Shown here: piece after piece, positions 1-64,000 of the stretch
Layout of the letters: every line of letters starts with the position of its first letter
Position numbering within the stretch: position 1 is the stretch's first letter
NCBI RefSeq assembly: GCF_000423425.1
Contig: NZ_AUHY01000006.1
Coordinates: 1-64,000, forward strand
Direction of reading: 5' to 3'
DNA: 64,000 bases
From: Meiothermus rufus DSM 22234
GTDB lineage: Bacteria; Deinococcota; Deinococci; Deinococcales; Thermaceae
Notes under the pieces: model-generated
The model's input: only the letters and a program-made list of their open reading frames with translations
Told to the model about the DNA's origin: nothing
Database searches by the model: none
Translations under genes and position numbers: made by a program

Positions 1-29
1 ACCTTGGGGCTAAACTATTGCTTGTGTCT

Positions 30-115
30 GCCGGGATGGCGGAATGGTAGACGCTACGGACTTAAAATCCGTTGCCCGCAAGGGCGTGTGGGTTCGAGTC
101 CCATTCCCGGCACCA
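30..115 (+). tRNA. tRNA-Leu (anticodon UAA)
   Basis: An 86-base tRNA with a long variable arm, as expected for a class II tRNA. The acceptor 5' strand GCCGGGA (30-36) pairs with TCCCGGC (105-111), followed by discriminator A and an encoded CCA (113-115). The anticodon loop reads CTTAAAA, giving anticodon TAA, which decodes UUA leucine codons. The T-loop GGTTCGAGTCC is intact. A -10 box TAAACT at 11-16 lies 13 bases before the mature 5' end, so it probably has its own promoter. Confidence 0.96.
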
Positions 116-122
116 GCTTTTG

Positions 123-138
123 GGAGGGCTAGCCCTCC
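123..138. terminator. palindrome between tRNA-Leu and yqeY, possible terminator
   Basis: GGAGGGCTAGCCCTCC is a perfect 16-base palindrome just after the tRNA, and the yqeY stop codon (TAG, minus strand) lies at its centre. A run of six T residues starts 9 bases later on the plus strand. It could stop tRNA transcription, but the distance to the T-run makes it a weak intrinsic terminator. Confidence 0.35.
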
Positions 139-527
139 TTCACAATTTTTTCCACTACTTTGCGTACCCGCTCCCCCGGGGCCACCGGGCCTAGGGCTTT
201 GGTGGCAATGCCCACGGCAGCCATAGGCGACTTGAGCGAGGAGAAGTCTACGTTGGCCCGTAGCCAGGCTTCGATTTCTTTCTCGCTCATCTCCTGCGGC
301 AAGTAGCGGTCGATGAAGGCTAGCTCGAAGGAGTTGTTGTTTTCCTCCGCGGTAGCCCGCAGGGCCTTCAGAATTTTGACTGCCTCGGTATCGGGTAGAG
401 GGCGGCCATCGCCTTTACGGTCGAACTCTGCTTTGACCACCCGGGCGAAGTCGCGGCTGGCCGTGTCGCCCCGTTTCATGGCCTCGGCGATTTCCCTTTT
501 GATGCGCTCGTAGATGCTGCTACTCAT
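129..527 (-). CDS. GatB/YqeY domain protein
   Basis: A 132-residue protein with the full length and pattern of the YqeY family: basic helical N-terminus ([20 protein letters not shown]), a middle segment ending in [11 protein letters not shown], and a C-terminal helical domain related to the tail of the GatB amidotransferase subunit. Family members are thought to bind tRNA or act near the transamidosome, but the biochemical role is not established. The ATG follows TAGACT (534-539, minus strand) by six bases, so the mRNA is probably leaderless. It is transcribed divergently from purH and converges on tRNA-Leu. Confidence 0.9.
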
Positions 528-533
528 ATTCTT

Positions 534-565
534 AGTCTAGTGCACTTTTGCTTGCGCGGTATGAT
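534..565. promoter_or_regulatory. divergent yqeY / purH promoters
   Basis: Two -10 boxes face away from each other in 32 bases. TAGACT (minus, 534-539) sits six bases before the yqeY ATG. TATGAT (plus, 560-565) sits nine bases before the purH ATG at 575. Neither gene has room for a Shine-Dalgarno, so both mRNAs probably start at or within a few bases of the start codon. No clear -35 element is visible on either side. Confidence 0.55.
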
Positions 566-574
566 GGGCCGGGT

Positions 575-2080
575 ATGCGTGCGCTTCTGTCTGTCTCGGA
601 TAAGACGGGTTTGGTAGATTTTGCCGCTGGTTTGTTGGAACTGGGTTTTGAGCTGGTTTCCACCGGTGGAACCTATCGGGTGCTGCAGGGTGCAGGGCTT
701 CCTGTGACCTATGTTTCTCAGGTGACCGGCTTTCCCGAAATTCTGGACGGGCGGGTCAAGACCTTGCATCCTCACATCCACGCGGGCCTACTGGCGACCA
801 AGACCCCAGCGCACGAAGCTGAGCTGCAGGCCCACAACATAAGCCGCATCGAGCTGTTGTGTGTGAATCTTTATCCCTTTCGCGAGACCCTGGCTCGAGG
901 TGCCCCTTTCGAGGAATGCCTAGAGAACATCGATATTGGAGGGCCTGCTATGTTGCGGGCGGCGGCCAAAAACCACCCGGTAGTGCTGCCAGTCTGCGAC
1001 CCGGCCGATTACCCGAGGGTGCTCGAGGCCTTGCGAAACGGCATCAGCGGCGAGTTTCGCCGGCAGTTGGCCTACAAAGCTTTTGCCCATACCGCAGCTT
1101 ACGATGCTGCCATTGCCAACTTTCTAGCCTTTGAGAAGTTCCCTCAGACCCAGCTCCTTACCCTCAAGCGCCTGCCGGTGGAGCTACGCTATGGGGAAAA
1201 CCCCCACCAGGAAGCGGCTTTGTATGCCTTGGAGGGCCAGAGTGGGCCGGTATTGCAGGCCCAGGTACTGGCGGGGAAGCCTATGGGTTTCAATAACTAC
1301 GCCGATGCTGAAGCGGCCTGGGCCTTGGTACAGGAGTTCGACCTGCCGGCCTGCGTTGTGGTAAAGCACGCTAACCCTTGCGGGGTGGCCCTGGCTGATA
1401 ACCCCAAAGTAGCCTGGGAAAGGGCCCGCGATGCCGATACCCTCTCGGTATTTGGTGGGGTGGTGGCTCTCAACCGCCCCGTAGACCTCGAGACCGCCAT
1501 GGCCATGCGGGGTACTTTCCTCGAGGTGCTGATTGCCCCCGCGGTAAGCCCGGAGGCTTTGGAATGGTTCCGCAGTAAGAAGCCCGACCTGCGGGTGCTG
1601 GTCGCGGGCCAGGAAGACGCCGACTTACGCGAGTTTCGCCCCTTGCTGGGGGGCTTTTTGGCCCAGGAGCGCGACCGCCGGCGCTGGGAAGATGTAGAGC
1701 TTCGCTACGTCACCGAGCGCATCCCTACCGCTGAAGAACTCTTGGACCTAAAGTTCGCCTGGTATGTGGTCAAGCACGCCCGCTCCAACAGCGTGGTGCT
1801 GGCCAAGGATGGGGCCACGGTGGGCCTAGGTACCGGGGCGGTGAGCCGCATCTGGGCTGCTGAGCGGGCTATCCAAAACGCCGGCCCCCTGGCTCAAGGA
1901 GCGGTACTGGCCTCCGAGGCTTTCTTCCCTTTCGATGATGTGGTGCGGGCCGCAGCGGCAGCGGGGGTGCGGGCCATTGTGCAGCCGGGCGGAGCCAAGC
2001 GCGATGCCGAGGTGATTGCGGCTTGCAACGAGCTGGGTTTAGCCATGGTTTTCACCGGCTCGCGCCATTTCAAGCACTGA
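575..2080 (+). CDS. purH: bifunctional AICAR transformylase / IMP cyclohydrolase
   Basis: Catalyses the last two steps of IMP synthesis: formylation of AICAR with 10-formyl-THF, then ring closure. The 501-residue protein has the N-terminal MGS-like cyclohydrolase domain (MRALLSVSDKTG, then KTLHPHIHAGLLA) and the transformylase domain with RYGENPHQ and KHANPCGVA, ending in QPGGAKRD and GSRHFKH. The ATG at 575 is chosen over an upstream TTG at 548 because it lies nine bases after TATGAT and begins the conserved domain exactly. Its last 11 bases overlap the convergent exporter gene. Confidence 0.97.
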   Translation: MRALLSVSDKTGLVDFAAGLLELGFELVSTGGTYRVLQGAGLPVTYVSQVTGFPEILDGRVKTLHPHIHAGLLATKTPAHEAELQAHNISRIELLCVNLYPFRETLARGAPFEECLENIDIGGPAMLRAAAKNHPVVLPVCDPADYPRVLEALRNGISGEFRRQLAYKAFAHTAAYDAAIANFLAFEKFPQTQLLTLKRLPVELRYGENPHQEAALYALEGQSGPVLQAQVLAGKPMGFNNYADAEAAWALVQEFDLPACVVVKHANPCGVALADNPKVAWERARDADTLSVFGGVVALNRPVDLETAMAMRGTFLEVLIAPAVSPEALEWFRSKKPDLRVLVAGQEDADLREFRPLLGGFLAQERDRRRWEDVELRYVTERIPTAEELLDLKFAWYVVKHARSNSVVLAKDGATVGLGTGAVSRIWAAERAIQNAGPLAQGAVLASEAFFPFDDVVRAAAAAGVRAIVQPGGAKRDAEVIAACNELGLAMVFTGSRHFKH

Positions 2081-2981
2081 CGGGAGTGGGCCGCATCTGG
2101 CTGCGAAAGACCAGCCCCACCCCCAAAAGTACCAGTCCCGCGCCCACCCAGGTCCAAAGGCCTAAAGGTTCGCGCAAGACCAGCCAACCCAGCAAAAGGG
2201 CAATGACCGGGTTGACATACGCGTAGGTGGTGACCAAGCTCAAGGGGAGCAGCCGCACCGCCAGGATGTAGGAGGTGTAGGCGATCAGCGAGCCAAAGAC
2301 GATCAGGTAGAGGTTAACCGCCCAGCCTGCCAGGGTGGCCCCTTGCCAGTTTTCGCCCAGGAGGGCCGATAGCAGCAAGAACCCCAGGCCACCGAATAGC
2401 TGCTGGTAGCCCGAGACCACCACCGGGTGGATGGGGGTGTGCTCGAGCCGGCTGCTTTGGCGTTGGGTGTAAAGGGTGCCGCTGGCCCAGAAAAAGGGGG
2501 AAAGCAAAAGCAGAAAAAAGGCCAATAGATGGGTGGGGGCCCCTTGGCTGAGCTTGGGTACGTTCAGGGCCAGGATGCCCAAGAGCCCCACCAGCAAGCC
2601 CAGCACCAGGAGGCCCGGGGGGCGCTTGCGGTGTAAAAGCCCCTCCAAAAGGGCAGCCCAGATAGGAGAGGTGGAGATCATCAGGGCTACGTAGCCCGAA
2701 GGGACGTACTGGGTGGCCAGCAAAATAAGGCCGTTACCCCCCAGCCAAAGCATAGCCCCCGACAAAGCCAACATGCCCACCTCGGCTCGCTTTAACCGAA
2801 CCCGCCAGCCCTGCCAAGCGGCAAAAGCCAAGAGCAATAGTGCGGCAGGGATGAAGCGGGTGGCCCCCATCCAGAAGGGGGCAAAGCCATACATCAACCC
2901 TAGCTTGAACGCCAGGTAGGTGCTGCTCCAGACCAGGTAAACCACCCCCAGGTGGAAAAGGCCAACGCGGGAGAAGGTCAT
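2070..2981 (-). CDS. EamA-family (DMT superfamily) exporter
   Basis: A 303-residue integral membrane protein with about ten hydrophobic segments arranged as two EamA repeats, each of five helices. The N-terminal pattern VYLVWSSTYLAFKLGL and the mid-protein GNGLILLATQYVPSGYVALM are typical of YedA/RhaT-type transporters, which usually export amino acids or other metabolites. The substrate cannot be read from sequence. The start codon is one base past the stop of the uracil-DNA glycosylase gene, so the two are almost certainly co-transcribed. Confidence 0.85.
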   Translation of the reverse strand: MTFSRVGLFHLGVVYLVWSSTYLAFKLGLMYGFAPFWMGATRFIPAALLLLAFAAWQGWRVRLKRAEVGMLALSGAMLWLGGNGLILLATQYVPSGYVALMISTSPIWAALLEGLLHRKRPPGLLVLGLLVGLLGILALNVPKLSQGAPTHLLAFFLLLLSPFFWASGTLYTQRQSSRLEHTPIHPVVVSGYQQLFGGLGFLLLSALLGENWQGATLAGWAVNLYLIVFGSLIAYTSYILAVRLLPLSLVTTYAYVNPVIALLLGWLVLREPLGLWTWVGAGLVLLGVGLVFRSQMRPTPVSA

Positions 2982-2982
2982 G

Positions 2983-3600
2983 TTAGAAGAGGGGGTCTTG
3001 CTGGATGGCCTTGATCTCTACCCCTTGCTTGGGGCCGAGTTCGTCGAGGGTTTTTTTCACCAGCTGGATGTCCAGCCAGGTGAGGTGTTTGGGGCTGCCG
3101 GGCTCGCGCGAGGGGTTGCGCAGCAGGTAAGCCGGGTGAAACATGGGGAAGACCTTGATGCCCTGCCATTCAAAGAACTTCCCCCGTACCTTGGTGATGG
3201 AGAGCTTCTCTCCAGCAAAGAACTCCAGCGCGGTAGCCCCCAGGGGGATGATGATCTGAGGGCGCACGATTTGAATCTGCTTAATCAGCCACAGCGTGGT
3301 GCAGGTTTTGGCCTCGAGGGGGTCGGGCACTCGGTTTTGTGGAGGGCGACACTTGACGATGTTGGTGATGTACACACTGGTGCGGGGAATGCCGGCAGCC
3401 TCGAGGATTTTGTCCAGCAGTTGCCCGCTGCGTCCCACAAAGGGACGGCCCTGCAGGTCTTCTTCTTCGCCGGGGCCTTCACCGACGATCATCAGCTTGG
3501 CATCGGGGTTGCCTTCGCCGAAAACGACGTGGGTTCGCTGGCGCGATAGCGCACAGGCCACGCAGGCTTTGGCTTGGGCAGCAAGCAGCTCGAGGTTCAT
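2983..3600 (-). CDS. udg: family 4 uracil-DNA glycosylase (4Fe-4S)
   Basis: Removes uracil from DNA produced by cytosine deamination, a major lesion at high temperature. The 205-residue protein shows the family-4 motif GEGPGEEED, the substrate-pocket GRPFVGRSG, the HPAYLLRNPS motif near the C-terminus, and the four cysteines that hold a 4Fe-4S cluster: a C-x2-C pair near the N-terminus, KCRPP and KTC. The ATG at 3600 is preferred to a TTG six bases upstream. A hairpin followed by five T residues lies immediately 5' (3605-3637), so the gene may depend on readthrough or a start very near its ATG. Confidence 0.94.
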   Translation of the reverse strand: MNLELLAAQAKACVACALSRQRTHVVFGEGNPDAKLMIVGEGPGEEEDLQGRPFVGRSGQLLDKILEAAGIPRTSVYITNIVKCRPPQNRVPDPLEAKTCTTLWLIKQIQIVRPQIIIPLGATALEFFAGEKLSITKVRGKFFEWQGIKVFPMFHPAYLLRNPSREPGSPKHLTWLDIQLVKKTLDELGPKQGVEIKAIQQDPLF

Positions 3601-3604
3601 AGGC

Positions 3605-3637
3605 AAAAAGAGGAGGGGTGGACGGTGGAGCCACCCC
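3605..3637 (-). terminator. hairpin plus T-run upstream of udg
   Basis: On the minus strand GGGGTGG and CCACCCC (3631-3637 and 3615-3621) form a 7-bp stem with a 9-base loop, then five T residues after a short CTCC spacer. It lies between the 122-residue gene and udg, ending five bases before the udg ATG. It probably limits readthrough from the strong promoter upstream of the 122-residue gene. Confidence 0.45.
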
Positions 3638-3690
3638 TGGTGGTGCTGGTTATGAGCCGGCTCGGTCGCAGTCTTCTACGAGGTACGGGC

Positions 3691-4059
3691 TTACTCCAGG
3701 GGTTTGCGGGCTTTGCGGGCTTCCCGACGCACCTTAGGGTCTAGCCCAATCATCAGGAAGAAATTCTCCAGGGCGTTCTCCTGGCCTTTGATCTCGGGGT
3801 GGGCATCCTCGGCAGTGCCAGTGACGAACGGCAGGGACTGGTACATTTCCAAAGCCTGCGCCACCACTGCATCAGGCCCCTGGGTTTCGGCCACCTCAGC
3901 CAGCTTGGCGTAGATTTCCCGCCGGGCTTCGGCGTGCAGGCGGAAAACCTCGGGGTTGGGGGTTTCCGGCGCCCGGAGGACGTCTTGTTTGGCAATACGG
4001 CGATAGTGCTTGAGACCGCGCACGATTTCCTCGGTGGAGAGGGTCACCTTGTACTCCAT
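3691..4059 (-). CDS. unknown 122-residue helical protein behind a consensus promoter
   Basis: Not recognised. MEYKVTLSTEEIVRGLKHY begins a soluble, charged, mostly helical protein ending in a very basic tail (RREARKARKPLE). It has no signal peptide, membrane segment or cysteine pattern. The ATG at 4059 is chosen because GAAAGGAG (4065-4072) is correctly spaced upstream; an ATG five codons earlier would place that site inside the gene. It is preceded by TTGACA-18-TATAAT, one of the best promoters in the window, and a leader of about 50 bases, which suggests high expression. Confidence 0.75.
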   Translation of the reverse strand: MEYKVTLSTEEIVRGLKHYRRIAKQDVLRAPETPNPEVFRLHAEARREIYAKLAEVAETQGPDAVVAQALEMYQSLPFVTGTAEDAHPEIKGQENALENFFLMIGLDPKVRREARKARKPLE

Positions 4060-4118
4060 CCTGGCTCCTTTCAACGCTAAACCCCTGGGGCGAGGATTAG
4101 GTTGATACTACCGAAGCG

Positions 4119-4148
4119 ATTATAGGATTCCCAAAAATAGGGTGTCAA
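4119..4148 (-). promoter_or_regulatory. consensus sigma-A promoter for the 122-residue gene
   Basis: Minus strand TTGACA (4143-4148), an 18-base spacer and TATAAT (4119-4124). Both hexamers match the bacterial consensus exactly. The start site would fall near 4112, leaving about 50 bases of leader that ends in the AAAGGAG ribosome site. Confidence 0.8.
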
Positions 4149-4233
4149 CGCGGTGTAATAGGAATGCTTTTTGGGTAAGCTCAGGGTTTTAAGGGTCGGG
4201 GGAAGGCGGCTCTGGCAGGCTATACTGCCTTAT

Positions 4234-5331
4234 ATGGAAAGCCTGGGGCACTACTTGTTGCGCGGGCCCTTGGCCCTGCCCGAGGGGGGTGCAACCGAGG
4301 TTTACGAGGGCCAGGATGTGCGAACCGGCATTGAGGTGCTGGCCTTCAGGCCCTGTAGTGGGGAGCCGCCCAGGCTGGCTTTTGCCCAGGCCTTGCCCTG
4401 GATAGACCACCTCGAGCAGGCCTGGATTGCCGAGGTACCAGTGGGGGCAGTACAGGCTTCCTGGCTGGTGGGCCAGGTGGAGCCTGTGCGGCTGGCCCAG
4501 TGGGTCAAGCAACTGGTGGGGTTGCTCGAACAGGCCCGCGCGCAGGACATTCCCATTGGGCGGATCATTCCCGAGCTTATCTGGGTGCGGGGGAGCCGGG
4601 CCTGGTTGGGCGGGGTGGGGGTGGAAGTCCCAGAGCAGCGCTGGGATTTTTCCGGTTTACTGCAGGCCATACGGGCCATCGCGAAGGAAACCTACCCTAC
4701 CCTGCCCTGGCGGGAGGTACTGGAGGGCTATTTGACTGGGCAGGTGGGGCACGCCCAACTGCTGGAGCAGCTCGAGGCTTTTATCGCTGCACCCGAGGCC
4801 GAGGTGGCTCCCACAGCACAGGAGAGTGCACCGACGGAGCCTTCTTCTGCGGCTTCCCCCCCGCCCAACAAGTCCCTCAAGGTGGAACAGGAAGAACCCC
4901 CCCCGCCCCCACCCCCGCCGCCCCGCCGCATTCGCATTGAGGAGCGCCTCGAGCCGCCTTTCGAGGTGCTTGAGCCACCCCAAACCAGCCGCCGGGCCTT
5001 GCTTTTCTGGCTTTGGCTGGTTCCGCTTTTCTTGTTGCTGGGGGGGGTGGGCCTGTGGTGGCGTTATCGGCCTCCGCCTTCCCCTCGGGCCACGGGCTAT
5101 CCGGTGGTGTTTCGCCTCGAGCCTTCCGCGGCCCGTGCCTCGCTGGCCGTGCTGGAAGCCCCCGAGGGCTCAGCTATGCCCCTAGGGGTCGAGCTAGCCG
5201 AGCTGCCGGGAGAGGTGACCTTCGACCGCCCAGGGATTTACCGCATCCGGGTGCGGGTGCCGGGCCGGGCCCCAGTAGATGCCCTCATCGAGGTGCCCAA
5301 TCCTGGCGGGGTTACCATCCAACTGCGCTAG
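4234..5331 (+). CDS. membrane-anchored pseudokinase-like protein with PEGA-like tail
   Basis: A 365-residue protein. Residues 6-40 ([27 protein letters not shown]) follow the N-lobe of Hanks-type Ser/Thr kinases, but the ATP-binding lysine position is Phe. Residues 97-131 align with the catalytic-loop region ([15 protein letters not shown], then LIWV and GGVGVE), with HRD, the catalytic Asn and DFG all absent. A Pro/Glu linker with a run of prolines (about 222-229) leads to one membrane helix (about 255-276) and an external beta-rich tail ([12 protein letters not shown]) resembling PEGA domains. The ATG follows TATACT (4221-4226) by seven bases. Kinase kinship is my reading of the pattern and is uncertain. 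Confidence 0.55.
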
Positions 5332-5371
5332 GCGCTCGACGCCTGTATTGGCCAGGCCGTATGCTGCTGGC

Positions 5372-6898
5372 ATGAGCGTGGTTATTCTCGACTTTGGCTC
5401 GCAGTATACCCGGCTGATTGCCCGGCGTATCCGAGAGCTGCGGGCCTACTCAGTAATCCTACCGGGAACTGCCAGCCTCGAGCGCATCCAGGCTGAGAAC
5501 CCCCAGGCCCTGATTCTCTCTGGGGGGCCAGCCTCGGTTTTCGATCCAGCCAGCCCAAAGCCAGCACCTGGGGTATTGGCGCAGGGCTGGCCGGTGCTGG
5601 GTATCTGTTATGGCATGCAGTACCTCAGCCAGCACTACGGGGGCCGGGTGGAGCGGGCCGGGCGGCGCGAGTACGGCAAGGCCCACCTGATTTTCCACAC
5701 CGGGCCGCTTTTCGCGGGCCTCGAGGGCGAACTGCAGATGTGGATGTCCCACTCTGACGCAGTGACCGCGCTGCCCCCTGGTTGGCAGGTAGTCGCTAGT
5801 ACCGAGGAAAACCCGGTGGCAGCGATTGCGGCACCGGATGGACGAACCTTTGGCGTGCAGTTCCACCCCGAGGTGGTACACAGCCCCAAGGGCATGCAGG
5901 TGCTGGAGAACTTCCTGAGCCTGGCTGGGGTCAGTCGGGACTGGACTCCCCAGCACACCCTGGAAAACCTAATCGCCGAGATTCGCACCAAGGTAGGCTC
6001 CGATAAGGTTTTACTGGCGGTTTCGGGGGGGGTAGACTCCTCCACCCTGGCCCTGCTGCTCTCCCAAGCCATCGGCGACCAGCTCACCGCGGTTTTTGTG
6101 GATCATGGTCTGCTGCGGCTCAACGAGCGGCACGAGGTGGAGCAGGCTTTGCGCCCGCTGGGCCAGGCCCTACGAGTGGTGGAGGCCTCGGCCCAGTTTT
6201 TGGCCGCGTTGCAAGGGGTTACCGACCCCGAGGAAAAGCGCAAGATTGTGGGCCGAGAGTTTATCCGGGTTTTCGAGCGCGAGGCCCGGCGGCTTTCCGC
6301 GCAGGGCTACCGCTGGCTGGCCCAGGGTACCCTTTATCCCGATGTCATCGAGTCGGCGGGGGGTGGCGAGGGCAGCGCCAACATCAAGAGCCATCACAAT
6401 GTGGGTGGCCTACCCCCTGACCTCCAGTTTGAGCTGCTCGAGCCCTTCCGCTACCTCTTCAAAGATGAGGTGCGCGAACTGGCCTTGCTTTTGGGTTTGC
6501 CCGAGCCTATTCGAATGCGCCACCCCTTTCCTGGCCCCGGCCTGGCCATCCGCATCTTGGGGGAGGTGACCCCGCAAAGGTTGGATATTCTGCGCCGGGC
6601 CGACGATATCTTCATCTCCAGCCTGCGCGATTGGGGCCTTTATGACCAGGTTTCCCAGGCTGCGGCCATCCTTACGCCCTTGCAAAGCGTGGGCGTGGTA
6701 GGGGATGAGCGTAGCTACGGCTACGTGCTGGGCCTGCGGGCGGTTTCCACCACAGACTTCATGACCGCCGACTGGGCCCGGCTGCCGCTGGAGTTTTTGG
6801 ACGAGGTGGCCCGCAAGATTACCCGCCAGGTACCGGAGGTTGGCCGGGTGGTTTACGACATTACTAGTAAGCCTCCGGCCACCATCGAATGGGAGTAA
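5372..6898 (+). CDS. guaA: GMP synthase (glutamine-hydrolysing)
   Basis: Converts XMP to GMP using glutamine and ATP. The 508-residue protein carries a class I glutamine amidotransferase domain (nucleophile in GICYGMQYL, His/Glu in FGVQFHPEV), the ATP-pyrophosphatase loop [10 protein letters not shown] and the C-terminal dimerisation domain ending in PPATIEWE. The ATG at 5372 begins [12 protein letters not shown], the universal start of the family, and lies six bases after TATGCT (5360-5365), so the mRNA is probably leaderless. Together with purH it places two purine genes in the first 7 kb, though not in one operon. Confidence 0.97.
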
Positions 6899-6925
6899 GC
6901 CTTAAGCCAGTGTAGATTAGGGGCA

Positions 6926-7678
6926 ATGCACGCTTCTGACTATAGCGCAACCCGCCCGTTGGTGGTGCTGCACCAGGGCCATAGCCGGTGGTATCCACCG
7001 CTGCTGGCGGCCTCGCTTAGCCTGGATTTGCCGCTATTTGTCTACCCCAGCCAGGTTGGCCCTGCCCTCGAGGCCGCCCTAAGGGGGCTTTGGCCTTTGG
7101 GCTTTCGTGCCGCAGCTATAGAGGACCCCGGCCTACAGGCGCTGGCTTTAGACCTTGTGGCCCACCTCGAGGCCGAGGCCGCCCAGGCCCGTCGGGTTGA
7201 CCTGGTGGTGCCTGAGCCCAGCGGAACCCGAGGGTTTTACCAGGAGGCCTTGGCCCTGGCCCAGCTGATCCGTCGCTATGCCCTAGGCGACCAGGCCTTG
7301 TGGTTGGGGCCCCTCCGCCCCGAGCTGGCCCTGGGGCTGCGGGGCCTGGGCAAAGTCTCGCTTATGGCCCAGAGTTTTGCCCAAGGCGAGAGCTTTTTGC
7401 GCTTGCTTCCCTCGCCCCAGCAGGGGGTGGTGGCGGTCTCTTTGGCTCAGGCGGCGGGGGTGGCCCGCCAGGCTGATCTCATTCTGTACCTTGGGGGCAG
7501 TCTTCCCTTGGGTCTGCTCCAGCCGTACCATCGCTTAATTGCCCTCAGCCCCCTGCCTGCCGAGGCGTTGCGCCAGATTGGGGAATATGTGCCTCCAGAG
7601 GAGTTCCAACGCTTTCACCTGTCGGCCTTGCTCGAGCCCCTTGGCTATGCCTTGCCCCCGGAGGCCTTCACCCTTTGA
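6926..7678 (+). CDS. degenerate shikimate dehydrogenase-like protein
   Basis: A 250-residue protein that tracks AroE along its length but lacks its active site. HSRWYPPLLAASLSLDLPLF resembles the AroE start (HSxSP..HN..F...gL), LEAALRGLWPLGFRAAAIEDP matches the lead-in to NVTxPhK without the catalytic Lys, and SGTRGFYQEAL replaces NTDxxGFxxAL without the Asp. The glycine-rich NADP loop is altered to LWLGPLRPELA. It may be a pseudoenzyme or may have a different substrate. TAGATT (6913-6918) lies seven bases before the ATG; the gene starts 27 bases after guaA ends. Confidence 0.5.
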   Translation: MHASDYSATRPLVVLHQGHSRWYPPLLAASLSLDLPLFVYPSQVGPALEAALRGLWPLGFRAAAIEDPGLQALALDLVAHLEAEAAQARRVDLVVPEPSGTRGFYQEALALAQLIRRYALGDQALWLGPLRPELALGLRGLGKVSLMAQSFAQGESFLRLLPSPQQGVVAVSLAQAAGVARQADLILYLGGSLPLGLLQPYHRLIALSPLPAEALRQIGEYVPPEEFQRFHLSALLEPLGYALPPEAFTL

Positions 7679-7720
7679 TACCACCCTTGGTAAGAGCCTA
7701 TCTTGCTTCGATAGGGTAGG

Positions 7721-8440
7721 CTAGCGCTCTTCCAGAACCCCCTGTCGCAGCAGGGCGGGCAGAATGGGATCGCCCACCCGCAGCAAGGCATAGCTGCCCA
7801 GTCGGCGGGCCACAGTGCGCAGGCGCAAAAGGTGTTTTTCCAGAGCCTCCTGATAGGCTTTGACCTCAGCCGGGCCTACCTCGAGGCGCTGGGCGGTTTC
7901 CACGTCCTGTAGCAGGGTCTCGCCAAAGCTAGGCGCCAGCTCTTCAGGGGCCATAACCTGTACCAGCACCACACGCTGTAGCTTTTGCAGCAGCCGCGAC
8001 CAGTCTAACGCGTCGAGTCCATCGGTAATGAGCACCGTGACCCCGGTGGGTCGGGGGAAACGGAGCAGTACGGAAGGACCTTCGGCCTGGGGCCGGGGCT
8101 GGCCCCGGTAGCGCCCCGCACCCCATAGCCATGCTCCTTCGGTACGGGCTAGGCCAGCCAGTAGGCGCAAAACCCGCTGGGCATAAGCCTCCTTACCGAA
8201 GAGCTGCATGCTAGGGGAGCCGTCTAGGAAAAAGGTAAAGCGGGCAGGGGCCTCGTTTTGGAAGATTCGGGTGTAAAGCCGGCCTGTACGGGCATAGGCC
8301 CGCCAGTCGATGAAGCGGGGCTCGTCACCCTGGGCATAACCCCGCAACTCATAGAACTCCAATCCTCGACCGGGCCGGGCCTGGCTGCGCTCGCCGGCTA
8401 GCGGTTGGGTGGGGCGGATGCGGATGCGGTAGCGGGTCAT
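7721..8440 (-). CDS. DUF58 family protein
   Basis: A 239-residue protein with the DUF58 signature RGYAQGDEPRFIDWRAYARTGRLYTRIF and a von Willebrand A-like fold (FFLDGSPSMQLFG as a DxSxS-type metal site, then VTVLITDGLD). Such proteins usually sit beside a MoxR AAA ATPase and act in assembly or activation of surface complexes; no MoxR gene is next to this one. It lacks the N-terminal membrane pair seen in longer homologues. The ATG at 8440 begins MTRYRIRIRP and lies ten bases after TACCAT (8451-8456, minus); an upstream start at 8464 adds eight unlikely residues. Confidence 0.8.
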   Translation of the reverse strand: MTRYRIRIRPTQPLAGERSQARPGRGLEFYELRGYAQGDEPRFIDWRAYARTGRLYTRIFQNEAPARFTFFLDGSPSMQLFGKEAYAQRVLRLLAGLARTEGAWLWGAGRYRGQPRPQAEGPSVLLRFPRPTGVTVLITDGLDALDWSRLLQKLQRVVLVQVMAPEELAPSFGETLLQDVETAQRLEVGPAEVKAYQEALEKHLLRLRTVARRLGSYALLRVGDPILPALLRQGVLEER

Positions 8441-8466
8441 CCTGCCACCGATGGTACACCCCATGG

Positions 8467-8495
8467 TTGTAAGTTTGGCGGAGAGGTGCTAATAT
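8467..8495 (+). promoter_or_regulatory. rplJL promoter
   Basis: TTGTAA (8467-8472), a 17-base spacer and TAATAT (8490-8495). The start site would fall near 8502, giving a leader of about 210 bases before rplJ. Confidence 0.8.
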
Positions 8496-8501
8496 CCCCA
8501 T

Positions 8502-8700
8502 TTGGTGCTCGCATAGGCCAGACGGCCAGAGCAGCCAAAGACAGCGACGGGCCTACGCCTTAATCATGTCGCCGAGGCGCTAGTAGGGAAGCGTTCTTTG
8601 CAGCTATAGGCTTGGGAGTCCCTAATCCCAAAAGAGCCGGGCTGAAGGCTGGCTTTTAGGTCTTGCGCAAGACCTAAGCTCCAGCTCTAAGGCCTAGACT
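8502..8700 (+). ncRNA. ribosomal protein L10 leader
   Basis: About 200 untranslated bases lie between the promoter and rplJ. In most bacteria this leader binds the L10(L12)4 complex and represses its own operon. A long stem with perfect arms TTAGGTCTT and AAGACCTAA around a GCGC centre (8656-8677), extended by GCTGG (8648-8652) with CCAGC (8681-8685), precedes the AGGAGG of rplJ. The identity is inferred from position and structure; I did not match the Rfam L10 leader consensus. Confidence 0.6.
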
Positions 8701-8710
8701 AGGAGGAACT

Positions 8711-9235
8711 TTGCCTAGCAAGCGCAACATCGAAAAACTCGAGGCGCTGACCGCCATGCTCAAGCAGGCGGAAGGCTCGTTCTTCTTGGTGAACTATCAG
8801 GGGCTCGAGGCAGGGCCAACCGGCAAGCTCCGCCGGGTAGTGCGGGAGAAGGGGGGCGAGCTTTTCGTCGCCAAGAACACCCTTATCCGCAAAGCCCTGA
8901 GCGAGCTGGGCCTACCGGAGATCGAAGGCCTGCAAGGGCCTTCAGCGGTGGTAGTTTTCCAAGACCCTGCCGCGGTAGCCAAGGCTCTAAAAGAGTTCGC
9001 CAAGACGAACGATAAAGGCATTCCTGCCTTTAAGGCGGGCCTGCTGGCAGGACAGGCCCTCACGGGCCAGCAGGTAGAGGCCTTGGCCGACCTGCCCAGC
9101 CAGAAGGAGCTGCAGGCCGAACTTGTTGGTGTGCTCTCGGCCACGATGTCCAATTTCGTGGGTGTACTGGGAGCAAAGGCACAGGAACTGGTGGGCATTT
9201 TGGAAGCCCAGGTACAGAAACTAGAGGCCGCCTAG
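8711..9235 (+). CDS. rplJ: 50S ribosomal protein L10
   Basis: Forms the base of the L7/L12 stalk on the large subunit. The 174-residue protein has the expected start [12 protein letters not shown], the RNA-binding [13 protein letters not shown], and a long C-terminal helix ([18 protein letters not shown]) that docks L12 dimers. The start codon is TTG at 8711, four bases after AGGAGGAAC and in the only position that fits the family N-terminus. A rare start codon in a highly expressed gene may help autoregulation. Confidence 0.96.
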
Positions 9236-9254
9236 GCCAAAAAGGAGGAAGGAA

Positions 9255-9635
9255 ATGGCTTTGGATATTGCTGCGATCAAGGCTCAACTCTCCAATGCAA
9301 CCGTGCTGGAACTCAAGCAACTCATTGATGAGCTCAAGGAGGAGTGGGGTGTAACCGCGGCGGCCCCGGTGGCGGTGGCTATGCCGGGTGCAGCGGCGGG
9401 TGCGGCAGCCCCGGCGGCGGAAGAGAAGACGGAGTTTGATGTGATCCTGAAGGAAGCTGGGGCCCAGAAGCTCAACGTCATCAAGGAGCTCCGGGCCATC
9501 ACCGGACTGGGCCTGAAGGAGGCCAAGGACCTGGCCGAGGCTGGCGGTGTGGTCAAGGAAGGTGTTTCCAAAGAGGAAGCCGAGAAGATCAAGAAGCAGC
9601 TCGAGGACGCTGGCGCCAAGGTGGAGCTCAAGTAA
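9255..9635 (+). CDS. rplL: 50S ribosomal protein L7/L12
   Basis: The multimeric stalk protein that recruits translation GTPases. At 126 residues it has the N-terminal dimerisation helices ([20 protein letters not shown]), an alanine-rich hinge (about residues 36-56) and the C-terminal domain with the factor-binding segment [13 protein letters not shown]. It follows rplJ by 19 bases with GGAGGAAGGAA ahead of the ATG. A strong terminator ends the operon. Confidence 0.98.
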
Positions 9636-9669
9636 GCTCTTGCGACCGTAGGGCCCTGCGCTGGCCTGT

Positions 9670-9696
9670 GCCCCTGGCTTCGGCTAGGGGCTTTTT
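9670..9696 (+). terminator. rplJL intrinsic terminator
   Basis: GCCCCTGGC (9670-9678) pairs with GCTAGGGGC (9683-9691) around a TTCG tetraloop, with one G-T wobble, then five T residues. It is a textbook intrinsic terminator. The -10 box of the next gene begins five bases later. Confidence 0.92.
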
Positions 9697-9713
9697 GTTT
9701 TATAGTGAGCGTG

Positions 9714-10850
9714 ATGTCTGGCTACGATGTGCTGATTGTGGGGGCAGGGATTATCGGGGCGGCCTGTGCCTACCGCCTAGCCGAACGGGGGTTGCGGGTG
9801 GGGGTGCTCGAGCGGGCCCCGGCTCCGGCTATGGGCTCCACCGGCAAGAGCGCTGCGGGGGTGCGGGTGCAATTTACCGAGGCCACCAATATTCTTCTGT
9901 CCTGGCACTCCATTCAGGAGTACCGGCAGATGCCCGAGGCGGCCTACCGGCCCATTGGCTACTTGCTTTTGGTACCCGAAGGCCAGTGGGCCGCGCACCT
10001 GGAGGGCGTGGCGCTGCAACAGCAACTGGGCGTGCCGGTGGAGGTGCGCGACCTCGAGGCAGCCCAGGAGTGGTTCAACTTTTTACCGCTGGCAAAGGGC
10101 CTAGAGCCCATCCGGGGGGCGACCTACGGCCCTGCCGACGGCATCGTAGACCCCCACGGCATCTGCCTGGCGTATTTGCACCGGGCGCGGGCGCTGGGGG
10201 CCGAACTTTATACCGGGACCGAGTTTCTGGCCGCCGAACCCGATGGCGTTGGTTGGCAGGTGCAGACCTCGAGGGGCCTTTTTACGGCCCGCTACGTGCT
10301 GAATGCCGCGGGGGCCTGGGCCGGCGAGGTGGGCCGGCGGGCGGAGCTTTCCATTCCGGTAGAGCCGGCCCGGCGGATGGTCTTCTGCACCGCACCGGTG
10401 CCACACCCCTACTGGCATCCCCTGACCATCGACCTTTCCAGCGGCTTCTGGTTTCGCCCCGAACACGACCGGCTGATTTTTGGCCGCAGCAACCCCGCCG
10501 ACCTGGGCTTCCAGGAAGGCATGGACTGGGCCTGGCTCGAGCCCACCCTGGAGGTGGGCCTGGCCCGCTTCCCCTGGCTAGAGCGCCTTCAGCTCGACCA
10601 AAGGGCTAGCTGGTGGGGCTACTACGAGATCACCCCCGACCACAATCCCATCCTGGGGCATATGCCGGGCGTGGAAGGCTGGGTGAACGCCTGCGGCTTC
10701 TCCGGCCACGGGGTGCAGCAGGCCGCCATGGTGGGCCGCCTGATGGCCGAGGAAATTGTTCTGGGCCAAGCCCAGAGCCTAGACATCACGCCTTTGCGCT
10801 ACGAGCGCTTCCTAAGGGAAAAGCGGTTGGTGGAAAAGAACATCGTCTAG
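9714..10850 (+). CDS. FAD-dependent amine/amino-acid oxidoreductase (DAO family)
   Basis: A 378-residue flavoprotein. DVLIVGAGIIGAACAYRLAE is the N-terminal FAD dinucleotide fold, AAGAWAGEVGRRA the second FAD contact, and GWVNACGFSGHGVQQA the C-terminal flavin motif of the sarcosine oxidase beta / DadA group. It probably oxidises a secondary amine or amino acid; the substrate is not evident. The ATG at 9714 is chosen because TATAGT (9701-9706) lies seven bases upstream and the first residues then lead straight into the FAD motif. It converges on the hydrolase gene with a four-base overlap. Confidence 0.87.
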   Translation: MSGYDVLIVGAGIIGAACAYRLAERGLRVGVLERAPAPAMGSTGKSAAGVRVQFTEATNILLSWHSIQEYRQMPEAAYRPIGYLLLVPEGQWAAHLEGVALQQQLGVPVEVRDLEAAQEWFNFLPLAKGLEPIRGATYGPADGIVDPHGICLAYLHRARALGAELYTGTEFLAAEPDGVGWQVQTSRGLFTARYVLNAAGAWAGEVGRRAELSIPVEPARRMVFCTAPVPHPYWHPLTIDLSSGFWFRPEHDRLIFGRSNPADLGFQEGMDWAWLEPTLEVGLARFPWLERLQLDQRASWWGYYEITPDHNPILGHMPGVEGWVNACGFSGHGVQQAAMVGRLMAEEIVLGQAQSLDITPLRYERFLREKRLVEKNIV

Positions 10851-11659
10851 CCCAAGGCCCGCCATAGGGGGCTTTGGGGGTTGGCCAGGGCCTCTAGGAT
10901 GTTGAAGTGGTGGTAGCCGGGCAGCACCATCACCTCGGGGCAGTTCTGCGGCCAGGCCTGGTGCAAGAGCTGGCTCTGACGGTGAAACTCGCTGGACTCG
11001 AGGGCCCCCACCGCCAGCACCAGCGGGGCGGGGAGGGTGGGCTTTTTATGAACCGGGCTACAGGCTCGAGCCTGGGCGCTGTCTAGCCGTAGGTCGGCGT
11101 TGACCGAGACCTGAAGAAGGGGCGTCAGGTCGAACAGGCCGCTGAGGGCCAGCCCCCCCACAATGGCCTGGTCTGGCACACCGTAGTCGGCCCACTGGGT
11201 GGCGAATAGCTCGGCGGTCAGGTGTCCCCCGGCGGAGTGCCCGCTAAGAACCATGCGCTGGCTGTCGGCCCCGTAGCGAGGGGCCTGGTGGTAAAGCCAG
11301 GCTACCGCCCGGCGGCACTGCTCGGTGATCTCGGCCAGGCTGACTGCAGGGCACAGGGGGTAGTTCAGCACCGCCAGGCTAAGGCCTGCCTCCACCAGGG
11401 GTGGGGCTAGCCAGGAGAAGTCGTCCTTGTCGAAGGCCCGCCAGTAGCCACCGTGGATGAAGACCAGCAGGAGGCGGCTTTTTTGTGCGGGAAAGAGGTC
11501 GAGGGTCTCCTTAGGCCCGGGGCCATAGGCCAGGTTGGCCCGGTAGGCTAGCTGCGCCCGCGCGGCCCGGGAATCCTCGGCCCAGCGGCGGAAGTATTCG
11601 GCATGCTCGGGTACCGAGAGCCGGGGGTTGTACTGGAGTTCGTGCCAGGAGGGTTCCAT
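10847..11659 (-). CDS. alpha/beta hydrolase, probable kynurenine formamidase
   Basis: A 270-residue hydrolase with the oxyanion motif VFIHGGYWRAF, the nucleophile elbow SGHSAGGHL and a C-terminal catalytic His in GYHHFNILEAL. HGGYW-type hydrolases include the formamidases that hydrolyse N-formylkynurenine. The tryptophan dioxygenase and kynureninase genes on the same strand would need exactly this step, and no other candidate is present. The ATG at 11659 begins the conserved MEPSWHELQYNPRLSVPEH; the frame stays open for 60 codons upstream, but that part lies in an IS605-like remnant. It is separated from livF by that remnant. Confidence 0.75.
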   Translation of the reverse strand: MEPSWHELQYNPRLSVPEHAEYFRRWAEDSRAARAQLAYRANLAYGPGPKETLDLFPAQKSRLLLVFIHGGYWRAFDKDDFSWLAPPLVEAGLSLAVLNYPLCPAVSLAEITEQCRRAVAWLYHQAPRYGADSQRMVLSGHSAGGHLTAELFATQWADYGVPDQAIVGGLALSGLFDLTPLLQVSVNADLRLDSAQARACSPVHKKPTLPAPLVLAVGALESSEFHRQSQLLHQAWPQNCPEVMVLPGYHHFNILEALANPQSPLWRALG

Positions 11660-11664
11660 CTTGC

Positions 11665-12020
11665 TCGTGACGACTCCCCGGACTAAAGTCCAGGGCTTCT
11701 CGGGAATCATAGCATGGCTATGCCCGAAGGCCCCGTCCAGGCCCAGCATCGCATCGCGACGCAATACCTTGACTCCGTATCGGCAGGCGAGCGCTATGCT
11801 CAAGCTCTGCCATGGGTTTGCGTTTGGAGTTTTACCCACCGGACTACCCGGTGGAACCCCCTACCCCAAGTTTCAAGGTTCGCCGGGGACTTGCGTCCCC
11901 ATAGGGAATTGTAGCATACCTGTTGTCCAACACAGCAGTCCACCTGCGGTGGACGTGAGGGTCAGATTGCGCCGACGCCGAGCGCGGCGCAATCCCCCGG
12001 TTTGAAAACCGGGGGATTAT
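11665..12020 (-). mobile_element. IS200/IS605-like remnant (palindrome-associated, no transposase)
   Basis: About 355 bases of non-coding DNA between the hydrolase and livF. At the hydrolase end, minus strand AAGCCCTGGACTTTAGTCC followed by GGGGAGTCGTCAC looks like the right end (guide-RNA hairpin) of tnpB elements. At the livF end two adjacent perfect hairpins occur: ATTGCGCCG/CGGCGCAAT (11966-11993) and AATCCCCCGGTT/AACCGGGGGATT (11991-12018). No tnpA or tnpB coding sequence remains. The right end stops about six bases before the hydrolase ATG, and a TATGAT inside it could drive that gene. Identification is by pattern memory, not by search. Confidence 0.45.
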
Positions 12021-12042
12021 AGCCCCCCACGCCCCCTCTTCT

Positions 12043-12753
12043 CTAAACGCTCAGATACCGCTTCCATACCTCGGGCTGGTGCCGGAGGGCCTGGGAGTCG
12101 CCCTGCCAGACCACCCGCCCTCGCTCCAGGATGGTGTGCTGGTCGGCCAGGGCGATAAGCCGCTCGATGTACTTGTCGATGACCAGGATGGTCTGGCCGC
12201 TTTCCTTGAGGAGGCGCAAAGCGCGCCAGATTTCCTGGCGCAACAGGGGGGCCAGGCCTTCGGTGGCCTCGTCCAGGATGAGCAGCCGGGGGTTGGTCAT
12301 CAGGGCCCGGCCAATGGCCAGCATCTGCTGCTCGCCGCCGGAAAGCTGGTAGCCCAGGTGGTGCTGGCGCTCCTTCAGGCGGGGGAAAAGCGCGTAGATC
12401 CGCGAGAGGGTCCAGGGGTTGGGGCTTTGGTTGCGGTTGGCGGCAAAGGCCACCAGGTTCTCCTTCACGGTAAGGTTGGGGAAGATCTGCCGGCCCTCCG
12501 GCACCAGGGCAATGCCCCGGGCGGCGATCTGCTCGGGCGGCAGGCCGTCGATGCGCGCGCCGGCGAAGCGAATCTGGCCGGCGCGGGGTGGGGTCAGGCC
12601 CATAATGGAGCGCACCGTGGTGGTCTTGCCCATCCCGTTGCGGCCCAGCAGGGTGGCGACCTGGCCCGGTAGAATCTCCAGGTGGACGTCGAAGAGCACC
12701 TGGCTGGGGCCGTAGGCGGTCTGGAGTCCCCGGATTTCCAGCAGTGGATTCAC
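12043..12753 (-). CDS. livF: LIV-type ABC transporter ATPase (LivF)
   Basis: One of two ATPases of a branched-chain-amino-acid-type importer. The 236-residue protein has Walker A GRNGMGKTTT, signature LSGGEQQMLAIGRAL, Walker B LLILDEATEGLAP and the short LivF C-terminus. It overlaps livG by four bases (ATGA). Its position downstream of tryptophan and anthranilate genes suggests an aromatic substrate such as tryptophan, kynurenine or anthranilate rather than leucine; that is inference from context. Confidence 0.92.
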   Translation of the reverse strand: MNPLLEIRGLQTAYGPSQVLFDVHLEILPGQVATLLGRNGMGKTTTVRSIMGLTPPRAGQIRFAGARIDGLPPEQIAARGIALVPEGRQIFPNLTVKENLVAFAANRNQSPNPWTLSRIYALFPRLKERQHHLGYQLSGGEQQMLAIGRALMTNPRLLILDEATEGLAPLLRQEIWRALRLLKESGQTILVIDKYIERLIALADQHTILERGRVVWQGDSQALRHQPEVWKRYLSV

Positions 12754-13502
12754 AAAGCCCCTCCTTCGTCGCCCAGATAGGCTTTGTGCACCTCGGGGTT
12801 GGCGCGGATTTCCTCGGGGGGACCCGAGGCGATGACCTGGCCGTAGACCAGCACCGAGATACGCGCTGACAGGCGAAAGACCGCGTTCATATCGTGTTCG
12901 ATCAGCAGGATGGAAAGGCTTTGCCCCAGCCGGGCGATGAGTTCGACCATGCGCTCGGACTCCTCGAGCCCCAGCCCGGCCATGGGCTCGTCCAGAAGCA
13001 ACAGCTTGGGCTGGCAGGCCAGGGCCAGGCCCACCTCGAGCTGCCGCTGCTCGCCGTGGGAGAGCTGGGCCACCGGGGTGTGGTTGCGGGCGCTCAGGCC
13101 CAAGAGCTCGGAGACCTTCTCTGCCTCTTCCCGCAGGCCTCTCTCGCGCGACACCGGCTGCCAGAAGCGGAAGCTGCTGCCCAGGCGGGCCTGTACGGCC
13201 AGCTCGAGGTTCTCCAGCACGGTGTAGTTTTTGTAGAGGTTGGTGATCTGGAAGGTGCGGGCCAGGCCCAGCCGCACCCGCCGGTGCTGCGGCAGGGAGG
13301 TAATCTCCTGCCCGTCGAAGTAAATCCGGCCCCGGGTGGGGGGCAAGGCCCCGCTGATGAGGTTGATCAGGGTGGTTTTTCCTGCCCCGTTGGGGCCGAT
13401 CAGGGCGTGAATCTGGCCGGCCTCGACCTGCAGGTGGCAGTTGTTTACCGCGGCCAGGCCGCCAAACTGCTTGCTGAGGCCCTCTAGCACCAGGAGGCTC
13501 AT
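12750..13502 (-). CDS. livG: LIV-type ABC transporter ATPase (LivG)
   Basis: The second ATPase of the importer, 250 residues. Walker A GPNGAGKTTL, the LivG-specific ITSLPQHRRVRLGLARTFQ segment, signature LSHGEQRQLEVGLAL, Walker B LLLLDEPMAGLG and the C-terminal VHKAYLGDE are all present. The ATG at 13502 begins MSLLVLEGLSKQFGG; longer open reading upstream only shadows livM in another frame. It overlaps livM and livF by four bases each, indicating translational coupling. Confidence 0.93.
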   Translation of the reverse strand: MSLLVLEGLSKQFGGLAAVNNCHLQVEAGQIHALIGPNGAGKTTLINLISGALPPTRGRIYFDGQEITSLPQHRRVRLGLARTFQITNLYKNYTVLENLELAVQARLGSSFRFWQPVSRERGLREEAEKVSELLGLSARNHTPVAQLSHGEQRQLEVGLALACQPKLLLLDEPMAGLGLEESERMVELIARLGQSLSILLIEHDMNAVFRLSARISVLVYGQVIASGPPEEIRANPEVHKAYLGDEGGAL

Positions 13503-14422
13503 AGACCCTTCCTCCGGCGCCATAGCCCGGCTAAGCCCTTGGGGGCAAACAGCACCACCAGCAGCAGGATCACCCCCACCCCAAGCTGCCAGTGGATGGT
13601 CAGGTCTTGCAGCACCTCCTCCACCAGCGACAGCACCACCGCGCCCAGCACCCCGCCCCAGAACTGCCCCACCCCACCCAGGATGACCATCATCATCAGG
13701 TGGCCGGACTGCTGCCAGGCCAGCAGGTTGGGGGAGGCGTACTGGGTGTAGTGGGCCATCAGTACCCCGGCCAGCCCGGCCAGCGTTCCAGCCAGCACGA
13801 AGGCCAAAAGCTGGAAGTAGTAGACCGGGTAGCCCAAAGCTGCGGTGCGCGACTCGTTTTCCCGGATGGCCTGCAGTACCCGGCCAAACCTCGAGCCCAC
13901 CAGGCGGTAAAGCCCGTACAGGCAAGCCGCCAGCACGCCCAGGGTGAGGTAGTAGAGGGTGGTGTCGTTGAGCTCGAACAGACCGAACTCGGGCCGCCTT
14001 GCCCTAAGCCCATCCTCGCCGCCGTACTGTTTGAAGGAGACCACCACGAAGTAGATCATCTGGGCAAAAGCCAGGGTAATCATGATGAAGTAGACCCCCC
14101 GGGTGCGCAAAGAGATGGCCCCAATCAAGAAGGCCAGCAGGGCACACAGCGCCAGGGCCACCGGCCAGATCACCCAGGCCGAGGTCAGTCCTTCGCGGGT
14201 CAGGATGGCCACGGTGTAGGCCCCCACCCCGAAGTAGGCTGCATGGCCGAAACTGACCATACCGCCGTAACCCAGGATCAGGTTGAGGCTGCTGGCGGCC
14301 AGGGCGAAGATCATGATCTTGGTCAGCAGGCCCATGTAGAACTCGAGGCCGGTCGCGCTGGCTACGGGGGGAAAGGCCAAAAGCAGGCCCAAAAGCAGTA
14401 AGAGCCATCCCTTTCGCAACAT
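13499..14422 (-). CDS. livM: LIV-type ABC transporter permease (LivM)
   Basis: A 307-residue permease with about eight to ten membrane helices and the LivM landmarks SLNLILGYGGMVSFGHAAYFGVGAY and IRENESRTAALGYP, the coupling-helix region. It ends in APKGLAGLWRRRKGL. It overlaps livG by four bases and lies ten bases after livH. It works with LivH as the membrane channel for the binding protein encoded upstream. Confidence 0.92.
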   Translation of the reverse strand: MLRKGWLLLLLGLLLAFPPVASATGLEFYMGLLTKIMIFALAASSLNLILGYGGMVSFGHAAYFGVGAYTVAILTREGLTSAWVIWPVALALCALLAFLIGAISLRTRGVYFIMITLAFAQMIYFVVVSFKQYGGEDGLRARRPEFGLFELNDTTLYYLTLGVLAACLYGLYRLVGSRFGRVLQAIRENESRTAALGYPVYYFQLLAFVLAGTLAGLAGVLMAHYTQYASPNLLAWQQSGHLMMMVILGGVGQFWGGVLGAVVLSLVEEVLQDLTIHWQLGVGVILLLVVLFAPKGLAGLWRRRKGL

Positions 14423-14431
14423 CCGGTACTC

Positions 14432-15352
14432 CTAGGTGCGCGCTGGGAACAGGCCCTGGGGCTTGAAGAAGAGCACCACCGCCATCAGCAGATAGATCAG
14501 GATGGAGGCCAGGGCCGGGCCCAGGTTGGAGGCCACCTCGGGCGAGGCCACCTGCCCTAGCAGCAGGGGTAGAAAGGCCCGCCCGGCGGTGTCCACAATG
14601 CCTACCAGCAAGGCCCCCACCAGTGCCCCCTTGATCGAACCGATGCCCCCAATCACAATCACCACAAAGGCCAGTATCAGAATGCTCTCGCCCATGCCCA
14701 CCTGCACGGCCAGAATGGGGCCCAGGAAAGCCCCGGCCACCGCGCAAAGGGCCGCGCCCACCCCAAACAGCAGGGTGAAGAGGGGCTTGATGGGTACCCC
14801 CATGGCCTGGGCCATCTCCCGGTTTGAGGCCCCGGCCCGCAGCCACATGCCGGCTCGGGTGTGGTTGACCAAGAGCAAAAGCAGCACCGCTACCGCCAGC
14901 CCGACCGCAATGATGGTCAGGCGAAAAGCCGAGTAGAAGAGGCCCGGCAGAATTTCCACCGGCCCCGAAAGCCCTTCGGGGGCCGAGAGCAGCAAGGGCT
15001 GGGAGCCCCAGATGAGCCGTACCCCCTCGTTGAGGATGAGGATCAGGGCAAAGGTGGCCAGTACCTGGGAAAGGTGGTCCCGCCGGTAGAGCTGGCGCAG
15101 GATGGAGACCTCGAGCAGCATCCCAATCAGGGCCGTGCCCAGCACCGCCAGCACCACCGCCAGCCAGAAGACCCCGGTGAGGCCCACCAAGGTGGCGGTC
15201 AGGTAGGCCCCGATCATGTACAGCGAGCCGTGGGCCAGGTTGATCATGTCCATGATGCCAAAGACCAGGGTCAGGCCGGCCGCGAGCAGAAAGAGCATCA
15301 GGCCAAACTGCAGGCCGTTCAGCATCTGTTCTAGGAACAAAGAAGGGGGCAT
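14432..15352 (-). CDS. livH: LIV-type ABC transporter permease (LivH)
   Basis: A 306-residue permease beginning MPPSLFLEQMLNGLQFGLML, with the family motifs AGLTLVFGIMDMINLAHGSLY and VVIVIGGIGSIKGALVGALL, and ending in FFKPQGLFPART. Eight or more hydrophobic helices are visible. It starts nine bases after the stop of the binding-protein gene, with no separate promoter, so it is co-transcribed with it. Confidence 0.92.
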   Translation of the reverse strand: MPPSLFLEQMLNGLQFGLMLFLLAAGLTLVFGIMDMINLAHGSLYMIGAYLTATLVGLTGVFWLAVVLAVLGTALIGMLLEVSILRQLYRRDHLSQVLATFALILILNEGVRLIWGSQPLLLSAPEGLSGPVEILPGLFYSAFRLTIIAVGLAVAVLLLLLVNHTRAGMWLRAGASNREMAQAMGVPIKPLFTLLFGVGAALCAVAGAFLGPILAVQVGMGESILILAFVVIVIGGIGSIKGALVGALLVGIVDTAGRAFLPLLLGQVASPEVASNLGPALASILIYLLMAVVLFFKPQGLFPART

Positions 15353-15361
15353 AGGGACGGG

Positions 15362-16525
15362 TTAGCGCAGCTTGCACTGCGATACGTAGGCGTCGCTGTG
15401 GTTGGTGAAGATGGTGCCCACCAGCCGGTTGACGATCTCGCCATTGGGGGCCTGGATCACCTGGCGCAGGTAGTAATTCTGGATGGGGTAGCCGTTGGGG
15501 TTGAACTTCAGGGGGCCTCGAGTGCTGTTAAAGCCGGCCAAAAAAGCCTTGCGCAGCTCGTCTTTTTTGCTCAGGTCGCCGCCCACCGCCCGGATGGCCG
15601 CATCCAGCATCAGGGCGGTGTCGTAGCCTTGCGAGGCGTAGAGGGTGGGGGTGCGGCCATAGGCCTTGCGGAACTCCTCCACAAAGCGCTGGTTCACCGG
15701 GTTGTTGAGCTCGAGGGCCCACTGCGAGCTGTTGTAGACCCCCACCAAAGCCCGGCCCACCGCCCGGATGACGTCGGCATCGGCAGAGAAACCGGGCAGA
15801 AAGAGGGGAATCTCCCGCATCAGGCCCGCTTCGGCATACTGCTTGATGAAGTTAACCCCCATGGCCCCGGGCTCGAAGGCGTAGACCGCTCTGGGCCTAG
15901 CGGCCCGAATCTGGGCAATCTCGGCGGAGAAGTCGAGCTGGTTGAGGCGGTGGTACACCTCGGCCACCACCCGGCCCCTGTAGAAGCGCTTAAAGCCGGT
16001 CAGGGCGTCGCGCCCGGCAGGGTAGTTGGGGGCCAGCAGGAAGACGTTTTCGAAGCGGCGGGTCTGGACATACTGCCCCATGGCCTCGTGCAGATTGTCG
16101 TTCTGCCAGGCGGCGTTGAAGAAGTAGGGGCTGCAGCGCTCCCCGGCGTACTCCGAGGGGCCGGCGTTCAGGCTGATGTAGAAGACCTTTTCCTCGAAGA
16201 TGGCCTCGCCTACCGCCAGCAGGATGTTGGAGAAGATGATACCGGTGAGGAAGTCGACCCGGTCGCGCTTGAGCATCCGGTCCACCGCCTGACGGGCCAC
16301 GTCGGGGTTCTGCTGGTCGTCGGCGATCAGAACCTCCACCGGCAGGCCGCCTAGCTGGTTGTTCAAAAGCCGCACCGCCAGGTTGAAGCCGTCGCGGGCG
16401 TCGATGCCCAAGGCGGCCCCGCCACCGGAGAGGGTGCTGACGAAGCCCACCTTGACGCTGCGCGGCTGGGCCAGGGAAAAACCAACCAACCCCAAGAAAA
16501 CCAACAACCAGAGCACTTTTTTCAT
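15362..16525 (-). CDS. LIV-type periplasmic substrate-binding protein
   Basis: A 387-residue exported receptor of the type I periplasmic fold. It has a Sec signal peptide (MKKVLWLLVFLGLVGFSLAQ) cut near residue 20, then VKVGFVSTLSGGGAALG and RDGFNLAVRLLNNQLGG. The ligand pocket carries Asn and Tyr residues (FYISLNAGPSEYAG) and an RCSPYFFNAAWQND segment seen in receptors for aromatic compounds as well as amino acids. GGAGG precedes the ATG, and a possible -10 TATCAT (16558-16563, minus) suggests a promoter of its own inside the long cluster. Aromatic substrate is inferred from the neighbours. Confidence 0.88.
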   Translation of the reverse strand: MKKVLWLLVFLGLVGFSLAQPRSVKVGFVSTLSGGGAALGIDARDGFNLAVRLLNNQLGGLPVEVLIADDQQNPDVARQAVDRMLKRDRVDFLTGIIFSNILLAVGEAIFEEKVFYISLNAGPSEYAGERCSPYFFNAAWQNDNLHEAMGQYVQTRRFENVFLLAPNYPAGRDALTGFKRFYRGRVVAEVYHRLNQLDFSAEIAQIRAARPRAVYAFEPGAMGVNFIKQYAEAGLMREIPLFLPGFSADADVIRAVGRALVGVYNSSQWALELNNPVNQRFVEEFRKAYGRTPTLYASQGYDTALMLDAAIRAVGGDLSKKDELRKAFLAGFNSTRGPLKFNPNGYPIQNYYLRQVIQAPNGEIVNRLVGTIFTNHSDAYVSQCKLR

Positions 16526-16593
16526 CCTTACCTCCTAGGGCTTGCCGTGTTTGAGGCATGATACCGGGTTTGCCATGATTTGTTGAGCCTCAC

Positions 16594-17421
16594 TCATAGC
16601 TCGGTGCGCACCTGCCACAGCTCGGGGAAGAGCACGACCTCCAGGGCCCGCTTCAAATAGGGCACCCCGGCGGTGCCCCCGCTGCCAGGCTTGTGGCCGA
16701 TGGTGCGCTCGACGGTGGTCAGGTGGTTGAAGCGCCAGCGGCGGAAGTTGTCCTCGAGGTCAACCAGCTTTTCGGCCAGGTAGTAAAGCTCCCAGTGCTC
16801 CTCGGGCTGGTGGTAGACCTGTAGCCAGGCCTGCAGCACCGCAGGGTGGGCCTGGTAGGGCTGGGTGTAGTCGCGCTCCAGCACCTCGGCAGGCAACGGC
16901 AGCCCCCGGGCGGCGAGCAGGCGCAGGGTCAGGTCGTAGAGGCTGGGGGCTTTGAGGGCCTCTTCCAGCCGCTGGTGGTGGGCGGGCTGGTGCCGGTGGG
17001 GCCGCATCATGAAAGGCACTTTGTTGCCCAGCAGAAACTCCACCAGGCGATACTGGTACGACTGGAAGCCCGAGGCCCGCCCAAAGGCCCAGCGGAACTT
17101 CAGGTAGTCGGCGGAGGTCATGGTCTTGAGCACCTCCCAGCTCCGGCTCATCTGCTCCTGGACCCGGCAGACCCGGGTGAGCATCTTGAGGGCCGGGTCT
17201 ACTACCCCCTGGGCCAGCAGCCCCATGGCGGCTTCCAGCTCGTGGATGATGAGCTTCAGCCATAGCTCCTGCACCTGGTGGATCAGGATGAAGAGCATCT
17301 CGTCGTGGGCCGGGGTAAGGGGGTGCTGGGCCGATAGCACCTGCTCAAGCCGCAGGTAGTCGCCGTAGGACAAATCCTGGCCGAAGTCGGTGTGGGCCTG
17401 GGTATAGATCTCGTCCTTCAT
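16594..17421 (-). CDS. kynA: tryptophan 2,3-dioxygenase
   Basis: Haem enzyme that opens the indole ring of L-tryptophan to N-formylkynurenine. The 275-residue protein has the standard TDO sequence: DLSYGDYLRLEQVLSAQHP, the distal-side EMLFILIHQVQELWLKLIIHE, RRWRFNHLTTVERTIGHKPG containing the haem-ligating His, and the substrate loop GSGGTAGVPYLK. It starts ten bases after kynU, so the two are coupled. Confidence 0.96.
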   Translation of the reverse strand: MKDEIYTQAHTDFGQDLSYGDYLRLEQVLSAQHPLTPAHDEMLFILIHQVQELWLKLIIHELEAAMGLLAQGVVDPALKMLTRVCRVQEQMSRSWEVLKTMTSADYLKFRWAFGRASGFQSYQYRLVEFLLGNKVPFMMRPHRHQPAHHQRLEEALKAPSLYDLTLRLLAARGLPLPAEVLERDYTQPYQAHPAVLQAWLQVYHQPEEHWELYYLAEKLVDLEDNFRRWRFNHLTTVERTIGHKPGSGGTAGVPYLKRALEVVLFPELWQVRTEL

Positions 17422-17431
17422 GGCATCCCCT

Positions 17432-18658
17432 TCAGGTCACTTTGGCCCGGGCCTGGTAGTGAGGGTCTTTCCAGAGGGCCTGCTCGAGTACCCGCTTTAG
17501 CCGTTCTACCGCCTCCACCACGTCGGCATAGCGCAGGTAAAGCGGGGTGAAGCCAAAGCGCAGGATGTCTGGGGCGCGGAAGTCGCCGATGACCCCCTGG
17601 TCGATCAGGGCCTGCATGATGGCGTAGCCCTCGGGGTGGCGGTAGGAGACCTGGCTGCCCCGCCGATGGTGCTCCAAGGGGGTGGCCAGGCGGAGGCCGT
17701 AGCGCCGGGCCAGGGGCTCCATGCGCTCGATAAACAGATCGGTAAGGCCCAGCGACTTCTGCCGCACGGTTTCCAGATCCACGTCGGCGAAGACCTCGAG
17801 GGCCGCGTCCAGTGCACAGAGCGAGAGGATGCTGGGGGTGCCCACCATCAGGCGGCGGATGTCCTCGGCGGGGGTGTACTCCGGCATGAAGGCAAAGGGG
17901 TTCTGGTGGCCCATCCAGCCCGAAAGGAAGGGCACCACCGATGGCTGGTGCCGCTCGGCCACGAACAAAAAGGCCGGAGCACCGGGGCCGCCGTTCAGGT
18001 ACTTGTAGCCGCAGCCCACTGCGAAGTCCACCTGGTGCCGATTAAGCGCCACCGGGAAGGCCCCCGCGCTGTGGGCCAGATCCCACAGCACCAGGGCGCC
18101 GTGCTGGTGGGCCAGCCGGGTCAGGTGGGCCATGTCGTGGCGGTAGCCGGTGCGGTAGTCCACCTCGGTCAGCAGCAGCACCGCGGTCTGGTCGTCCAGG
18201 GCGGCCTCGAGGCCCTCCTTGTCGACCAGGCTTAGCTCGTAGCCTTCTAGCAGCCGGGCCACTCCCTGGGCGATGTACAGGTCGGTGGGGAAGTTGTCCC
18301 GCTCCGAAACGATAACCTTGCGCCCCGCCCGAAGCCGCAAAGCAGCTAGCAGCAGTTTGAAGAGATTGACCGAGGTGGAGTCGGCGGCCACCACCTCCTC
18401 TGGCTTGGCCCCAATCAGCCGGGCGATCTTGGCCCCGACCCGCTGGGGCAGGTCGATCCAGCCGTGGCGGTTCCAGCTACGGATCAGGTCCTGGCCCCAC
18501 TGCTGGGCCACCACCTGCTCGAGGTGGCCCAGTACCCGCCGGGGCAGGGCGCCCAGCGAGTTGCCGTCCAGGTAGATCACCCCAGGGGGCAGGACGAACT
18601 CGGCCCGCTTGTGCCGTAGGGGGTCGGTCCGGTCGAGGGTGTGGATGGGGGTTGGCAT
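17432..18658 (-). CDS. kynU: kynureninase
   Basis: PLP enzyme that splits kynurenine to anthranilate and alanine. The 408-residue protein shows YLDGNSLGALPRRV near the N-terminus, the PLP-lysine segment GCGYKYLNGGPGAPAF, and SQVSYRHPEGYAIMQALIDQGVIGDFR near the C-terminus, all typical of KynU. The order kynU-kynA, with no kynurenine monooxygenase gene in the window, indicates flux to anthranilate rather than to 3-hydroxyanthranilate. Confidence 0.96.
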   Translation of the reverse strand: MPTPIHTLDRTDPLRHKRAEFVLPPGVIYLDGNSLGALPRRVLGHLEQVVAQQWGQDLIRSWNRHGWIDLPQRVGAKIARLIGAKPEEVVAADSTSVNLFKLLLAALRLRAGRKVIVSERDNFPTDLYIAQGVARLLEGYELSLVDKEGLEAALDDQTAVLLLTEVDYRTGYRHDMAHLTRLAHQHGALVLWDLAHSAGAFPVALNRHQVDFAVGCGYKYLNGGPGAPAFLFVAERHQPSVVPFLSGWMGHQNPFAFMPEYTPAEDIRRLMVGTPSILSLCALDAALEVFADVDLETVRQKSLGLTDLFIERMEPLARRYGLRLATPLEHHRRGSQVSYRHPEGYAIMQALIDQGVIGDFRAPDILRFGFTPLYLRYADVVEAVERLKRVLEQALWKDPHYQARAKVT

Positions 18659-18667
18659 AGGACTCCT

Positions 18668-19081
18668 TTACTCCGGTATAACCGCGGTGGCTTCGATCTC
18701 TACCTTGGCCCGCTCCTCCATCAGGGCCTTGACCTCCACCACCGACATGGGGGGGAAGTGGCGCCCCATCACCGCACGGTAGGCGGCCCCCAGGTCTTCC
18801 AGCGAGGCCAGGTACTCCTCTTTACTGGTGACGAACCAGGTCAGGCGCACCACGTGGGCGGGGCCGGCCCCGGCCTCGGCCAGCACCGCCACGATGTTTT
18901 GTAGGGCCTGGCGGGCCTGCCCCACGAAATCGTCGGTCTCGAACTGGCCCTCGGGGTTCCAGCCCACCATCCCGGCCACGAAGACCAGGGTGCCCCGGGC
19001 GGCCATGCCGTGGGTATAGCCCTTGGGCTGGGGCCAGCCTGGTGGGTGCAGGATGCGGGGGGTCTCCCGCACCGGCTTCAT
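18668..19081 (-). CDS. RidA/YjgF family protein
   Basis: A 137-residue member of the RidA family of enamine/imine hydrolases: GTLVFVAGMVGWNPEG, QARQALQNIVAVLAEAGAGPAHVVRLTWF and a C-terminal VEIEATAVIPE. The usual C-terminal catalytic-site Arg region (PxRxx) is replaced by PPMSVVEVKAL, as in RidA subfamilies distinct from classical RidA. It sits between the aminobenzoate-CoA ligase (four-base overlap) and kynU, so it may hydrolyse an enamine formed during anthranilate breakdown. That role is inference from operon position. Confidence 0.85.
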   Translation of the reverse strand: MKPVRETPRILHPPGWPQPKGYTHGMAARGTLVFVAGMVGWNPEGQFETDDFVGQARQALQNIVAVLAEAGAGPAHVVRLTWFVTSKEEYLASLEDLGAAYRAVMGRHFPPMSVVEVKALMEERAKVEIEATAVIPE

Positions 19082-20703
19082 GCTGCGCCCCCTTTGGGCT
19101 GGGCCTCCTGCCGCAGCAGGTAGCGCTGCAGCTTGCCGGTCTGGGTGCGGGGCAGGCTCTCGCGGAACTCGATGGCCCGGGGATACTTGTAAGGGGCAAT
19201 TTTCTGCTTCACGAAGTCCTGTAGCTCCCGGGCCAGCTCGGCGGAAGGGGCTACTTCGGGCCTTAGCACCACGAAGGCCTTAACGATCTGCCCCCGCTCG
19301 GGGTCGGGCACCCCCACCACCGCACACTCGGCTACCGCGGGGTGCAGCAGTAAAGCGTCTTCGACCTCCGGCCCGGCGATGTTGTAGCCGGAGGAGATGA
19401 TCATGTCGTCGGTGCGGGCCTGGTAGATGAAGTAGCCCTCCTCGTCCATCAAGTAAGCATCGCCGGTGATGTTCCAGCCGTGCTGCACATAGTTGCGCTG
19501 GCGCTCATCGGCCAGGTAGCGGCAGCCGGTGGGGCCCCGCACCGCCAGCCGCCCTATCTGGCCGGGGGGCAGGGGCCGGCCCTGCTCGTCCAGGATGCAG
19601 GCTTCGTAGCCCGGCACCGGCTTGCCGGTGGCCCCGGGTTTGGCCTCCTCCTCGGTGTGGGAGATGAAGATGTGCAGCATCTCGGTGGCCCCGATCCCAT
19701 CGATGAGCTCAACTCCGGTAGCCTCCTTCCACAGCTGGCGGGTAGAGGCAGGCAATGGCTCTCCGGCAGAGACACATTTGCGCAGGGAGGAGAGGTCGTG
19801 CTTGGAAGCCTGGGCGGCCATGGCCCGGTAGGCGGTGGGGGAGGTGAAGAGCACGTTGGCCTGGAACTCGGCTAAAGCGGGCAGCAGCAGCTCGGGGCTG
19901 GCCTTTTCCAACAGCAGGCTCGAGGCCCCGATGCGCAAGGGGAAAAGCACCAGCCCCCCTAAGCCAAAGGTGAAGGCCAGCGGAGGACTGCCGGTGAACA
20001 GGTCGTCGGGGGAGGCCCGCAGCACGTGCTTGGCGAAGGTATCGCAGATGGCCAGGACATCGCGGTGGAAGTGCATGCAGCCCTTGGGCTTGCCGGTGGT
20101 GCCGGAGGTGAAGGCGATCAGGCAGGTGTCCTCGCTGGCGGTCTCAACATTGGTGAAGTGGGCGGGCTGGCGCTGCATCAGGGCCTCGAGCTGCCCTCCC
20201 TCCCCCCAGTAGACCACATGCTCTAGGCTGGGGCAGCCGGGCCGGGCCTGCTCCAGCTCTTCCCGCAGGCGGATATCGCACAGGGCGTGGCTGATCTGGG
20301 CCTTGTGGGTCACCTCGATCAGCTCCTTGGCCCGCAGCAGCGGCATGGTGGTGACCGCAATGCCCCCGGCCTTCATCACCCCGAACCAGGCCGCGACCAG
20401 CATGGGGTGGTTAGGCCCCCGCAGCAGCACCCGATTGCCGGGCACCAAGCCCATCTCCCGGGTGAGCACCTGGGCAATACGGTTGGCCTGCTCTAGAAGC
20501 TGGCCGTAGCTCCACGAAAGCCCCGGGGCCCGCAGGCAGAGGCGGTCGGGGTGCTGCTCGGCCACCCGATCCAATAGCTCGCTGGCACAGTTGAGCCGCT
20601 CGGGATAGTGCAGCTCCGGCAGCTTGAAGATAAGCTCGGGCCACTCGGCCTTGGGGGGTAGGTGGTCTTTGGCGAAGGTGTCTATATGGGCGCTATACCC
20701 CAT
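19078..20703 (-). CDS. 2-aminobenzoate-CoA ligase (AMP-forming)
   Basis: Activates anthranilate, or a related benzoate, to its CoA thioester. The 541-residue ANL-superfamily protein begins with the benzoate-ligase start [14 protein letters not shown], has the phosphate loop [32 protein letters not shown] as the A5 motif, the hinge [17 protein letters not shown] and the catalytic Lys in [13 protein letters not shown]. The co-encoded kynureninase and aminobenzoyl-CoA monooxygenase/reductase make 2-aminobenzoate the most likely substrate; plain benzoate cannot be excluded from sequence. Confidence 0.87.
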
Positions 20704-21895
20704 CTTCAGCCCTCCTTTCCTGGAAACGCTTGAGCAACTCCCGGGCGATGATGAGCTGCTGCACCTCGCTGGCCCCTTCGTAGATGCGCAGGGCGCGGAT
20801 TTCGCGGTACAGCCGTTCGACCACCTGCCCCCGGGTTACGCCCAGCCCGCCCCATAGCTGCACCGCGGCGTCGATGACCTGCTGGGCGTTTTCCGTGGCG
20901 CTAAGCTTGGCCATGGCGGCCTCCTGGGTGATGCGCGCTCCCCGGTCGCGCAGCCAGGCCGCGCGGTAGGTGAGCAGGGCTGCGGCCTCGATCTGGGTGG
21001 CCATCTGGGCCAGCCTGGCCTGGGTGAGCTGGAAGTGGGCCAGGCTCTGGCCAAAAAGAACACGCTGGGTGGCCCGCTTTAAAGCCTCGTCCAGCGCGCG
21101 CCGGGCAAAGCCCAAAGCTGCGGCAGCCACTGAGGTGCGGAAGACATCCAGGGTCTGCATGGCGATTTTGAAGCCCTGGCCTTCCTCGCCCAGCCGCTGG
21201 CGGGCGGGTATGCGGCAGCCCTGAAAGCGCAGGCTGGCCAGGGGGTGGGGGGCCATGACCTCGAGGCGTTGGGCGATTTCTAGCCCCGGGGTGTCCGCCT
21301 CCACCACAAAGGCGCTGATGCCCTGGGTGCCCTGGCTTCCTGGGCTGCGGGCAAAGACCACGTAGAAGTCGGCGATGCCCCCGTTGGAAATCCAGGTCTT
21401 CTCTCCCTCGAGCACATAGTCTTCCCCCTCGAGCCGGGCCTGGGTGGTCAGGGCCCCCACGTCGGAGCCGGCCTCCGGCTCGGAGAGGGCGAAGGCGGCA
21501 ATATAGCGGCCCTGGGCCACCGGGGGGAGGTAGCGCGCTTTCTGCGCCGGGGAGCCAAAAAGGCTGATGGCCCCCGAGCCTAAGCCCTGCAGGGCGAAGG
21601 CGAAGTCGGCCAGCCCGTGGTGGTAGGCCAGGGTCTCGCGGATCAGGCAGACCGCCCGGGTGTCGATGGCCTCGGCGGCGCCGCCGTAGGCCTGGCCCCC
21701 CACCGCGTAGCGGGTCCAGCCTCCCTGGCCCAGGACCTGCACCAGGCGGCGGCAGGCCTGGTCTACCTCCGGCACAGAGGCTGCGCCATCCAGATCAAGA
21801 CCGCCCAGGGCGTGCCTGGCCCAGTCGGCCAGCTCGAGGGCCAGCCGGCGGTGGTGCGCCTCGAAGAAGGGCCAGTCCAGATAGGCGCTATCCAC
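20693..21895 (-). CDS. acyl-CoA dehydrogenase
   Basis: A 400-residue flavoprotein of the acyl-CoA dehydrogenase family: [19 protein letters not shown], the FAD contact [19 protein letters not shown], a helical C-terminal domain, and the closing motif [19 protein letters not shown] with the expected catalytic Glu region. It starts at a GTG and overlaps the ligase start by 11 bases. In this operon it probably oxidises a ring-derived acyl-CoA after reduction or opening of the aminobenzoyl ring. Confidence 0.88.
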
Positions 21896-21896
21896 C

Positions 21897-22715
21897 TCAG
21901 TCCCCCTGGAAGACCGGTTTCTCCTTGGCCACGAAGGCCTGGTAGGCCCGGCGGAAGTCGTGGGTGGCCATGCACAAAGCCTGGGCCTGGGCCTCGGCCT
22001 CGAGGGCTTCCTCCAGGCCCATGCTCCACTCCTGGTGCAGCATCCGCTTGGTCATCGCATGGGCAAAGGTAGGGCCTTGGGCCAGCGAGCGGGCCAGGGC
22101 CTGGGCCTCGGCCAGCAGGCTTTCCGGTGGGCACAACCGGTTGAAGAAACCCCAGGCCAGGGCTTCCTCGCCGCCCAGGGTGCGGCCCGTGTACAAAAGC
22201 TCGGCGGCCCGCCCCTGGCCCACGATACGCGGCAGCATGGCACAGGCCCCCATGTCGCAGCCGGCCAGCCCCACCCGCACAAAGAGGAAGGCCACCCGGC
22301 TGCGGGCCGTACCGTAGCGCAGGTCGGAGGCCATGGCCAGTATGGCCCCGGCCCCGGCGCAAACCCCGTCCACCGCGCTCACGATGGGCTGGGGGCAGGC
22401 CCGCATGGCTCGCACCAGGTCGGCGGTCAGGCGGGTGAAGGCCAGCAGGCCCGGCATCGCCATCTGGGTAAGGGGGCCGATGATCTCATAGACATCCCCG
22501 CCGGAGCAGAAGTTGCCCTCGGCCCCGGATAGCACCACCGCCTTTACCTCTTGGGTCTGGGCCAAAGCCCGGAAAAGGTCGCGTAGCTCGGTGTACGACT
22601 CGAAGGTGAGGGGGTTTTTGCGTTCGGGCCGGTTCAGGGTAATGGTGCCGACGCCCTCTTCTACCTTCCAGAGGAAGTGTTGCGCGGGGTAGTGGGCCAG
22701 TTCGTGGGGGTTCAT
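21897..22715 (-). CDS. enoyl-CoA hydratase/isomerase family protein
   Basis: A 272-residue crotonase-fold protein. [16 protein letters not shown] forms the first oxyanion segment and [21 protein letters not shown] the second, where the usual catalytic glutamates are partly replaced. This pattern is seen in hydratase-like proteins of aromatic-CoA pathways and may reflect hydrolytic or lyase chemistry. It overlaps marR by four bases and ends one base before the acyl-CoA dehydrogenase GTG. Confidence 0.85.
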
Positions 22716-23194
22716 GGGGCCTCCTTTTGGTTGAGGTGGGCCTTGAGCTTGCCCAGCAGAGTGTACAGACTCTCTTTTTCCGCTGCCGAGAGACCGCCGA
22801 ACAGCTCGATAACCCAGCCCTCGTGCACCCGGGCCATCTCGGCGAAGAGCTGCTGGCCCTTAGGGGTCAGCCGGACGATGAAGGAGCGGCGGTCCTGGGG
22901 GTCTATTTCGCGGCGCACCAGCCCCTCGGCCTCGAGCTGGTCGGTGATGCCGGTGACGTTTCCGGTAGTGACCATCATGCGGCGGGAAAGCTCGCCCATG
23001 CGCAAGCCCTCCGGGTGGCGCTCGAGCTGGGCCAAGAGGTCGAAGCGGGGCAGGGTGGTCTCGAAGCGCTCGCGCAGCCGGGTGCGAATCTCGGCGGTGA
23101 TCAGGTTGGTGCAGGTCAAAAGGCGCAGCCAGAGCTTCAGGGCCTGGTGGTGGTCCTCGGCCAGGCGGGTCTCCAGGTCGGGCTTGGGCAGCAC
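22712..23194 (-). CDS. MarR-family transcriptional regulator
   Basis: A 160-residue winged-helix regulator: helical dimer region ([22 protein letters not shown]), recognition helix in [21 protein letters not shown] and the MarR wing [16 protein letters not shown]. The start is GTG at 23194, overlapping the SDR stop by one base, with GGAGGGGAGG upstream. The frame stays open much further 5' but there it only shadows the SDR gene. It probably senses an aromatic CoA thioester or anthranilate and binds the palindrome at 26383-26405, which would make it autoregulatory. Confidence 0.9.
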
Positions 23195-23967
23195 TACATC
23201 ACCTCCCCTCCGGCGATGGCGATGGCCTGGCCGGTCAGGGCCGCCGAGCCGGGTAGGCACAGCCAGAGCACGGCCTGGGCCACCTCGGCGGGCTCGACCA
23301 GCCGGCCCTGGGGGTTGGCCTGGGTGAGCAGGGTGCGGGCCTCGGCCTGGCTGCGCCCGGTTCTCTGGGCAATCTGGGCCAGGCTGGCCTCGAGCAGCTC
23401 GGTCTGGGTATAACCGGGACAGACTGCGTTGACGGTGATGTTTTTGCGGGCCAGTTCCAAAGCCAGTGCGCGGGTCAGGCCCACCAGCCCGTGTTTGGCC
23501 GCGCAGTAGGCGCTCACGTAGGGGTAGCCCCGCAGCCCGGCGGTGCTGGCCACGTTCACGATGCGACCCCAGCCCACCTCCAGCATCCCTGGCAGGGCGG
23601 CCTGGGTGCAGAGGAAGGCCCCGGTCAGGTTCACCTCGAGCATGCGCTGCCACAGCGTCAAGGTAGTCTGGCCAAAGGGCTGGCTCTCGACCTGCCCGGC
23701 GTTGTTGACCAGGATGGTCACCGGGCCCAGGGCCGCTAGGGCGCCCTGGAAGGCCCGCTCTACCTGGGCGGGGTCGGTGATGTCGCAGGTTTCCAGGTGG
23801 GTTTGGGCTGGGAGTCTTGCGGCCTGGGCCTCCAAGGCCGCCCGCTGGCGCCCCAGCAGGGTGAGCCGGGCTCCGGCCTGGGCCAAGGCCTGGGCAATGG
23901 CCGCCCCAATGCCGCGCCCCGCGCCGGTGACCAGGGCGTGCCGTCCTTGCAGGGGCAGGGGGCTCAT
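23194..23967 (-). CDS. short-chain dehydrogenase/reductase
   Basis: A 257-residue SDR with the cofactor loop [16 protein letters not shown], and catalytic Tyr/Lys in [11 protein letters not shown]. It begins at ATG 23967, overlapping the monooxygenase/reductase stop by four bases. It could reduce the ring ketone of 2-amino-5-oxocyclohex-1-enecarboxyl-CoA, the known product of the preceding enzyme, or act as a 3-hydroxyacyl-CoA dehydrogenase. Both are inferences from context. Confidence 0.88.
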
Positions 23968-26303
23968 CGCAGGGCCAGCTCCTCGGCCAGCTCGGCCTGG
24001 GTTCGGGCCAGGTTGCGCTCGAGCTGGGCTTTGCCCGAGAGGTACGGCATGGGCCAGGTTATCTCGCGGTAGCCCAGCTTGGCCGCCTCGAGCAGCGTCC
24101 AGTGGGGGTTGGCCAGATGGGGCCGGGCGATGGCGCACAGGTCGGCCCGTCCGGCGGCGATGATGGAGTTTACGTGGTCGGCTTCGTAGATGGCCCCTAC
24201 CGCCATGGTGGCGATCCCCACCTCGTTGCGGATGCGGTCGGCGAAGGGGGTCTGGTACATCCGCCCGTAGATGGGCCGGGCCTGGCGGGTGGTCTGGCCC
24301 GAGGAGACGTCGATCAGGTCGCAGCCAGCCTCCTTGAACATCCGGGCCATCTCCACCGCATCGTCGGGGGTGTTACCGCCGGGAGCCCAGTCGTGGGCGG
24401 AGATGCGCACCGACATAGGCAGGTGCTCCGGCCAGACCGCGCGCAGCGCGCGGAAGACCTCGAGGGGGTAGCGCATGCGGTTTTCCAGGCTGCCCCCGTA
24501 GGCATCGGTGCGGTGGTTGGTGAGGGGGCAGAGGAAGGCTGAAAGCAAGTAGCCGTGGGCGCAGTGCAGCTCGAGCCAGTCGAAGCCCGCCTCGAGGCCC
24601 CATAGTGCGGCCTGCACGAACTCGGCCTTGACCCGCTCCATGTCCTCTTGGGTCATCGCCCGCGGGGTCTGGTTGTTGGGGCCATAGGGGATAGGGGAGG
24701 GGGCGATAAGGGGCCAGTTCCCCTCCGGCAGGGGTTCGTCCATGGCCTCCCAGCCCACCTGGGTCGAGCCCTTGGGCCCGGCGTGCCCTAGCTGGAGGGC
24801 GATTTTGGCGTCGGTGTAGGTGTGTACGAAGTCCACGATCCGCTGGTAGGCCCGCATATGGGCCTCGCTCCACAGCCCGGCGCAGCCGGGGGTGATCCGT
24901 GCTTCGGGGGAGGGGGCGGTCATCTCGGTGAAGACCAGCGCGGCCCCGCCTAAGGCCCGGGCCCCCAGGTGCACCAGGTGAAAGTCGTTCACCAGGCCGT
25001 CCTTTGCCGAGTACATGGCCATGGGCGAGACCACCACCCGGTTTTTTAGGGTGAGGCTACGCAGGCGGAAGGGGGTGAACATGGGGGGCACCGGCTTGGG
25101 CGGCAGGCCGGCGCGCTGGGCCAGCCAGGTCTCCACATGCTCCAAAAAGCGGCGGTCGCGCAGCCGCAGGTTTTCGTGGGAGATGCGCTGGGAGCGGGTG
25201 AGCAGGCTGTAGGCGAACTGCAGGGCCTCGAGGCCGCTGTAGCGCTCCACGTTCTCGAACCACTCGGTGGAGTTGCGGGCGGCGTTTTGCAGCTTCAGCA
25301 CCTCCACCTGGCGCACCGCCTGGTAGGCTTCCAGCACCTCTTTTAGGCGGTCGGGGCTGTCGCCTAAGCGGGCGAAGGTGCGGCTTAGTTCGATGGCGTC
25401 CTCCAGGGCCAGCTTGGTGCCGCTGCCGATGGAGAAATGCGCAGTATGGGCGGCATCCCCCATCAGCACCACCGGAACCTCGCGCCCCTCGAGGCGGTTC
25501 CAGTGCACCCAGCGCTGGCAGACCACCCGGGGGAACTTGATCCAGATGGCCGAGCCGCGCAGATGGGCGGCGTTGGACAGGAGCTTGTGGCCCTCCAGGT
25601 GCTTAGCAAAAAGCCGCTCACAGAAGGCGATGCCCTCCTCCTGGCTCATCTCTTCCAGGCCGGCCTTCTGCCACACCGCCTCCGGGGTTTCCACGATGAA
25701 GGTCGAGGTATCGCTGTCGAAGGGGTAAGCGTGGGCCTGGAACCAGCCCCACTCGGTTTTCTCGAAGGCGAAGGTAAAGGCCTCGAAGCGTTTTTTGGTG
25801 CCCAGCCAGACGAAGCGGCACTTGCGCACGTCGATATCCGGCCCGAAGGTCTGGGCGTACTTCTGGCGGGTGCGGCTATTGATGCCGTCGGCGGCGATGA
25901 CCAGGTCGGCCTGGTAGGCCCAGGCCACGGCCTCGTCGTCGGTGACCTCGGTCTGGAAGACCAGGTTCACCCCCAGCTCTACGCAGCGCTCCTGCAGGAT
26001 TTGCAACAGCCGCTTGCGCCCGATGCCGATAAAGCCGTGCCCGGTGGTGCGGATGACCTGCCCTTTGAAGTGGATTTCGATGTCGTCCCAGTGATAGAAG
26101 GCCTGGCGGATGCGGTGGTAGCTGGGGTAGTCGGCCTGTTCCAGGTTGGCCAGGGTCTGGTCGGAGAAGACCACCCCCCAGCCGAAGGTGTCGTCGGGCC
26201 GGTTGCGCTCGAGCACGGTGATTTCGTGGGCAGGGTTCTGCTTTTTCATCAGCAGGGCGAAGTACAGCCCGGCTGGCCCCCCGCCGATGCAGACGATTCT
26301 CAT
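23964..26303 (-). CDS. 2-aminobenzoyl-CoA monooxygenase/reductase (two-domain flavoprotein)
   Basis: A 779-residue fusion and the signature enzyme of the cluster. Residues 1 to about 400 form an FAD monooxygenase like salicylyl-CoA 5-hydroxylase ([14 protein letters not shown] at 5-18, the FAD motif [16 protein letters not shown] near 280). From about 408 an old-yellow-enzyme FMN domain follows ([38 protein letters not shown]). In the known enzyme one half hydroxylates and the other reduces the aromatic ring of 2-aminobenzoyl-CoA, giving a non-aromatic product. It is the first large gene of the operon and overlaps a short upstream ORF by four bases. Confidence 0.88.
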
Positions 26304-26356
26304 AGCCCAACCTCGGGGCTGGTTTGGGTAAGAGGCTCTTTGGGGCTTCCCGTCAT
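26300..26356 (-). CDS. 18-codon upstream ORF coupled to the monooxygenase/reductase
   Basis: [18 protein letters not shown], with AGGAGG correctly spaced before its ATG and its TGA overlapping the ATG of the next gene (ATGA). This is stronger initiation sequence than the large gene itself has. It contains no Trp codons, so classical tryptophan attenuation is unlikely; translational coupling or a small regulatory peptide is more plausible. Whether it is translated cannot be decided from sequence alone. Confidence 0.5.
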
Positions 26357-26382
26357 GCTGGCCCTCCTGGTCTTGGTTGTGT

Positions 26383-26405
26383 ATTTTAGACCTAAAATGT
26401 TTAGG
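26383..26405. promoter_or_regulatory. probable MarR operator
   Basis: Two overlapping inverted repeats: ATTTTAG-AC-CTAAAAT (26383-26398) and CCTAAA-ATG-TTTAGG (26391-26405). They lie just downstream of the -10 box, over about +2 to +25 of the predicted transcript, where a repressor would block transcription. The AT-rich palindrome stands out from its GC-rich surroundings. Confidence 0.7.
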
Positions 26406-26413
26406 TGTAAAGC

Positions 26414-26442
26414 AATATAGACAAGCCAGGGTGCTTTGTCAA
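26414..26442 (-). promoter_or_regulatory. promoter of the anthranilate/tryptophan operon
   Basis: Minus strand TTGACA (26437-26442), exactly 17 bases, TATATT (26414-26419). It starts 12 bases after the mqnD stop codon and should drive the monooxygenase/reductase and the genes that follow without a break down to at least kynA. Confidence 0.85.
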
Positions 26443-26453
26443 GGAGGGTTGCC

Positions 26454-27269
26454 TCAGACGAAGAGGGGTAGGCTCGAGGGCGGAATTAACCCCGCCGCCT
26501 GGCCTTGGCGGAATAGCTCCTCTACCGCTTTTTCTCCTTCTGGCCCCACGTCGAGGGAAAACCCGTTGACGTAGGTGTGGATGTGGGCCCAGATGACCTC
26601 TTCCTCCAGCTCCTGCGCATGCTTTTTGATGTAGGCCAGGGCCTCCTCAGGATGGGCTTGGGCATACTCCAGGCTTTGCCGCACCGCTTGGTTCAGGGCT
26701 TGCAGGGTTTCTGTGCCCAGGTCGCGCCGGGCCAGGATGGCCCCCAGGGGCAGGGGCAGCCCGGTGCGCGCCTCCCACCATTCCCCTAAATCCAGCACCT
26801 TGGTGAGCCCATGCCGGGGGTAGGTGAAGCGCGACTCGTGGATGATTAAGCCAGCGTCTACCTGGCCTTCGGCTACGCTGGGCATAATCTGGTCGTAGCG
26901 CATCTCTACCGGAATAAAACCAGGGCTATGTAAAGACAGCAGCAAGAAAGCGGTGGTGTTCCGCCCGGGAACGGCAATGCGCCGGCCCGAGAGGTTATCT
27001 GCGGCGATGGCCTGACGGGCCACCAACAGCGGCCCCACCCCCCGGCCCAGCGCGCCACCCGCGCGCAGGGCCACATAGCCCTCGCGCAGATGGCCGTAGG
27101 CCGCGTAGCTGATTTTTGTGAGGGGGAGCCGGCCTTCCAGGGCCCAGCGGTTGAGCGTTTCGACGTCCTCCAGTACCTCCCGGATGGGGAAGGGGTTGGG
27201 TACCTTGCCGTGGACCAAAGCGTAGAAGATGAAGGTGTCGTTGGGGCAGAAGGAGTAACCAAGTTCCAC
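26454..27269 (-). CDS. mqnD: 1,4-dihydroxy-6-naphthoate synthase (futalosine pathway)
   Basis: Converts cyclic dehypoxanthinyl futalosine to 1,4-dihydroxy-6-naphthoate in menaquinone synthesis. The 271-residue protein opens with the MqnD motif GYSFCPNDTFIFYALVHGKV and has KISYAAYGHL, VPGRNTTAFLLL and a ligand-pocket HESRFTYPRHG, in the periplasmic-binding-protein-like fold of the family. The start is GTG at 27269, six bases after TAGCAT (27276-27281), so the mRNA is probably leaderless. It is divergent from the ABC-2 permease gene. Confidence 0.94.
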   Translation of the reverse strand: MELGYSFCPNDTFIFYALVHGKVPNPFPIREVLEDVETLNRWALEGRLPLTKISYAAYGHLREGYVALRAGGALGRGVGPLLVARQAIAADNLSGRRIAVPGRNTTAFLLLSLHSPGFIPVEMRYDQIMPSVAEGQVDAGLIIHESRFTYPRHGLTKVLDLGEWWEARTGLPLPLGAILARRDLGTETLQALNQAVRQSLEYAQAHPEEALAYIKKHAQELEEEVIWAHIHTYVNGFSLDVGPEGEKAVEELFRQGQAAGLIPPSSLPLFV

Positions 27270-27275
27270 GCCCGT

Positions 27276-27302
27276 ATGCTACCGCGCTTTTTTCGCTAGA
27301 CT
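27276..27302. promoter_or_regulatory. divergent leaderless promoters, mqnD / ABC-2 permease
   Basis: TAGCAT on the minus strand (27276-27281) is six bases from the mqnD GTG, and TAGACT on the plus strand (27297-27302) is six bases from the permease ATG. Only 14 bases separate the two boxes, so each promoter's upstream region overlaps the other gene. Confidence 0.6.
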
Positions 27303-27308
27303 GAGGCC

Positions 27309-28088
27309 ATGCGCTACGTTCGCTTGCTGCGCCACTTCTGGGGTACCTCCCTGGCGGCGGAGCTCGAGTACCGCGGCAACTTTATTCTGGCCACCCTCTC
27401 GGCCCTAGGGGCGGCAGCCGGGAGTCTGTTTGGCATATCCCTGCTCTACCAAGGGGGCTACCAGCCGGGAGGGTGGCGCTTCGAGGAGGCTTTGCTGGTG
27501 CTGGCTGCCTTCTTGATGCTGGACGGCTTTGTTTTCATCTTGCTTACCCCTAACCTTAGCCGCATCGTGGAACAGGTGCAAAAAGGTACCTTAGACTTCG
27601 TGCTGCTCAAGCCGGTGGACAGCCAGTTCTGGCTGTCTTTTCGCAGCTTTTCTCCCTGGGGCTTGACCGACCTGACCATGGGCTTGGCCTTGTGGTTCTA
27701 CGCCGGGGCCAAGCTGGGCCTGGGCTTGGCCGACTACCTGCTGGGGTTTGCCCTGCTGGCGGTGGCTTTGCTGATTCTCTATAGCCTGTGGTTTGTAATC
27801 GGCAGTAGCAGCATCTGGTTTGTCAAGGTAGCCAACGCCACCGAGGTACTGCGGGCTTTGTTGGAGGCCGGGCGCTTTCCCGTGCAGGCCTTTCCTTCGG
27901 CCTATCGCTTTGTGTTTACCTTTGTGGTGCCGGTAGCCTTTCTGACCACCGTGCCCGCCGAGGCGGCCTTGGGCCGGCTGAGTGGGGCCGGGTTGGGCCA
28001 GGCCCTTTGGCTGGCCGGAGGGCTTTTGCTCTTTACCCGCTTTTTCTGGCGTCTGGCCTTGCGCAGCTACACTTCGGCCTCGAGCTAG
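27309..28088 (+). CDS. ABC-2 type transporter permease
   Basis: A 259-residue membrane protein with six hydrophobic segments and the COG3694-type pattern RYVRLLRHFWGTSLAAELEYRGNF, then EQVQKGTLDFVLLKPVDSQF and a C-terminal FTRFFWRLALRSYTSASS. Such permeases normally pair with a second permease and an ATPase, neither of which is adjacent here. The ATG lies six bases after TAGACT. Its last four bases overlap the convergent glycosyltransferase gene. Confidence 0.82.
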   Translation: MRYVRLLRHFWGTSLAAELEYRGNFILATLSALGAAAGSLFGISLLYQGGYQPGGWRFEEALLVLAAFLMLDGFVFILLTPNLSRIVEQVQKGTLDFVLLKPVDSQFWLSFRSFSPWGLTDLTMGLALWFYAGAKLGLGLADYLLGFALLAVALLILYSLWFVIGSSSIWFVKVANATEVLRALLEAGRFPVQAFPSAYRFVFTFVVPVAFLTTVPAEAALGRLSGAGLGQALWLAGGLLLFTRFFWRLALRSYTSASS

Positions 28089-29176
28089 GCCGCCGACTCC
28101 TTCCACGCGGCGCTTAGCCTGCGCCAGACGGTAAAGCCCAGCAGCAAGGTGGTGCCGGAGGCACTGACCAGAATCACCAGAGGGCTCAGCCCCTGCACCG
28201 CCATAGCCAGCAGGTTAGCCGCCAGGGTAACGCCCCACAGGGTGAGCGTGGTGCGGCGCTGGGAGAAGCCCCGAGCCAGTAGCCGATGGTGAATGTGGTC
28301 CTTGCCTGGGGTAGACATGGGGTTTTGTCGCCGCAGGATACGGCGCACAAAGACCTGGGTGGTGTCTAGGATGGGCAAAAGCAGAAACAATGCGGTAGGT
28401 ACGAGGGCAAAGACCGTGGTTAGTTTGAGGTTGCCCAGAAAGGCGGTGGCGGCTAGTACGTAGCCAAAAAAATAGGCCCCCGCATCGCCCATGATGATTT
28501 TGGAAGGGTGGAAGTTGTGCCTTAGGAAGCCCAGCGCAGCGCCAGCCAAAGCCGAGAGCACCAGGGTGGCTGCGGCCCACTGGGGGTTTTGGGCTGAGAC
28601 GGCCAGGAGGCTCATGGCGGTAATAAAGGCGATGCCACCCGCCAGGCCGTCTACTCCGTCCATCAGGTTGATGGCGTTGGTGATGCCCATGACCCAGAAG
28701 ATGGTTAACACCACCCCCCAGAAGGGATCCAAGGCGGTGCCGAAGGCGGCTTGAAAGCGGATGTCCACCGCCACCAGCAGCAAGGCGCACAAAAACTGCA
28801 CCAACAGCCGGAACAAGGGGGGCAAGCCGAACTGGTCGTCCACAAAGCCCACCAATACCAGGATGGCCCCCCCTAGGAGGATGGCCAGCACCTGCACCTG
28901 TACCTCCTGAATCAGGATGGGCCGCAGACTGGTGGCAATCACCAAAGCCGCCACCACCCCGGCGAAGATGGCCAGTCCTCCCGCGTTGGGTAGGGGCTCC
29001 TTGTTGAGCCGCCGGGCGTTGGGCTGGTCGGCCCAGCCGACCTTAAGGGCGAACTGGCGCACCCGGGGTATGAAGCGCCAGGTAACCACCCAGGCCACCA
29101 CAAAGGTAAACGCCACCGCCAGCCAGCCGGTTCCCGCGGGGTTGGCGATGCCGATGGCTTTGAGAAACTCGGTCAT
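28085..29176 (-). CDS. WecA/MraY-type polyprenyl-phosphate sugar-1-phosphate transferase
   Basis: A 363-residue integral membrane enzyme that transfers a sugar-1-phosphate (usually GlcNAc-1-P) to undecaprenyl phosphate, starting polysaccharide or teichoic-type polymers. About ten helices are visible with the family motifs NAGGLAIF, the metal-binding VDDQFG, NAINLMDGVDGLAGG, MGDAGAYFFGY and the cytoplasmic KDHIHHRL loop. The latter and GLT-type spacing favour WecA/TagO over MraY. The start is uncertain between ATG 29176 and GTG 29182; no good ribosome site precedes either. Confidence 0.9.
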   Translation of the reverse strand: MTEFLKAIGIANPAGTGWLAVAFTFVVAWVVTWRFIPRVRQFALKVGWADQPNARRLNKEPLPNAGGLAIFAGVVAALVIATSLRPILIQEVQVQVLAILLGGAILVLVGFVDDQFGLPPLFRLLVQFLCALLLVAVDIRFQAAFGTALDPFWGVVLTIFWVMGITNAINLMDGVDGLAGGIAFITAMSLLAVSAQNPQWAAATLVLSALAGAALGFLRHNFHPSKIIMGDAGAYFFGYVLAATAFLGNLKLTTVFALVPTALFLLLPILDTTQVFVRRILRRQNPMSTPGKDHIHHRLLARGFSQRRTTLTLWGVTLAANLLAMAVQGLSPLVILVSASGTTLLLGFTVWRRLSAAWKESAA

Positions 29177-29182
29177 AAACAC

Positions 29183-29529
29183 TCTGTGCAGCCCCGACCC
29201 CTGGGGTCTGCACCTTGGCGCTATCCAGCCTAAACCTAACTCTCGAAAACGTGCGCAATCGTGAGCACGTTTTCTTCCTGCCCCGATCCCTTGCCGGAAT
29301 CGTATCTGACAGGCGTGACTTTCCCGACTGCGACAGAGGGCGTCTCTGGCACAGCGCCGCCGTTACCGGTCGGACTCGCCTCGGGTAGGGCAGTTACGGT
29401 TGCCAGCCACCGCATTACTATACACTAACGCCTGGCTTACGTTTATAGTGTTCTCCGTATTCACAGTTAGACACTTTAAGTGTCTTTTGTTAAGACCAGA
29501 TTCTAGCTCCCTCGAGGTTTCCGCCAGCC
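29183..29529. other. intergenic region with three inverted repeats
   Basis: This 347-base stretch separates upp from the WecA-like gene. It holds GAAAACGTGC/GCACGTTTTC (29245-29254 with 29265-29274), ACACTA/TAGTGT across about 20 bases (29424-29449 approximately), and GACACTT-T-AAGTGTC (29470-29484) followed by TTTT. A -10-like TATAGT lies one base before the 59-codon frame on the minus strand. Base composition is clearly lower in GC than flanking genes. No protein of known family was seen. Confidence 0.5.
29236..29415 (-). CDS. 59-residue open frame in hairpin-rich intergenic DNA
   Basis: Starts MRWLATVTALPEASPTG and ends LTIAHVFES. It has no recognisable fold, no ribosome site, and codon use less GC-biased at third positions than real neighbours. 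Its last codons coincide with the hairpin GAAAACGTGC/GCACGTTTTC (29245-29274). That layout, coding tail running into a terminal hairpin, is what the 3' end of a tnpB gene with its guide-RNA end looks like, so it may be a transposon remnant. It may equally be chance. Confidence 0.25.
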   Translation of the reverse strand: MRWLATVTALPEASPTGNGGAVPETPSVAVGKVTPVRYDSGKGSGQEENVLTIAHVFES

Positions 29530-30156
29530 TTACTTGGTCCCGTAGATGCGGTCGCCGGCGTCGCCTAGGCCGGGCACAATGTAGCCGTGGTCATTGAGGT
29601 GGCTATCTACCGCGGCTACCACAATTTCCACATCGGGATGGGCCTCCTGCACCCGCTGGATGCCCTCCGGGGCGGCGATGATGCTCATGAGCTTGATCTG
29701 CTGGGCTCCTTTTTCCTTCAGAATGGAAAGCGCATGGACGGCACTACCAGCGGTGGCCAGCATGGGGTCGGTGAGGAAGACCCGGCGTTCGGCGATATCG
29801 GGGGGCAGTTTGCAGTAGTACTCCACCGGTTTTAGGGTCTGGGGGTCGCGGTATAAGCCGATGTGGCCCACCTTGGCTGCGGGTACCAGCTTGAGGATGC
29901 CGTCTACCATGACCAGCCCAGCCCGCAGGATGGCTACCACAGCCAGTTTTTTGCCCGAGAGCATCCGAGCGGTCATGGGGGCGAGAGGAGTCTCGATGGT
30001 GACGGGGGCTAGCTCGAGGTCGCGCATGGCCTCGTAGGCCATCAGCATGGTGACCTCTTCCATCAGCTCGCGGAACTCCTTGTTGCCGGTGTGTTTATCG
30101 CGCAGAATGGCCAGTTTATGTTGAATGAGCGGGTGCTCTACTGGGGTCGGTTTCAT
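29530..30156 (-). CDS. upp: uracil phosphoribosyltransferase
   Basis: Salvages uracil to UMP with PRPP. The 208-residue protein has [25 protein letters not shown], the regulatory/dimer segment [26 protein letters not shown], the PRPP-binding loop [17 protein letters not shown] and the uracil-binding tail [17 protein letters not shown]. The ATG lies nine bases after TAGCAT (30166-30171, minus), as for purH. Confidence 0.97.
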
Positions 30157-30202
30157 GCTGCCTGCATGCTAACACCGCTTCCGGGCCGGGAGCAAACGCG
30201 GT

Positions 30203-31051
30203 TTACCACGCCTGCCACGCTTGGTAAAAGGCTAGGGCTTTGGGCATTTTGTCGGCTACGGCGGCCTCGAACTGCGCGGGTTGTTTGGTGCGGAACCAGT
30301 GCATGTCGTGAAGGTAGGTGAGGGGTACCCAAAAGCGCAGCCGTCGCCAGACCTCCTGTGGCTCAGGGTAGCCAGCTATGATGGTTTGCAAGGCTTTTAG
30401 GGCGGCCTCCTCGCCCAAGAGCACCAGGGTACCGGTGGTCAGGATGGCCAGGTCGCGGGCCGGGTCGTCGGGCTGGGCCCGTACCCAGTCCACCACCAAA
30501 GCCTCGGGTACCCCGACGGCCTGGGGGTCCTTGAGCAGGATGTTGCCCGCGTGGGGGTCGCGGTGGCAGAAGGCCTGGGGGGTGCCCGCCACCTCCTCGA
30601 GGTGTTGGGCCAGTAGCCCAACCAGCCGTTGGGCCGAGGGCAGGTCGAAAAGGGTTCGGCCGAACTGTCCAAGCCGTTCTTCTAGCCGCTTACGGCTGAC
30701 CACACCGGGTTCGGCGATGGCGTGCAGCCGGGTGAAAAAGCTGGCCAGATACTCCAGGGCTGCCGGGCTAAAGCCTTCGGGGGTGAAGGTGTGGCCGGGG
30801 TAGCGCCGGGTGACCAGCACCCCGTGTTGCTCTAGGCATAGGGCCTCGACCACCCAATCGCCCAGCCCCGCTTTGGTCATGTTCAGGGCCTCGAGGCGGG
30901 CGGCATAGATGCCCCCAGGTGGCTTTTGGTTTCCCGGGGGATAAATCTTGAACACCAGCCCGTCGCCTGCAAAGGTGCGGGCCTCAGCCCCGCCGGTAAG
31001 GGGGGTGAGGTGCATCTGGTAGTGGGCCTCGAGGGCCGGCAGAATCTCCAC
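30203..31051 (-). CDS. aminoglycoside-phosphotransferase-fold kinase
   Basis: A 282-residue protein of the APH/choline-kinase family: GLVFKIYPPG carries the ATP lysine, FCHRDPHAGNILL is the catalytic loop with Asp and Asn, and LVVDWVRAQPDDPARDLA contains the metal-binding Asp. All key residues are present, so it should be an active small-molecule kinase; the substrate is unknown. The start is GTG at 31051, seven bases after TATCCT (31059-31064, minus). It lies directly downstream of the structured element at 31077-31510. Confidence 0.82.
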   Translation of the reverse strand: MEILPALEAHYQMHLTPLTGGAEARTFAGDGLVFKIYPPGNQKPPGGIYAARLEALNMTKAGLGDWVVEALCLEQHGVLVTRRYPGHTFTPEGFSPAALEYLASFFTRLHAIAEPGVVSRKRLEERLGQFGRTLFDLPSAQRLVGLLAQHLEEVAGTPQAFCHRDPHAGNILLKDPQAVGVPEALVVDWVRAQPDDPARDLAILTTGTLVLLGEEAALKALQTIIAGYPEPQEVWRRLRFWVPLTYLHDMHWFRTKQPAQFEAAVADKMPKALAFYQAWQAW

Positions 31052-31076
31052 TGGAACCAGGATACCCGGTAAACTG

Positions 31077-31510
31077 CCCTAACCGAGTGCTAACGCCCTC
31101 TGGTTAGGGCTTTCCGAGGGAGGACGATGCCAAGACGACACCCTCAGAATCCGGGCCGTGGTAAAACGACCCTGGGCCGGTTTACACGGGACAGACCCTT
31201 TTGGCCTGTCCTTGCGGCCCCTGCCCATCGAGCCAGCTCTTTGGGCATAACACACGCTCCATGCAAAGCCATCCTCCAACGGGGGTGCGTTCGGAGCAAG
31301 CCTCCAGGGTTTTACCCCAGCAAGGCGTCTTCGTACTGGGAACCCCATACCTTGGCTATCAAGGTTGGCCGGGGTAGCTTTACCCCTAAGCCCATCCTAA
31401 CTCGTCCTGCGAAAGGAGGGAAGGGTAGAGCCGCCTTCGGGCGGCCTGGGGCTCTGCCTCCCTGGCCAGACGCTGGCCAGGGTCTTTCGCCCCAGACTCC
31501 ATCGGACGAA
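31077..31510 (-). ncRNA. hairpin-dense structured element, candidate non-coding RNA or IS remnant
   Basis: About 430 bases with no credible protein between the MFS gene and the kinase gene. Stems (plus coordinates): CCCTAACC/GGTTAGGG (31077-31084, 31102-31109), GGGGTA/TACCCC (31371-31386), GCCGCC-TTCG-GGCGGC (31430-31445), CCTGGCCAG/CTGGCCAGG (31461-31481) nested inside CTGGGGC/GCCCCAG (31446-31495). The AAGCCC-stem-GGTTAGGG end on the minus strand resembles right ends of tnpB elements, and the whole could also be an IscB-type omega RNA (HEARO) or another large RNA. It does not match RNase P RNA or tmRNA signatures as I know them. Strand is a guess. Confidence 0.35.
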
Positions 31511-31514
31511 CACC

Positions 31515-32747
31515 TCAATCTGAGGCCACCCGTGGGGTAGGAGCCACAGGTTCCCCGCTGCTTAGGCTTCTAGGCCAGGCCCAGCGCAGGAGGGCCAGCG
31601 AGGCTATAGCAGTGCCTATGCCCAGCACAGCTACCCCCCAGCGCACCCCCAGGTGATCCATAAACCAGCCCGAAAGGTAGGCCCCCAGGGGGCCCGAGCC
31701 CAGCAACACCATAGAGTAGATGGACATCACCCGTCCTCGGATGCGGTCGGGGGTGACCAGCTGCACGGTGGTGTTGCTGTTGATGAGGGTGGTGATCATG
31801 CCCAGTCCGCCCACCCCCAAGGCCACCGCTGCCCATAGGGTGGGTAGGGGTAGGGCCAGGCTCAACAGGGCGCAGCCCAACAGCAGGCTGCCCCATACTG
31901 CCCGCTTGGGCCGGGCCTTGGCCGCGGCAGCCTGGATCAAAGCGGCCATAATCGAGCCTAGCCCCACGGCCGACATCAACAGCCCAAAGCCCTGGGCATC
32001 CAGGCCCAGCTCGAGCCGGGCGTAGGCTGGCACGATGGTTTGGAAGTTCATCCCTAGCAGGCTGGTCAGGCCCACCAACAGCACCACCTGCCGCACCAGC
32101 GGGTGACCAAAGGCAAAGCGCAGACCCTCGAGGGCATCCCGCACTGCCCCATTGGCGCTGGTTTGCGGGCTTTGCCCAGGAATGCCCAGCAGCACGGCGA
32201 TCAGGGGCATAAAGGATAGAGCGTTGGCTAGGTAGCTCCAGGAAAGACCGAAGCCAGCCATCAGCAGCCCAGCCAAGGCTGGCCCCACCAGGCGGGAGGT
32301 GTTGAAGCCAAAGGAGTTTAGGGCAATGGCCCCCGGGTAGCGCTCTTTGCCGGCCAGTTCCACGGTGAAAGCCTGGCGCACCGGTAGGTCCATCGCGTTG
32401 AAGAGCCCATAGAGAAAGGCAAAAACCAGTACCTGTTCGTAGCGCACCCACCCGGTAGCGATCAGAGTAAACATGCCGAAGGCCAAAAGGCCCATGCCGC
32501 CTTGGGTTAAAAGCAACAGGTTGCGCCGGTTGTACCGGTCGGAGAGCACCCCTGCTGGTAGGGAGAACAGCAGCGAGGGCAGGAACTGCAAGGCGACCAC
32601 CAAGCCCAGCCGCTCGGCGCTTCCGGTAAGCTCGAGCACCAGCCAGCCTTGGGTGGCCGCCTGCATCCAGGTGCCAAGTTGGGAGAGAAAGAGGGCGATC
32701 CAGTAGATCCGATACCGACGATCCCGCAACAAAGCCAAGGCCAGCAC
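31515..32747 (-). CDS. MFS exporter (enterobactin-exporter-like)
   Basis: A 410-residue transporter with 12 predicted helices. The start DRRYRIYWIALFLSQLGTWMQAATQGWLV and the loop GVLSDRYNRRNLLL are typical of the MFS_3 group, which includes siderophore and drug exporters. SYLANALSFMPLI and DRIRGRVMSIYSM support it. The start is GTG at 32747, six bases after TATGAT (32754-32759, minus), so the mRNA is probably leaderless. Confidence 0.88.
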   Translation of the reverse strand: MLALALLRDRRYRIYWIALFLSQLGTWMQAATQGWLVLELTGSAERLGLVVALQFLPSLLFSLPAGVLSDRYNRRNLLLLTQGGMGLLAFGMFTLIATGWVRYEQVLVFAFLYGLFNAMDLPVRQAFTVELAGKERYPGAIALNSFGFNTSRLVGPALAGLLMAGFGLSWSYLANALSFMPLIAVLLGIPGQSPQTSANGAVRDALEGLRFAFGHPLVRQVVLLVGLTSLLGMNFQTIVPAYARLELGLDAQGFGLLMSAVGLGSIMAALIQAAAAKARPKRAVWGSLLLGCALLSLALPLPTLWAAVALGVGGLGMITTLINSNTTVQLVTPDRIRGRVMSIYSMVLLGSGPLGAYLSGWFMDHLGVRWGVAVLGIGTAIASLALLRWAWPRSLSSGEPVAPTPRVASD

Positions 32748-32798
32748 CCTTCCATCATACGCCCAAACTGACCAGCCAGTCAGCTAGACGTCTGTCCC

Positions 32799-32826
32799 TT
32801 GACAAGCGCGGGGTAATTTGTAGACT
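32799..32826 (+). promoter_or_regulatory. promoter of the TAXI/TRAP uptake genes
   Basis: TTGACA (32799-32804), a 16-base spacer and TAGACT (32821-32826). A leader of about 75 bases follows, ending in GGAGG before the ATG at 32908. A full -35 element and a real leader set it apart from the leaderless genes nearby. Confidence 0.78.
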
Positions 32827-32907
32827 GACCACAGCCGAAAGCGGATACTGAATCGGCATCCTAGGATGTTTGAGGGTTGCAAAACCCGCGCTTTTTGGAG
32901 GTAGACC

Positions 32908-33909
32908 ATGAAGTTGGGGAGACTGATGGTGGCTGTGTTGGTTTTGGTTCTGGGCACCGCGCTGGCCCAGCAGCGCCCTCGAGTGGTGATCCCTACCGGC
33001 AGTACCGGAGGGGTGTTCTTCTTCTACGGTCAGGCCATCGCCAAAATCCTGACCGAGTCGGGCGTGGCTGAGGCCACCTCCCAGCAGACCGGGGGGTCTT
33101 ACGACAACCTGCTGCTTCTGCGCGACCGCACCGATCCTCGCTCCAACACCTACTACTGCGCCTTGGCCACCACCGATTCAGCCCTGGTCACCTACACCGG
33201 TCAGGAGCCCCGCTTTGCCCAGCGCAAGGCCGACATGCAGCGCATCATGTTCTACATGTACCCCAGCCTGATCCACATCATCACCAGCGAGAAAAGCGGC
33301 ATCCGGGTGGTACAGGACCTCAAGGGCAAGCGGGTTTCCACTGGCCAGCCGGGCTCTTCCACCGAGAACCTGGCTCTGCTGGTGTTGCAAGGGGCCAACC
33401 TCAAGCCCACCGACTTTGCCAAGCGGGAGCGCCTTCCTGCTGCGGAGTCGGCCAAAGCCCTTTCCGAGGGCACCATCGACGCCTACTTCTGGGTAGGGGG
33501 GGTGCCTACTGCCAGCGTGGTGGAGCTGGCCCAGAGCCTAGCCCGTAAAGGCGATCGCATCGCTATTGTTCCGGTACCTCCACAGAGCACCACCGCCCAG
33601 CTTCTGACCCGGCGCTTCCCTGGCATCGTAACTACCGGCACCCTGCCCAGCAGCGCCTACGGTACGGCGACCAGCGTGCCCGTGCTCTACACCGGCAATG
33701 TTTTCCTCTGCCCGGAGTCCATGCCCGAGGAACTGGCGGCGGCCATCATGAAGGCGGTCTTTACCAACCTGCAGACCCTCACGACTGCCACTCCGGCAGC
33801 GCGGGACACCACTCTCAAGAACACCGCCGACCTGTACAACCAGAAGGTGGTCATTCCTTTCCACCCTGGGGCGGTGCGCTACCTGCGGGAGGCGGGGGCC
33901 ATTCGCTGA
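32908..33909 (+). CDS. TAXI-family TRAP transporter substrate-binding protein
   Basis: A 333-residue exported receptor. A Sec signal (MKLGRLMVAVLVLVLGTALA) is followed by the TAXI hallmark IPTGSTGGVFFFYGQAIAKIL, then QQTGGSYDNLLLLRD and KGKRVSTGQPGSSTENLA. TAXI receptors bind carboxylates such as glutamate or glutamine-like compounds and feed a fused 4TM/12TM permease. A strong terminator separates it from the permease gene, which would raise receptor level over channel level. Confidence 0.92.
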   Translation: MKLGRLMVAVLVLVLGTALAQQRPRVVIPTGSTGGVFFFYGQAIAKILTESGVAEATSQQTGGSYDNLLLLRDRTDPRSNTYYCALATTDSALVTYTGQEPRFAQRKADMQRIMFYMYPSLIHIITSEKSGIRVVQDLKGKRVSTGQPGSSTENLALLVLQGANLKPTDFAKRERLPAAESAKALSEGTIDAYFWVGGVPTASVVELAQSLARKGDRIAIVPVPPQSTTAQLLTRRFPGIVTTGTLPSSAYGTATSVPVLYTGNVFLCPESMPEELAAAIMKAVFTNLQTLTTATPAARDTTLKNTADLYNQKVVIPFHPGAVRYLREAGAIR

Positions 33910-33923
33910 AGCTGAGTAAGCCT

Positions 33924-33952
33924 AAGCCCCCCCCAGCCTGGGGGGGCTTTTT
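33924..33952 (+). terminator. intrinsic terminator between TAXI receptor and permease genes
   Basis: AAGCCCCCCCC-AGCC-TGGGGGGGCTT followed by further T residues: a GC-rich stem with a tight loop and a T-run, 15 bases after the receptor stop. Confidence 0.9.
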
Positions 33953-33979
33953 CCCGACCCTTTGAAGGGTTTTTGAGGG

Positions 33980-33985
33980 TATAAT
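33980..33985 (+). promoter_or_regulatory. TATAAT -10 box before the TRAP permease gene
   Basis: A perfect TATAAT lies 28 bases past the terminator and 34 bases before the permease ATG. No good -35 is seen 16-18 bases upstream, so it is a possible second promoter that lets the permease be made independently of the receptor. Confidence 0.5.
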
Positions 33986-34019
33986 CCCGCGCAATACGTA
34001 GCCTTTCTGGAGGTTTTAC

Positions 34020-36377
34020 ATGGAAATAGCGCAAGATGCCAGTACGGGCCAAGGCCGGTTGGGGCGGCTGACCTGGATGATTTTGCTGGTGGGGGCTTTG
34101 TTCAGCCTCTACCTGGTGCTGCATCCCTTTACCCCTCTGAGTCGCTTCGACCTAAGCGTTCTCGACCAGGTGCAGCTCAGACGGGCCACCCACGTGCTTT
34201 TGCTTTTGCTGGCGGGCTATTTGATTACCGCACAGCTCCCGCCGGCCCGCCCCACTTTGGGCACGTGGGTTTTTGCCCTCTTGAGCCTGCCCTTTCTCTA
34301 CACCTTCTGGGTGCCCAATGTGCCAGGGGTGGAAATCTCGCCCCTGGGGCGGGCCATGGGTACGCTGGCCTGGGCCCTGGCGGTGCTGCCAGGCCTCTGG
34401 CCCAGGGTTCGGCGCTACGCTGACCTGGCTGCAGCTTTGTTGGCTGTTCTGCCCTGGGTCTACCAGGTGCGCTACTACGAGGAGCTGGTGAACCGGGCGG
34501 TTATTCCCACCGACTGGGACATGAGCATGTCCTTCACCGTTATGATTCTGGTGCTGGGGTTGGTCTCGAGGTTGCTGGGCCCCATCATGCCCTCGTTGGT
34601 GTTGGTTTTTCTCACCTACAACATGTACGGCCATCTGGTGCCCGGCACCTTCCAGGGCGCTAAAAACGGCATCGACCTGATCCTGGGCAAGTCCTACAAC
34701 GAGACCGAGGCCGGCATCTATGGCCTCATCACCGGGGTTTCGGCAAAGTACATCGTCTATTTCACCATTCTCTCGGGTTTGATTGGCACGCTGGGCCTGG
34801 GCAAGGTGGTGGCCAATATCGCGCTGTCCATGGTGGGCCGTACCCCCCAGACCCCGGGCCGGGTGACCGGTATCGCCTCGGTCTTTATGGGCATGTTCAG
34901 CGGCTCGGGGGCTGCCGATACCCAGTTTGTGGCTGCGCTGACCAAGCCCTTATACGAGCGGGCCAACTACGACCGCATGACCGCTGCGGGTTTGGTGGCC
35001 ACTGCCGGCACCATTGCCCTGATTACCCCACCGGTGCTGGGCTCCATCGCGTTTGTGATGGTTGAGATTCTGCAGATCAGCTACCTGTGGGTGGTGATTA
35101 TGGCTCTGGGGCCCATGTTGCTCTATTTGATGGGTATCCTGGCCTACAACGAGTTTTATACCCGCAAGGCCAAGCTGCCGCCGGTAGGGGCCGAAGGGCA
35201 TCTGGGCCGTAACTATGCTCTACGCTACAGCACCATTTTTCTGCCGATTCTGCTCATCGTGGTCATGTTGTTTTTGGGAACCGAGGTGGCCACTGCGGTC
35301 TATCTGGCCTCGCTGGCTTTTGTGCTCATTGCCTACCTCGACCCTACCCTGAGGCCTGCGGCCTTGCAGGAGGCCATGCAAAGCCCGGCCTACCGGGTGG
35401 GCCTGCCTTTGGGGATCGGGTTGATGCTCCTGGGGGCCTTCCTGCCCGTGCTTTTGGGCTGGAACCTGGGCAAGATACCTGTGCTGCCGGTAACGTTGGC
35501 GGTGGTGGGGTTGTGGGTGGGTACCTTTTTCTATCCCGCGGCGGCCAGTGGGCAGCTACGGGGGGTGTTGCGGCCCATTGCCCAGGGCTTGGTGGAAGGT
35601 TTTCGCCAGCTTATTCCCATTGGCTCGGCCATTGTGGCCGCCAACATGATCTTCGGCATGATGGTGATTACCGGGCTACCGGCCAAGTTCTCTATCTTTT
35701 TAGGCCAGGTCTCGGGGGAGAGCCTACTCTTGGCCACCTTGGTTACCGCAGTGTTTAGCCTGATTCTGGGGATGGGGGTTCCGCCTACCGCCACCTATGT
35801 GCTCACCGCATCCCTCACCGCCCCGGCCATTATCAAGATTGCTGCGGCCAACTTCCAGGGCTATGGCCTCGAGCCCCAGCAGGCCCTGTTGGCGGCTACC
35901 CTGGCTACCCATATGTTCCTCTTCTACTATGCGGTGCTGGCCGATGTGACGCCCCCGGTGGCCCTTTCTGGCTATGCCGCAGCCTCGGTTTTCAAGACCA
36001 ACCCCATCCTGACCGGTGTCTATGCCGCACGGGTGGCCTTGGCCAAGTACATCATTGGCTTTTTCTTCCTACTCTCCTTCACCGGAACAGGGCTTTTGAT
36101 TTTGCCGGTGCTGCAGAGCCTGCCGGGCCTCGAGGGCTGGCTCATCATCCTAGAGCGCTTCTTCTTCACAGGGGTGGCCATCCTTTTCCTGGCTGCGGCC
36201 ACAGTGGGCTATACCCGCCGGCCTTTGAGGCGCTGGGAGAGCTGGGTGATGGGCCTACTGGCTTTGGCCCTGTTTTACCCCTATCCCAACCTGTGGATGG
36301 CCTTCATTCCCTTTGGTCTGGGCTTGCTTTTCTTCCTGCGCAAAGAAAAGGACTCGGCCCCCCAGGCGGCGGACTGA
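34020..36377 (+). CDS. TRAP transporter fused permease (4TM-12TM)
   Basis: A 785-residue membrane protein that joins the small (DctQ-like) and large (DctM-like) TRAP subunits. The N-terminal helices are followed by the DctM core: AKYIVYFTILSGLIGTLGLG, GVFSGSGAADT-type segment MFSGSGAADTQFVAAL, VATAGTIALITPPVLGSIAF, and a repeat near the C-terminus, ILGMGVPPTATYVLTASL and ADVTPPVALSGYAAA. It is driven by an ion gradient and partners the TAXI receptor upstream. GGAGG precedes the ATG. Confidence 0.94.
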   Translation: MEIAQDASTGQGRLGRLTWMILLVGALFSLYLVLHPFTPLSRFDLSVLDQVQLRRATHVLLLLLAGYLITAQLPPARPTLGTWVFALLSLPFLYTFWVPNVPGVEISPLGRAMGTLAWALAVLPGLWPRVRRYADLAAALLAVLPWVYQVRYYEELVNRAVIPTDWDMSMSFTVMILVLGLVSRLLGPIMPSLVLVFLTYNMYGHLVPGTFQGAKNGIDLILGKSYNETEAGIYGLITGVSAKYIVYFTILSGLIGTLGLGKVVANIALSMVGRTPQTPGRVTGIASVFMGMFSGSGAADTQFVAALTKPLYERANYDRMTAAGLVATAGTIALITPPVLGSIAFVMVEILQISYLWVVIMALGPMLLYLMGILAYNEFYTRKAKLPPVGAEGHLGRNYALRYSTIFLPILLIVVMLFLGTEVATAVYLASLAFVLIAYLDPTLRPAALQEAMQSPAYRVGLPLGIGLMLLGAFLPVLLGWNLGKIPVLPVTLAVVGLWVGTFFYPAAASGQLRGVLRPIAQGLVEGFRQLIPIGSAIVAANMIFGMMVITGLPAKFSIFLGQVSGESLLLATLVTAVFSLILGMGVPPTATYVLTASLTAPAIIKIAAANFQGYGLEPQQALLAATLATHMFLFYYAVLADVTPPVALSGYAAASVFKTNPILTGVYAARVALAKYIIGFFFLLSFTGTGLLILPVLQSLPGLEGWLIILERFFFTGVAILFLAAATVGYTRRPLRRWESWVMGLLALALFYPYPNLWMAFIPFGLGLLFFLRKEKDSAPQAAD

Positions 36378-36424
36378 GGGTCAGAAGCACTACCATAGGC
36401 CAGCCGGGCGATTAGACTTAAGGC

Positions 36425-36754
36425 ATGTTGACCCTAATGCGCCGTGCCGGCTTCCGCTTTTACGTCAAATCGGGGAGTGCCCAGGAAAAGCCGCACATCT
36501 ACGTGACTCGCGACGGCCAGTCTTGGGCCAAGTTCAGCCTGAACCCAGTGAGCGTGGAGATGAACAACGGCTTTAGCCGTACCGAGCTGACCCGCCTACA
36601 GGGTATGGTGACCGACCTCGAGCCCCAGCTTTTGCAGGTATGGGGGGAGTATGCCAGGAGCCAGGGGGTTCGGCCTGAAAAAGAGGAGCGGCAAGCGCCC
36701 AAGCCCGCCCCTTCCCCCCAGGCGGCCGAGGCCAACGCAGACCCTGCGGCCTAG
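36425..36754 (+). CDS. DUF4160-like small protein
   Basis: A 109-residue protein. RRAGFRFYVKSGSAQEKPHIYVTRDGQSWAKFSL follows the DUF4160 pattern (rfYfYs.dH.PPHvHV), with the second motif RTELTRLQGMVTDLEPQLLQVWGEYA matching its helical half, then a disordered Pro/Ala tail. DUF4160 genes often pair with DUF2442 genes, possibly as toxin-antitoxin-like units; no such partner is present. The ATG lies six bases after TAGACT (36413-36418). It is 12 bases upstream of holA and probably co-transcribed with it. Confidence 0.65.
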   Translation: MLTLMRRAGFRFYVKSGSAQEKPHIYVTRDGQSWAKFSLNPVSVEMNNGFSRTELTRLQGMVTDLEPQLLQVWGEYARSQGVRPEKEERQAPKPAPSPQAAEANADPAA

Positions 36755-36766
36755 CCGGGTTGACCC

Positions 36767-37699
36767 ATGATTCAGGTTTTCACCGGGGATAGCTTCCTGG
36801 CTCGCGAGGCTTTATTGCAGGAGGCCAGCTTGCAGGGGCTGCCCCCCCGCCTGATGCCTCCCGAGCCGGCTTTGCTGGTGCAGGAGGTCAGCGGTGGGCT
36901 TTTCGGCCCCAGTGGGGCTCTGGTGGATTTGCGTGACCTTGGCGAGGCCGAGTGGAAACCCCTGCGGGAGGTGTTGCAACATCTGCCGCAGGGGGCCGTA
37001 GTGCTGCTGCTCGATCCTAAGCCCAGTGCCACACGCAGCCGGTGGTATGCCGACAATGCCCAACGGCGCGATTATCCTGTGCCCAGCCCCAAGGAGATGA
37101 CCCAGTGGGTACACAACCGTGCCCGCCACTACGGCCTGAAGCTCCCCGGGGCGGTGGCCGCGTATCTGGCGGGCTTGGTGGGCGCAAAAGGAAGCGCGGA
37201 GAACCCCACCGTGGGCCTCGAGGCCCTCGATCAGGAACTACAGAAGTTGCAATGGGCCACGCCCCCCCTCACCTTGGAAAAGGTTCAGGCCCTCGTTGCC
37301 TTGGAGACGCCCATTTCGGGCTTCGACCTGGTGCGCTCGATTGCCGAGGGTAAGCCTCTTCAGGCCTTCAAATACGCCAAAGAGCTTTTACAGCGCGGCG
37401 AGGACCCCTTGCGCATTTTGGGCGCGCTTTCCTGGCAGTACGTGCGGGTAGCCCGGGCCTGGGCTTTGTTGCAGCAAGACCCCTTGTTGGGTGAGGGGGC
37501 TGCGGCCAGCGCCCTGGGTATGCACCCTTATGCCGCCAAGCAGGTTTTGCTGTTGGCCAAAAGGATGCCAGGGGAGAAGGTGGTGCGGGCCTTGGAGATT
37601 CTTATGGAGGCTGAGGAGGCGGCCAAAACCGGAAGGGATATGCGCCTGGCCTTAGAGCGGGCCATGGTGGGGCTGGCAGCCCTACACGCTCCGGCCTAG
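36767..37699 (+). CDS. holA: DNA polymerase III delta subunit
   Basis: The clamp-loader subunit that opens the sliding clamp. At 310 residues it has the HolA layout: IQVFTGDSFLAREALLQEA, a RecA-like domain with QGAVVLLLDPKPSATRSRWY, the linker VPSPKEMTQWVHNRA, and a helical collar domain with PISGFDLVRSIAEGKPLQAF and GEDPLRILGALSWQYVRVARA. It lacks a Walker A motif, as expected for delta. Its end overlaps the convergent exchanger gene by four bases. Confidence 0.88.
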   Translation: MIQVFTGDSFLAREALLQEASLQGLPPRLMPPEPALLVQEVSGGLFGPSGALVDLRDLGEAEWKPLREVLQHLPQGAVVLLLDPKPSATRSRWYADNAQRRDYPVPSPKEMTQWVHNRARHYGLKLPGAVAAYLAGLVGAKGSAENPTVGLEALDQELQKLQWATPPLTLEKVQALVALETPISGFDLVRSIAEGKPLQAFKYAKELLQRGEDPLRILGALSWQYVRVARAWALLQQDPLLGEGAAASALGMHPYAAKQVLLLAKRMPGEKVVRALEILMEAEEAAKTGRDMRLALERAMVGLAALHAPA

Positions 37700-38652
37700 C
37701 CCTGCAGCAGCCAGAAGGTATAGGCGGCGTACAGGGCTAGAAAAACCGCGCCTTCCCGCCGGCCCAGCCGGGCTCCGGTGACCAGAAAGGGCCACAGCAG
37801 CAGGCTGGCTCCCAGCATAACCGCCATGTCCCGTTGGATACTGGCCCAGGGTAGGTCAATGGGTTGTACCAGGGCGGTGAGGCCCAAAATGCCCAGGATG
37901 TTGAAGATATTGGAACCCACGATGTTGCCCAAGGCAATGTCCGGCTCACGCCGCAGGGCCGCGACCACCGAGGCGGCCAACTCGGGTAGGCTGGTGCCCA
38001 AGGCCACGACGGTCAGGCCGATCACCAGCTCGGATACGCCGAAGCCTCGAGCCAGCGCTACCGCGCCTAGGGTTAGGATGCGGGCCCCCAGCCCCAGCAG
38101 GACTAGCCCCAGAGCCAACCCGAGGTAGTTGCGCCAACTTATCTGGGCGGGCTGGCCGTACTCCTGTTCGAATTCCTGGGCTACCTCTGGGTTCTCGCCG
38201 CTGCTGCTTTTGTAAAGGAAGCCGATGTATAGCCCCAGCAAAATCAGCGAAAAAAGCCCTTCCCAGCGGCCTACCTGCTGGCCCAAGTAGAGAAAGGCCC
38301 AGAGCAGCAGGGCGGTGCCAATCATAAAGGGCACCTCGCGGCGGATGAACTGGGCCTGGGCCCGTATGGGTTGGATTAGGGCGGTCAGGCCCAGAATCAG
38401 CAGGATGTTTAGGATGTTCGAGCCCACTACGTTGCCTATAGCAATGCTGGGGCTGCCGGAAAGGGCTGCAGCCAGACTGGCGGCCAGTTCGGGGCTGCTG
38501 GTACCAAAGGCCACCACGGTCAGGCCTACCACCATGGTGTTGATGCCCCAGCTACGGGCCAGAACCACCGCGTTTTTGACCAGCACCTCGCCGCCAAAGT
38601 ACAAGAGCACCACACCACCTGCGATAAGCAAGAGATTCAGAAGCAGCTCCAT
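37696..38652 (-). CDS. CaCA-family Na+/Ca2+ antiporter (YrbG-like)
   Basis: A 318-residue membrane protein with two inverted repeats of five helices, each carrying the alpha-repeat ion motif: VGLTVVAFGTSSPELAASLA with GNVVGSNILNILLILG in the first half, and GLTVVALGTSLPELAASVVA with GNIVGSNIFNILGILG in the second. It exchanges calcium for sodium or protons. A short acidic cytoplasmic loop separates the halves. It starts 18 bases after the amidase gene ends. Confidence 0.93.
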   Translation of the reverse strand: MELLLNLLLIAGGVVLLYFGGEVLVKNAVVLARSWGINTMVVGLTVVAFGTSSPELAASLAAALSGSPSIAIGNVVGSNILNILLILGLTALIQPIRAQAQFIRREVPFMIGTALLLWAFLYLGQQVGRWEGLFSLILLGLYIGFLYKSSSGENPEVAQEFEQEYGQPAQISWRNYLGLALGLVLLGLGARILTLGAVALARGFGVSELVIGLTVVALGTSLPELAASVVAALRREPDIALGNIVGSNIFNILGILGLTALVQPIDLPWASIQRDMAVMLGASLLLWPFLVTGARLGRREGAVFLALYAAYTFWLLQG

Positions 38653-38670
38653 GCCCCATAGGATAGCCGG

Positions 38671-39861
38671 TTACTCCACAGGATGGTCGTTTTCCAGGTA
38701 TTCCAGCACCCCTCGAGCAATCCCATAGGCCAGCCGGTCGAGATAGTTCGGTTGGCGCAGATTCTGCCCCTCGAGGGGGTGGCTCAGGTAGCCCATTTCC
38801 ACCAAGATGGCCGGCACGCTGTTGTAGCGGATGACATAGAAATCGGCGCTGCGTACTCCCCGGTTGAAAGCCGCCGTGGCCCCCAACAGATGGGCCATAA
38901 CGCGGGTGGCCAGGGTGCGGGAAAGCTCCATGCGGCGCAGTGAGTTCATAAGGGGCGTGGGGGTGGGCAGGCTCTGCGGCGGGATGGGGTTGACGTCCTC
39001 GGGGCTGGGCTGGGCCAGGTCGGGTGGGGTGGGGAGGGTTTCTAAGGGGCTGGGGGCGATGGCCAGTGGAGGGGGCTGGAGTGGGGCGGGGGCTGGGAAA
39101 AAGGGGCGGGCGTTGCCGGGGCCAAAGTAGTAGACCTCGAGGCCGCACCAGCCATCAGCCCGGGGGGGAGCAATGGCGTTGGCATGAATGGAAACGAACA
39201 GATCCTTGCCCTCGGCCAAGGCCACCCGCTGGCTTAGGTCGGTGCGCTTGTCGGGGGAAAAGGTGTTATCGTCCTCGCGGGTCAAGGTGACGGCCACCCC
39301 GGCTTCCTCCAGCAGACGGCGCACCCGCAGGGCCACCTCGAGGTTCACCACCTTCTCCGCTACCGGCCCCATGGCGCCGGGGTCGGGGCCGCCATGCCCG
39401 GGGTCCAGCACTACGGCAAAGCGTCTTCCGTTAGCCTTAACAAAGCGAAAGCCCGGAAGGGGTGACAGCGGGCTGGTATCCACAAAGGCTCCCGAAAGGT
39501 CAAGCACCAGACGCTGGCCCTCCCCTTCCAAGGCCGGTAATACCATGCTGCGAAAGCCAGAGCGGGGCGTGGCTCCCTGGGGGGTGAGCAAAATCAGCGT
39601 GGCGCGGTCTTCAAACTGCTCCAGCACATAGCCGGCCAGTTCCGGTTGGCTCACAAAATGCACTCCAGGGTTGACCTTCTGCCCGGGCAGGGTGACCTTT
39701 AGCGCAGCCCCCAAGGGCTCGAGCTGGTAGGTAGCCTCCTTAGGCAGATCCAGCACCACCCGGGTGAAACCGGGTTGGTCGCCAATGCGCGGTGGGGGCA
39801 GCACCTGGCTTAGGGCAAATGGCCCTAGGGCGAGTAGCAGCAAGAAAAAGAGCCTCCTCAA
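38671..39861 (-). CDS. N-acetylmuramoyl-L-alanine amidase with AMIN domain
   Basis: A 396-residue exported cell-wall hydrolase. A signal peptide (MRRLFFLLLLALGPFALS) leads to an AMIN-type domain (about 25-125), then an amidase_3 domain with zinc ligands in VLDPGHGGPDPGA (His), EKVVNLEVAL (Glu) and FVSIHANAI (His). A Pro-rich insert (about 251-304) splits the catalytic domain before SLRRMELSRTLA, and the catalytic Glu lies in ILVEMGYLSHP. The start reads as TTG at 39861, nine bases after TAGACT (39871-39876, minus). It may act in daughter-cell separation. Confidence 0.9.
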   Translation of the reverse strand: MRRLFFLLLLALGPFALSQVLPPPRIGDQPGFTRVVLDLPKEATYQLEPLGAALKVTLPGQKVNPGVHFVSQPELAGYVLEQFEDRATLILLTPQGATPRSGFRSMVLPALEGEGQRLVLDLSGAFVDTSPLSPLPGFRFVKANGRRFAVVLDPGHGGPDPGAMGPVAEKVVNLEVALRVRRLLEEAGVAVTLTREDDNTFSPDKRTDLSQRVALAEGKDLFVSIHANAIAPPRADGWCGLEVYYFGPGNARPFFPAPAPLQPPPLAIAPSPLETLPTPPDLAQPSPEDVNPIPPQSLPTPTPLMNSLRRMELSRTLATRVMAHLLGATAAFNRGVRSADFYVIRYNSVPAILVEMGYLSHPLEGQNLRQPNYLDRLAYGIARGVLEYLENDHPVE

Positions 39862-40033
39862 GGCGGTCTTAGTCTATGTGAGTTCGTGGTGGTAAGAGGT
39901 GAGTTGTGGCTTCCCCAGCCTTCATAAAAGCCGCGGGCCCATACCTTGACCCGTTTTTTGTTCAAAATGGAAGCTAGCGCCGGAAAGCGTTGAGCTAAAC
40001 CCTGCTAGCCTAGAGGTGTTAGGAGGAGGTCAC

Positions 40034-41428
40034 GTGTTGGCAGAAGCCTTGGTAGAAGAGGTGTTACAGCGTGCCCGTGCGGGCGGGGCGGACTTTGCCG
40101 AGTTGTATGTGGAGCGCTGGCGGCGGCGGGCCTTGCGGGTGCTCTCGGGCCAGGTCAAGGAGGCTACCAGCGGCATCGAGTATGGGGCTGGGCTGCGGCT
40201 TTTTTATGGTACCGAGGTGGTCTATGCCTATACCAACGACCTAAGTCCCCAGGGCCTCTTCGAGGTGGCCGAAACCCTGGTCAAGCTTAGGGGTAGCGCG
40301 GGCCAGGTCGATGCCCGTGGCCAGGGCGGGCTGGACTTCCGCAGGGCTGTGGCCCAGGGCTTGCACGCCCCCGAGATTCCCTTCACCGCCCGCGACAAGC
40401 GCTACCGCCTGGAGCGCATCCGCGAGGCCGAGGCCGGGGCCATGGTGGGGCCCCAGATCAAGCAGGTGCAGACCCAACTAAACGAGTGGGAGCAAGAGGT
40501 GCTGGTGGCTACTAGCGAGGGCGTCTGGGCCGAGGATCGCCGGGTGCGCACCCGTTTTTACGTCACCGCCATCGCCCAGGACGCCTCGGGGATGCAGACC
40601 GGGGTGATGGGGCCGGGGCTTTCGCTGGGCCTCGAGCTCTTCGACCGCTACCCTCCCGCCGAGGTGGGGCGCAGGGCCGGGCTGCAAGCCCTTACCAACC
40701 TGCGGGCCAAACCCGCACCCGCCGGCACCATGCCGGTGGTGATTGGCAATGGCTTTGGCGGGGTGATCTTCCACGAAGCCCTGGGGCACCTCCTGGAGAC
40801 CACCTCGGTGGCCAAGAAGGCCAGTGTGCTCTCCGATAAGTTAGGGGAGAAGGTGGCCTCCGAGGTGGTGACCTACATCGACGACGGCACCACCCCCCAC
40901 GGCTGGGGCTCGCAGGAGTTCGACGACGAAGGACACCCCACCGAGCGCACCGTGCTGATTGAAAACGGGGTACTCAAGAGTTACATGGTCGACCGGCTGG
41001 GCAGCCTCCTGACCGGCTACCGCCCCACCGGCTCGGGCCGCCGCCAGGACTATACCTTTGCTCCTACCAGCCGCATGCGCAACACCTTTATTGCCCCCGG
41101 CACCACGCCCAAGGAGAAGCTCTTTGAGGGCATCGAGTTTGGCCTTTATGCCGCCGATATGGGCGGAGGGCAGGTGCGGCCCGGCTCGGGGGAGTACAAC
41201 TTTGCCGTCAAGGAGGGCTACATCATCCGCAAAGGCCGCATCGAAGAGCCGGTGCGGGGAGCCATGCTGGTAGGCAAGGGTCCCGAGAGCATCCAGAAAA
41301 TCGTGGCGGTTTCCGACGACTTAGAGACCGGCCCCGGCATGTGTGGCTCGCTGTCGGGCAGCCTGCCGGTGGAGGTGGGCCAGCCCCATTTGCTCATCTC
41401 GGAGATTGTGGTCGGGGGGCAGGCCTAG
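40034..41428 (+). CDS. tldD: TldD family metallopeptidase
   Basis: Forms a heterodimer with PmbA/TldE that degrades unfolded peptides and, in some species, matures peptide antibiotics. The 464-residue protein has the zinc motif GVIFHEALGHLLE and the C-terminal Cys ligand region GPGMCGSLSGSLPVEVGQP, identifying it as the catalytic subunit. The start is GTG at 40034 because AGGAGGAGGT (40021-40030) lies just upstream; a longer start at 40016 would place that site inside the gene. pmbA follows 25 bases later. Confidence 0.93.
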   Translation: MLAEALVEEVLQRARAGGADFAELYVERWRRRALRVLSGQVKEATSGIEYGAGLRLFYGTEVVYAYTNDLSPQGLFEVAETLVKLRGSAGQVDARGQGGLDFRRAVAQGLHAPEIPFTARDKRYRLERIREAEAGAMVGPQIKQVQTQLNEWEQEVLVATSEGVWAEDRRVRTRFYVTAIAQDASGMQTGVMGPGLSLGLELFDRYPPAEVGRRAGLQALTNLRAKPAPAGTMPVVIGNGFGGVIFHEALGHLLETTSVAKKASVLSDKLGEKVASEVVTYIDDGTTPHGWGSQEFDDEGHPTERTVLIENGVLKSYMVDRLGSLLTGYRPTGSGRRQDYTFAPTSRMRNTFIAPGTTPKEKLFEGIEFGLYAADMGGGQVRPGSGEYNFAVKEGYIIRKGRIEEPVRGAMLVGKGPESIQKIVAVSDDLETGPGMCGSLSGSLPVEVGQPHLLISEIVVGGQA

Positions 41429-41453
41429 CCCCTTGCAGAAGCGAGGCGTGTGT

Positions 41454-42770
41454 ATGACCTTTGAAGAAGCCAGGGATTACCTTTTGCAAAAAGCCAGGGC
41501 GCTGGGCCTCGAGGCCGAGGTGCTGGCCATAGAAAACCGTGAGCTGACCGTACAGGCCCACGGCGGTAGGGTAGAGAACATCACCCAGGCCACCCAGGGC
41601 GGGGTGGGGGTGCGGGTGGTGGTGGAAGGCAAGACCGGGTATGCCTATACCGAGGAACGTACACCCGAAGCCCTGGACTGGGTGCTGGCCGAAGCCCACG
41701 AGAACGCTTTGTTGCAGTCGGAGACGGGCGGATTCTTGCCTGCTGGCGGTGAGCTGGGCCGCCACGATCTCTTGGGCGAGGGGCTTTCGGCACCCTTGGA
41801 GCAGAAACGTCGGGCTGCGCTAGATGTGGAGTTGGGCTTGCGGGCCGACCCAAGGACGCGCCAGGTGCAGATGACCCGCTATGCCGAGCACGAGACCCAG
41901 GCTTTCCTAGGTTCGACCCAGGGGGTCTCGGGGGCTTTCCGCAATGGCTACGGTGCCCTGATGGCCTACGCAGTGATGGGCCAGGGCCAAAGCCTCAAGC
42001 AGTCCTTTGAGCTGGAGGTTTCTAAGGAGTTTCACGCCCTCGACCCGGGCCGCACCGCGCAGGAGTTCATTCGGAAAACGGGCCGTTTGCTGGAGGCCCG
42101 GCCCCTCAAGACCGGGCGCTACAGAGCCTACTTTGAGCCCAGAGCCTTTGGCCAACTGCTGGCGGTGATGGGGATGTTCATGCTTTCGGCCAAAAATGTG
42201 CTCGAGGGCAAGAGCCTGCTGGCGGGCAAGATAGGCCAGAAGATCGCCTCGGAAACCTTCACCCTGGTCGACGACCCCACCCTGCCGGGCGGGCTGGCCT
42301 CGCGCCCTTTTGATGCCGAGGGAACCCCGGCCCAGCGCACGGTGCTTATCGAGCAGGGGGTGCTCAAGACCTTCCTGCACAATGCCGAGACTGCCCGCAA
42401 AATGGGGGTGCCCAACACCGGCCACGCCTGGCGGGGCTACAAGGGGGTGCTGGGGGTGGGGCCTTCCAACCTTTTTGTGGCGCCGGGTCAGGGTATCCAG
42501 ATGGACGAGGGCATCGTGGTCACCGACCTGATGGGCCTGCACGCCGGGGCCAACCCCATCTCGGGTGAGTTCAGCCTACAAGCCCTGGGCCTCAAGGTGG
42601 AAGGGGGCGAGGTGGCCTATCCGGTGGAAAACTTCACCGTGGCGGGGAACTTCCTGGAGCTTCTTGCCCACATTACCGCGCTGGGCACCGAGCTGGAGTG
42701 GAACCCCATGATGGGCATCGTAGGGTCGCCGATGGTGGAGGTGGCCGAGCTGTCGTTTGCCGGGGCTTGA
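41454..42770 (+). CDS. pmbA: PmbA/TldE protein
   Basis: The non-metal partner of TldD, 438 residues. It shares the fold (FEEARDYLLQKARALGLEAEV, GGVGVRVVVEGKTGYAYTEE, GLHAGANPISGEFSLQALG) but lacks HExxxH, as expected for TldE. The ATG at 41454 begins the conserved N-terminus; the upstream open frame shadows the end of tldD. Confidence 0.92.
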   Translation: MTFEEARDYLLQKARALGLEAEVLAIENRELTVQAHGGRVENITQATQGGVGVRVVVEGKTGYAYTEERTPEALDWVLAEAHENALLQSETGGFLPAGGELGRHDLLGEGLSAPLEQKRRAALDVELGLRADPRTRQVQMTRYAEHETQAFLGSTQGVSGAFRNGYGALMAYAVMGQGQSLKQSFELEVSKEFHALDPGRTAQEFIRKTGRLLEARPLKTGRYRAYFEPRAFGQLLAVMGMFMLSAKNVLEGKSLLAGKIGQKIASETFTLVDDPTLPGGLASRPFDAEGTPAQRTVLIEQGVLKTFLHNAETARKMGVPNTGHAWRGYKGVLGVGPSNLFVAPGQGIQMDEGIVVTDLMGLHAGANPISGEFSLQALGLKVEGGEVAYPVENFTVAGNFLELLAHITALGTELEWNPMMGIVGSPMVEVAELSFAGA

Positions 42771-42823
42771 GCCGGGCGCGTTTGGGTATTTTTGTACCGG
42801 GGTCTTGGTTCTAGGATGGGGCT

Positions 42824-43324
42824 ATGGAACAACTCGAGTACGTTCGGAAGAACCTCGAGGCCCTGGGCGAGCGCGACCGCCTGGAAGTGCTGCGGCAGAC
42901 CCCTGAGGCCCTGGAAGAGCTGTTCCCTCGCCTGGACATGCGCCGGGGCTGCGAGCTGACCCACTGGACCGCAGGGGAGATTTACTGCCACCTGGCCGAC
43001 CTCGAGATCGGCTACGGTTTCCGCATCCGCCAGGCCCTGGCCGGGGCAGAGCAGGCCCAGGCCTTCGACCACGACCGCTGGGGCATCCGCTACCGCAACT
43101 ACGAGAGCTACTCGGCCAAGCTGGCGCTGGATGCCTTTTGCGGCCTGCGTCGGTGGAACCTCGAGCTGCTGCGCAACCTAAAGCCCCAGGACTGGGAAAA
43201 GGTGGCCTACCATCCCCAGCGCGGCCCCGAGACCATCGCCTTCATCGTGAAGATGCTGGCAGGCCACGACCTGCGCCACCTCAAGGAACTGGAGTACATC
43301 GCCGGCTACGTCGAGGCGGGCTAG
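42824..43324 (+). CDS. DinB-like four-helix protein
   Basis: A 166-residue protein of the DinB/DfsB metal-dependent four-helix-bundle group. Candidate metal-binding histidines occur in YCHLADLEIGYGFRI and in AGHDLRHLKELEYI near the C-terminus. Members are often thiol-S-transferases or stress proteins; the role here is unknown. The ATG lies six bases after TAGGAT (42812-42817). It overlaps the convergent GNAT gene by four bases. Confidence 0.78.
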   Translation: MEQLEYVRKNLEALGERDRLEVLRQTPEALEELFPRLDMRRGCELTHWTAGEIYCHLADLEIGYGFRIRQALAGAEQAQAFDHDRWGIRYRNYESYSAKLALDAFCGLRRWNLELLRNLKPQDWEKVAYHPQRGPETIAFIVKMLAGHDLRHLKELEYIAGYVEAG

Positions 43325-43968
43325 GTGGGCTGCGAGGGCCGATAAGCGGCTAGCAATCCTTGCAGCCGGGCCTTCACTTCAGGCCACTCCTGGGCCAGGA
43401 TGCTGTAGACCGCGCTGTCGCGGATGCCCCCATCGGCAGCGGGCCGGTGGGCCCGCAGAATGCCGTCCAGCCTGGCCCCCAGCCGGGCGATGGCCTGGCG
43501 CGAGCGTAGGTTTCGGGCATCGGTTTTGAGGGTAACCCGGTAGACCCTATAGACCTCGAAGGCGTGGGTGAGCATCAGCAGCTTGGCCTCGGTGTTGAGG
43601 CCGGTACGCTGGGCCTGGGGGGCCAGCCAGGTCCAGCCAATTTCCACCGCATCGGGCAGGCCCGCTCGGCGGTAGGGGCTGTTCGTTTCCCAGGGCCAGT
43701 ACTCAAACGCGCCAAAGCGGGTGCTGCCCACGGCCTGGCCGCTCCGCCGGTCTACCGTTAGAAAGGGCAGGGCCTGGCCCCGGGCCTGTTCCTCCAGGGC
43801 AGCCTGGATGTAGCGGCGCATGCCCTCTTCGGTCTTGGGAACCTGGGTGTAGGGGTATTCCTCGAGGCGCGCCAGCTTCAGCAGTACCGGCAGATGCTCG
43901 AGCGTAAGAGGCTCGAGGCGAACCAGGCGACCCTCGAGGGTGATGGGCTGGGTCAGGTTGGGGTTCAT
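43321..43968 (-). CDS. GNAT acetyltransferase (RimJ/RimL type)
   Basis: A 215-residue N-acetyltransferase: GRLVRLEPLTLEHLPVLLKLA at the start, the acetyl-CoA loop WLAPQAQRTGLNTEAKLLML, and VYRVTLKTDARNLRSRQAIARLG, all typical of enzymes acting on ribosomal proteins or small amines. AAGGAGG precedes the ATG, so this gene has a normal leader. Confidence 0.88.
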   Translation of the reverse strand: MNPNLTQPITLEGRLVRLEPLTLEHLPVLLKLARLEEYPYTQVPKTEEGMRRYIQAALEEQARGQALPFLTVDRRSGQAVGSTRFGAFEYWPWETNSPYRRAGLPDAVEIGWTWLAPQAQRTGLNTEAKLLMLTHAFEVYRVYRVTLKTDARNLRSRQAIARLGARLDGILRAHRPAADGGIRDSAVYSILAQEWPEVKARLQGLLAAYRPSQPT

Positions 43969-44147
43969 CGAAAGGGCCTCCTTGGGGTTCAGGATAGAGG
44001 CTTTTGGGGGCCTTTTCTACGGGGTTTCGGGTTTAGCGAAATTTAGACGTAGAGTTCAAACTTGCCCCGTAAGCCTTCCAAAAATGCAAAGGGGTTAGTA
44101 TCCTAAGACCACAACAAAACCAAAGCTTGTTGCTGAGGAGGGTTAAC

Positions 44148-45341
44148 ATGAAACTAACGCGTCGGCAGGTTCTCAAAGCTGGTTTAGCGGCTTCTACGGT
44201 CTACAGCCCCTGGATGATTGCCCGGGCCCAGGCCCGCCCGGTCAAGCTTGCGGCCATTCTACCCCTCACCGGGTCCTTTGCTTTTGCGGGTAACGCGGCC
44301 CTCGAGGCCTTCCGCGATGCGGCAGACCTCATCAACGATAGGGGTGGCATCGGCGGACGGCGTTTCGAGCTGGTGGTGGAGGACGACGGCTACGACGTGG
44401 CCCGGGGTACGGCGGTGTTCAACCGCATTGTGCAGCGCGAACGCCCAGACGAACTGGTGTTTGTATACGGCAACTCCACCGGGCTTTCCAAAGCCCTAGC
44501 CCCGGAAATCACCCGCTTGCAGCTACCCTACACGGCCACCTCCTTCTCCAACGAGCTGGCCGATCCCCAGACCTACCCCACCATTTTCGTCTTTGGTCCC
44601 ACCTACAACGACATGGCGGGGGCCTTGCTGCAGCAGATTCGCCGGCAGAAGGGGCGCGGGGCTAAGATTTTCCTCTGCTATTCCAACTCCGAGTTTGGCC
44701 GCGACCCCATCCCCTTCATCAAGGAGCAGTCAGCCCGGCTGGGCTTCCAGATCGTGGGTGAGGAGGTAACCCCCCTGGCTATTGCCGACGCCACCCCCAT
44801 TGTGACCAAGCTGCGCCAGGCCCAGCCCGACTTCGTGATTCTGCAGGGCTATGTGCTCACCGTGGAGCCCCTCCTGGTGCGGGCGGCGCGGGAGCAGGGC
44901 ATCCGTGCGACCTTCATGGGCACCTACTACTCCGCCGAGCTGGCTCTGATGCAGCGGGCCGGGGCTGCTGCCGACGGCTTCATCGTGACCTACCACAACG
45001 CCTATTACTACGACGCCACTGTGCCCGCCGTGGAGCAGATCCGTGCCTTGCGCCGTTCCAAAGGGCGCGACCTCTCCTACCGCACCACCTACTACATGGG
45101 CTCTTGGATGGCCATGGACGTGATTGCTGAGGCCATGCGCCGGGCCCACGCTGCCGGTAACCTGACCCGACCGGGGATGATTCAGGCCTTGGACACCCTA
45201 GGCGACTACAACGCCGGTGGGCAGGTGCGCAACCTGCGCTGGGTCAACCGGCGGCTGCCCTTCACCAAGCTCTACCGGGCCAACGTGCGCGATGGCCGCT
45301 TCGACGCCATGACCGACTGGGTGGACGGCTCTAAGCTTTAG
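44148..45341 (+). CDS. LIV-type substrate-binding protein with Tat-like signal
   Basis: A 397-residue exported receptor. The N-terminus MKLTRRQVLKAGLAASTVY has twin arginines and a short hydrophobic stretch, as in Tat signals, so it may be exported folded. The mature part starts PVKLAAILPLTGSFAFAGN and shows EDDGYDVARGTAVFNRIV and FLCYSNSEFGRDPIPFIKE. The ATG at 44148 is chosen because GAGGAGGG lies ten bases upstream. It heads a second LIV-type operon; the acyl-CoA synthetase in that operon suggests a carboxylic acid substrate. Confidence 0.87.
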   Translation: MKLTRRQVLKAGLAASTVYSPWMIARAQARPVKLAAILPLTGSFAFAGNAALEAFRDAADLINDRGGIGGRRFELVVEDDGYDVARGTAVFNRIVQRERPDELVFVYGNSTGLSKALAPEITRLQLPYTATSFSNELADPQTYPTIFVFGPTYNDMAGALLQQIRRQKGRGAKIFLCYSNSEFGRDPIPFIKEQSARLGFQIVGEEVTPLAIADATPIVTKLRQAQPDFVILQGYVLTVEPLLVRAAREQGIRATFMGTYYSAELALMQRAGAAADGFIVTYHNAYYYDATVPAVEQIRALRRSKGRDLSYRTTYYMGSWMAMDVIAEAMRRAHAAGNLTRPGMIQALDTLGDYNAGGQVRNLRWVNRRLPFTKLYRANVRDGRFDAMTDWVDGSKL

Positions 45342-45433
45342 CCAGGTCTGGGTGGCCGGGGGCGGGCCTGGCTCGGCCCCGGCCCCTTGCGCAGGCCCCG
45401 CTGCCTTGGGTTGGGCTTTGTCTCGAGGAGAAC

Positions 45434-46348
45434 ATGGATTTTGCACTGGTTCTGCAAACCGTTTTCAACGGTCTAGCCAATGGGGCCTTGTATGCGGTGA
45501 TCACCGCTGGCTTCGTGCTGGTGTACCGTGCTACCAGCGTGGTCAACTTCGCTATCGCGGAGTTTTTGCTTATCGGCGCTTACCTGACCTATACCCTTTC
45601 GCTTTTCCTACCCATGCTGCCAGCCATTTTTCTGGCTTTGCCCCTGGCTTTTGCCTTTGGGGTGCTGGTGGAGCGGGGTTTTGTGCGCCCGCTTTTGGGG
45701 CGCAACGTGGTGGCTGTCATCATGGCCACGATCGGGCTGGCCTCGGCCCTGGATGGGGCCGCCCTGATTGTTTGGGGGCCCGACCAGAAGGCCATGGGGG
45801 CGGCCAGCATCGCCCAGCTCCCTAAGGAGGTGCCCAACCTGGCTTTCAGCATAGGGGGCGTTTTCCTTTCCTCCAAGGCGGTTTGGAGCCTGATTTTGGC
45901 CCTGCCACTGGCGATTCTACTAGTGGTTTTGCTCAAATACAGCCGCTACGGGGTCTTGTTGCGGGCTGTTTCCGAAAGTGAGACGGCAGCCTTGGCCATG
46001 GGCATAAATGCCCCGCGGGTGGTGGCGGTGGCCTGGGGGGTTTCCGCGGTAATGGCTACCATTGGTGGGGCTTTTCTGGCGGGTGCCGCAGGGGGCGGTG
46101 GCCCAGGTCATCACCTGGTTCTGTTGGGTTTGATTGTTTTCCCCATCGCCATCCTAGGGGGATTCGACTCGGTGCCGGGTGCTGTGGTGGCGGGGTTGCT
46201 GATTGGCTTGATCGAGGCCTTTTCCCAGCTTTATCTCGAGTCCTTGCTGCCCGGCATTACCCAAGCCATCCCCTTTGTGATCGTGCTGCTGGTGCTGCTG
46301 GTTCGGCCCTATGGCCTTTTTGGGCAGCATCGCATCGAGCGGGTTTGA
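45434..46348 (+). CDS. livH: LIV-type ABC transporter permease (LivH-like)
   Basis: A 304-residue permease: FALVLQTVFNGLANGALYAVI, VYRATSVVNFAIAEFLLIGAY and SESETAALAMGINAPRVVAVAWG, the coupling helix. It ends in VRPYGLFGQHRIERV. CGAGGAG precedes the ATG. A 92-base GC-rich gap separates it from the receptor gene. The usual family hallmark VNLAHG is VNFAIA, a variant seen in LivH proteins of acyl-type importers. Confidence 0.9.
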   Translation: MDFALVLQTVFNGLANGALYAVITAGFVLVYRATSVVNFAIAEFLLIGAYLTYTLSLFLPMLPAIFLALPLAFAFGVLVERGFVRPLLGRNVVAVIMATIGLASALDGAALIVWGPDQKAMGAASIAQLPKEVPNLAFSIGGVFLSSKAVWSLILALPLAILLVVLLKYSRYGVLLRAVSESETAALAMGINAPRVVAVAWGVSAVMATIGGAFLAGAAGGGGPGHHLVLLGLIVFPIAILGGFDSVPGAVVAGLLIGLIEAFSQLYLESLLPGITQAIPFVIVLLVLLVRPYGLFGQHRIERV

Positions 46349-46368
46349 AACCCCTGTAGGAGCTTTGC

Positions 46369-47154
46369 ATGGCTGAGATCAACGTGGAGAACCTGAAGGT
46401 GGTTTACCGGGGGGTCATCCTGGCGTTGCAGGGGGTGAGCCTTCGCGCGGGGAGGGGCGAGGCCATTGCCCTCTTAGGGCCGAACGGGGCGGGTAAGAGC
46501 ACCCTGGTGCGGGCCATGGCGGGTCTGCTGCCACAGTACGACGGGCGGGTGCTGGACGGAAGGATAGTCCTCAATGGTCAGGAGGCCCATCACCTACCGG
46601 CGCTCAAGGTGGCCTCGTTGGGTCTGACGGCCATTTTGGAGGGCCGCCCCATCTTCCGCTACCTGACCGTGCTAGAGAACCTCCGGGCTGCAGGCCACAA
46701 GCTCTCTCCCCAGCGTCAGAAGGAAATCACCGAGGAAATTTTCACTCGCTTCCCCCGTCTCTACGAGCGCCGGTTCGAGCAGGGGGGGTATCTTTCCGGA
46801 GGGGAGCAGCAGATGCTGCTACTGGGGATGGCCTTGCTCACCGAGCCTCGCATCCTGGTGGTGGATGAGCCCAGCCTAGGGCTTTCCCCCAAGCTCACCG
46901 AGGAGGTGATGCAGGTGCTGGATGCGCTGCGCCGCGATAAGGACCTCACCTTGGTTTTGGTGGAGCAGAACGCCCGCGCGGCCTTCTCTATTGTAGAGCG
47001 GGTGTATGTGATGGAGCAGGGCCGGGTGGTCTTCGAAGGTACCGCCCAGCAGGCGCAGGCCGACGCCGATGTGATGGAGTTTTACCTGGGTGGGGCGGTG
47101 GCCGGGGGTTTTTCCGAGGCCAAGCGCTACCGTAGGAGGAAGCGATGGGTCTAG
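46369..47154 (+). CDS. livF: LIV-type ABC transporter ATPase (LivF-like)
   Basis: A 261-residue ATPase with Walker A GPNGAGKSTLV, signature LSGGEQQMLLLGMAL, Walker B ILVVDEPSLGLSP and a D-loop/H-loop region ending VEQNARAAFSIVERVYVM. It is longer than standard LivF by a basic tail (EAKRYRRRKRWV). It follows livH by 20 bases with GTAGGAG. Confidence 0.91.
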   Translation: MAEINVENLKVVYRGVILALQGVSLRAGRGEAIALLGPNGAGKSTLVRAMAGLLPQYDGRVLDGRIVLNGQEAHHLPALKVASLGLTAILEGRPIFRYLTVLENLRAAGHKLSPQRQKEITEEIFTRFPRLYERRFEQGGYLSGGEQQMLLLGMALLTEPRILVVDEPSLGLSPKLTEEVMQVLDALRRDKDLTLVLVEQNARAAFSIVERVYVMEQGRVVFEGTAQQAQADADVMEFYLGGAVAGGFSEAKRYRRRKRWV

Positions 47155-47205
47155 GGCCTGTTTGTCGCAGTGGAGAACGGCTCGAGGTTTTCTGTGGGGT
47201 GAAGC

Positions 47206-47961
47206 ATGTCTAGGGTATTGCTCGAGGCCCACGACCTGCACCTCTCCTTCCGCGGGGTCAAAGCCCTGGTGGGGGTGAGCTTCCGTGTTTCGCAGGGCGA
47301 CCTTTTTGCGGTTATCGGCCCCAATGGGGCGGGCAAAACCAGCCTGCTCAACGTGCTCTCGGGGCTGTACAAGCCCCAGCAGGGGCGGGTCACCTTTTTG
47401 GGCGAGGATCTGGCTGGATTGAGCCCTCAGCAGCGGGTGCGCAAAGGGCTGGGTCGTACCTTCCAAAACCTCGAGCTCTTCCGCGGCATGACCGTCTTGG
47501 AAAACGCCAAGCTGGGTGCGGAACTGGCCGTAGGGGCCTACACCGACCTGCTGCCCAAGGCGAGGCTCGAGTGGGAAATTCGCCGCCATGCCGAGGAAGT
47601 GCTGGACTACCTACACCTTTCCCCCTACCGCCATGCTCCGGCAGGTGCCCTGCCTTACGGCCTGCAAAAACGCGTGGAAGTGGCGCGGGCGCTGGCCGGA
47701 CGGCCCAAACTCCTTTTGCTCGACGAGCCCATGGCGGGGCTTAGCCTGGAGGAAAAGCAGGACCTGGCCCGCTTTCTGCTGGATGCCCGGCGGGAGTGGG
47801 GGGTGACGCTGGTGCTGGTGGAGCACGACCTGAAGGCTGTGCTGGAGCTTTCGACTGGGGTGCTGGTGATGTCCTATGGCGAGGTGCTGTACCAGGGAGC
47901 CCCGGCGGGGGTGCGGGACAACCCCCGTGTGGCAGAGGCCTATCTGGGGAGGAGCGCATGA
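47206..47961 (+). CDS. livG: LIV-type ABC transporter ATPase (LivG-like)
   Basis: A 251-residue ATPase: Walker A GPNGAGKTSLLN, RVRKGLGRTFQNLELF, the signature region LPYGLQKRVEVARAL (a LivG variant), Walker B LLLLDEPMAGLS and VAEAYLGRSA at the end. It overlaps the acyl-CoA synthetase start by four bases. Confidence 0.92.
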   Translation: MSRVLLEAHDLHLSFRGVKALVGVSFRVSQGDLFAVIGPNGAGKTSLLNVLSGLYKPQQGRVTFLGEDLAGLSPQQRVRKGLGRTFQNLELFRGMTVLENAKLGAELAVGAYTDLLPKARLEWEIRRHAEEVLDYLHLSPYRHAPAGALPYGLQKRVEVARALAGRPKLLLLDEPMAGLSLEEKQDLARFLLDARREWGVTLVLVEHDLKAVLELSTGVLVMSYGEVLYQGAPAGVRDNPRVAEAYLGRSA

Positions 47962-49862
47962 GCGAGACCCTTGTGGAACTCCTGGCCCAACACGCCCGTT
48001 CCAAACCCCACACCCCTGCGCTGCGGGTCAAGCGCCTGGGGGTGTGGCAGACCACTACCTGGGCTGCTTTACAAGAACAGGTAATCCACCTGGCGGGGGG
48101 GCTGCTCGAGCTGGGCCTGGCCCCAGGGGATGTGCTGGCCATTCTGGGCCAGAATGCCCCGGAGTGGGTTATGGCCGAGCTGGCGGCCCAGACCGTGGGG
48201 GCCATGCCCATGGGCATCTACGCCGATGCCATGCCAGAGGAGGTGGGCTACTTCATCGAGTTTTCCCAGTGTGCGGGAATCGTGCTCTCGGATGAGGAGC
48301 AGCTCGATAAGGTGCTGCCCCACCTGGACAGGCTCCGCTTCGTACTGGTCTGGGAAGAGGCCGGGATGAGCAAGTACTGGAGTCCTAAGGTGCGCCCCTT
48401 CAGCGCCGTGCTGGAGCAGGGCCGCTCGGAGCGAAACCGCTCGGCGGTGGAGGCGGCCAAGGCTCAGCTTCGGCCCGAGACCATCGCCTTGCTGGCCCCC
48501 ACTTCTGGAACCACAGCCCGTAGCAAGCTAGCTATGCTGTCCCACCGCCAGCTTATCGCAGGGGCCAAGGCCGGCCAGGACGCTATTGCCATCGGTGGGG
48601 GGGAGTGGGTGTTCTCCTATCTACCCCTGCCCTGGATTGGGGAGCAGATGCTCACAGTGGTGCGTAGCCTGACCGATGGCACGGTGGTGCACTTCCCCGA
48701 GGACATGATGACCGTGCGTGAGGATGTGAAGGAGGTACAGCCCGACTTTTACCTGGCCCCGGCCCGCCTTTGGGAGGATATGGCCGCCATTGTGCGTAGC
48801 CGGATGGAGGACGCCGACGGTCTGAAAAAAGCCGTTTACCGCTGGGGCATGGGGGTGCTGCTGGAGTGTGCCCAGCGGGAGTTCCGCCGCGAGCCCATCG
48901 GGTTTGGCCTGGAGCTGGCCCGGGCTTTGGCCTACCCCTTGGTGGCCCGCCCCATCCGGGCCCGGCTGGGGTTGGCGGCCTGCCGCATCGCGGCGACGGG
49001 TGGGGCTCCTTTGGGGCCGGAGGTTTTTACCTTCTTCCGTGCTTTAGGGGTAGACATCCGCCAGGTCTATGGGCAGTCCGAGACCGCGGCCACCAGCGTG
49101 GCCCACCTGCCCGGCGATACCCCCCCGGAGACGGTAGGGAAGCCGCTATCCCATACCCAGGTGCGCATCGCCGAGGACGGGGAAATCCAGGTTAAAGGTG
49201 CGCAGGTCTTCAGCGGTTATTTCAAGAACGAGGCGGCTACCCGGGAGAGCTTCACTGAGGATGGTTGGTTCCGCACGGGCGATGCCGGCTTCTTCAATGA
49301 AAACGGTCATCTGGTGCTTCTGGGCCGGCTCAAGGAGGTGGGGGCCTTAGCCGATGGGACGCGCTTTGCGCCCCAGTTTTTGGAGAACCGCCTCAAATAC
49401 TCCCCATATATCCGTGAAGCGGTAGTAATTGGTCACGGGAAGCCTTTTGTCACCGCACTCATCGAGCTGGACCCTGAGAACACCCAGAACTGGGCCCGCA
49501 AACGGGGCATCATCTTCACCACCTACCAAAGCCTGACCGCTAACCCCCAGGTCTACGAGCTGATTGCCCAGGAACTACGCATGGCTTGCGAGAGCCTACC
49601 CGAGGAGCTTAGGGTGCGCCGCTTCGCCATCCTGCCCAAAGAGTTGCACGCCGACGATGAGGAGATTACCCGTACCCGCAAGGTTAAGCGGGGTACGGTG
49701 GAAGGCCGCTATGCCGTCCTGATTGCCGGGCTATACGACGGCTCGAGCCTGGTTCGGCTGACCCTGCCCATTAAATACCTCGAGGGGGAAGGAAGGCTCG
49801 AGGCCGAGGTGCGGATTGCCGAGGTGGGCCGCTCCTTGCCAAAAGAAAAGGTGGGGGCATGA
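47958..49862 (+). CDS. AMP-forming acyl-CoA synthetase (long-chain type)
   Basis: A 634-residue ANL enzyme: LAPTSGTTARSKLAMLSHRQ is the phosphate loop, VYGQSETAATS the A5 motif and GWFRTGDAGFFNENGHLVLLGRLKE the A7-A8 region. The catalytic tail ends in TRTRKVKRGTVEGRY. It lies inside an ABC importer operon and is coupled to livG by an ATGA overlap, so it probably activates the imported acid to its CoA ester. ATG 47958 is the start; the open frame upstream shadows livG. Confidence 0.9.
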   Translation: MSETLVELLAQHARSKPHTPALRVKRLGVWQTTTWAALQEQVIHLAGGLLELGLAPGDVLAILGQNAPEWVMAELAAQTVGAMPMGIYADAMPEEVGYFIEFSQCAGIVLSDEEQLDKVLPHLDRLRFVLVWEEAGMSKYWSPKVRPFSAVLEQGRSERNRSAVEAAKAQLRPETIALLAPTSGTTARSKLAMLSHRQLIAGAKAGQDAIAIGGGEWVFSYLPLPWIGEQMLTVVRSLTDGTVVHFPEDMMTVREDVKEVQPDFYLAPARLWEDMAAIVRSRMEDADGLKKAVYRWGMGVLLECAQREFRREPIGFGLELARALAYPLVARPIRARLGLAACRIAATGGAPLGPEVFTFFRALGVDIRQVYGQSETAATSVAHLPGDTPPETVGKPLSHTQVRIAEDGEIQVKGAQVFSGYFKNEAATRESFTEDGWFRTGDAGFFNENGHLVLLGRLKEVGALADGTRFAPQFLENRLKYSPYIREAVVIGHGKPFVTALIELDPENTQNWARKRGIIFTTYQSLTANPQVYELIAQELRMACESLPEELRVRRFAILPKELHADDEEITRTRKVKRGTVEGRYAVLIAGLYDGSSLVRLTLPIKYLEGEGRLEAEVRIAEVGRSLPKEKVGA

Positions 49863-49875
49863 GGGGGGGTGGGTT

Positions 49876-50946
49876 GTGTACCGCTTGAGCCAGTCGCTGA
49901 CCGATGCATTCAGCCGCCGCTTTTCCCGCACCGTACGGGAAGACTACCGCCAGGACGAGGCCTACGCCAGCACCCCCCAGGGGCGCTTTTGGTTGGCTGT
50001 GGCCTTGGTGGGTTTGCTGGTTTTGCCCCTTTTGCTGCCGCAGTACCCCATGTTTGTGGCCACCCAGATTCTGATTGCCGCCCTGGCTGGGCTGGGCCTG
50101 CACTTGCTGGTGGGTGGAGCGGGCCAGATTTCCCTGGGCCAGGCGGCGTTTGTGGGCGTAGGGGCCTATGTTTCCAGCCACCTTAGCGGCGACTTGGCCC
50201 CGCTGGGTATCTTGCTAGGGGGGCTAGTGGCCGCAGCCATTGGGGTAGTGTTGGGTATTCCCTCCTTGCGCATTAAGGGGGCCTACCTGGCCATCGCCAC
50301 CCTGGCCTTCCAGTTCTTAGCCGACTATATCTTCAAGCGCTGGACCGACTTTACCGGGGGTGTGGCAGGGCGCCGGATTCCCGCCGAGGCTACCTTTTGG
50401 GGTCTCCCGCTGGCCGACGACCGGGTGGTCTTCTACATCGGTTTAGCCTTTGCCATCCCCATGTTCTTCTACGCCAAGCGGCTGCTTTCCACCCGGGCAG
50501 GCCGGACTTGGTTTGCCGTGCGCGACAACGACCTCTCGGCCCAGCTTTCTGGGGTGGATTTGGTGCGAGCCAAACTCACCGCATTTGCCCTTTCAGCCTT
50601 TTATGGGGGCATCGCTGGGGGGATTTTGATGCACCTTATTGGGGCAGTGACGCCCGACAACTTTGTCCTGGCCTTTAGCATCCAGTACCTAGCCATCGTT
50701 ATCGTGGGTGGTGCAGGAACTGTGCTGGGTGCTGTGTTGGGCTCTTTCTTCATCGTTTTGATTCCCGAGACCTTGAGCGTGATCGCGGGGGCCTTTGGCC
50801 CGCAGTACGTGGCCCAGCTTTCGGCCTGGCGCAGTGTGGCCTTTGGGGTGCTGATCCTGATGTTCCTGATTCTAGAGCCCAGGGGGCTGGTAGGGTTGTG
50901 GGGCCGTATCCGGGACTACTTCCGCACCTGGCCTCTACCTTACTGA
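49876..50946 (+). CDS. livM: LIV-type ABC transporter permease (LivM-like)
   Basis: A 356-residue permease with GLHLLVGGAGQISLGQAAFVGVGAY, IKGAYLAIATLAFQFLADYIF and RDNDLSAQLSGVDLVRAKL, and an unusually long N-terminal cytoplasmic stretch (SRRFSRTVREDYRQDEAY) before the first helix. The start is GTG at 49876 after a G-rich ribosome site; a longer start would overlap the synthetase end in another frame. It closes the operon. Confidence 0.88.
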   Translation: MYRLSQSLTDAFSRRFSRTVREDYRQDEAYASTPQGRFWLAVALVGLLVLPLLLPQYPMFVATQILIAALAGLGLHLLVGGAGQISLGQAAFVGVGAYVSSHLSGDLAPLGILLGGLVAAAIGVVLGIPSLRIKGAYLAIATLAFQFLADYIFKRWTDFTGGVAGRRIPAEATFWGLPLADDRVVFYIGLAFAIPMFFYAKRLLSTRAGRTWFAVRDNDLSAQLSGVDLVRAKLTAFALSAFYGGIAGGILMHLIGAVTPDNFVLAFSIQYLAIVIVGGAGTVLGAVLGSFFIVLIPETLSVIAGAFGPQYVAQLSAWRSVAFGVLILMFLILEPRGLVGLWGRIRDYFRTWPLPY

Positions 50947-51013
50947 AGGCGGAGGCGTGGCCGTGCTCGTGGGACAGGTGGGCGCTTTGGCGCTAAACAG
51001 GTAAACTACGGGC

Positions 51014-51349
51014 ATGGTGGATTACGACCTATCTGAATCGGCCCTGGTCAGCCTGGTGGTGCTGGCCCTCGAGGAGCAAAAGGGGCTGCGCCTGGCGCAG
51101 ACCGGGGCCCGTAGTGTGGGCGATGTCCTCTCGGGCCGCCGCTCCCGCCCAGTACGCCTCGAGCGTGAGGGGGATAGCCTCACCGTGGACCTCAACGTAA
51201 GCGTGGACTATGGCCGGCCGGTCATGGAAGTAGCCAGGGAAGCCCAGCGAACCGTGGCTGAGGTGCTTACAGCCTCTACTGGACTCAAGGTTCGGGCGGT
51301 CAATGTGACGGTAGTGGGCGTAGAGTACAAGGAGCCCCATGCGGCCTGA
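51014..51349 (+). CDS. Asp23/Gls24 family protein
   Basis: A 111-residue protein with the Asp23 pattern: DYDLSESALVSLVVLALEEQKGLRL, DSLTVDLNVSVDYGRPVMEVAREAQRTVAE and VRAVNVTVVGVEY. In Firmicutes a homologue (YqhY) also precedes nusB and is linked to lipid or envelope homeostasis. The ATG lies six bases after TAAACT (51002-51007). nusB follows in 20 bases. Confidence 0.85.
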   Translation: MVDYDLSESALVSLVVLALEEQKGLRLAQTGARSVGDVLSGRRSRPVRLEREGDSLTVDLNVSVDYGRPVMEVAREAQRTVAEVLTASTGLKVRAVNVTVVGVEYKEPHAA

Positions 51350-51369
51350 GGCTCGGTTGGGGAGGGTGT

Positions 51370-51831
51370 ATGCGGCGTAAGGCCCGTGAACTGGCCTTTA
51401 AGGTGCTCTTCGAGCACGCGGTAGGCGGGGTTCCCCTCGAGGTGGCCTGGCAGCACGCCACCCAGGAGCTCGAGCCCGACGATTCCGAGCCAGACTGGGA
51501 TACCCTCGACCCCGAGGGCCTCGCCTTTGCCCAACGCCTGGTGCAGGGCTACCAGGCCCAACAGGAGGTGGTCAACCAGGCCCTGGCCAGCACCATCCAG
51601 GGCTGGAGTTTTGCCCAAATGGCCAAGACCGACCTGGCGGTGCTGCGCCTGGCTACCTACGAGATGCTCTTTGAGCCGACGCCCCACGCTCCTCTAATCG
51701 AGGTGGCGGTCAGGATTGCCCGGCGCTATGGGGGGGAGGACTCGGGCCGCTTCGTCAACGGCGTGTTGGCCCGGCTGCACAAGCGCATCGAGGCCGGTGA
51801 GCTTCCCCCCGCGGTTCAGGACAGCGACTAG
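51370..51831 (+). CDS. nusB: transcription antitermination factor NusB
   Basis: Binds boxA RNA with S10 during rRNA antitermination. The 153-residue all-helical protein starts RRKARELAFKVLFEHAVGG and has the family segments IQGWSFAQMAKTDLAVLRLATYEM and PLIEVAVRIARRYGGEDSGRFVNGVL. A GTG-rich gap with GGGGAGGG precedes its ATG, and folD follows 20 bases later. Confidence 0.95.
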   Translation: MRRKARELAFKVLFEHAVGGVPLEVAWQHATQELEPDDSEPDWDTLDPEGLAFAQRLVQGYQAQQEVVNQALASTIQGWSFAQMAKTDLAVLRLATYEMLFEPTPHAPLIEVAVRIARRYGGEDSGRFVNGVLARLHKRIEAGELPPAVQDSD

Positions 51832-51851
51832 GCTATTTTTTTGAGGTGCGC

Positions 51852-52727
51852 ATGCTGGAACTTGCCGGTCCTCCGGTTGCTGAGACAGTTTATCAGGAAC
51901 TCAAAGCCCAGCTGGCCCAACTACCCTTTGTGCCTCACCTGCGGGTGGTACGCCTAGGGGAAGACCCAGCCTCGGTGGCCTATGTGCGGTTAAAAGATCG
52001 CCAGGCCAGAAAACTGGGGCTTTTGAGCCAGGTGGACGTTTTCCCGGAAACCCTGAGCCAGGAGGCGCTTTTACACCACATTGCCCAGCTCAATGCCGAC
52101 CCTGGGGTAGATGGTATTCTAGTGCAGTCCCCAGTGCCCCAGCACATCGACTTCAACGCCGTACTCGAGGCCATAGACCCCCGGAAGGATGTGGACGGTC
52201 TGACCCCTACCAATGCGGGGCGCTTGTGGATGGGACTAGAGGCCCTAGAGTCTTGCACGCCGGCGGGGGTCATGCGCTTGCTGGCCCACTACCAGATTCC
52301 CCTAGCCGGCAAAGAGGTAGTGATTGTGGGGCGCAGCAACCTGGTGGGCAAGCCCCTGGCGGCCATGATGCTGCGGGCCCACGCCACGGTAACCCTGGCC
52401 CATTCCCGCACCCAGAACCTAGTCGAGGTCTGCCGCCGGGCCGACATACTGGTGGCGGCAGTGGGTAAACCGGGCCTGATTACCCCCGAGATGGTGCGCC
52501 CGGGCGCGGTGGTGGTCGACGTCGGCATCAACCGGGTGGGCCAGAACGAGAAGGGCCGCGACATCCTGGTGGGCGACGTGGCACCCGAGGTGGCCCAAGT
52601 AGCCTCGGCCCTAACCCCGGTGCCGGGCGGGGTAGGCCCTATGACGGTAGCGATGCTCCTGCGCAATACCGTGTGGGCGGCCATGCGCCGGCGAGGGGTA
52701 ACCCAGCCTCAGCCGATGGTAAGATAG
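51852..52727 (+). CDS. folD: bifunctional methylene-THF dehydrogenase / cyclohydrolase
   Basis: Interconverts 5,10-methylene- and 10-formyl-THF, supplying the cofactor used by PurH. The 291-residue protein has AYVRLKDRQARKLGL with the catalytic Lys, DGILVQSPVPQHID, DVDGLTPTNAGRL and the NADP site VIVGRSNLVGKPLA, ending with TPVPGGVGPMTVAML. GAGGTG lies upstream of ATG 51852; an in-frame GTG at 51846 overlaps that site and is less likely. Confidence 0.95.
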   Translation: MLELAGPPVAETVYQELKAQLAQLPFVPHLRVVRLGEDPASVAYVRLKDRQARKLGLLSQVDVFPETLSQEALLHHIAQLNADPGVDGILVQSPVPQHIDFNAVLEAIDPRKDVDGLTPTNAGRLWMGLEALESCTPAGVMRLLAHYQIPLAGKEVVIVGRSNLVGKPLAAMMLRAHATVTLAHSRTQNLVEVCRRADILVAAVGKPGLITPEMVRPGAVVVDVGINRVGQNEKGRDILVGDVAPEVAQVASALTPVPGGVGPMTVAMLLRNTVWAAMRRRGVTQPQPMVR

Positions 52728-52733
52728 TGCACA

Positions 52734-53183
52734 GTGGCTGAGCTCTTCTCCAACCAGGTGCTGTGGACGGCTATTTTGGCCAGTGTTGTGGCCCAGATGC
52801 TCAAGCTTTTCATCTACTACATGGTGGAGCGCCGCTGGGAGTGGGAGCGCCTGGCCGAGACCGGCGGAATGCCCTCCTCGCACTCGGCCACGGTGGCTGC
52901 TCTGGCTACTGGAGTAGGCATTACCGAAGGCTGGGACAGCGCTTTTTTTGCTATTGCGGTGGTGTTGGCCATCATCGTAATGTACGATGCTACCGGCATC
53001 CGCCGGGCGGCAGGGTTACATGCCCAACGCCTCAACGACCTCATCGAGGAGTTTCGAGCCCTAGTGCAGCAGGGGCCCCAACCCGAACCGCTCAAGGAGT
53101 TGCTGGGCCACACCTACCTCGAGGTGGCCGTGGGGGCAACCTTGGGCATTCTTTTTGCGCTGCTGAGCTTTGCCCTGTTCTGA
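52734..53183 (+). CDS. divergent PAP2-family membrane protein (DUF212)
   Basis: A 149-residue membrane protein of the YuiD/DUF212 group: NQVLWTAILASVVAQMLKLFIYYM, the acid-phosphatase-like MPSSHSATVAALATGVGI and VMYDATGIRRAAGLHAQRLN, with three or four helices. Its enzymatic role is unproven. The start is GTG at 52734, eight bases after TAAGAT (52720-52725), which lies in the end of folD, so it may be both co-transcribed and independently started. Confidence 0.87.
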   Translation: MAELFSNQVLWTAILASVVAQMLKLFIYYMVERRWEWERLAETGGMPSSHSATVAALATGVGITEGWDSAFFAIAVVLAIIVMYDATGIRRAAGLHAQRLNDLIEEFRALVQQGPQPEPLKELLGHTYLEVAVGATLGILFALLSFALF

Positions 53184-53288
53184 ACTCTCTATATAAGCTC
53201 GGATTACTTCTCTTTACACTGTGTCCATTGCGCCCGGCTGACCCTTGGGTCTACCATTGACAAACAAAACTGCCCAGGAGGCCGAGCG

Positions 53289-54629
53289 ATGAAACCTTCA
53301 TCCCAGCAAGTCATTCAGGAGAACCGCGACTACACCTTGTTTTCCTGGTCCGTACAGAAAAGTGCCCATCCTATCCACATGGCTAAAGCCCAAGGGGTGT
53401 GGTTCTGGGACGGGGAGGGCCACAAGTGGTTGGATTTTAGCAGCCAGCTCATCAACATCAATGTTGGCCATCAGCACCCTAAGGTTCTCGAGGCTATCAA
53501 AAAGCAGGTAGACGAGCTTTGTTTTGCCGGGCCTAGCTTTGCTACTGAACCGCGGGGTGCTTTGGGCAAGAAGCTGGCCGAGGTGACCGGCCTCGCCAAG
53601 AGCTTTTTCACCTTGGGTGGGGCCGAGGCCAACGAGAACGCGATGAAAATCGCGCGTCTGTACACCGGGCGCGATAAGATCATCACCCGCTACCGCTCCT
53701 ACCACGGGGCTACCATGGGGGCTATGACCGCTTCCGGCGACCCTCGCCGCTGGCCGGTGGAGCCGGGTATTCCCGGCATCGTGCGGGTTTTTGACCCCTA
53801 CTGCTATCGTTGCCCTTTCGGTAAGACCCGCGAGACCTGCGGGCGGGAATGCGTGAGCCACATCGAAGAGGTCATTCAGCTGGAGGGCCCCCACACCATC
53901 GCGGCCATCATGGTGGAGGGCATCACCGGCTCGAACGGGCTGTTGGTGCCGCCCGAGGACTACTACCCCAAACTGCGGGCGCTATGCGACAAGTATGGCA
54001 TCCTGCTCATCACTGACGAGGTGATGTCGGGTTTTGGCCGTACCGGTAAGTGGCTTTCCACGCAGCACTACGGTATCAAACCGGACATCGTAACCTGTGC
54101 CAAGGGTCTAACCAGCGGCTATATGCCCTTAGGGGCGGTGATCGTATCCCAGCCCATCGCCGAGTTTTTCGAGGAGCACATGCTCTGGGGTGGGCTGACC
54201 TACTCCGGCCACCCGGTTTCCTGCGCGGCGGCCGTCGCCAACCTGCAGGTCTACGAGGAGGAGCGCCTGTTCGAGAATACTTTAGAGCAGGGCCGCTACC
54301 TAGGCGAGCGCCTCGAGGCCATGAAGCGCAAGTATGCCTGCGTGGGCGACGTGCGCTACATTGGGCTGTTCAGCGTCATCGAACTGGTGCGCGACAAGGC
54401 CAGCAAAGAACCTTTGGCCCCCTTCAACGGCACCTCACCCGAGATGCAGAAGCTGGCGGCCTTCCTCCGCTCCAGATATCTCTACGCCTTTAGCCGTTTC
54501 AACATGCTGTGGGTCTGCCCGCCCTTGGTCATTACCCGCGAGGAGCTGCAATACGGCCTGGACATCATTGAGGAGGGCCTGGCCCTGGTGGACAAGGCCC
54601 TGGGGGTAGCACCCGCCGCCGCCGATTAG
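53289..54629 (+). CDS. class III aminotransferase
   Basis: A 446-residue PLP enzyme of the omega-aminotransferase family. The PLP lysine lies in TCAKGLTSGYMPLGAVI, the cofactor Asp in LLITDEVMSGFGRTGKW, and FTLGGAEANENAMKIAR marks the phosphate region. A Cys-rich stretch CYRCPF..TCGRECVSHIEE (about 175-200) is typical of the subgroup that includes taurine- and beta-alanine-pyruvate aminotransferases. The donor cannot be fixed from sequence. AGGAGG precedes the ATG and a strong terminator follows. Confidence 0.88.
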   Translation: MKPSSQQVIQENRDYTLFSWSVQKSAHPIHMAKAQGVWFWDGEGHKWLDFSSQLININVGHQHPKVLEAIKKQVDELCFAGPSFATEPRGALGKKLAEVTGLAKSFFTLGGAEANENAMKIARLYTGRDKIITRYRSYHGATMGAMTASGDPRRWPVEPGIPGIVRVFDPYCYRCPFGKTRETCGRECVSHIEEVIQLEGPHTIAAIMVEGITGSNGLLVPPEDYYPKLRALCDKYGILLITDEVMSGFGRTGKWLSTQHYGIKPDIVTCAKGLTSGYMPLGAVIVSQPIAEFFEEHMLWGGLTYSGHPVSCAAAVANLQVYEEERLFENTLEQGRYLGERLEAMKRKYACVGDVRYIGLFSVIELVRDKASKEPLAPFNGTSPEMQKLAAFLRSRYLYAFSRFNMLWVCPPLVITREELQYGLDIIEEGLALVDKALGVAPAAAD

Positions 54630-54649
54630 CGCACGTATGGGTTGTACTC

Positions 54650-54680
54650 CCGCTTTGCCGCTTTGGCAAGGTGGGTTTTT
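54650..54680 (+). terminator. intrinsic terminator after the aminotransferase gene
   Basis: CCGCTTTGCC (54650-54659) pairs with GGCAAGGTGG (54665-54674), two wobbles included, around GCTTT, followed by G and five T residues. Confidence 0.88.
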
Positions 54681-54728
54681 GTAGAAGCGCTTCCGTACTG
54701 GCCTCGGCTGGGATAGACTAGCCGTGTT

Positions 54729-56231
54729 ATGCAAATCCGACGTTCCTTTGGGGTACTGCTGCACCCCACCAGCTTTCCCGGCCGGTGGGGGATAGGGGCC
54801 TTGGGCCTCGAGGCCGAACGTTTCCTAGACTGGCTGGCTCAGGCAGGGGCCCGCTGGTGGCAGGTCCTGCCTTTGGGGCCGACCAGCTACGGCGACTCGC
54901 CTTATCAGTCCTTTTCGGCTTTTGCCGGCAACCCCTACCTGATTGACCCCGAGCGGCTTTTTGCCCAGGGCTGGCTGGAGGAGGAAGCCCCCCCCAACTA
55001 CCCCCCGGACTTTGTGGATTACGGCCAGCTTTACCAGACCCGCTGGCCCCTTTTGCGGCGGGCCTTTGCCGGTTTCGAGGCTAGGGCCAGCCGATCCGAG
55101 CGGGAGGCGCTGGCAGCTTTCGTCCAGGCCGAGCGGGCCTGGCTCGAGGACTACGCCCTATTCATGGCCCTAAAAAACCGTTTTGGTGGACGACCCTGGA
55201 ACCAGTGGAGCCCCGAACTGCGCGACCGCGAGCCTGCCGCTCTGGCCAAAGCCCGTGAGGAGCTGGCCTACGAGGTGGCCCTGCACGAGTGGGTGCAGTG
55301 GCAGTTTTACACTGAGTGGGGCCGGATTAAGGCTTACGCCGAGGCCCGGGGTATCCAGATCATTGGGGATATGCCCATCTTTGTGGCCTTCGACTCTGCG
55401 GATGTCTGGGCCCACCCTGAGTATTTCTACCTGGATGAAAGCGGCCAGCCCACCGTGGTAGCGGGGGTGCCGCCAGATTACTTTTCCGAGACCGGGCAGC
55501 TTTGGGGCAACCCACTGTATCGCTGGGAAGTGATGGAGGCGGATGGGTTTTCCTGGTGGGTGGCCCGTATTCGTCAGGCCCTAAAGCAAGCCCATCTGGT
55601 GCGTATCGACCACTTCCGCGGCTTCGAGGCCTATTGGGAGATTCCTTTTGGTCGGCCCGATGCGGTGGAGGGGCGTTGGGTCAAGGCTCCTGGCGAAAAG
55701 CTCTTCCAAGCCGTGCGCCAGGCCTTGGGTGATGCGCCCATCATCGCCGAAGACCTGGGGGTGATTACCCCCGAGGTGGAGGCCTTGCGGGATGCCTTTG
55801 GCTTTCCCGGGATGAAGATTTTGCAGTTTGCCTTTTCCGATGAGAGCAACCCCTTTCTGCCCCACCACTACCCCGAGCATGGCCACGTGGTGGTCTACAG
55901 CGGCACCCACGACAACGACACCACCCTGGGCTGGTTCCGTACCGCCCCAGAATCTGAGCGGGCCTTTATGCGGGCCTACCTGGCCCGCCAGGGCATCCGC
56001 TGCCTTTCCGAGTACGAGGCGGCAGGGGCCCTAATCGAGCTGGCCTTCCAAAGCCGGGCTAAGCTGGCAGTGGTGCCGCTGCAAGATGTGCTCGGCCTGG
56101 GGCCGGAGGCCCGCATGAACTACCCGGGCCGTCTGGGGGGCAACTGGGCCTGGCGCTACCGTGAAGGCGACCTCGAGCCCGGCCTGGCCCAAAGCCTGCG
56201 GGCCTTGGCCAAGGCCCACCAGCGCTTGTAG
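54729..56231 (+). CDS. malQ: 4-alpha-glucanotransferase (amylomaltase)
   Basis: Glycoside hydrolase family 77 enzyme that transfers maltodextrin segments. The length of 500 residues equals that of Thermus amylomaltases. Catalytic motifs are all present: the nucleophile Asp in VRIDHFRGFEAYW, the acid/base Glu in IIAEDLGVITPE and the third Asp in YSGTHDNDTTLGW. FRSFGVLLHPTSFPG-type start RRSFGVLLHPTSFPG fits the family. TAGACT (54714-54719) lies nine bases before the ATG. Confidence 0.97.
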   Translation: MQIRRSFGVLLHPTSFPGRWGIGALGLEAERFLDWLAQAGARWWQVLPLGPTSYGDSPYQSFSAFAGNPYLIDPERLFAQGWLEEEAPPNYPPDFVDYGQLYQTRWPLLRRAFAGFEARASRSEREALAAFVQAERAWLEDYALFMALKNRFGGRPWNQWSPELRDREPAALAKAREELAYEVALHEWVQWQFYTEWGRIKAYAEARGIQIIGDMPIFVAFDSADVWAHPEYFYLDESGQPTVVAGVPPDYFSETGQLWGNPLYRWEVMEADGFSWWVARIRQALKQAHLVRIDHFRGFEAYWEIPFGRPDAVEGRWVKAPGEKLFQAVRQALGDAPIIAEDLGVITPEVEALRDAFGFPGMKILQFAFSDESNPFLPHHYPEHGHVVVYSGTHDNDTTLGWFRTAPESERAFMRAYLARQGIRCLSEYEAAGALIELAFQSRAKLAVVPLQDVLGLGPEARMNYPGRLGGNWAWRYREGDLEPGLAQSLRALAKAHQRL

Positions 56232-56260
56232 CGCCGTTTTTGGCCAGGGTATAACGGTAT

Positions 56261-56653
56261 ATGCGCATTCTTGGGGTGCTCGAGACCTGCTTGTATGCCT
56301 CTGATCTGGAGGCGGCGCGGGCCTTTTACCAAGGGGTTTTGGGCTTGGAGCTTTTTGCTGAACAACCGGGGCGGCACTTGTTTTTCCGCACAGGGCCGGG
56401 GGTGTTTCTGGTGTTCAACCCCCAGGCCACCCTTCAGGAAACCCAGCTCCCGCCCCATGGGGCTCAGGGCAGCGGGCACGTCTGCTTCCGGGTAGCCGCT
56501 CAGGAGCTGCCAAGCTGGGCTGAGCGGCTCGAGGCCCACGGCTACCGCGTGACCTGGGCCGAGTGGAAGGCGGGGCGGAGTCTGTATGTGCACGACCCCG
56601 CGGGCAACCTGGTCGAGTTGGCCCCGGCGGCCATCTGGGGCCTAGAGCTTTGA
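56261..56653 (+). CDS. VOC-family (glyoxalase/bleomycin-resistance) protein
   Basis: A 130-residue protein of two beta-alpha-beta-beta-beta units: ETCLYASDLEAARAFYQGVLGLEL and GHVCFRVAAQELPSWAERLEAHG, then SLYVHDPAGNLVELAP with the metal-binding Glu. Substrate unknown. TATAAC (56250-56255) lies five bases before the ATG. It converges with sufS 13 bases away. Confidence 0.85.
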   Translation: MRILGVLETCLYASDLEAARAFYQGVLGLELFAEQPGRHLFFRTGPGVFLVFNPQATLQETQLPPHGAQGSGHVCFRVAAQELPSWAERLEAHGYRVTWAEWKAGRSLYVHDPAGNLVELAPAAIWGLEL

Positions 56654-56665
56654 GAGGAGGCCCGT

Positions 56666-57892
56666 CTACAGCCAGCCGCGGAAGAAGTCCCGCACCTTTT
56701 TCAAAGCCTCGATGAAGCGGTCTACTTCCTCTCGGGTGGTGTAGAGGTAAAAGCTGGCCCGGGCCGTTGCGGCCACCCCTAGCTTGCGGTGCAGGGGCTG
56801 GGCGCAGTGGTGGCCAGCCCGTATGGCGATACCGTGTTGGTCGAGGGCGGTGGCCACATCGTGGGGGTGAAGGCTGCCCAGCACGAAAGGAATTACCCCG
56901 CTACGCTCGGGGCCCCGGGGTCCAAAGGTGCGCACCTCTGGGAGTTCTTCTTCCAGACGTTGCAGGGCATAAGCGGTGAGCTCGAGCTCGTGCTGCCAGA
57001 CCCTATCTATGCCCAGGTTCATTAGGTACTCCGCGGCTGCTGCCAGCCCGATGGCCTCGGCCACCGCAGGGGTTCCGGCCTCGAAGCGCTGGGGGGGTGG
57101 GGCGTAGGTGGAGTGGTCTAGATAGACCTCCCGGATCATGCTGCCTCCTCCCAGAAAAGGGGCCAGGCTTTCCAGCACCTCATAGCGCCCCCACAGCACA
57201 CCCACGCCGGTAGGCCCCAGCATCTTGTGCCCGGAGAAGGCATAGAAGTCCGCCCCTAGCGCCTTTACATCTACGGGCATATGAGGGGCTGCCTGGGCCC
57301 CGTCCACCACCACCCGTGCCCCTACCGCCCGGGCTGCCTGGGCGATCTGGGCCACCGGATTAACCGTACCCAGCACGTTGGAAACATGGGTGATGCTCAC
57401 CAGCCGAACCCGCTCGTTCAGTAGGGAGGGGAGGGCCTCCAGCTCGAGCCGCCCGTCAGGCCCCAGGGGGATGGCCTTGATGCGGGCCCCGGTCTGCGCG
57501 CCAACCAGGTGCCAGGGCACCAGGTTGGCGTGATGCTCCATCTCGCTCAGAAGAATTTCGTCGCCGGGCCGCAGGTTGCGCAGCCCCCAAGCATAGGCCA
57601 CCAGGTTGAGGGCCTCGGTGGTGTTGCGCACGAAGATGATCTCACGTTCGTCGGCCCCAATAAAGCGGGCCAGGGTGCGGCGGGCCTGCTCGTAGGCCTC
57701 GCTGGCCTGGGCCGATAGGGTGTAGGCCCCACGGTGTATGCTGGCGTTTTGTTCCTGATAGTAGCGGGATATGGCCTCGATGACGCTCTGGGGTTTCTGG
57801 CTGGTGGCCGCCGAGTTGAGGTAGACCAGGTGGGGATGCCGAGCCAGGAGGGGAAAATCCTGGCGGATTTGCTCGAGGGTAGCTAAGGTCAT
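56666..57892 (-). CDS. sufS: cysteine desulfurase (SufS type)
   Basis: Releases sulfur from cysteine for iron-sulfur cluster assembly. The 408-residue protein has VYLNSAATSQKPQSVIEA, HHANLVPW, the PLP Lys in FYAFSGHKMLGPTGVGVLWG and the group II cysteine loop RAGHHCAQPLHRKLG. TACCCT lies six bases before the ATG, and AGGAG overlaps that interval, so both leaderless and SD-led starts are possible. No other suf gene is adjacent. Confidence 0.93.
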   Translation of the reverse strand: MTLATLEQIRQDFPLLARHPHLVYLNSAATSQKPQSVIEAISRYYQEQNASIHRGAYTLSAQASEAYEQARRTLARFIGADEREIIFVRNTTEALNLVAYAWGLRNLRPGDEILLSEMEHHANLVPWHLVGAQTGARIKAIPLGPDGRLELEALPSLLNERVRLVSITHVSNVLGTVNPVAQIAQAARAVGARVVVDGAQAAPHMPVDVKALGADFYAFSGHKMLGPTGVGVLWGRYEVLESLAPFLGGGSMIREVYLDHSTYAPPPQRFEAGTPAVAEAIGLAAAAEYLMNLGIDRVWQHELELTAYALQRLEEELPEVRTFGPRGPERSGVIPFVLGSLHPHDVATALDQHGIAIRAGHHCAQPLHRKLGVAATARASFYLYTTREEVDRFIEALKKVRDFFRGWL

Positions 57893-57904
57893 GCTCCTAG
57901 GGTA

Positions 57905-58260
57905 GCCTATGTGGTCGGCAAGGTTTAGGAGGGAAGGTGCATTTCCTCTGGCCAGGCGGAAAGCTTCCCCGTGACCTGCTCGTTAAGTTCCTCGTTACAA
58001 CCACGTTGGCCCTCTAAAGAGCCTCGCGGCGACCCTTAACGTAGGGCGAAAACCCCCTACCTGAGCGAAATGCCCTGATAACGCGGGGATTACGTACTTT
58101 GTCGTAGTTTCATCGTAGCTATGCCGTTTTGCCCCGCCTTTTTTGCTACCTCTTCAGGCCTAAGCATCCTGGGGTATTGCCTTCCCTTCATGGAAAGGCG
58201 GGGAAACCGAAGCGGCCTTGCTGACAACATCTCCGCAGAGCTTCGGGCCAGAGGGTGTGG
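57905..58260. other. intergenic region, no gene recognised
   Basis: About 355 bases between sufS and the methyltransferase-like gene, less GC-biased than its neighbours. GCGGGG (58083-58088) and CCCCGC (58132-58137) flank a 43-base interval and are followed by six T residues, which could be a long terminator or the end of a structured leader. GCCTT/AAGGC pairs around 58179-58201. A 47-codon open frame from 58121 ends with its TGA overlapping the next gene's ATG, but has no ribosome site or clear -10. Confidence 0.4.
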
Positions 58261-59460
58261 ATGAGAAGGGTCAAGCTGTGTCGTTCGTGCGGTTCGGGGG
58301 AGCTGGTTAATTTCCTGAACCTGGGCAGGCTGCCTCTTGACAGTGTGGTGGGCCTCGAGCAACTCGGGCAGCCGGAGGAGCGGCGCAGCCTCGAGGTTGC
58401 CTTCTGCAAGCGCTGTGGGTTGGTGCAGCAGATGGGCAGGCTGGGTGAGGAAGCCTATATACCCCTTACGCCTGCGCAGATGGGATTATCCGAGCATCTC
58501 TTGCCAGGCACCCAGGGGTTGGTGTTGGCCTTGGCGGGGAGCAGCCTGGAAGTGCTGCGGCAGCTCATGCAGGCTGGCTTGCGGCTAATCTACTTTGAAC
58601 CCCAAGCGGAGCGAGCCAGGCTGGCCTCCAACAAAGGCATTCCCACCCGTGCCCTAGCTTTGGATCGGGCCCAGGCTAAGCGCCTACAGGAGGAGGGCCT
58701 ACAGGCCGATATGGTGCTGGTAAACCAAGGCTTGGCCTACCACCCTGACCCGAACGGGCTGATGGAAAGCCTGAGACTGCTGCTCAAGGAGCAAGGTTGG
58801 GTAGTGCTCGAGTTGCCTTACTTTCGGGCCCAGCTCGAGGCCCGGCAGTTCAACCGTTTTACCTTTCAACAGCTCAACTATTTCTCCGTGGCCGCCCTAC
58901 AGCACTTAGCCCGGCGGCATGGGCTGTGGCTGCAGCAGCTCGAGCCGTTGCCCTACGGTTATCTGCGCGGCTACCTTGGCCAGACGGGACAAGTGGATCC
59001 CTCGGTGGAGTGGTATCTAGAGGAGGAGGAGCGATGGGGTTTGGGGGAGGCGAGCTACTACCTCGAGTTCGCGGCCCAGGTGGCCGCAGTGCGGGAGGCT
59101 TTGCTGGTGCTGCTCAGTGAGCTGCGGGCTCGAGGGCGAAGCATCGCGGCTGTTGGCAGTGAGGCACAGGCAGCCATTCTGCTCAACTATGTGGGCCTAG
59201 GCCGGGAGATCATCGACTTTGTGGTCGGGGAAGAGCCCGGCGCAGTGGGGAGGTTTATCGCCGGTGTGCACATTCCCATCTACGGGGCGCAAAAGTTGCT
59301 GGAGGCAGAGCCCGACTACCTGCTATTGCTGAGCCATTCGCCTGCGGAGGTAGAGCAAATCTGCCCCGCGTACCAGGGAAAGCGCATCGTGGCCTTGCCC
59401 TATCCAGACATTCTCAGCCCCCTGGCCCAGCGGAGGAAACCTTGGGCTTTGGGCCGATAG
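58261..59460 (+). CDS. degenerate zinc-binding C-methyltransferase-like protein
   Basis: A 399-residue protein with the three-part layout of sugar C-methyltransferases. The N-terminal zinc module is intact (C7, C10, C49, C52). The SAM domain keeps its framework (YFEPQAERARLASNKGIPT, MVLVNQGLAYHPDPNGLMES) but motif I is ALAGSS instead of EIGSNDG, and the catalytic YHEH is TFQQ (about 201-204). The C-terminal domain (IAAVGSEAQAAILLNYVGLG, HIPIYGAQKL) has lost the usual AKG and KQG motifs. It is probably not an active methyltransferase. GAGGG precedes the ATG. Confidence 0.6.
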   Translation: MRRVKLCRSCGSGELVNFLNLGRLPLDSVVGLEQLGQPEERRSLEVAFCKRCGLVQQMGRLGEEAYIPLTPAQMGLSEHLLPGTQGLVLALAGSSLEVLRQLMQAGLRLIYFEPQAERARLASNKGIPTRALALDRAQAKRLQEEGLQADMVLVNQGLAYHPDPNGLMESLRLLLKEQGWVVLELPYFRAQLEARQFNRFTFQQLNYFSVAALQHLARRHGLWLQQLEPLPYGYLRGYLGQTGQVDPSVEWYLEEEERWGLGEASYYLEFAAQVAAVREALLVLLSELRARGRSIAAVGSEAQAAILLNYVGLGREIIDFVVGEEPGAVGRFIAGVHIPIYGAQKLLEAEPDYLLLLSHSPAEVEQICPAYQGKRIVALPYPDILSPLAQRRKPWALGR

Positions 59461-59511
59461 TGTCAAAAGACCTATTGTAAGAAAAGTTGAGTGCTATATT
59501 AGCAAGTAGAT

Positions 59512-59736
59512 ATGACGCCCGTTGAGTGGATCCGACAAATGGTCGAAGCCAACCGCGAAGCCCTTCGGCAGATACCCTTCCCGCCGGGTTTGGCGGAGTA
59601 TGTGGAGGAGCTGGTCAAGACCGGTCAGACGGAGCAGATCATCGCCATGATGAAGATGAGCTTTCTCATCGGCGTCCAGCAGGGGGCCCGCAGCGAGGGG
59701 GTAGCCGTGACCCCCCCTGTCCGGATTCAGGCCTAA
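59512..59736 (+). CDS. unknown 74-residue protein
   Basis: Not recognised. MTPVEWIRQMVEANREAL and AEYVEELVKTGQTEQIIAMM predict two or three amphipathic helices and a short disordered tail. TATATT (59495-59500) lies 11 bases upstream of the ATG, without a ribosome site. It lies 51 bases after the methyltransferase-like gene. Confidence 0.6.
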   Translation: MTPVEWIRQMVEANREALRQIPFPPGLAEYVEELVKTGQTEQIIAMMKMSFLIGVQQGARSEGVAVTPPVRIQA

Positions 59737-59804
59737 AGACGCTCGGGGCGAGGCCAGACCCTGGGCCCTAGGCCAAGGGCTTTTCTCCCGGCAAAAGCCG
59801 TTAT

Positions 59805-59845
59805 GCCGGGGTGTTATGTTTTCGTTTCTAACGCAACACTCCGGC
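59805..59845. repeat. 11-bp inverted repeat in the gap before the 620-residue gene
   Basis: GCCGGGGTGTT (59805-59815) pairs with AACACTCCGGC (59835-59845), with one G-T wobble and a 19-base AT-rich loop. No T-run follows on the plus strand, so it is not a clear terminator; it could be an operator or RNA element. The rest of the 222-base gap shows no gene. Confidence 0.5.
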
Positions 59846-59958
59846 AATGGGGGGGCATGGTACGGCCGCCTCTTTCGCTTCCGTGGTGGTTTTTTCTTTC
59901 TTTTACGCCAGGGTTATGTCCATCACAGTAAAGTAAGCCGGTATAAGCAAGGGATACC

Positions 59959-61821
59959 ATGAAACCCTCGCCCTCCGCCCCAATGGAAATCCGCGATAGC
60001 TTTTCCCAAGAGTTGCGTCCAGGTGAGGTGATTGGCAGTACTACCGAAGAGGGGGTGGTGCGCCTTGGGGTGGATGAAGAGGCCAAAATTTCCATAGAAG
60101 ACGGGGCTTTGCGTTTTGCTCCCCTAGACACCCCAGGGTGGGGCCGTCAGGGGGTGGCCTATGGCCCTTTTGCCCGCAGGGCCGGTCTGGCCCTGGCGGT
60201 TTTTTTGCTCAACGGGCACAATAACTCTCAAACCGCTGAGCCAGGTGCGCTGCCGGGACGGCTTTTGGGAGGTCAGTCCAGCAGGGGTACACCCCTGCCG
60301 TTCAAAGTCCACTACACCGCCCAGCCCATGCGGGAAAACTTGGCTGTGGGTTGGTTCGACCATCCCGTTCCGAGCCAGCCCCTAGACTCTGGGCAGGCCC
60401 TGGTCATGCAGGGGCATTCCCACTACAATGGTCGGCTTTGTGTGGCCAAGCAGCGGGGCCTCCACCACTTACTGCTGGGCGTACAAAACAATCCCCTTTA
60501 CCTGATTTCCCTGCTGCGGGAGCGGGGGGTGGTTTATTATGGGGCCTCCCTCGAGGGTAGCCGCCACCTACCGGCCCTGCCTAAGCTACGGCCCCTAGCC
60601 ATAGACCCCTACAACCAGCCCGGGCCAAACCTGTATGCGGGGATCTATCAGTCCATCCTGGGGGAGCAAGGGTACCGGGCCGATACCCGGGTCTATGGAG
60701 TTCGGGTAGCCGATGTGCCCGAGTGGCAGGGCTACGGTACCGCCCTACTATTCGACCCCCAGCCACAGCTTGGGCGCAAAGCCCCTTTGGGGGAGGTGTG
60801 GCAGTTACAGGGTCCGGGTATGCTGCTACACCCGCCCGTGCCCGGTGGTCTTTTCCACCTGTGCCTAAGTGCACCAGCCAGCCTGATTTGGCGCTACCAC
60901 GATCCCCAGCACTACCTAGCTCTGGAACTGAACGCCCATGAGATTCGCTTGAAGCTGCAATATGGTCGGCGGCAAGCGGTGCTGGCGTCCGAGCCTTATA
61001 GCGCACCACCCGGGCAGCCCCACTGGCTGCAGGTACTTGACGATGGGCTTGCCCTAACCCTTACCCTGGATGGCCGCCCGCTTTTTTCCGAGGTCCCCCT
61101 CCTCGAGCCCCGCCTGGCCCAGGCAACTGGGGTAGGGGTGGTGGGGCAGGTCACCGACCTCGAGGTACACCCGCGCGAGGTGTCGCTGCCGGCAGCGCTG
61201 GAGTTGGGCGGGCCCTGGCAGGCCCAGGGACACCAGACGGTGCTTGTTCCTCATCTAAGCCATCCGGCTGAGGACTCGCTGGTTTTCTGGGAACCCACCC
61301 TAGGCCAAGGTAGGCTATCGCCTGCTGAGGGTGGGCTGTGCATTGAGGCGGTGGAAGGGGTGCGCAGCTTCTACACCGTACCCTGGGAAGAGGGGGCTCT
61401 GGTGGATTTGGAGGCGGAAATTCTTCCCCCAGGCACCCATCCCAAAGAAGGACACCAGAGTTGCGCGGGGCTTTGTCTTTGGCAGGACGCTCAGCACTAT
61501 TTGGTGGTGGCCCTGCACCTAGACGACCAGGTGAGCCTAGTGACGGCGGCCCTGCGCTTTGCTGGCTATGAAGACCCCTACGATGCCGTGTTTAGCCGGG
61601 TACCCGATCTGCTCTACCATGGCGTGCCGGTTCGTTTGCGGGTGGTTTGCGACGGGGAGCGGTTTCAGGTTTATCTGGAGGGCGAGCCCGTACTCTACCG
61701 GGCCTTGCGCGACATCTACCCGGGGGCTGGCCGCCTATTAATTCGCCGGGTGGGGCTGGCCTTGAGCGGTTTTGGCCGGGATACCGGTAGCATTTTTCGC
61801 TCCTGGCTTGGGCGAAAGTAG
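59959..61821 (+). CDS. unknown 620-residue protein with repeated lectin-like domains
   Basis: Not assigned to a named family. Sequence patterns suggest three related beta-sandwich (concanavalin A/LamG-like) domains: about 1-270, 280-410 and 420-620. The clearest cues are WRYHDPQHYLALELN and CLWQDAQHYLVVALHLDD, each followed by a short DG-type hairpin (VLDDGLALTLTLDGRPLF and VVCDGERFQVYLEGEPVLY). There is no signal peptide, so it may be cytoplasmic or exported another way. Carbohydrate binding or hydrolysis is possible. TATAAG (59942-59947) lies 11 bases before the ATG. Confidence 0.6.
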   Translation: MKPSPSAPMEIRDSFSQELRPGEVIGSTTEEGVVRLGVDEEAKISIEDGALRFAPLDTPGWGRQGVAYGPFARRAGLALAVFLLNGHNNSQTAEPGALPGRLLGGQSSRGTPLPFKVHYTAQPMRENLAVGWFDHPVPSQPLDSGQALVMQGHSHYNGRLCVAKQRGLHHLLLGVQNNPLYLISLLRERGVVYYGASLEGSRHLPALPKLRPLAIDPYNQPGPNLYAGIYQSILGEQGYRADTRVYGVRVADVPEWQGYGTALLFDPQPQLGRKAPLGEVWQLQGPGMLLHPPVPGGLFHLCLSAPASLIWRYHDPQHYLALELNAHEIRLKLQYGRRQAVLASEPYSAPPGQPHWLQVLDDGLALTLTLDGRPLFSEVPLLEPRLAQATGVGVVGQVTDLEVHPREVSLPAALELGGPWQAQGHQTVLVPHLSHPAEDSLVFWEPTLGQGRLSPAEGGLCIEAVEGVRSFYTVPWEEGALVDLEAEILPPGTHPKEGHQSCAGLCLWQDAQHYLVVALHLDDQVSLVTAALRFAGYEDPYDAVFSRVPDLLYHGVPVRLRVVCDGERFQVYLEGEPVLYRALRDIYPGAGRLLIRRVGLALSGFGRDTGSIFRSWLGRK

Positions 61822-61840
61822 ACCGGGTCGGATTGTACGT

Positions 61841-62233
61841 TTAACTGAGCTCATTTAGGGAACGTTTGCTTTCCAGCCAGGCCAGCACCGCCTCGGCAGC
61901 GGTTAGGTTGGTGGCCAGCGGTACATTATGCACGTCGCAGACCCGCATCAGGGCCTGTACGTCGGGCTCGTGGGGTTGAGCCTGGAGAGGGTCGCGTAGA
62001 AAAATGACCGCCAGTACCTTATCCTCGGCTACCATAGCCCCGATCTGCTGATCGCCTCCGAGTGGGCCCGAGAGCAGGCGGGTTACTTTTAGACCTGCTT
62101 TCTCCTGCAAAAGCCGTCCGGTGGTGCCGGTAGCGACCAGGGGAAACTGCGCCAGCAGGTCTTTATGGTCTTTGGCAAAGGAGATCATGTCGGTCTTCTT
62201 GCCGTCGTGAGCGATGAGGGCCAGTGCCTTCAT
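61841..62233 (-). CDS. mgsA: methylglyoxal synthase
   Basis: Converts dihydroxyacetone phosphate to methylglyoxal, bypassing lower glycolysis when phosphate is short. The 130-residue protein has [43 protein letters not shown] and [18 protein letters not shown], which together supply the catalytic Asp and His residues. TAGAAT (62240-62245, minus) lies six bases before the ATG. Confidence 0.96.
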
Positions 62234-62239
62234 GGCCCT

Positions 62240-62260
62240 ATTCTATGTGGGCGGTACAAT
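62240..62260. promoter_or_regulatory. divergent mgsA / M42 peptidase promoters
   Basis: TAGAAT on the minus strand (62240-62245) gives a leaderless mgsA mRNA. TACAAT on the plus strand (62255-62260) gives a leader of about 15 bases that contains GGGGAG before the peptidase ATG at 62280. The boxes are nine bases apart. Confidence 0.55.
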
Positions 62261-62279
62261 CCCTAGTGGGGAGATACCT

Positions 62280-63341
62280 ATGAACCTCGATTTCCTCGAA
62301 CAGCTCCTGCAGTCCCTAGGCCCTACCGGCTTCGAGCAAGAGGTGGCCGCTTTGTGGCTTGCCCAAGCCCGCACCTTTGCTGAGCAGGTGGATGCCGACC
62401 GCCACGGCAACGTCTACGCCACTATAAACCCCGGGGGTTCCCCTCGTCTGATGCTGGCCGGCCACATGGACGAGATAGGGGTGATCGTCTCGCATATCGA
62501 CGATAACGGTTTTATCTGGTTCAAGGCCCTGGGCGGCTGGGACCCCCAGGTGTTGGTAGGGCAGCGCCTGCGCTTCAAAGGGCCCCGGGGAGAGGTATGC
62601 GGGGTGGTGGGGCGCAAAGCCATCCACCTACTCGAGCCCGAGGAGCGAGAAAAAGCGGTGAAGCTCAAAACCCTTTGGGCTGACATTGGGGCCAAGGATG
62701 GCCAAGAGGCCCGGGAGTGGCTCGAGGTGGGCTCCATTGGGGTTATCGACCAGCCCTTCCGCTACTTGTTGGGCCGCCGCCTGGTCTCCAAAGCCATTGA
62801 TAACCGTATAGGGGCCTTTATTGTGCTGGAGGCCCTTCACCAGGCCAAAGCACTCGGGGTGGAGGCCCAGGTGACCGCGGTGGCCACGGTGCAGGAGGAG
62901 ATCGGGGCCTATGGGGCCCGCACGGCGGCTTTCCGCCTCGAGCCCGACACCGCCTTGGTGGTGGATGTCACCCACTGCTCGGCGGCCCCCGAGATGGACA
63001 AGAAGCTGGTGGGGGAGGGGGCTTTGGGCAAGGGAGGGGTGCTGGATATCGGTCCTTTTGCCCACCCTAAGGTGGTGGCACGCCTGCGGCAGATCGCCCA
63101 GACCCACGGCATTCCCCACACCCTCGAGGCCCATGCGGGCTATTCTGGTACCGATGCCGACGAGATTGCTTTGGTGCGGGAAGGCATTCCCACCGCCATC
63201 CTTTCGGTGCCCAACCGCTACATGCACAGCCCCTCGGAGATGATAGACCTGGACGATGTGGAACACATCGTTCGCTGGCTAGCCCTTTACGCTCAGAATC
63301 CCCTTTCTACCGGCGAGCTTCTGCGCCTCGAGGTCGGCTGA
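62280..63341 (+). CDS. M42 family aminopeptidase
   Basis: A 353-residue co-catalytic metallopeptidase, usually a large tetrahedral cytoplasmic complex that trims peptides. Metal ligands are visible in order: His in MLAGHMDEIG, Asp in SKAIDNRIGAF, the Glu pair in ATVQEEIGAYGARTA, Asp in LVVDVTH and His in NRYMHSPSEMIDL. The ATG at 62280 follows GGGGAG; an earlier open frame runs through the mgsA promoter and is unlikely. Confidence 0.93.
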   Translation: MNLDFLEQLLQSLGPTGFEQEVAALWLAQARTFAEQVDADRHGNVYATINPGGSPRLMLAGHMDEIGVIVSHIDDNGFIWFKALGGWDPQVLVGQRLRFKGPRGEVCGVVGRKAIHLLEPEEREKAVKLKTLWADIGAKDGQEAREWLEVGSIGVIDQPFRYLLGRRLVSKAIDNRIGAFIVLEALHQAKALGVEAQVTAVATVQEEIGAYGARTAAFRLEPDTALVVDVTHCSAAPEMDKKLVGEGALGKGGVLDIGPFAHPKVVARLRQIAQTHGIPHTLEAHAGYSGTDADEIALVREGIPTAILSVPNRYMHSPSEMIDLDDVEHIVRWLALYAQNPLSTGELLRLEVG

Positions 63342-63343
63342 GC

Positions 63344-64000
63344 CTAGTTGAGTGTGCGGTTGCCCCCCATCAGGCCCCGGGCCCGCTGGGCGTAGTGGCT
63401 CAGGGTTTGGTGCCACTCGTCGGAAGGGTGTAAGTAGGGCAGCACGGCCTCGCTGCGCGAGATAATCTCGTCAGGATGGCGGAAACCGAGCTGGGCTAAG
63501 GTGTCCACCACCATCTCCTGAGCGGTCACCCAGTCGCGGCTGCCCTCAGGCGCTTCTTGTACGGCAATGCTGTAGTGCGCGAGGGCCTCCTCCAGGTGCA
63601 AAAGGTCGTAGGCCAGGTTGCCTAGGATGAGGTGGCCCGCGCTTAAACTGCCCTGCCGGATAGCTTCTTGGGCTGCTTTTTCCGCCTCCTCGTACTGACC
63701 CAGCCGATAGAGGGTCTCGGCTAGGTCGCCGTAGGCCTCCCCGAGGTAGCTATACTCGGGATCGCGCAGCACCTCACGCAAGGTGGCCTCGGCTTCAGCC
63801 AGCTTGCCAGCCTCGAGGTAGGCCACCGCCAGCTCGTGTAGGGCGTGGCTCTTATCGGAGTTTTCGGCCCGCCGAACCGCCTCTTTGAAGGCCTCGATGG
63901 CCTCCTGGGTTTGGCCTAGCTGCATCAGGGCCTGCCCATGCACCAGAGGGGTGCCGTGGGCAGGCTCGGCCCCCTCGCGCTCCTTCTCCAGGGCCTGCTG
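63344..64000 (-). CDS. TPR repeat protein (N-terminus outside the window)
   Basis: The reading frame is open from its stop at 63344 to the window end, so the start is missing; an internal GTG at 63943 is not a credible start. At least four tetratricopeptide repeats are visible: GQALMQLGQTQEAIEAFKEA, HALHELAVAYLEAGKLAEAE, AYGDLAETLYRLGQYEEAEK and HLILGNLAYDLLHLEEALAH. It is probably a protein-interaction scaffold. It converges on the M42 gene with a two-base gap. Confidence 0.85.
   Translation of the reverse strand, partial: QQALEKEREGAEPAHGTPLVHGQALMQLGQTQEAIEAFKEAVRRAENSDKSHALHELAVAYLEAGKLAEAEATLREVLRDPEYSYLGEAYGDLAETLYRLGQYEEAEKAAQEAIRQGSLSAGHLILGNLAYDLLHLEEALAHYSIAVQEAPEGSRDWVTAQEMVVDTLAQLGFRHPDEIISRSEAVLPYLHPSDEWHQTLSHYAQRARGLMGGNRTLN

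Follow-up and report, generated by a model that had tools for sequence, protein, structure and literature searches.

A membrane-anchored pseudokinase family of Deinococcota: a putative non-catalytic receptor or scaffold encoded beside guaA in Meiothermus rufus

What can a protein laid out like a receptor kinase do once the residues that carry out phosphotransfer have gone? The question is raised by a gene at positions 4234 to 5331 (+ strand) of the window, that is, the whole stretch of 64,000 nucleotides from Meiothermus rufus DSM 22234 (contig NZ_AUHY01000006.1) analysed here. Its product, a membrane protein of 365 aa, was put forward in a preliminary description as a candidate pseudokinase receptor with the architecture of receptor kinases such as PknB, and the domain order described below bears out that layout. 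Few bacterial pseudokinases are understood. The reading favoured here, to which we give a probability of a little over 60%, is that the protein is a single-pass inner-membrane pseudokinase acting as a non-catalytic receptor or scaffold from the envelope to the cytosol, the scaffold function being proposed by analogy.

A single-copy gene with a leaderless start

The bounds of the open reading frame are exact. A -10 box, TATACT, is located at positions 4221 to 4226 (+), 7 nt 5' of the ATG, and the same hexamer (or TATAAT before a GTG start) is found 7-8 nt upstream of the start in all orthologs inspected from Thermaceae and f4 (f1 to f5 are letters for families within Deinococcota, f1 being that of the window genome). 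A -10 box immediately 5' of the start codon is a leaderless expression mode in Deinococcus-Thermus (PMC12340547), and since the box is conserved directly upstream, the start codon of the gene can be taken as fixed. Orthologs are present in 49 of 61 relatives and in 102 of the 111 Deinococcota genomes (80/85 among the good genomes), with a named ortholog in Meiothermus hypogaeus, and the window genome has one copy; in Deinococcota as a whole the family ranks as a single-copy core gene. Pairwise comparisons within the window genus gave dN/dS values of 0.20-0.32 for the N domain, about 0.2-0.5 for the C domain and mostly 0.2-0.3 overall, and the gene is real and under purifying selection. One near-complete genome of the window genus (G002) lacks the pseudokinase gene, guaA and the gene of a 127-aa protein together; because both neighbours are likewise absent, this genome was not scored as a pseudokinase loss, and the region may be missing from the record or may have been lost jointly. 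That one copy has been maintained phylum-wide suggests that the protein does something important other than catalysis.

Kinase ancestry and catalytic loss of the N-terminal domain

As a single sequence, the window protein has no kinase match in Pfam, NCBIfam or the PDB, and kinases were reached from the pseudokinase family by profile searches only. Residues 1-185 (positions 4234 to 4788, +) were compared by hhalign, by a PDB profile search and by Foldseek. Against 11 bona fide kinases from the Deinococcota genomes studied, hhalign gave E=3.1e-26 with the profile of distant orthologs, 7.1e-9 with the Thermaceae profile and 5.6e-6 with the window genus alone, these E-values referring to single comparisons without database-search correction; reversed alignments gave 0.36-0.57 and column-shuffled kinases 0.07-0.83, controls by which a chance likeness to kinases was ruled out. 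In the PDB, a profile of four distant orthologs retrieved PknG (4.1e-6), StkP (1e-4), PknI (1.5e-4) and also PknA, all 60 listed matches being kinases, pseudokinases or kinase fusions, and the same profile also retrieves true kinases in Deinococcota genomes. The f3 and f5 orthologs are longer and keep kinase landmarks, namely GVIHGDIRPERFL at the catalytic loop, LEGFG at the DFG region, the APE motif, the D-V-Y start of helix F and the RP motif before the last helix. Taken together, the profile comparisons indicate that residues 1-185 descend from a Hanks-type Ser/Thr kinase. That the resemblance is coincidental and the domain an unrelated fold is barely credible: the lack of a kinase match for the single sequence in Pfam, NCBIfam and the PDB would fit it, but the profile-profile and profile-sequence tests are positive with clean controls and intermediate orthologs retain HGDxxPE, APE and RP motifs. 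A tree of the N domain places f1, f4 and f2 apart from f3 and f5, with kinases in between; although the program warns of long branches, the tree is consistent with vertical inheritance from an ancestor of the phylum. As a separate observation, the true kinases scoring best against the pseudokinase profile are a group of small soluble f3 kinases (L097, L098, L099 and L100; open frames of 257-312 aa) with intact motifs (such as HCDVKPSN and DFG).

The predicted structure points in the same direction, at low confidence. AlphaFold2 (AF2) was given the window protein and orthologs 64-68% identical to it, with 4-5 sequences per alignment, and because the input was limited to such close orthologs both models, at pLDDT 55-59, are of low confidence. 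For residues 1-185 (pLDDT 59, pTM 0.53) the elements follow the kinase order of three strands, a short helix, two strands, a long helix, two strands and three helices: beta1 at 7-13, beta2 at 21-28, beta3 at 34-40, beta4 at 65-70 and beta5 at 73-78, followed by a helix at 84-103, strands at 111-119 and 122-129, a helix at 140-153 and two more helices. Compared with the PDB by Foldseek, this domain model has only protein kinases among its top 50 matches (best E 9.1e-4, TM at most 0.40, at the model's pLDDT of 59), including M. tuberculosis PknB with probability 0.99, and the top 50 for the full-length model are likewise all kinases. The kinase-like order of elements that had been read into the first 130 residues is thereby borne out, by the low-confidence AF2 order and by the profile alignments, and within residues 1-190, the stretch on which the proposal depended, the profiles and Foldseek (on the low-confidence model) point to protein kinases.

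The catalytic positions were placed by profile alignment to kinases from the same and related genomes. At the site of the ATP-binding beta3 lysine stands F38 (positions 4345 to 4347, +; VLAF for VAIK), and no aligned ortholog has a lysine there. The catalytic loop, residues 108-116 (4555 to 4581, +), is degenerate and reads IGRIIPELI for HRDxKPxNI, so that I108-G109-R110 replaces HRD and L115 the catalytic Asn; other orthologs have HGD, HGN, HGR or HAP at the HRD position, and the HRD aspartate survives, as HGD, in f3 orthologs only. GVG (residues 127-129; 4612 to 4620, +) replaces DFG, with Gly in place of the Asp in nearly all orthologs and Asp in none. Finally, the C-lobe is contracted to three helices (residues 138-185; 4645 to 4788, +) and the activation segment is deleted, as in Thermaceae and f4 generally, where about 50 residues are all that is left after the GxG. 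The near-invariant positions of the family include D28, T31, G32, V35, G127 and G129, and the catalytic sites are not among them. The absence of the catalytic residues stated in the preliminary description thus stands; the glycine-rich loop, which it had counted among the kinase features, is recognisable only as a remnant (EGGATEV). Of the residues expected in an active Ser/Thr kinase (beta3 Lys, HRD Asp, catalytic Asn and DFG Asp) none is present, F38, R110, L115 and G127 standing in their places. A pseudokinase has been defined as a kinase homolog without one or more of three catalytic residues (PMC12599244), and here all three are gone; the protein would accordingly be unable to transfer phosphate, as judged from its sequence.

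It could nevertheless be supposed that the domain still binds nucleotide or performs a non-canonical chemistry, as SelO and SidJ do, or uses a shifted lysine, as WNK does. In favour of this, Lys or Arg is common at residue 39 in Thermaceae and f4, the aspartate of HRD is retained as part of HGD in f3, and WNK structures are found among the Foldseek matches. However, no ortholog has the DFG Asp, the window lineage lacks that of HRD as well, the residue after beta3 should, from strand alternation, point away from the pocket, residue 39 is variable in f3 and f5, and the WNK matches derive from a low-confidence model; we consider such an activity very unlikely. The loss is also graded, from f3, with HGD and an activation segment, to Meiothermus and Thermus, with nearly nothing left, so that the orthologs offer a ready-made series in which the use of a non-catalytic kinase fold can be studied.

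Membrane anchor, ectodomain and the guaA neighbourhood

The proline-rich linker and the single membrane helix that had been described are both present, according to AF2 and the topology signals. Residues 186-252 (positions 4789 to 4989, +) form a proline-rich cytosolic linker of low conservation (AF2 pLDDT about 30) that is predicted to be disordered, with the exception of a conserved juxtamembrane motif at residues 230-249 (4921 to 4980, +), a candidate docking site, for which mean conservation in Thermales is 0.75 (231-249) versus 0.28 for residues 186-211 of the linker. The length of the linker is very variable even in one genus, in which the proteins L010, L011 and L014 range from 340 to 488 aa and share the end domains. 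The transmembrane helix (residues 253-278; 4990 to 5067, +) is predicted by AF2, with a hydropathy of 2.29 and an N-in orientation; Lys and Arg are enriched ahead of it (129 before versus 72 after, in 42 orthologs), which most likely places the N domain in the cytosol.

Beyond the membrane, residues 288-365 (5095 to 5328, +) form a putative extracytoplasmic beta domain (pLDDT about 85). When compared by hhalign with PEGA domains of the same phylum, the whole family gave E=2.3e-6 (probability 89%; reversed control 0.023) and the non-Thermaceae members 7.3e-7, whereas Thermaceae alone gave 0.0013 with a probability of 18%, the reversed controls lying at 0.008-0.06. The window protein has no Pfam match at the gathering score of PEGA (PF08308), and one distant ortholog (L045) has a sub-threshold match to it (E=0.005, 17.1 bits versus a cut-off of 20.8). 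The external domain may therefore fairly be called PEGA-like, with profile comparison as the sole basis and membership of PEGA not proven; the PEGA-like domain of the preliminary description is retained in this sense, and the PASTA alternative that it had raised for comparison falls away, the window protein having no Pfam match to PASTA.

The conservation of the two ends bears on whether the kinase-derived domain works at all. It could be an inert remnant, the working part being a membrane-anchored PEGA-like envelope anchor for which the cytosolic portion provides only stability or topology; the progressive reduction of the C-lobe in Thermaceae and a conservation of the ectodomain no lower than that of the N domain (0.66 versus 0.54 in Thermales) would be in agreement with it. 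Yet the dN/dS of the N domain, 0.20-0.32, is as low as that of the ectodomain, the domain has been kept in all families with D28, T31, G32 and G129 nearly invariant, and the linker motif is conserved, which makes an inert remnant rather unlikely.

Directly downstream lies guaA, encoding GMP synthase (positions 5372 to 6898, +; identified by Pfam and synteny). Each of the five families has members in which it follows the pseudokinase gene on the same strand, the gap being mostly 6-270 nt: f1 (the window genus, g2 and g4), f2 (G041), most of f3, f4 (wherever the sequence extends far enough) and f5 (G044). The exceptions are the Thermus-like g5 and g3, G037, G040 and G048, and L072 and L051; in the Thermus genome checked, guaA lies at another place. 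In the window, guaA has a -10 box of its own, TATGCT, just 5' of its ATG (5360 to 5365, +), and TANNNT is found here in most Thermaceae and f4 orthologs; f3 guaA genes have SD-like sites instead. The adjacency is thus ancient, but with a separate -10 box in front of guaA the two genes need not be co-transcribed in the window genus; the same box weakens a guaA operon as the only explanation of the arrangement. Upstream and in divergent orientation, f1 and f4 have genes for a uracil-DNA glycosylase and for a conserved protein of 127 aa, and f3 has other genes there. The 127-aa protein (3691-4074, - strand) has no Pfam match and belongs to a very conserved family (80-94% identity among Thermaceae and f4, 57-71% in f3/f5), and its gene is divergent from that of the pseudokinase in Thermales. 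A 250-aa frame downstream of guaA (6926-7678, +) has no Pfam match either.

The neighbourhood raises the possibility that the pseudokinase acts on GMP synthase, by recruitment or regulation, or signals the guanine-nucleotide level at the membrane. The presence of guaA as the next gene on the same strand in some members of each family, and the operon-like spacing in f3, where guaA follows closely with SD-like sites, speak for it; the splitting of the pair in Thermus, G037, G040, G048 and L072, the separate -10 box of guaA in the window genus, and the fact that adjacency is not interaction speak against, and we regard it as quite improbable. Of a similarly speculative nature is the broader picture of a Deinococcota-specific core receptor in which the dead kinase would couple the envelope state to the guanine-nucleotide supply of GuaA by direct, non-catalytic contact.

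Proposed role and comparison with known systems

Since all the residues of phosphorylation have been lost, the protein is probably a scaffold or receptor rather than an enzyme. In the non-catalytic receptor or scaffold that we favour, the disordered proline-rich linker would tether the pseudokinase domain to the transmembrane helix and the PEGA-like ectodomain; the latter may hold or sense an envelope component (peptidoglycan or S-layer), while the pseudokinase fold and the juxtamembrane motif may recruit cytosolic clients, and the envelope state would be coupled to a cytosolic process via protein contacts, by analogy with MviN and EssB. The window genome encodes four bona fide kinases (L056-L059), which could phosphorylate the linker. 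Of the dead membrane sensor originally envisaged, the catalytic death is thus upheld, and the protein may have a sensory role. Such a protein would not be without precedent: a 2025 review (PMC12599244) provides bacterial examples in MviN, EssB, ActPs2, ActPs3 and GLW, MviN and EssB being precedents for non-catalytic pseudokinase work.

The C-terminal pseudokinase of MviN (MurJ) of Mycobacterium, of the ActPs3 family, resembles the window protein in the loss of the three catalytic motifs, the deleted activation segment, the membrane link and the envelope context; it differs in being a transmembrane protein of larger size, in carrying a carbohydrate-binding domain and in recruiting FhaA, on phosphorylation, via an FHA domain (PMC12599244), whereas the window protein has one transmembrane helix and a PEGA-like domain. 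No FHA domain match was obtained in the window genome, so the phospho-recruitment route of MviN and FhaA would be unavailable there and was rejected. EssB/YukC of type VIIb secretion, as likened by description, shares one transmembrane helix and a cytosolic pseudokinase domain at the N-terminus that is small (about 200 aa), with an attenuated activation loop and a lost glycine loop, of which the window protein keeps the EGGATEV remnant. EssB, however, belongs to a secretion system, whereas the window neighbours (guaA, the uracil-DNA glycosylase and the 127-aa protein) include no T7SS gene, and the C-terminal domain of the window protein is PEGA-like, unlike that of EssB/YukC. With the PASTA receptor kinases PknB and StkP, both of which occur among the PDB-profile and Foldseek matches of the family, it shares the succession of kinase domain, linker, transmembrane helix and small external beta domain; in the window protein, however, the catalytic residues are gone, the C-lobe is reduced and PASTA repeats are absent, and it has neither the PASTA ectodomain nor the active kinase of a PknB-type receptor.

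GLW, ActPs1 and ActPs2 are likewise families of bacterial pseudokinases, from Proteobacteria or Actinobacteria, whose hallmarks (GLW for HRD, Arg for the beta3 Lys, a PQQ domain) are absent in the window protein. The review recognises seven bacterial families, mostly from Actinobacteria, Proteobacteria and Cyanobacteria, and the parts of it used for comparison describe none from Deinococcota (PMC12599244); a literature search, beyond whose reach most subscription papers lay, found no paper on the present family. Membrane pseudokinases are an already known kind of protein. The Deinococcota family combines a PEGA-like ectodomain with a C-lobe that is strongly reduced, occurs throughout the phylum and is encoded next to guaA in members of each family, and by the descriptions it matches none of the pseudokinase families that could be compared from the review. 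Thermus thermophilus, with its genetics and stable proteins, is suited to the study of this family.

Follow-up and report, generated by a model that had tools for sequence, protein, structure and literature searches.

Comparison With Described Anthranilate Loci

The closest described counterparts of the cluster reported here are the abm pathways of Azoarcus evansii, Arthrobacter sp. Rue61a and Cupriavidus, whose first two steps, as described in reviews, are the same (PMC4539516, PMC3534580, PMC2842291, PMC8879955). In Arthrobacter, the ligase beside a 2-aminobenzoyl-CoA monooxygenase/reductase (ACMR) of the family found here proved to be an anthranilate-CoA ligase (PMC3534580). Too little was known about the breakdown of tryptophan via anthraniloyl-CoA monooxygenase/reductase for it to be included in a curated survey of catabolism in bacteria (PMC9007349).

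The window (the whole stretch of DNA analysed, 64,000 nucleotides of Meiothermus rufus DSM 22234) carries a cluster that has the predicted ligase and the two-domain monooxygenase/reductase in common with these systems, and a RidA-type gene lies alongside as on Arthrobacter pAL1. It differs from the abm systems in having kynureninase and tryptophan 2,3-dioxygenase (TDO) inside the operon and an alpha/beta-hydrolase but no hotdog thioesterase, and from pAL1 in its regulator, which is of the MarR type whereas those of pAL1 are PaaX-type. We estimate a probability of roughly 85% that the cluster represents one inducible abm operon for breaking down anthranilate that also incorporates the genes leading from tryptophan to anthranilate.

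A nearer match in layout was found in Sphaerotilaceae (Roseateles, Pelomonas, Mitsuaria), which likewise show the order ACMR-SDR-MarR-crotonase-dehydrogenase-ligase with kynureninase and TDO alongside, and an importer (SBP-LivHMGF) 53–77% identical to that of Meiothermus. Unlike in Meiothermus, their kyn genes are divergently transcribed and of proteobacterial origin, and livF is followed by a hotdog thioesterase and then RidA, in the spot that the hydrolase occupies here. Meiothermus and its relatives also contain stand-alone kynureninase-TDO pairs, orthologous to the cluster pair and identical in order, without ligase, ACMR, importer or hydrolase; several have a xanthine-dehydrogenase-like molybdopterin subunit upstream.

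Gene Content and Conservation

The cluster consists of 14 tightly packed genes on the minus strand (12043–26303), with the alpha/beta-hydrolase gene next to them:

23964..26303, minus strand: ACMR, 779 aa, first gene of the operon
23194..23967, minus strand: SDR with GxxxGxG and YxxxK in its sequence; overlaps the ACMR stop (ATGA)
22712..23194, minus strand: MarR regulator (PF01047, 54 bits); start overlaps the SDR stop
21897..22715, minus strand: crotonase (PRK08258, 482 bits, cut-off 330)
20693..21895, minus strand: acyl-CoA dehydrogenase (PF00441, 163 bits), catalytic Glu in IYEG
19078..20703, minus strand: predicted 2-aminobenzoate-CoA ligase, best solved relative 4wv3
18668..19081, minus strand: RidA-type enamine/imine deaminase (PF01042, 83 bits)
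17432..18658, minus strand: kynureninase (TIGR01814, 320 bits, cut-off 246)
16594..17421, minus strand: TDO (TIGR03036, 405 bits, cut-off 391)
15362..16525, minus strand: importer substrate-binding protein, SBP (PF13458, 257 bits)
14432..15352, minus strand: LivH-type permease (PF02653, 133 bits)
13499..14422, minus strand: LivM-type permease (PF02653, 139 bits)
12750..13460, minus strand: LivG-type ATPase (PF00005, 116 bits, plus BCA_ABC_TP_C)
12043..12753, minus strand: LivF-type ATPase (PF00005, 106 bits)
10847..11659, minus strand: alpha/beta-hydrolase with HGGYW and GHSAGGH motifs

The enzymes named in an earlier sequence-only reading were all found on this strand, with TDO, kynureninase, ACMR and the crotonase scoring above their profile cut-offs, and its MarR gene indeed lies in the operon. 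That reading had the cluster span 10847–26356; the lower limit is the end of the hydrolase gene, whereas 26356 is the ATG of a putative upstream ORF and ACMR starts at 26303. The MarR and SDR coordinates listed above are corrected ones as well, and the two genes overlap as their neighbours do. Gene order is identical in 13 Meiothermus genomes, one of them lacking only TDO (in G041 and G042 the cluster is split over contigs). Since all 15 genes are in addition under purifying selection (pN/pS 0.09–0.44), the conservation of the cluster is far beyond chance. An Rfam scan of the cluster gave matches only far below gathering scores.

Proposed Route From Tryptophan Through Anthranilate

ACMR is a 2-aminobenzoyl-CoA monooxygenase/reductase by PRK08255 (1391 bits, cut-off 1078; 773 of 779 residues covered). 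It contains the two domains by which the abm anthranilate module is recognized, an FAD monooxygenase (Pfam FAD_binding_3) and an old-yellow-enzyme reductase (Oxidored_FMN). Full-length orthologues were found in 13 Meiothermus and one Thermus among the 111 genomes of the class examined. The solved structure nearest to the ligase is the anthranilate-CoA ligase 4wv3 (341 bits), followed by a benzoate-CoA ligase (278 bits), and by sequence we assign it as a 2-aminobenzoate-CoA ligase.

The placement of tryptophan-to-anthranilate enzymes next to the ACMR genes held up, with TDO (a single copy in the genome) and kynureninase both above curated cut-offs (405 and 320 bits). No arylformamidase was found within the cluster, whose hydrolase follows ACMR in distribution; a predicted KynB-type arylformamidase is encoded on a separate contig, C41. 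It is full length, scores 210 bits against TIGR03035 (curated cut-off 223) and has the metal motif HLGTHLDAPWH (HxGTHxDxPxH). Such a protein is present in all 26 TDO-bearing genomes and not in G032, which lost TDO while keeping kynureninase and importer. Thus the tryptophan-to-anthranilate set would be complete in the genome, not in the cluster. A role of the kyn pair in supplying an NAD precursor (quinolinate) was rejected because of the absence of 3-hydroxyanthranilate dioxygenase (TIGR03037), with zero matches in this genome and among 15 genomes tested.

In the proposed pathway, TDO would open tryptophan, the KynB encoded elsewhere would deformylate N-formylkynurenine, and kynureninase would release anthranilate and alanine. 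Anthranilate made in the cell in this way, or imported through SBP-LivHMGF, would be activated by the ligase and then hydroxylated and reduced by ACMR to 2-amino-5-oxocyclohex-1-enecarbonyl-CoA. In the order of lower steps that we infer, RidA would release ammonia from the enamine/imine, the SDR would reduce the 5-oxo group, the crotonase would open the ring hydrolytically and the dehydrogenase would begin beta-oxidation. The crotonase lacks both hydratase glutamates and has an invariant Asp154, and is a candidate ring-opening hydrolase or isomerase.

A more specific scheme is offered tentatively, at somewhat less than even odds. In it, the SDR, the PRK08258 crotonase, the acyl-CoA dehydrogenase and RidA would constitute the lower pathway after ACMR, with RidA deaminating the enamine and the Asp-only crotonase opening the ring hydrolytically between C1 and C2; the Thermaceae hydrolase would be an aminobenzoyl-CoA thioesterase that frees trapped CoA and takes the place of the non-orthologous hotdog thioesterase found at proteobacterial abm loci; and the MarR-CTAAATATTTTA pair would be an abm switch shared across phyla.

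Imported Substrate, Hydrolase Function and the Salicylate Alternative

The five importer genes (SBP, LivH, LivM, LivG, LivF) lie directly behind TDO in Meiothermus, as would suit import of tryptophan or kynurenine in place of aromatic carboxylates, and G032 has kynureninase and importer but no TDO, as would suit import of kynurenine. We nevertheless consider either import unlikely. The importer accompanies ACMR in Thermus G066, which has neither TDO nor kynureninase, and at loci L164 and L169, where neither lies within reach, and it is missing where the TDO-kynureninase pair stands alone. The best solved relative of SBP is 4evq, an R. palustris ABC binding protein that we take to be an aromatic-acid binder. 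Because the importer tracks ACMR and SBP best matches aromatic-acid binders, anthranilate-like acids are likelier substrates than tryptophan.

The hydrolase had been read as the kynurenine formamidase, so that the cluster alone would span tryptophan to a dearomatised CoA ester. It sits in one cluster with TDO and kynureninase, has the HGGYW and GHSAGGH motifs and distantly matches the solved Drosophila kynurenine formamidase (72 bits), but among solved structures esterase/lipase types are closer to it (135 and 121 bits). Its distribution argues the same way: close orthologues occur in 14/14 ACMR genomes and 0/97 others, are missing from all five Meiothermus that have TDO-kynureninase without ACMR, and include one in the Thermus that lacks both kynureninase and TDO. 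The gene follows livF in Thermus and in every ACMR-bearing Meiothermus assembled across the junction. Given this co-occurrence with ACMR and not with TDO-kynureninase, and the KynB-type protein elsewhere in every TDO genome, the hydrolase is probably not the formamidase, a function to which we would assign a low probability. We propose instead an acyl-CoA thioesterase or a hydrolase of anthranilate derivatives. Its ~45% homologues in Burkholderiales lie in generic, uninformative gene contexts in which aromatic genes were not found. HGGYW alpha/beta-hydrolases should not be called formamidases by position alone.

That the ligase and flavoprotein use salicylate (salicylyl-CoA 5-hydroxylation, a gentisate-type route) beside accidental kyn neighbours is suggested by the NCBIfam name of the ACMR family, 'salicylyl-CoA 5-hydroxylase/oxidoreductase', yet is very improbable: members of the family act beside anthranilate-CoA ligases, the closest solved relative of this ligase is one, the second, old-yellow-enzyme reductase domain is intact, and the route was rejected for the missing gentisate 1,2-dioxygenase (TIGR02272; zero matches in this genome and among 15 genomes tested) and for a kynureninase linkage that recurs in unrelated phyla. 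The anthranilate (2-aminobenzoyl-CoA) branch named at the outset, rather than salicylate or benzoate, was supported, and 'salicylyl-CoA 5-hydroxylase' annotations should not be taken literally.

Promoter-Like Sequence and Predicted MarR Operator

Three features were identified upstream of ACMR:

26414..26442, minus strand: promoter-like TTGACA-17-TATATT (11/12)
26375..26411, minus strand: predicted MarR operator, palindrome ACCTAAACATTTTAGGT plus TAAA, adjoining the -10 box on its downstream side
26302..26356, minus strand: putative upstream ORF of 18 codons in the upstream alignment, with its own Shine-Dalgarno; its TGA overlaps the ACMR start codon

The predicted operator forms a footprint in 13 Meiothermus and is the best-scoring place in the 64-kb window. 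A weight matrix built from this footprint recovered the motif across phyla, with 57 of 73 upstream regions beating all 60 shuffles (1.2 expected). A site was present at 60/61 loci with MarR and 1/8 without (background 0.9%), a co-occurrence that is confounded with phylogeny. Thermus (57% MarR) had no scoring operator. MarR may repress from the palindrome at the promoter before ACMR, with an aromatic inducer relieving the repression.

Distribution and Origin of the Module

The literature searched contained no account of such a cluster from Thermaceae. The rarity suggested for the linked set did not hold more widely: kyn genes, ACMR and an orthologous importer occur together in Roseateles, Pelomonas and Mitsuaria; in Chloroflexota the ACMR operon itself includes kynureninase. 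ACMR modules are widespread, and there is nothing unusual about the linked set. Among 80 ACMR loci, orthologues were found of MarR (70), the acyl-CoA dehydrogenase (67), SDR (64) and RidA (62). Kynureninase is near ACMR at 25 of them, and its placement takes four forms: embedded downstream (Meiothermus), divergent (Burkholderiales), within the operon (Chloroflexota) and on the opposite strand (Myxococcota). This pattern speaks for the link having been selected repeatedly.

Kynureninase and TDO group with Deinococcota sequences. The Meiothermus ACMR sequences form a single clade that lies closer to those of other phyla than to that of Thermus. The module was probably gained a single time in Meiothermus, combined there with a native kynureninase-TDO pair, and lost later in some species. 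The pathway itself is known; its assembly, switching and the role of the last gene look new, namely a natively inherited pair within a module gained by horizontal transfer, a MarR operator motif found across phyla and a hydrolase in place of the hotdog thioesterase. The conserved seven-gene module and its operator narrow the missing steps down to a few enzymes that can be tested, and the heat-loving Meiothermus offers thermostable versions as well as natural pairs of species with and without the module.

A ~380-bp repeat between livF and the hydrolase is present in this genome only. The mechanical start of the hydrolase at 11839 falls inside it, and the gene was delimited as 10847–11659.

Organization of the cluster

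Fourteen minus-strand genes follow one another in the window, from 26303 down to 12043, with overlaps of at most 11 bp and gaps of at most 68 bp, and a hydrolase gene comes after livF:

26303-12043, minus strand: 2-aminobenzoyl-CoA monooxygenase/reductase (ACMR), SDR, MarR, crotonase, acyl-CoA dehydrogenase, AMP ligase, RidA, kynureninase, tryptophan 2,3-dioxygenase (TDO), binding protein, LivH, LivM, LivG and LivF, in this order
10847-11659, minus strand: alpha/beta-hydrolase

It is well supported that the cluster is an ordinary kind of catabolic operon. The comparative evidence goes well beyond that of the sequence-only reading, which needed correction on three points. The pathway is already known; no earlier description of the cluster in Thermaceae was found in the literature searched, which is no proof of absence. 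The sequence-only reading had placed the cluster end at 26356, but an 18-codon upstream ORF (26302-26356, minus strand, with a Shine-Dalgarno sequence) begins at this position and ACMR starts elsewhere. The ORF stop overlaps the ACMR start; such an overlap (ATGA or GTGA) is also present in most other Meiothermus and absent in loci L032, L035 and L041, and translational coupling of the ORF to ACMR is possible.

A ∼380-bp repeat with strong hairpins (11663-12042; single-strand folding z-score -6.1) parts livF from the hydrolase gene in this genome, the gap being 5-80 bp in other Meiothermus. Copies at several further genome sites show 76-97% identity, and the repeat looks like a non-autonomous mobile element.

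Two separable halves

Among 111 genomes of the class, full-length ACMR was found in 13 Meiothermus and one Thermus. All 13 Meiothermus share the gene order, G032 (locus L041) lacking only TDO. TDO occurs in 26 genomes (17 Meiothermus). In five Meiothermus the kynureninase-TDO pair is present but ACMR, ligase, importer (binding protein and Liv components) and hydrolase are all missing, and the ACMR-bearing Thermus has all cluster genes except kynureninase and TDO; the two halves are therefore separable. This distribution over Meiothermus and Thermus also means that importer and hydrolase travel with ACMR.

G032 also lacks the arylformamidase KynB while retaining kynureninase and the remaining cluster, and is a natural test of the module supplied from outside. 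In the sole Thermus species of the set with the ACMR module (G066, locus L044), importer and hydrolase precede ACMR. Stand-alone kynureninase-TDO pairs (L073:5553-7811; L071:2324-4630) and a lone TDO (L079:7329-9626) lie behind a xanthine-dehydrogenase-like molybdopterin subunit, a placement seen in several Thermaceae.

Formamidase and cluster hydrolase

The cluster hydrolase had been taken for the formamidase, an assignment we do not retain. Its close orthologues (57-77% identity, >300 bits) are found in all 14 ACMR genomes and in no others; the next match in the class scores 91 bits. A KynB-type arylformamidase was detected at 181-234 bits in 26/26 TDO genomes, including that of the window (contig C41, motif HLGTHLDAPWH). 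In G032 and all Thermus it is missing or represented by no more than a weak relative, and it is present without TDO in some other families. Because KynB is found in every TDO genome and the hydrolase orthologues are confined to ACMR genomes, we conclude that the formamidase of the pathway is probably KynB.

A hotdog protein that resembles 4-hydroxybenzoyl-CoA thioesterases, as judged by its HCDPAGIV motif, is encoded in 39 further ACMR loci, either directly ahead of RidA or after livF; none was detected in the clusters of Meiothermus and Thermus. Our preferred guess is that the hydrolase may be a non-orthologous replacement of this protein; alternatively, it could cleave an imported anthranilate ester or amide.

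Proposed lower pathway and substrate

We compared 80 ACMR loci, some incomplete, from 84,980 species. SDR (64), crotonase (70), acyl-CoA dehydrogenase (67) and RidA (62) are conserved beyond ACMR and would carry out the steps after it, in an order that we offer as a hypothesis. RidA proteins hydrolyze enamines/imines, and we take the ACMR product to be of this type. The crotonase has neither of the hydratase glutamates but keeps Asp154, which is invariant and occupies the PaaG-type position (set by eye); this speaks for a putative isomerase or hydrolase rather than a hydratase.

The nearest solved relative of the ligase is an anthranilate-CoA ligase. In Arthrobacter, a ligase encoded beside a member of the ACMR family was demonstrated to be an anthranilate-CoA ligase (PMC3534580). 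The NCBI name of the ACMR flavoprotein family mentions salicylyl-CoA; no gentisate dioxygenase was found in the window's genome. Kynureninase lies near ACMR in 25/80 loci, with differing arrangements and ancestry. Among solved structures, the binding protein is matched best by 4evq, an R. palustris ABC binding protein from a group that binds aromatic acids.

Regulation

Upstream of ACMR, the 13 Meiothermus have a single conserved island in common, CTAAATATTTTA with TAAA after it, which adjoins a predicted promoter (TTGACA-17-TATATT). A weight matrix built from these 13 sites only was run on other phyla, where predicted sites are mostly 50-75 bp upstream of ACMR; 57/73 upstream regions outscored all 60 dinucleotide shuffles (1.2 expected). 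A site was predicted in 60/61 loci with a MarR gene vs. 1/8 without (0.9% of random windows from the same loci), an association not free of phylogeny because the MarR-less loci are mostly from other phyla. Two Burkholderiales bins (L095 and L104), however, have neither MarR nor site. The matrix found no scoring site in Thermus.

Origin

Quick trees place the cluster kynureninase and TDO with sequences from other Deinococcota, and the stand-alone pairs from three Meiothermus nest within cluster members; Meiothermus ACMR, ligase and binding protein form one clade each. Meiothermus ACMR is nearer to its counterparts in Gemmatimonadota, Chloroflexota and Betaproteobacteria (≤73% identity) than to that of Thermus (62%). 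The pattern fits a presumed single acquisition beside a native kynureninase-TDO pair with later losses, and recombination could also produce it. Thermus ACMR (L044, G066) pairs with that of L148, an uncultured bacterium, and a separate acquisition in Thermus therefore follows. In L148, TDO and kynureninase occur together with the ACMR module and importer, so that the set is complete; its TDO (39%) and kynureninase (31%) are very distant, and the operon may have been assembled there independently.
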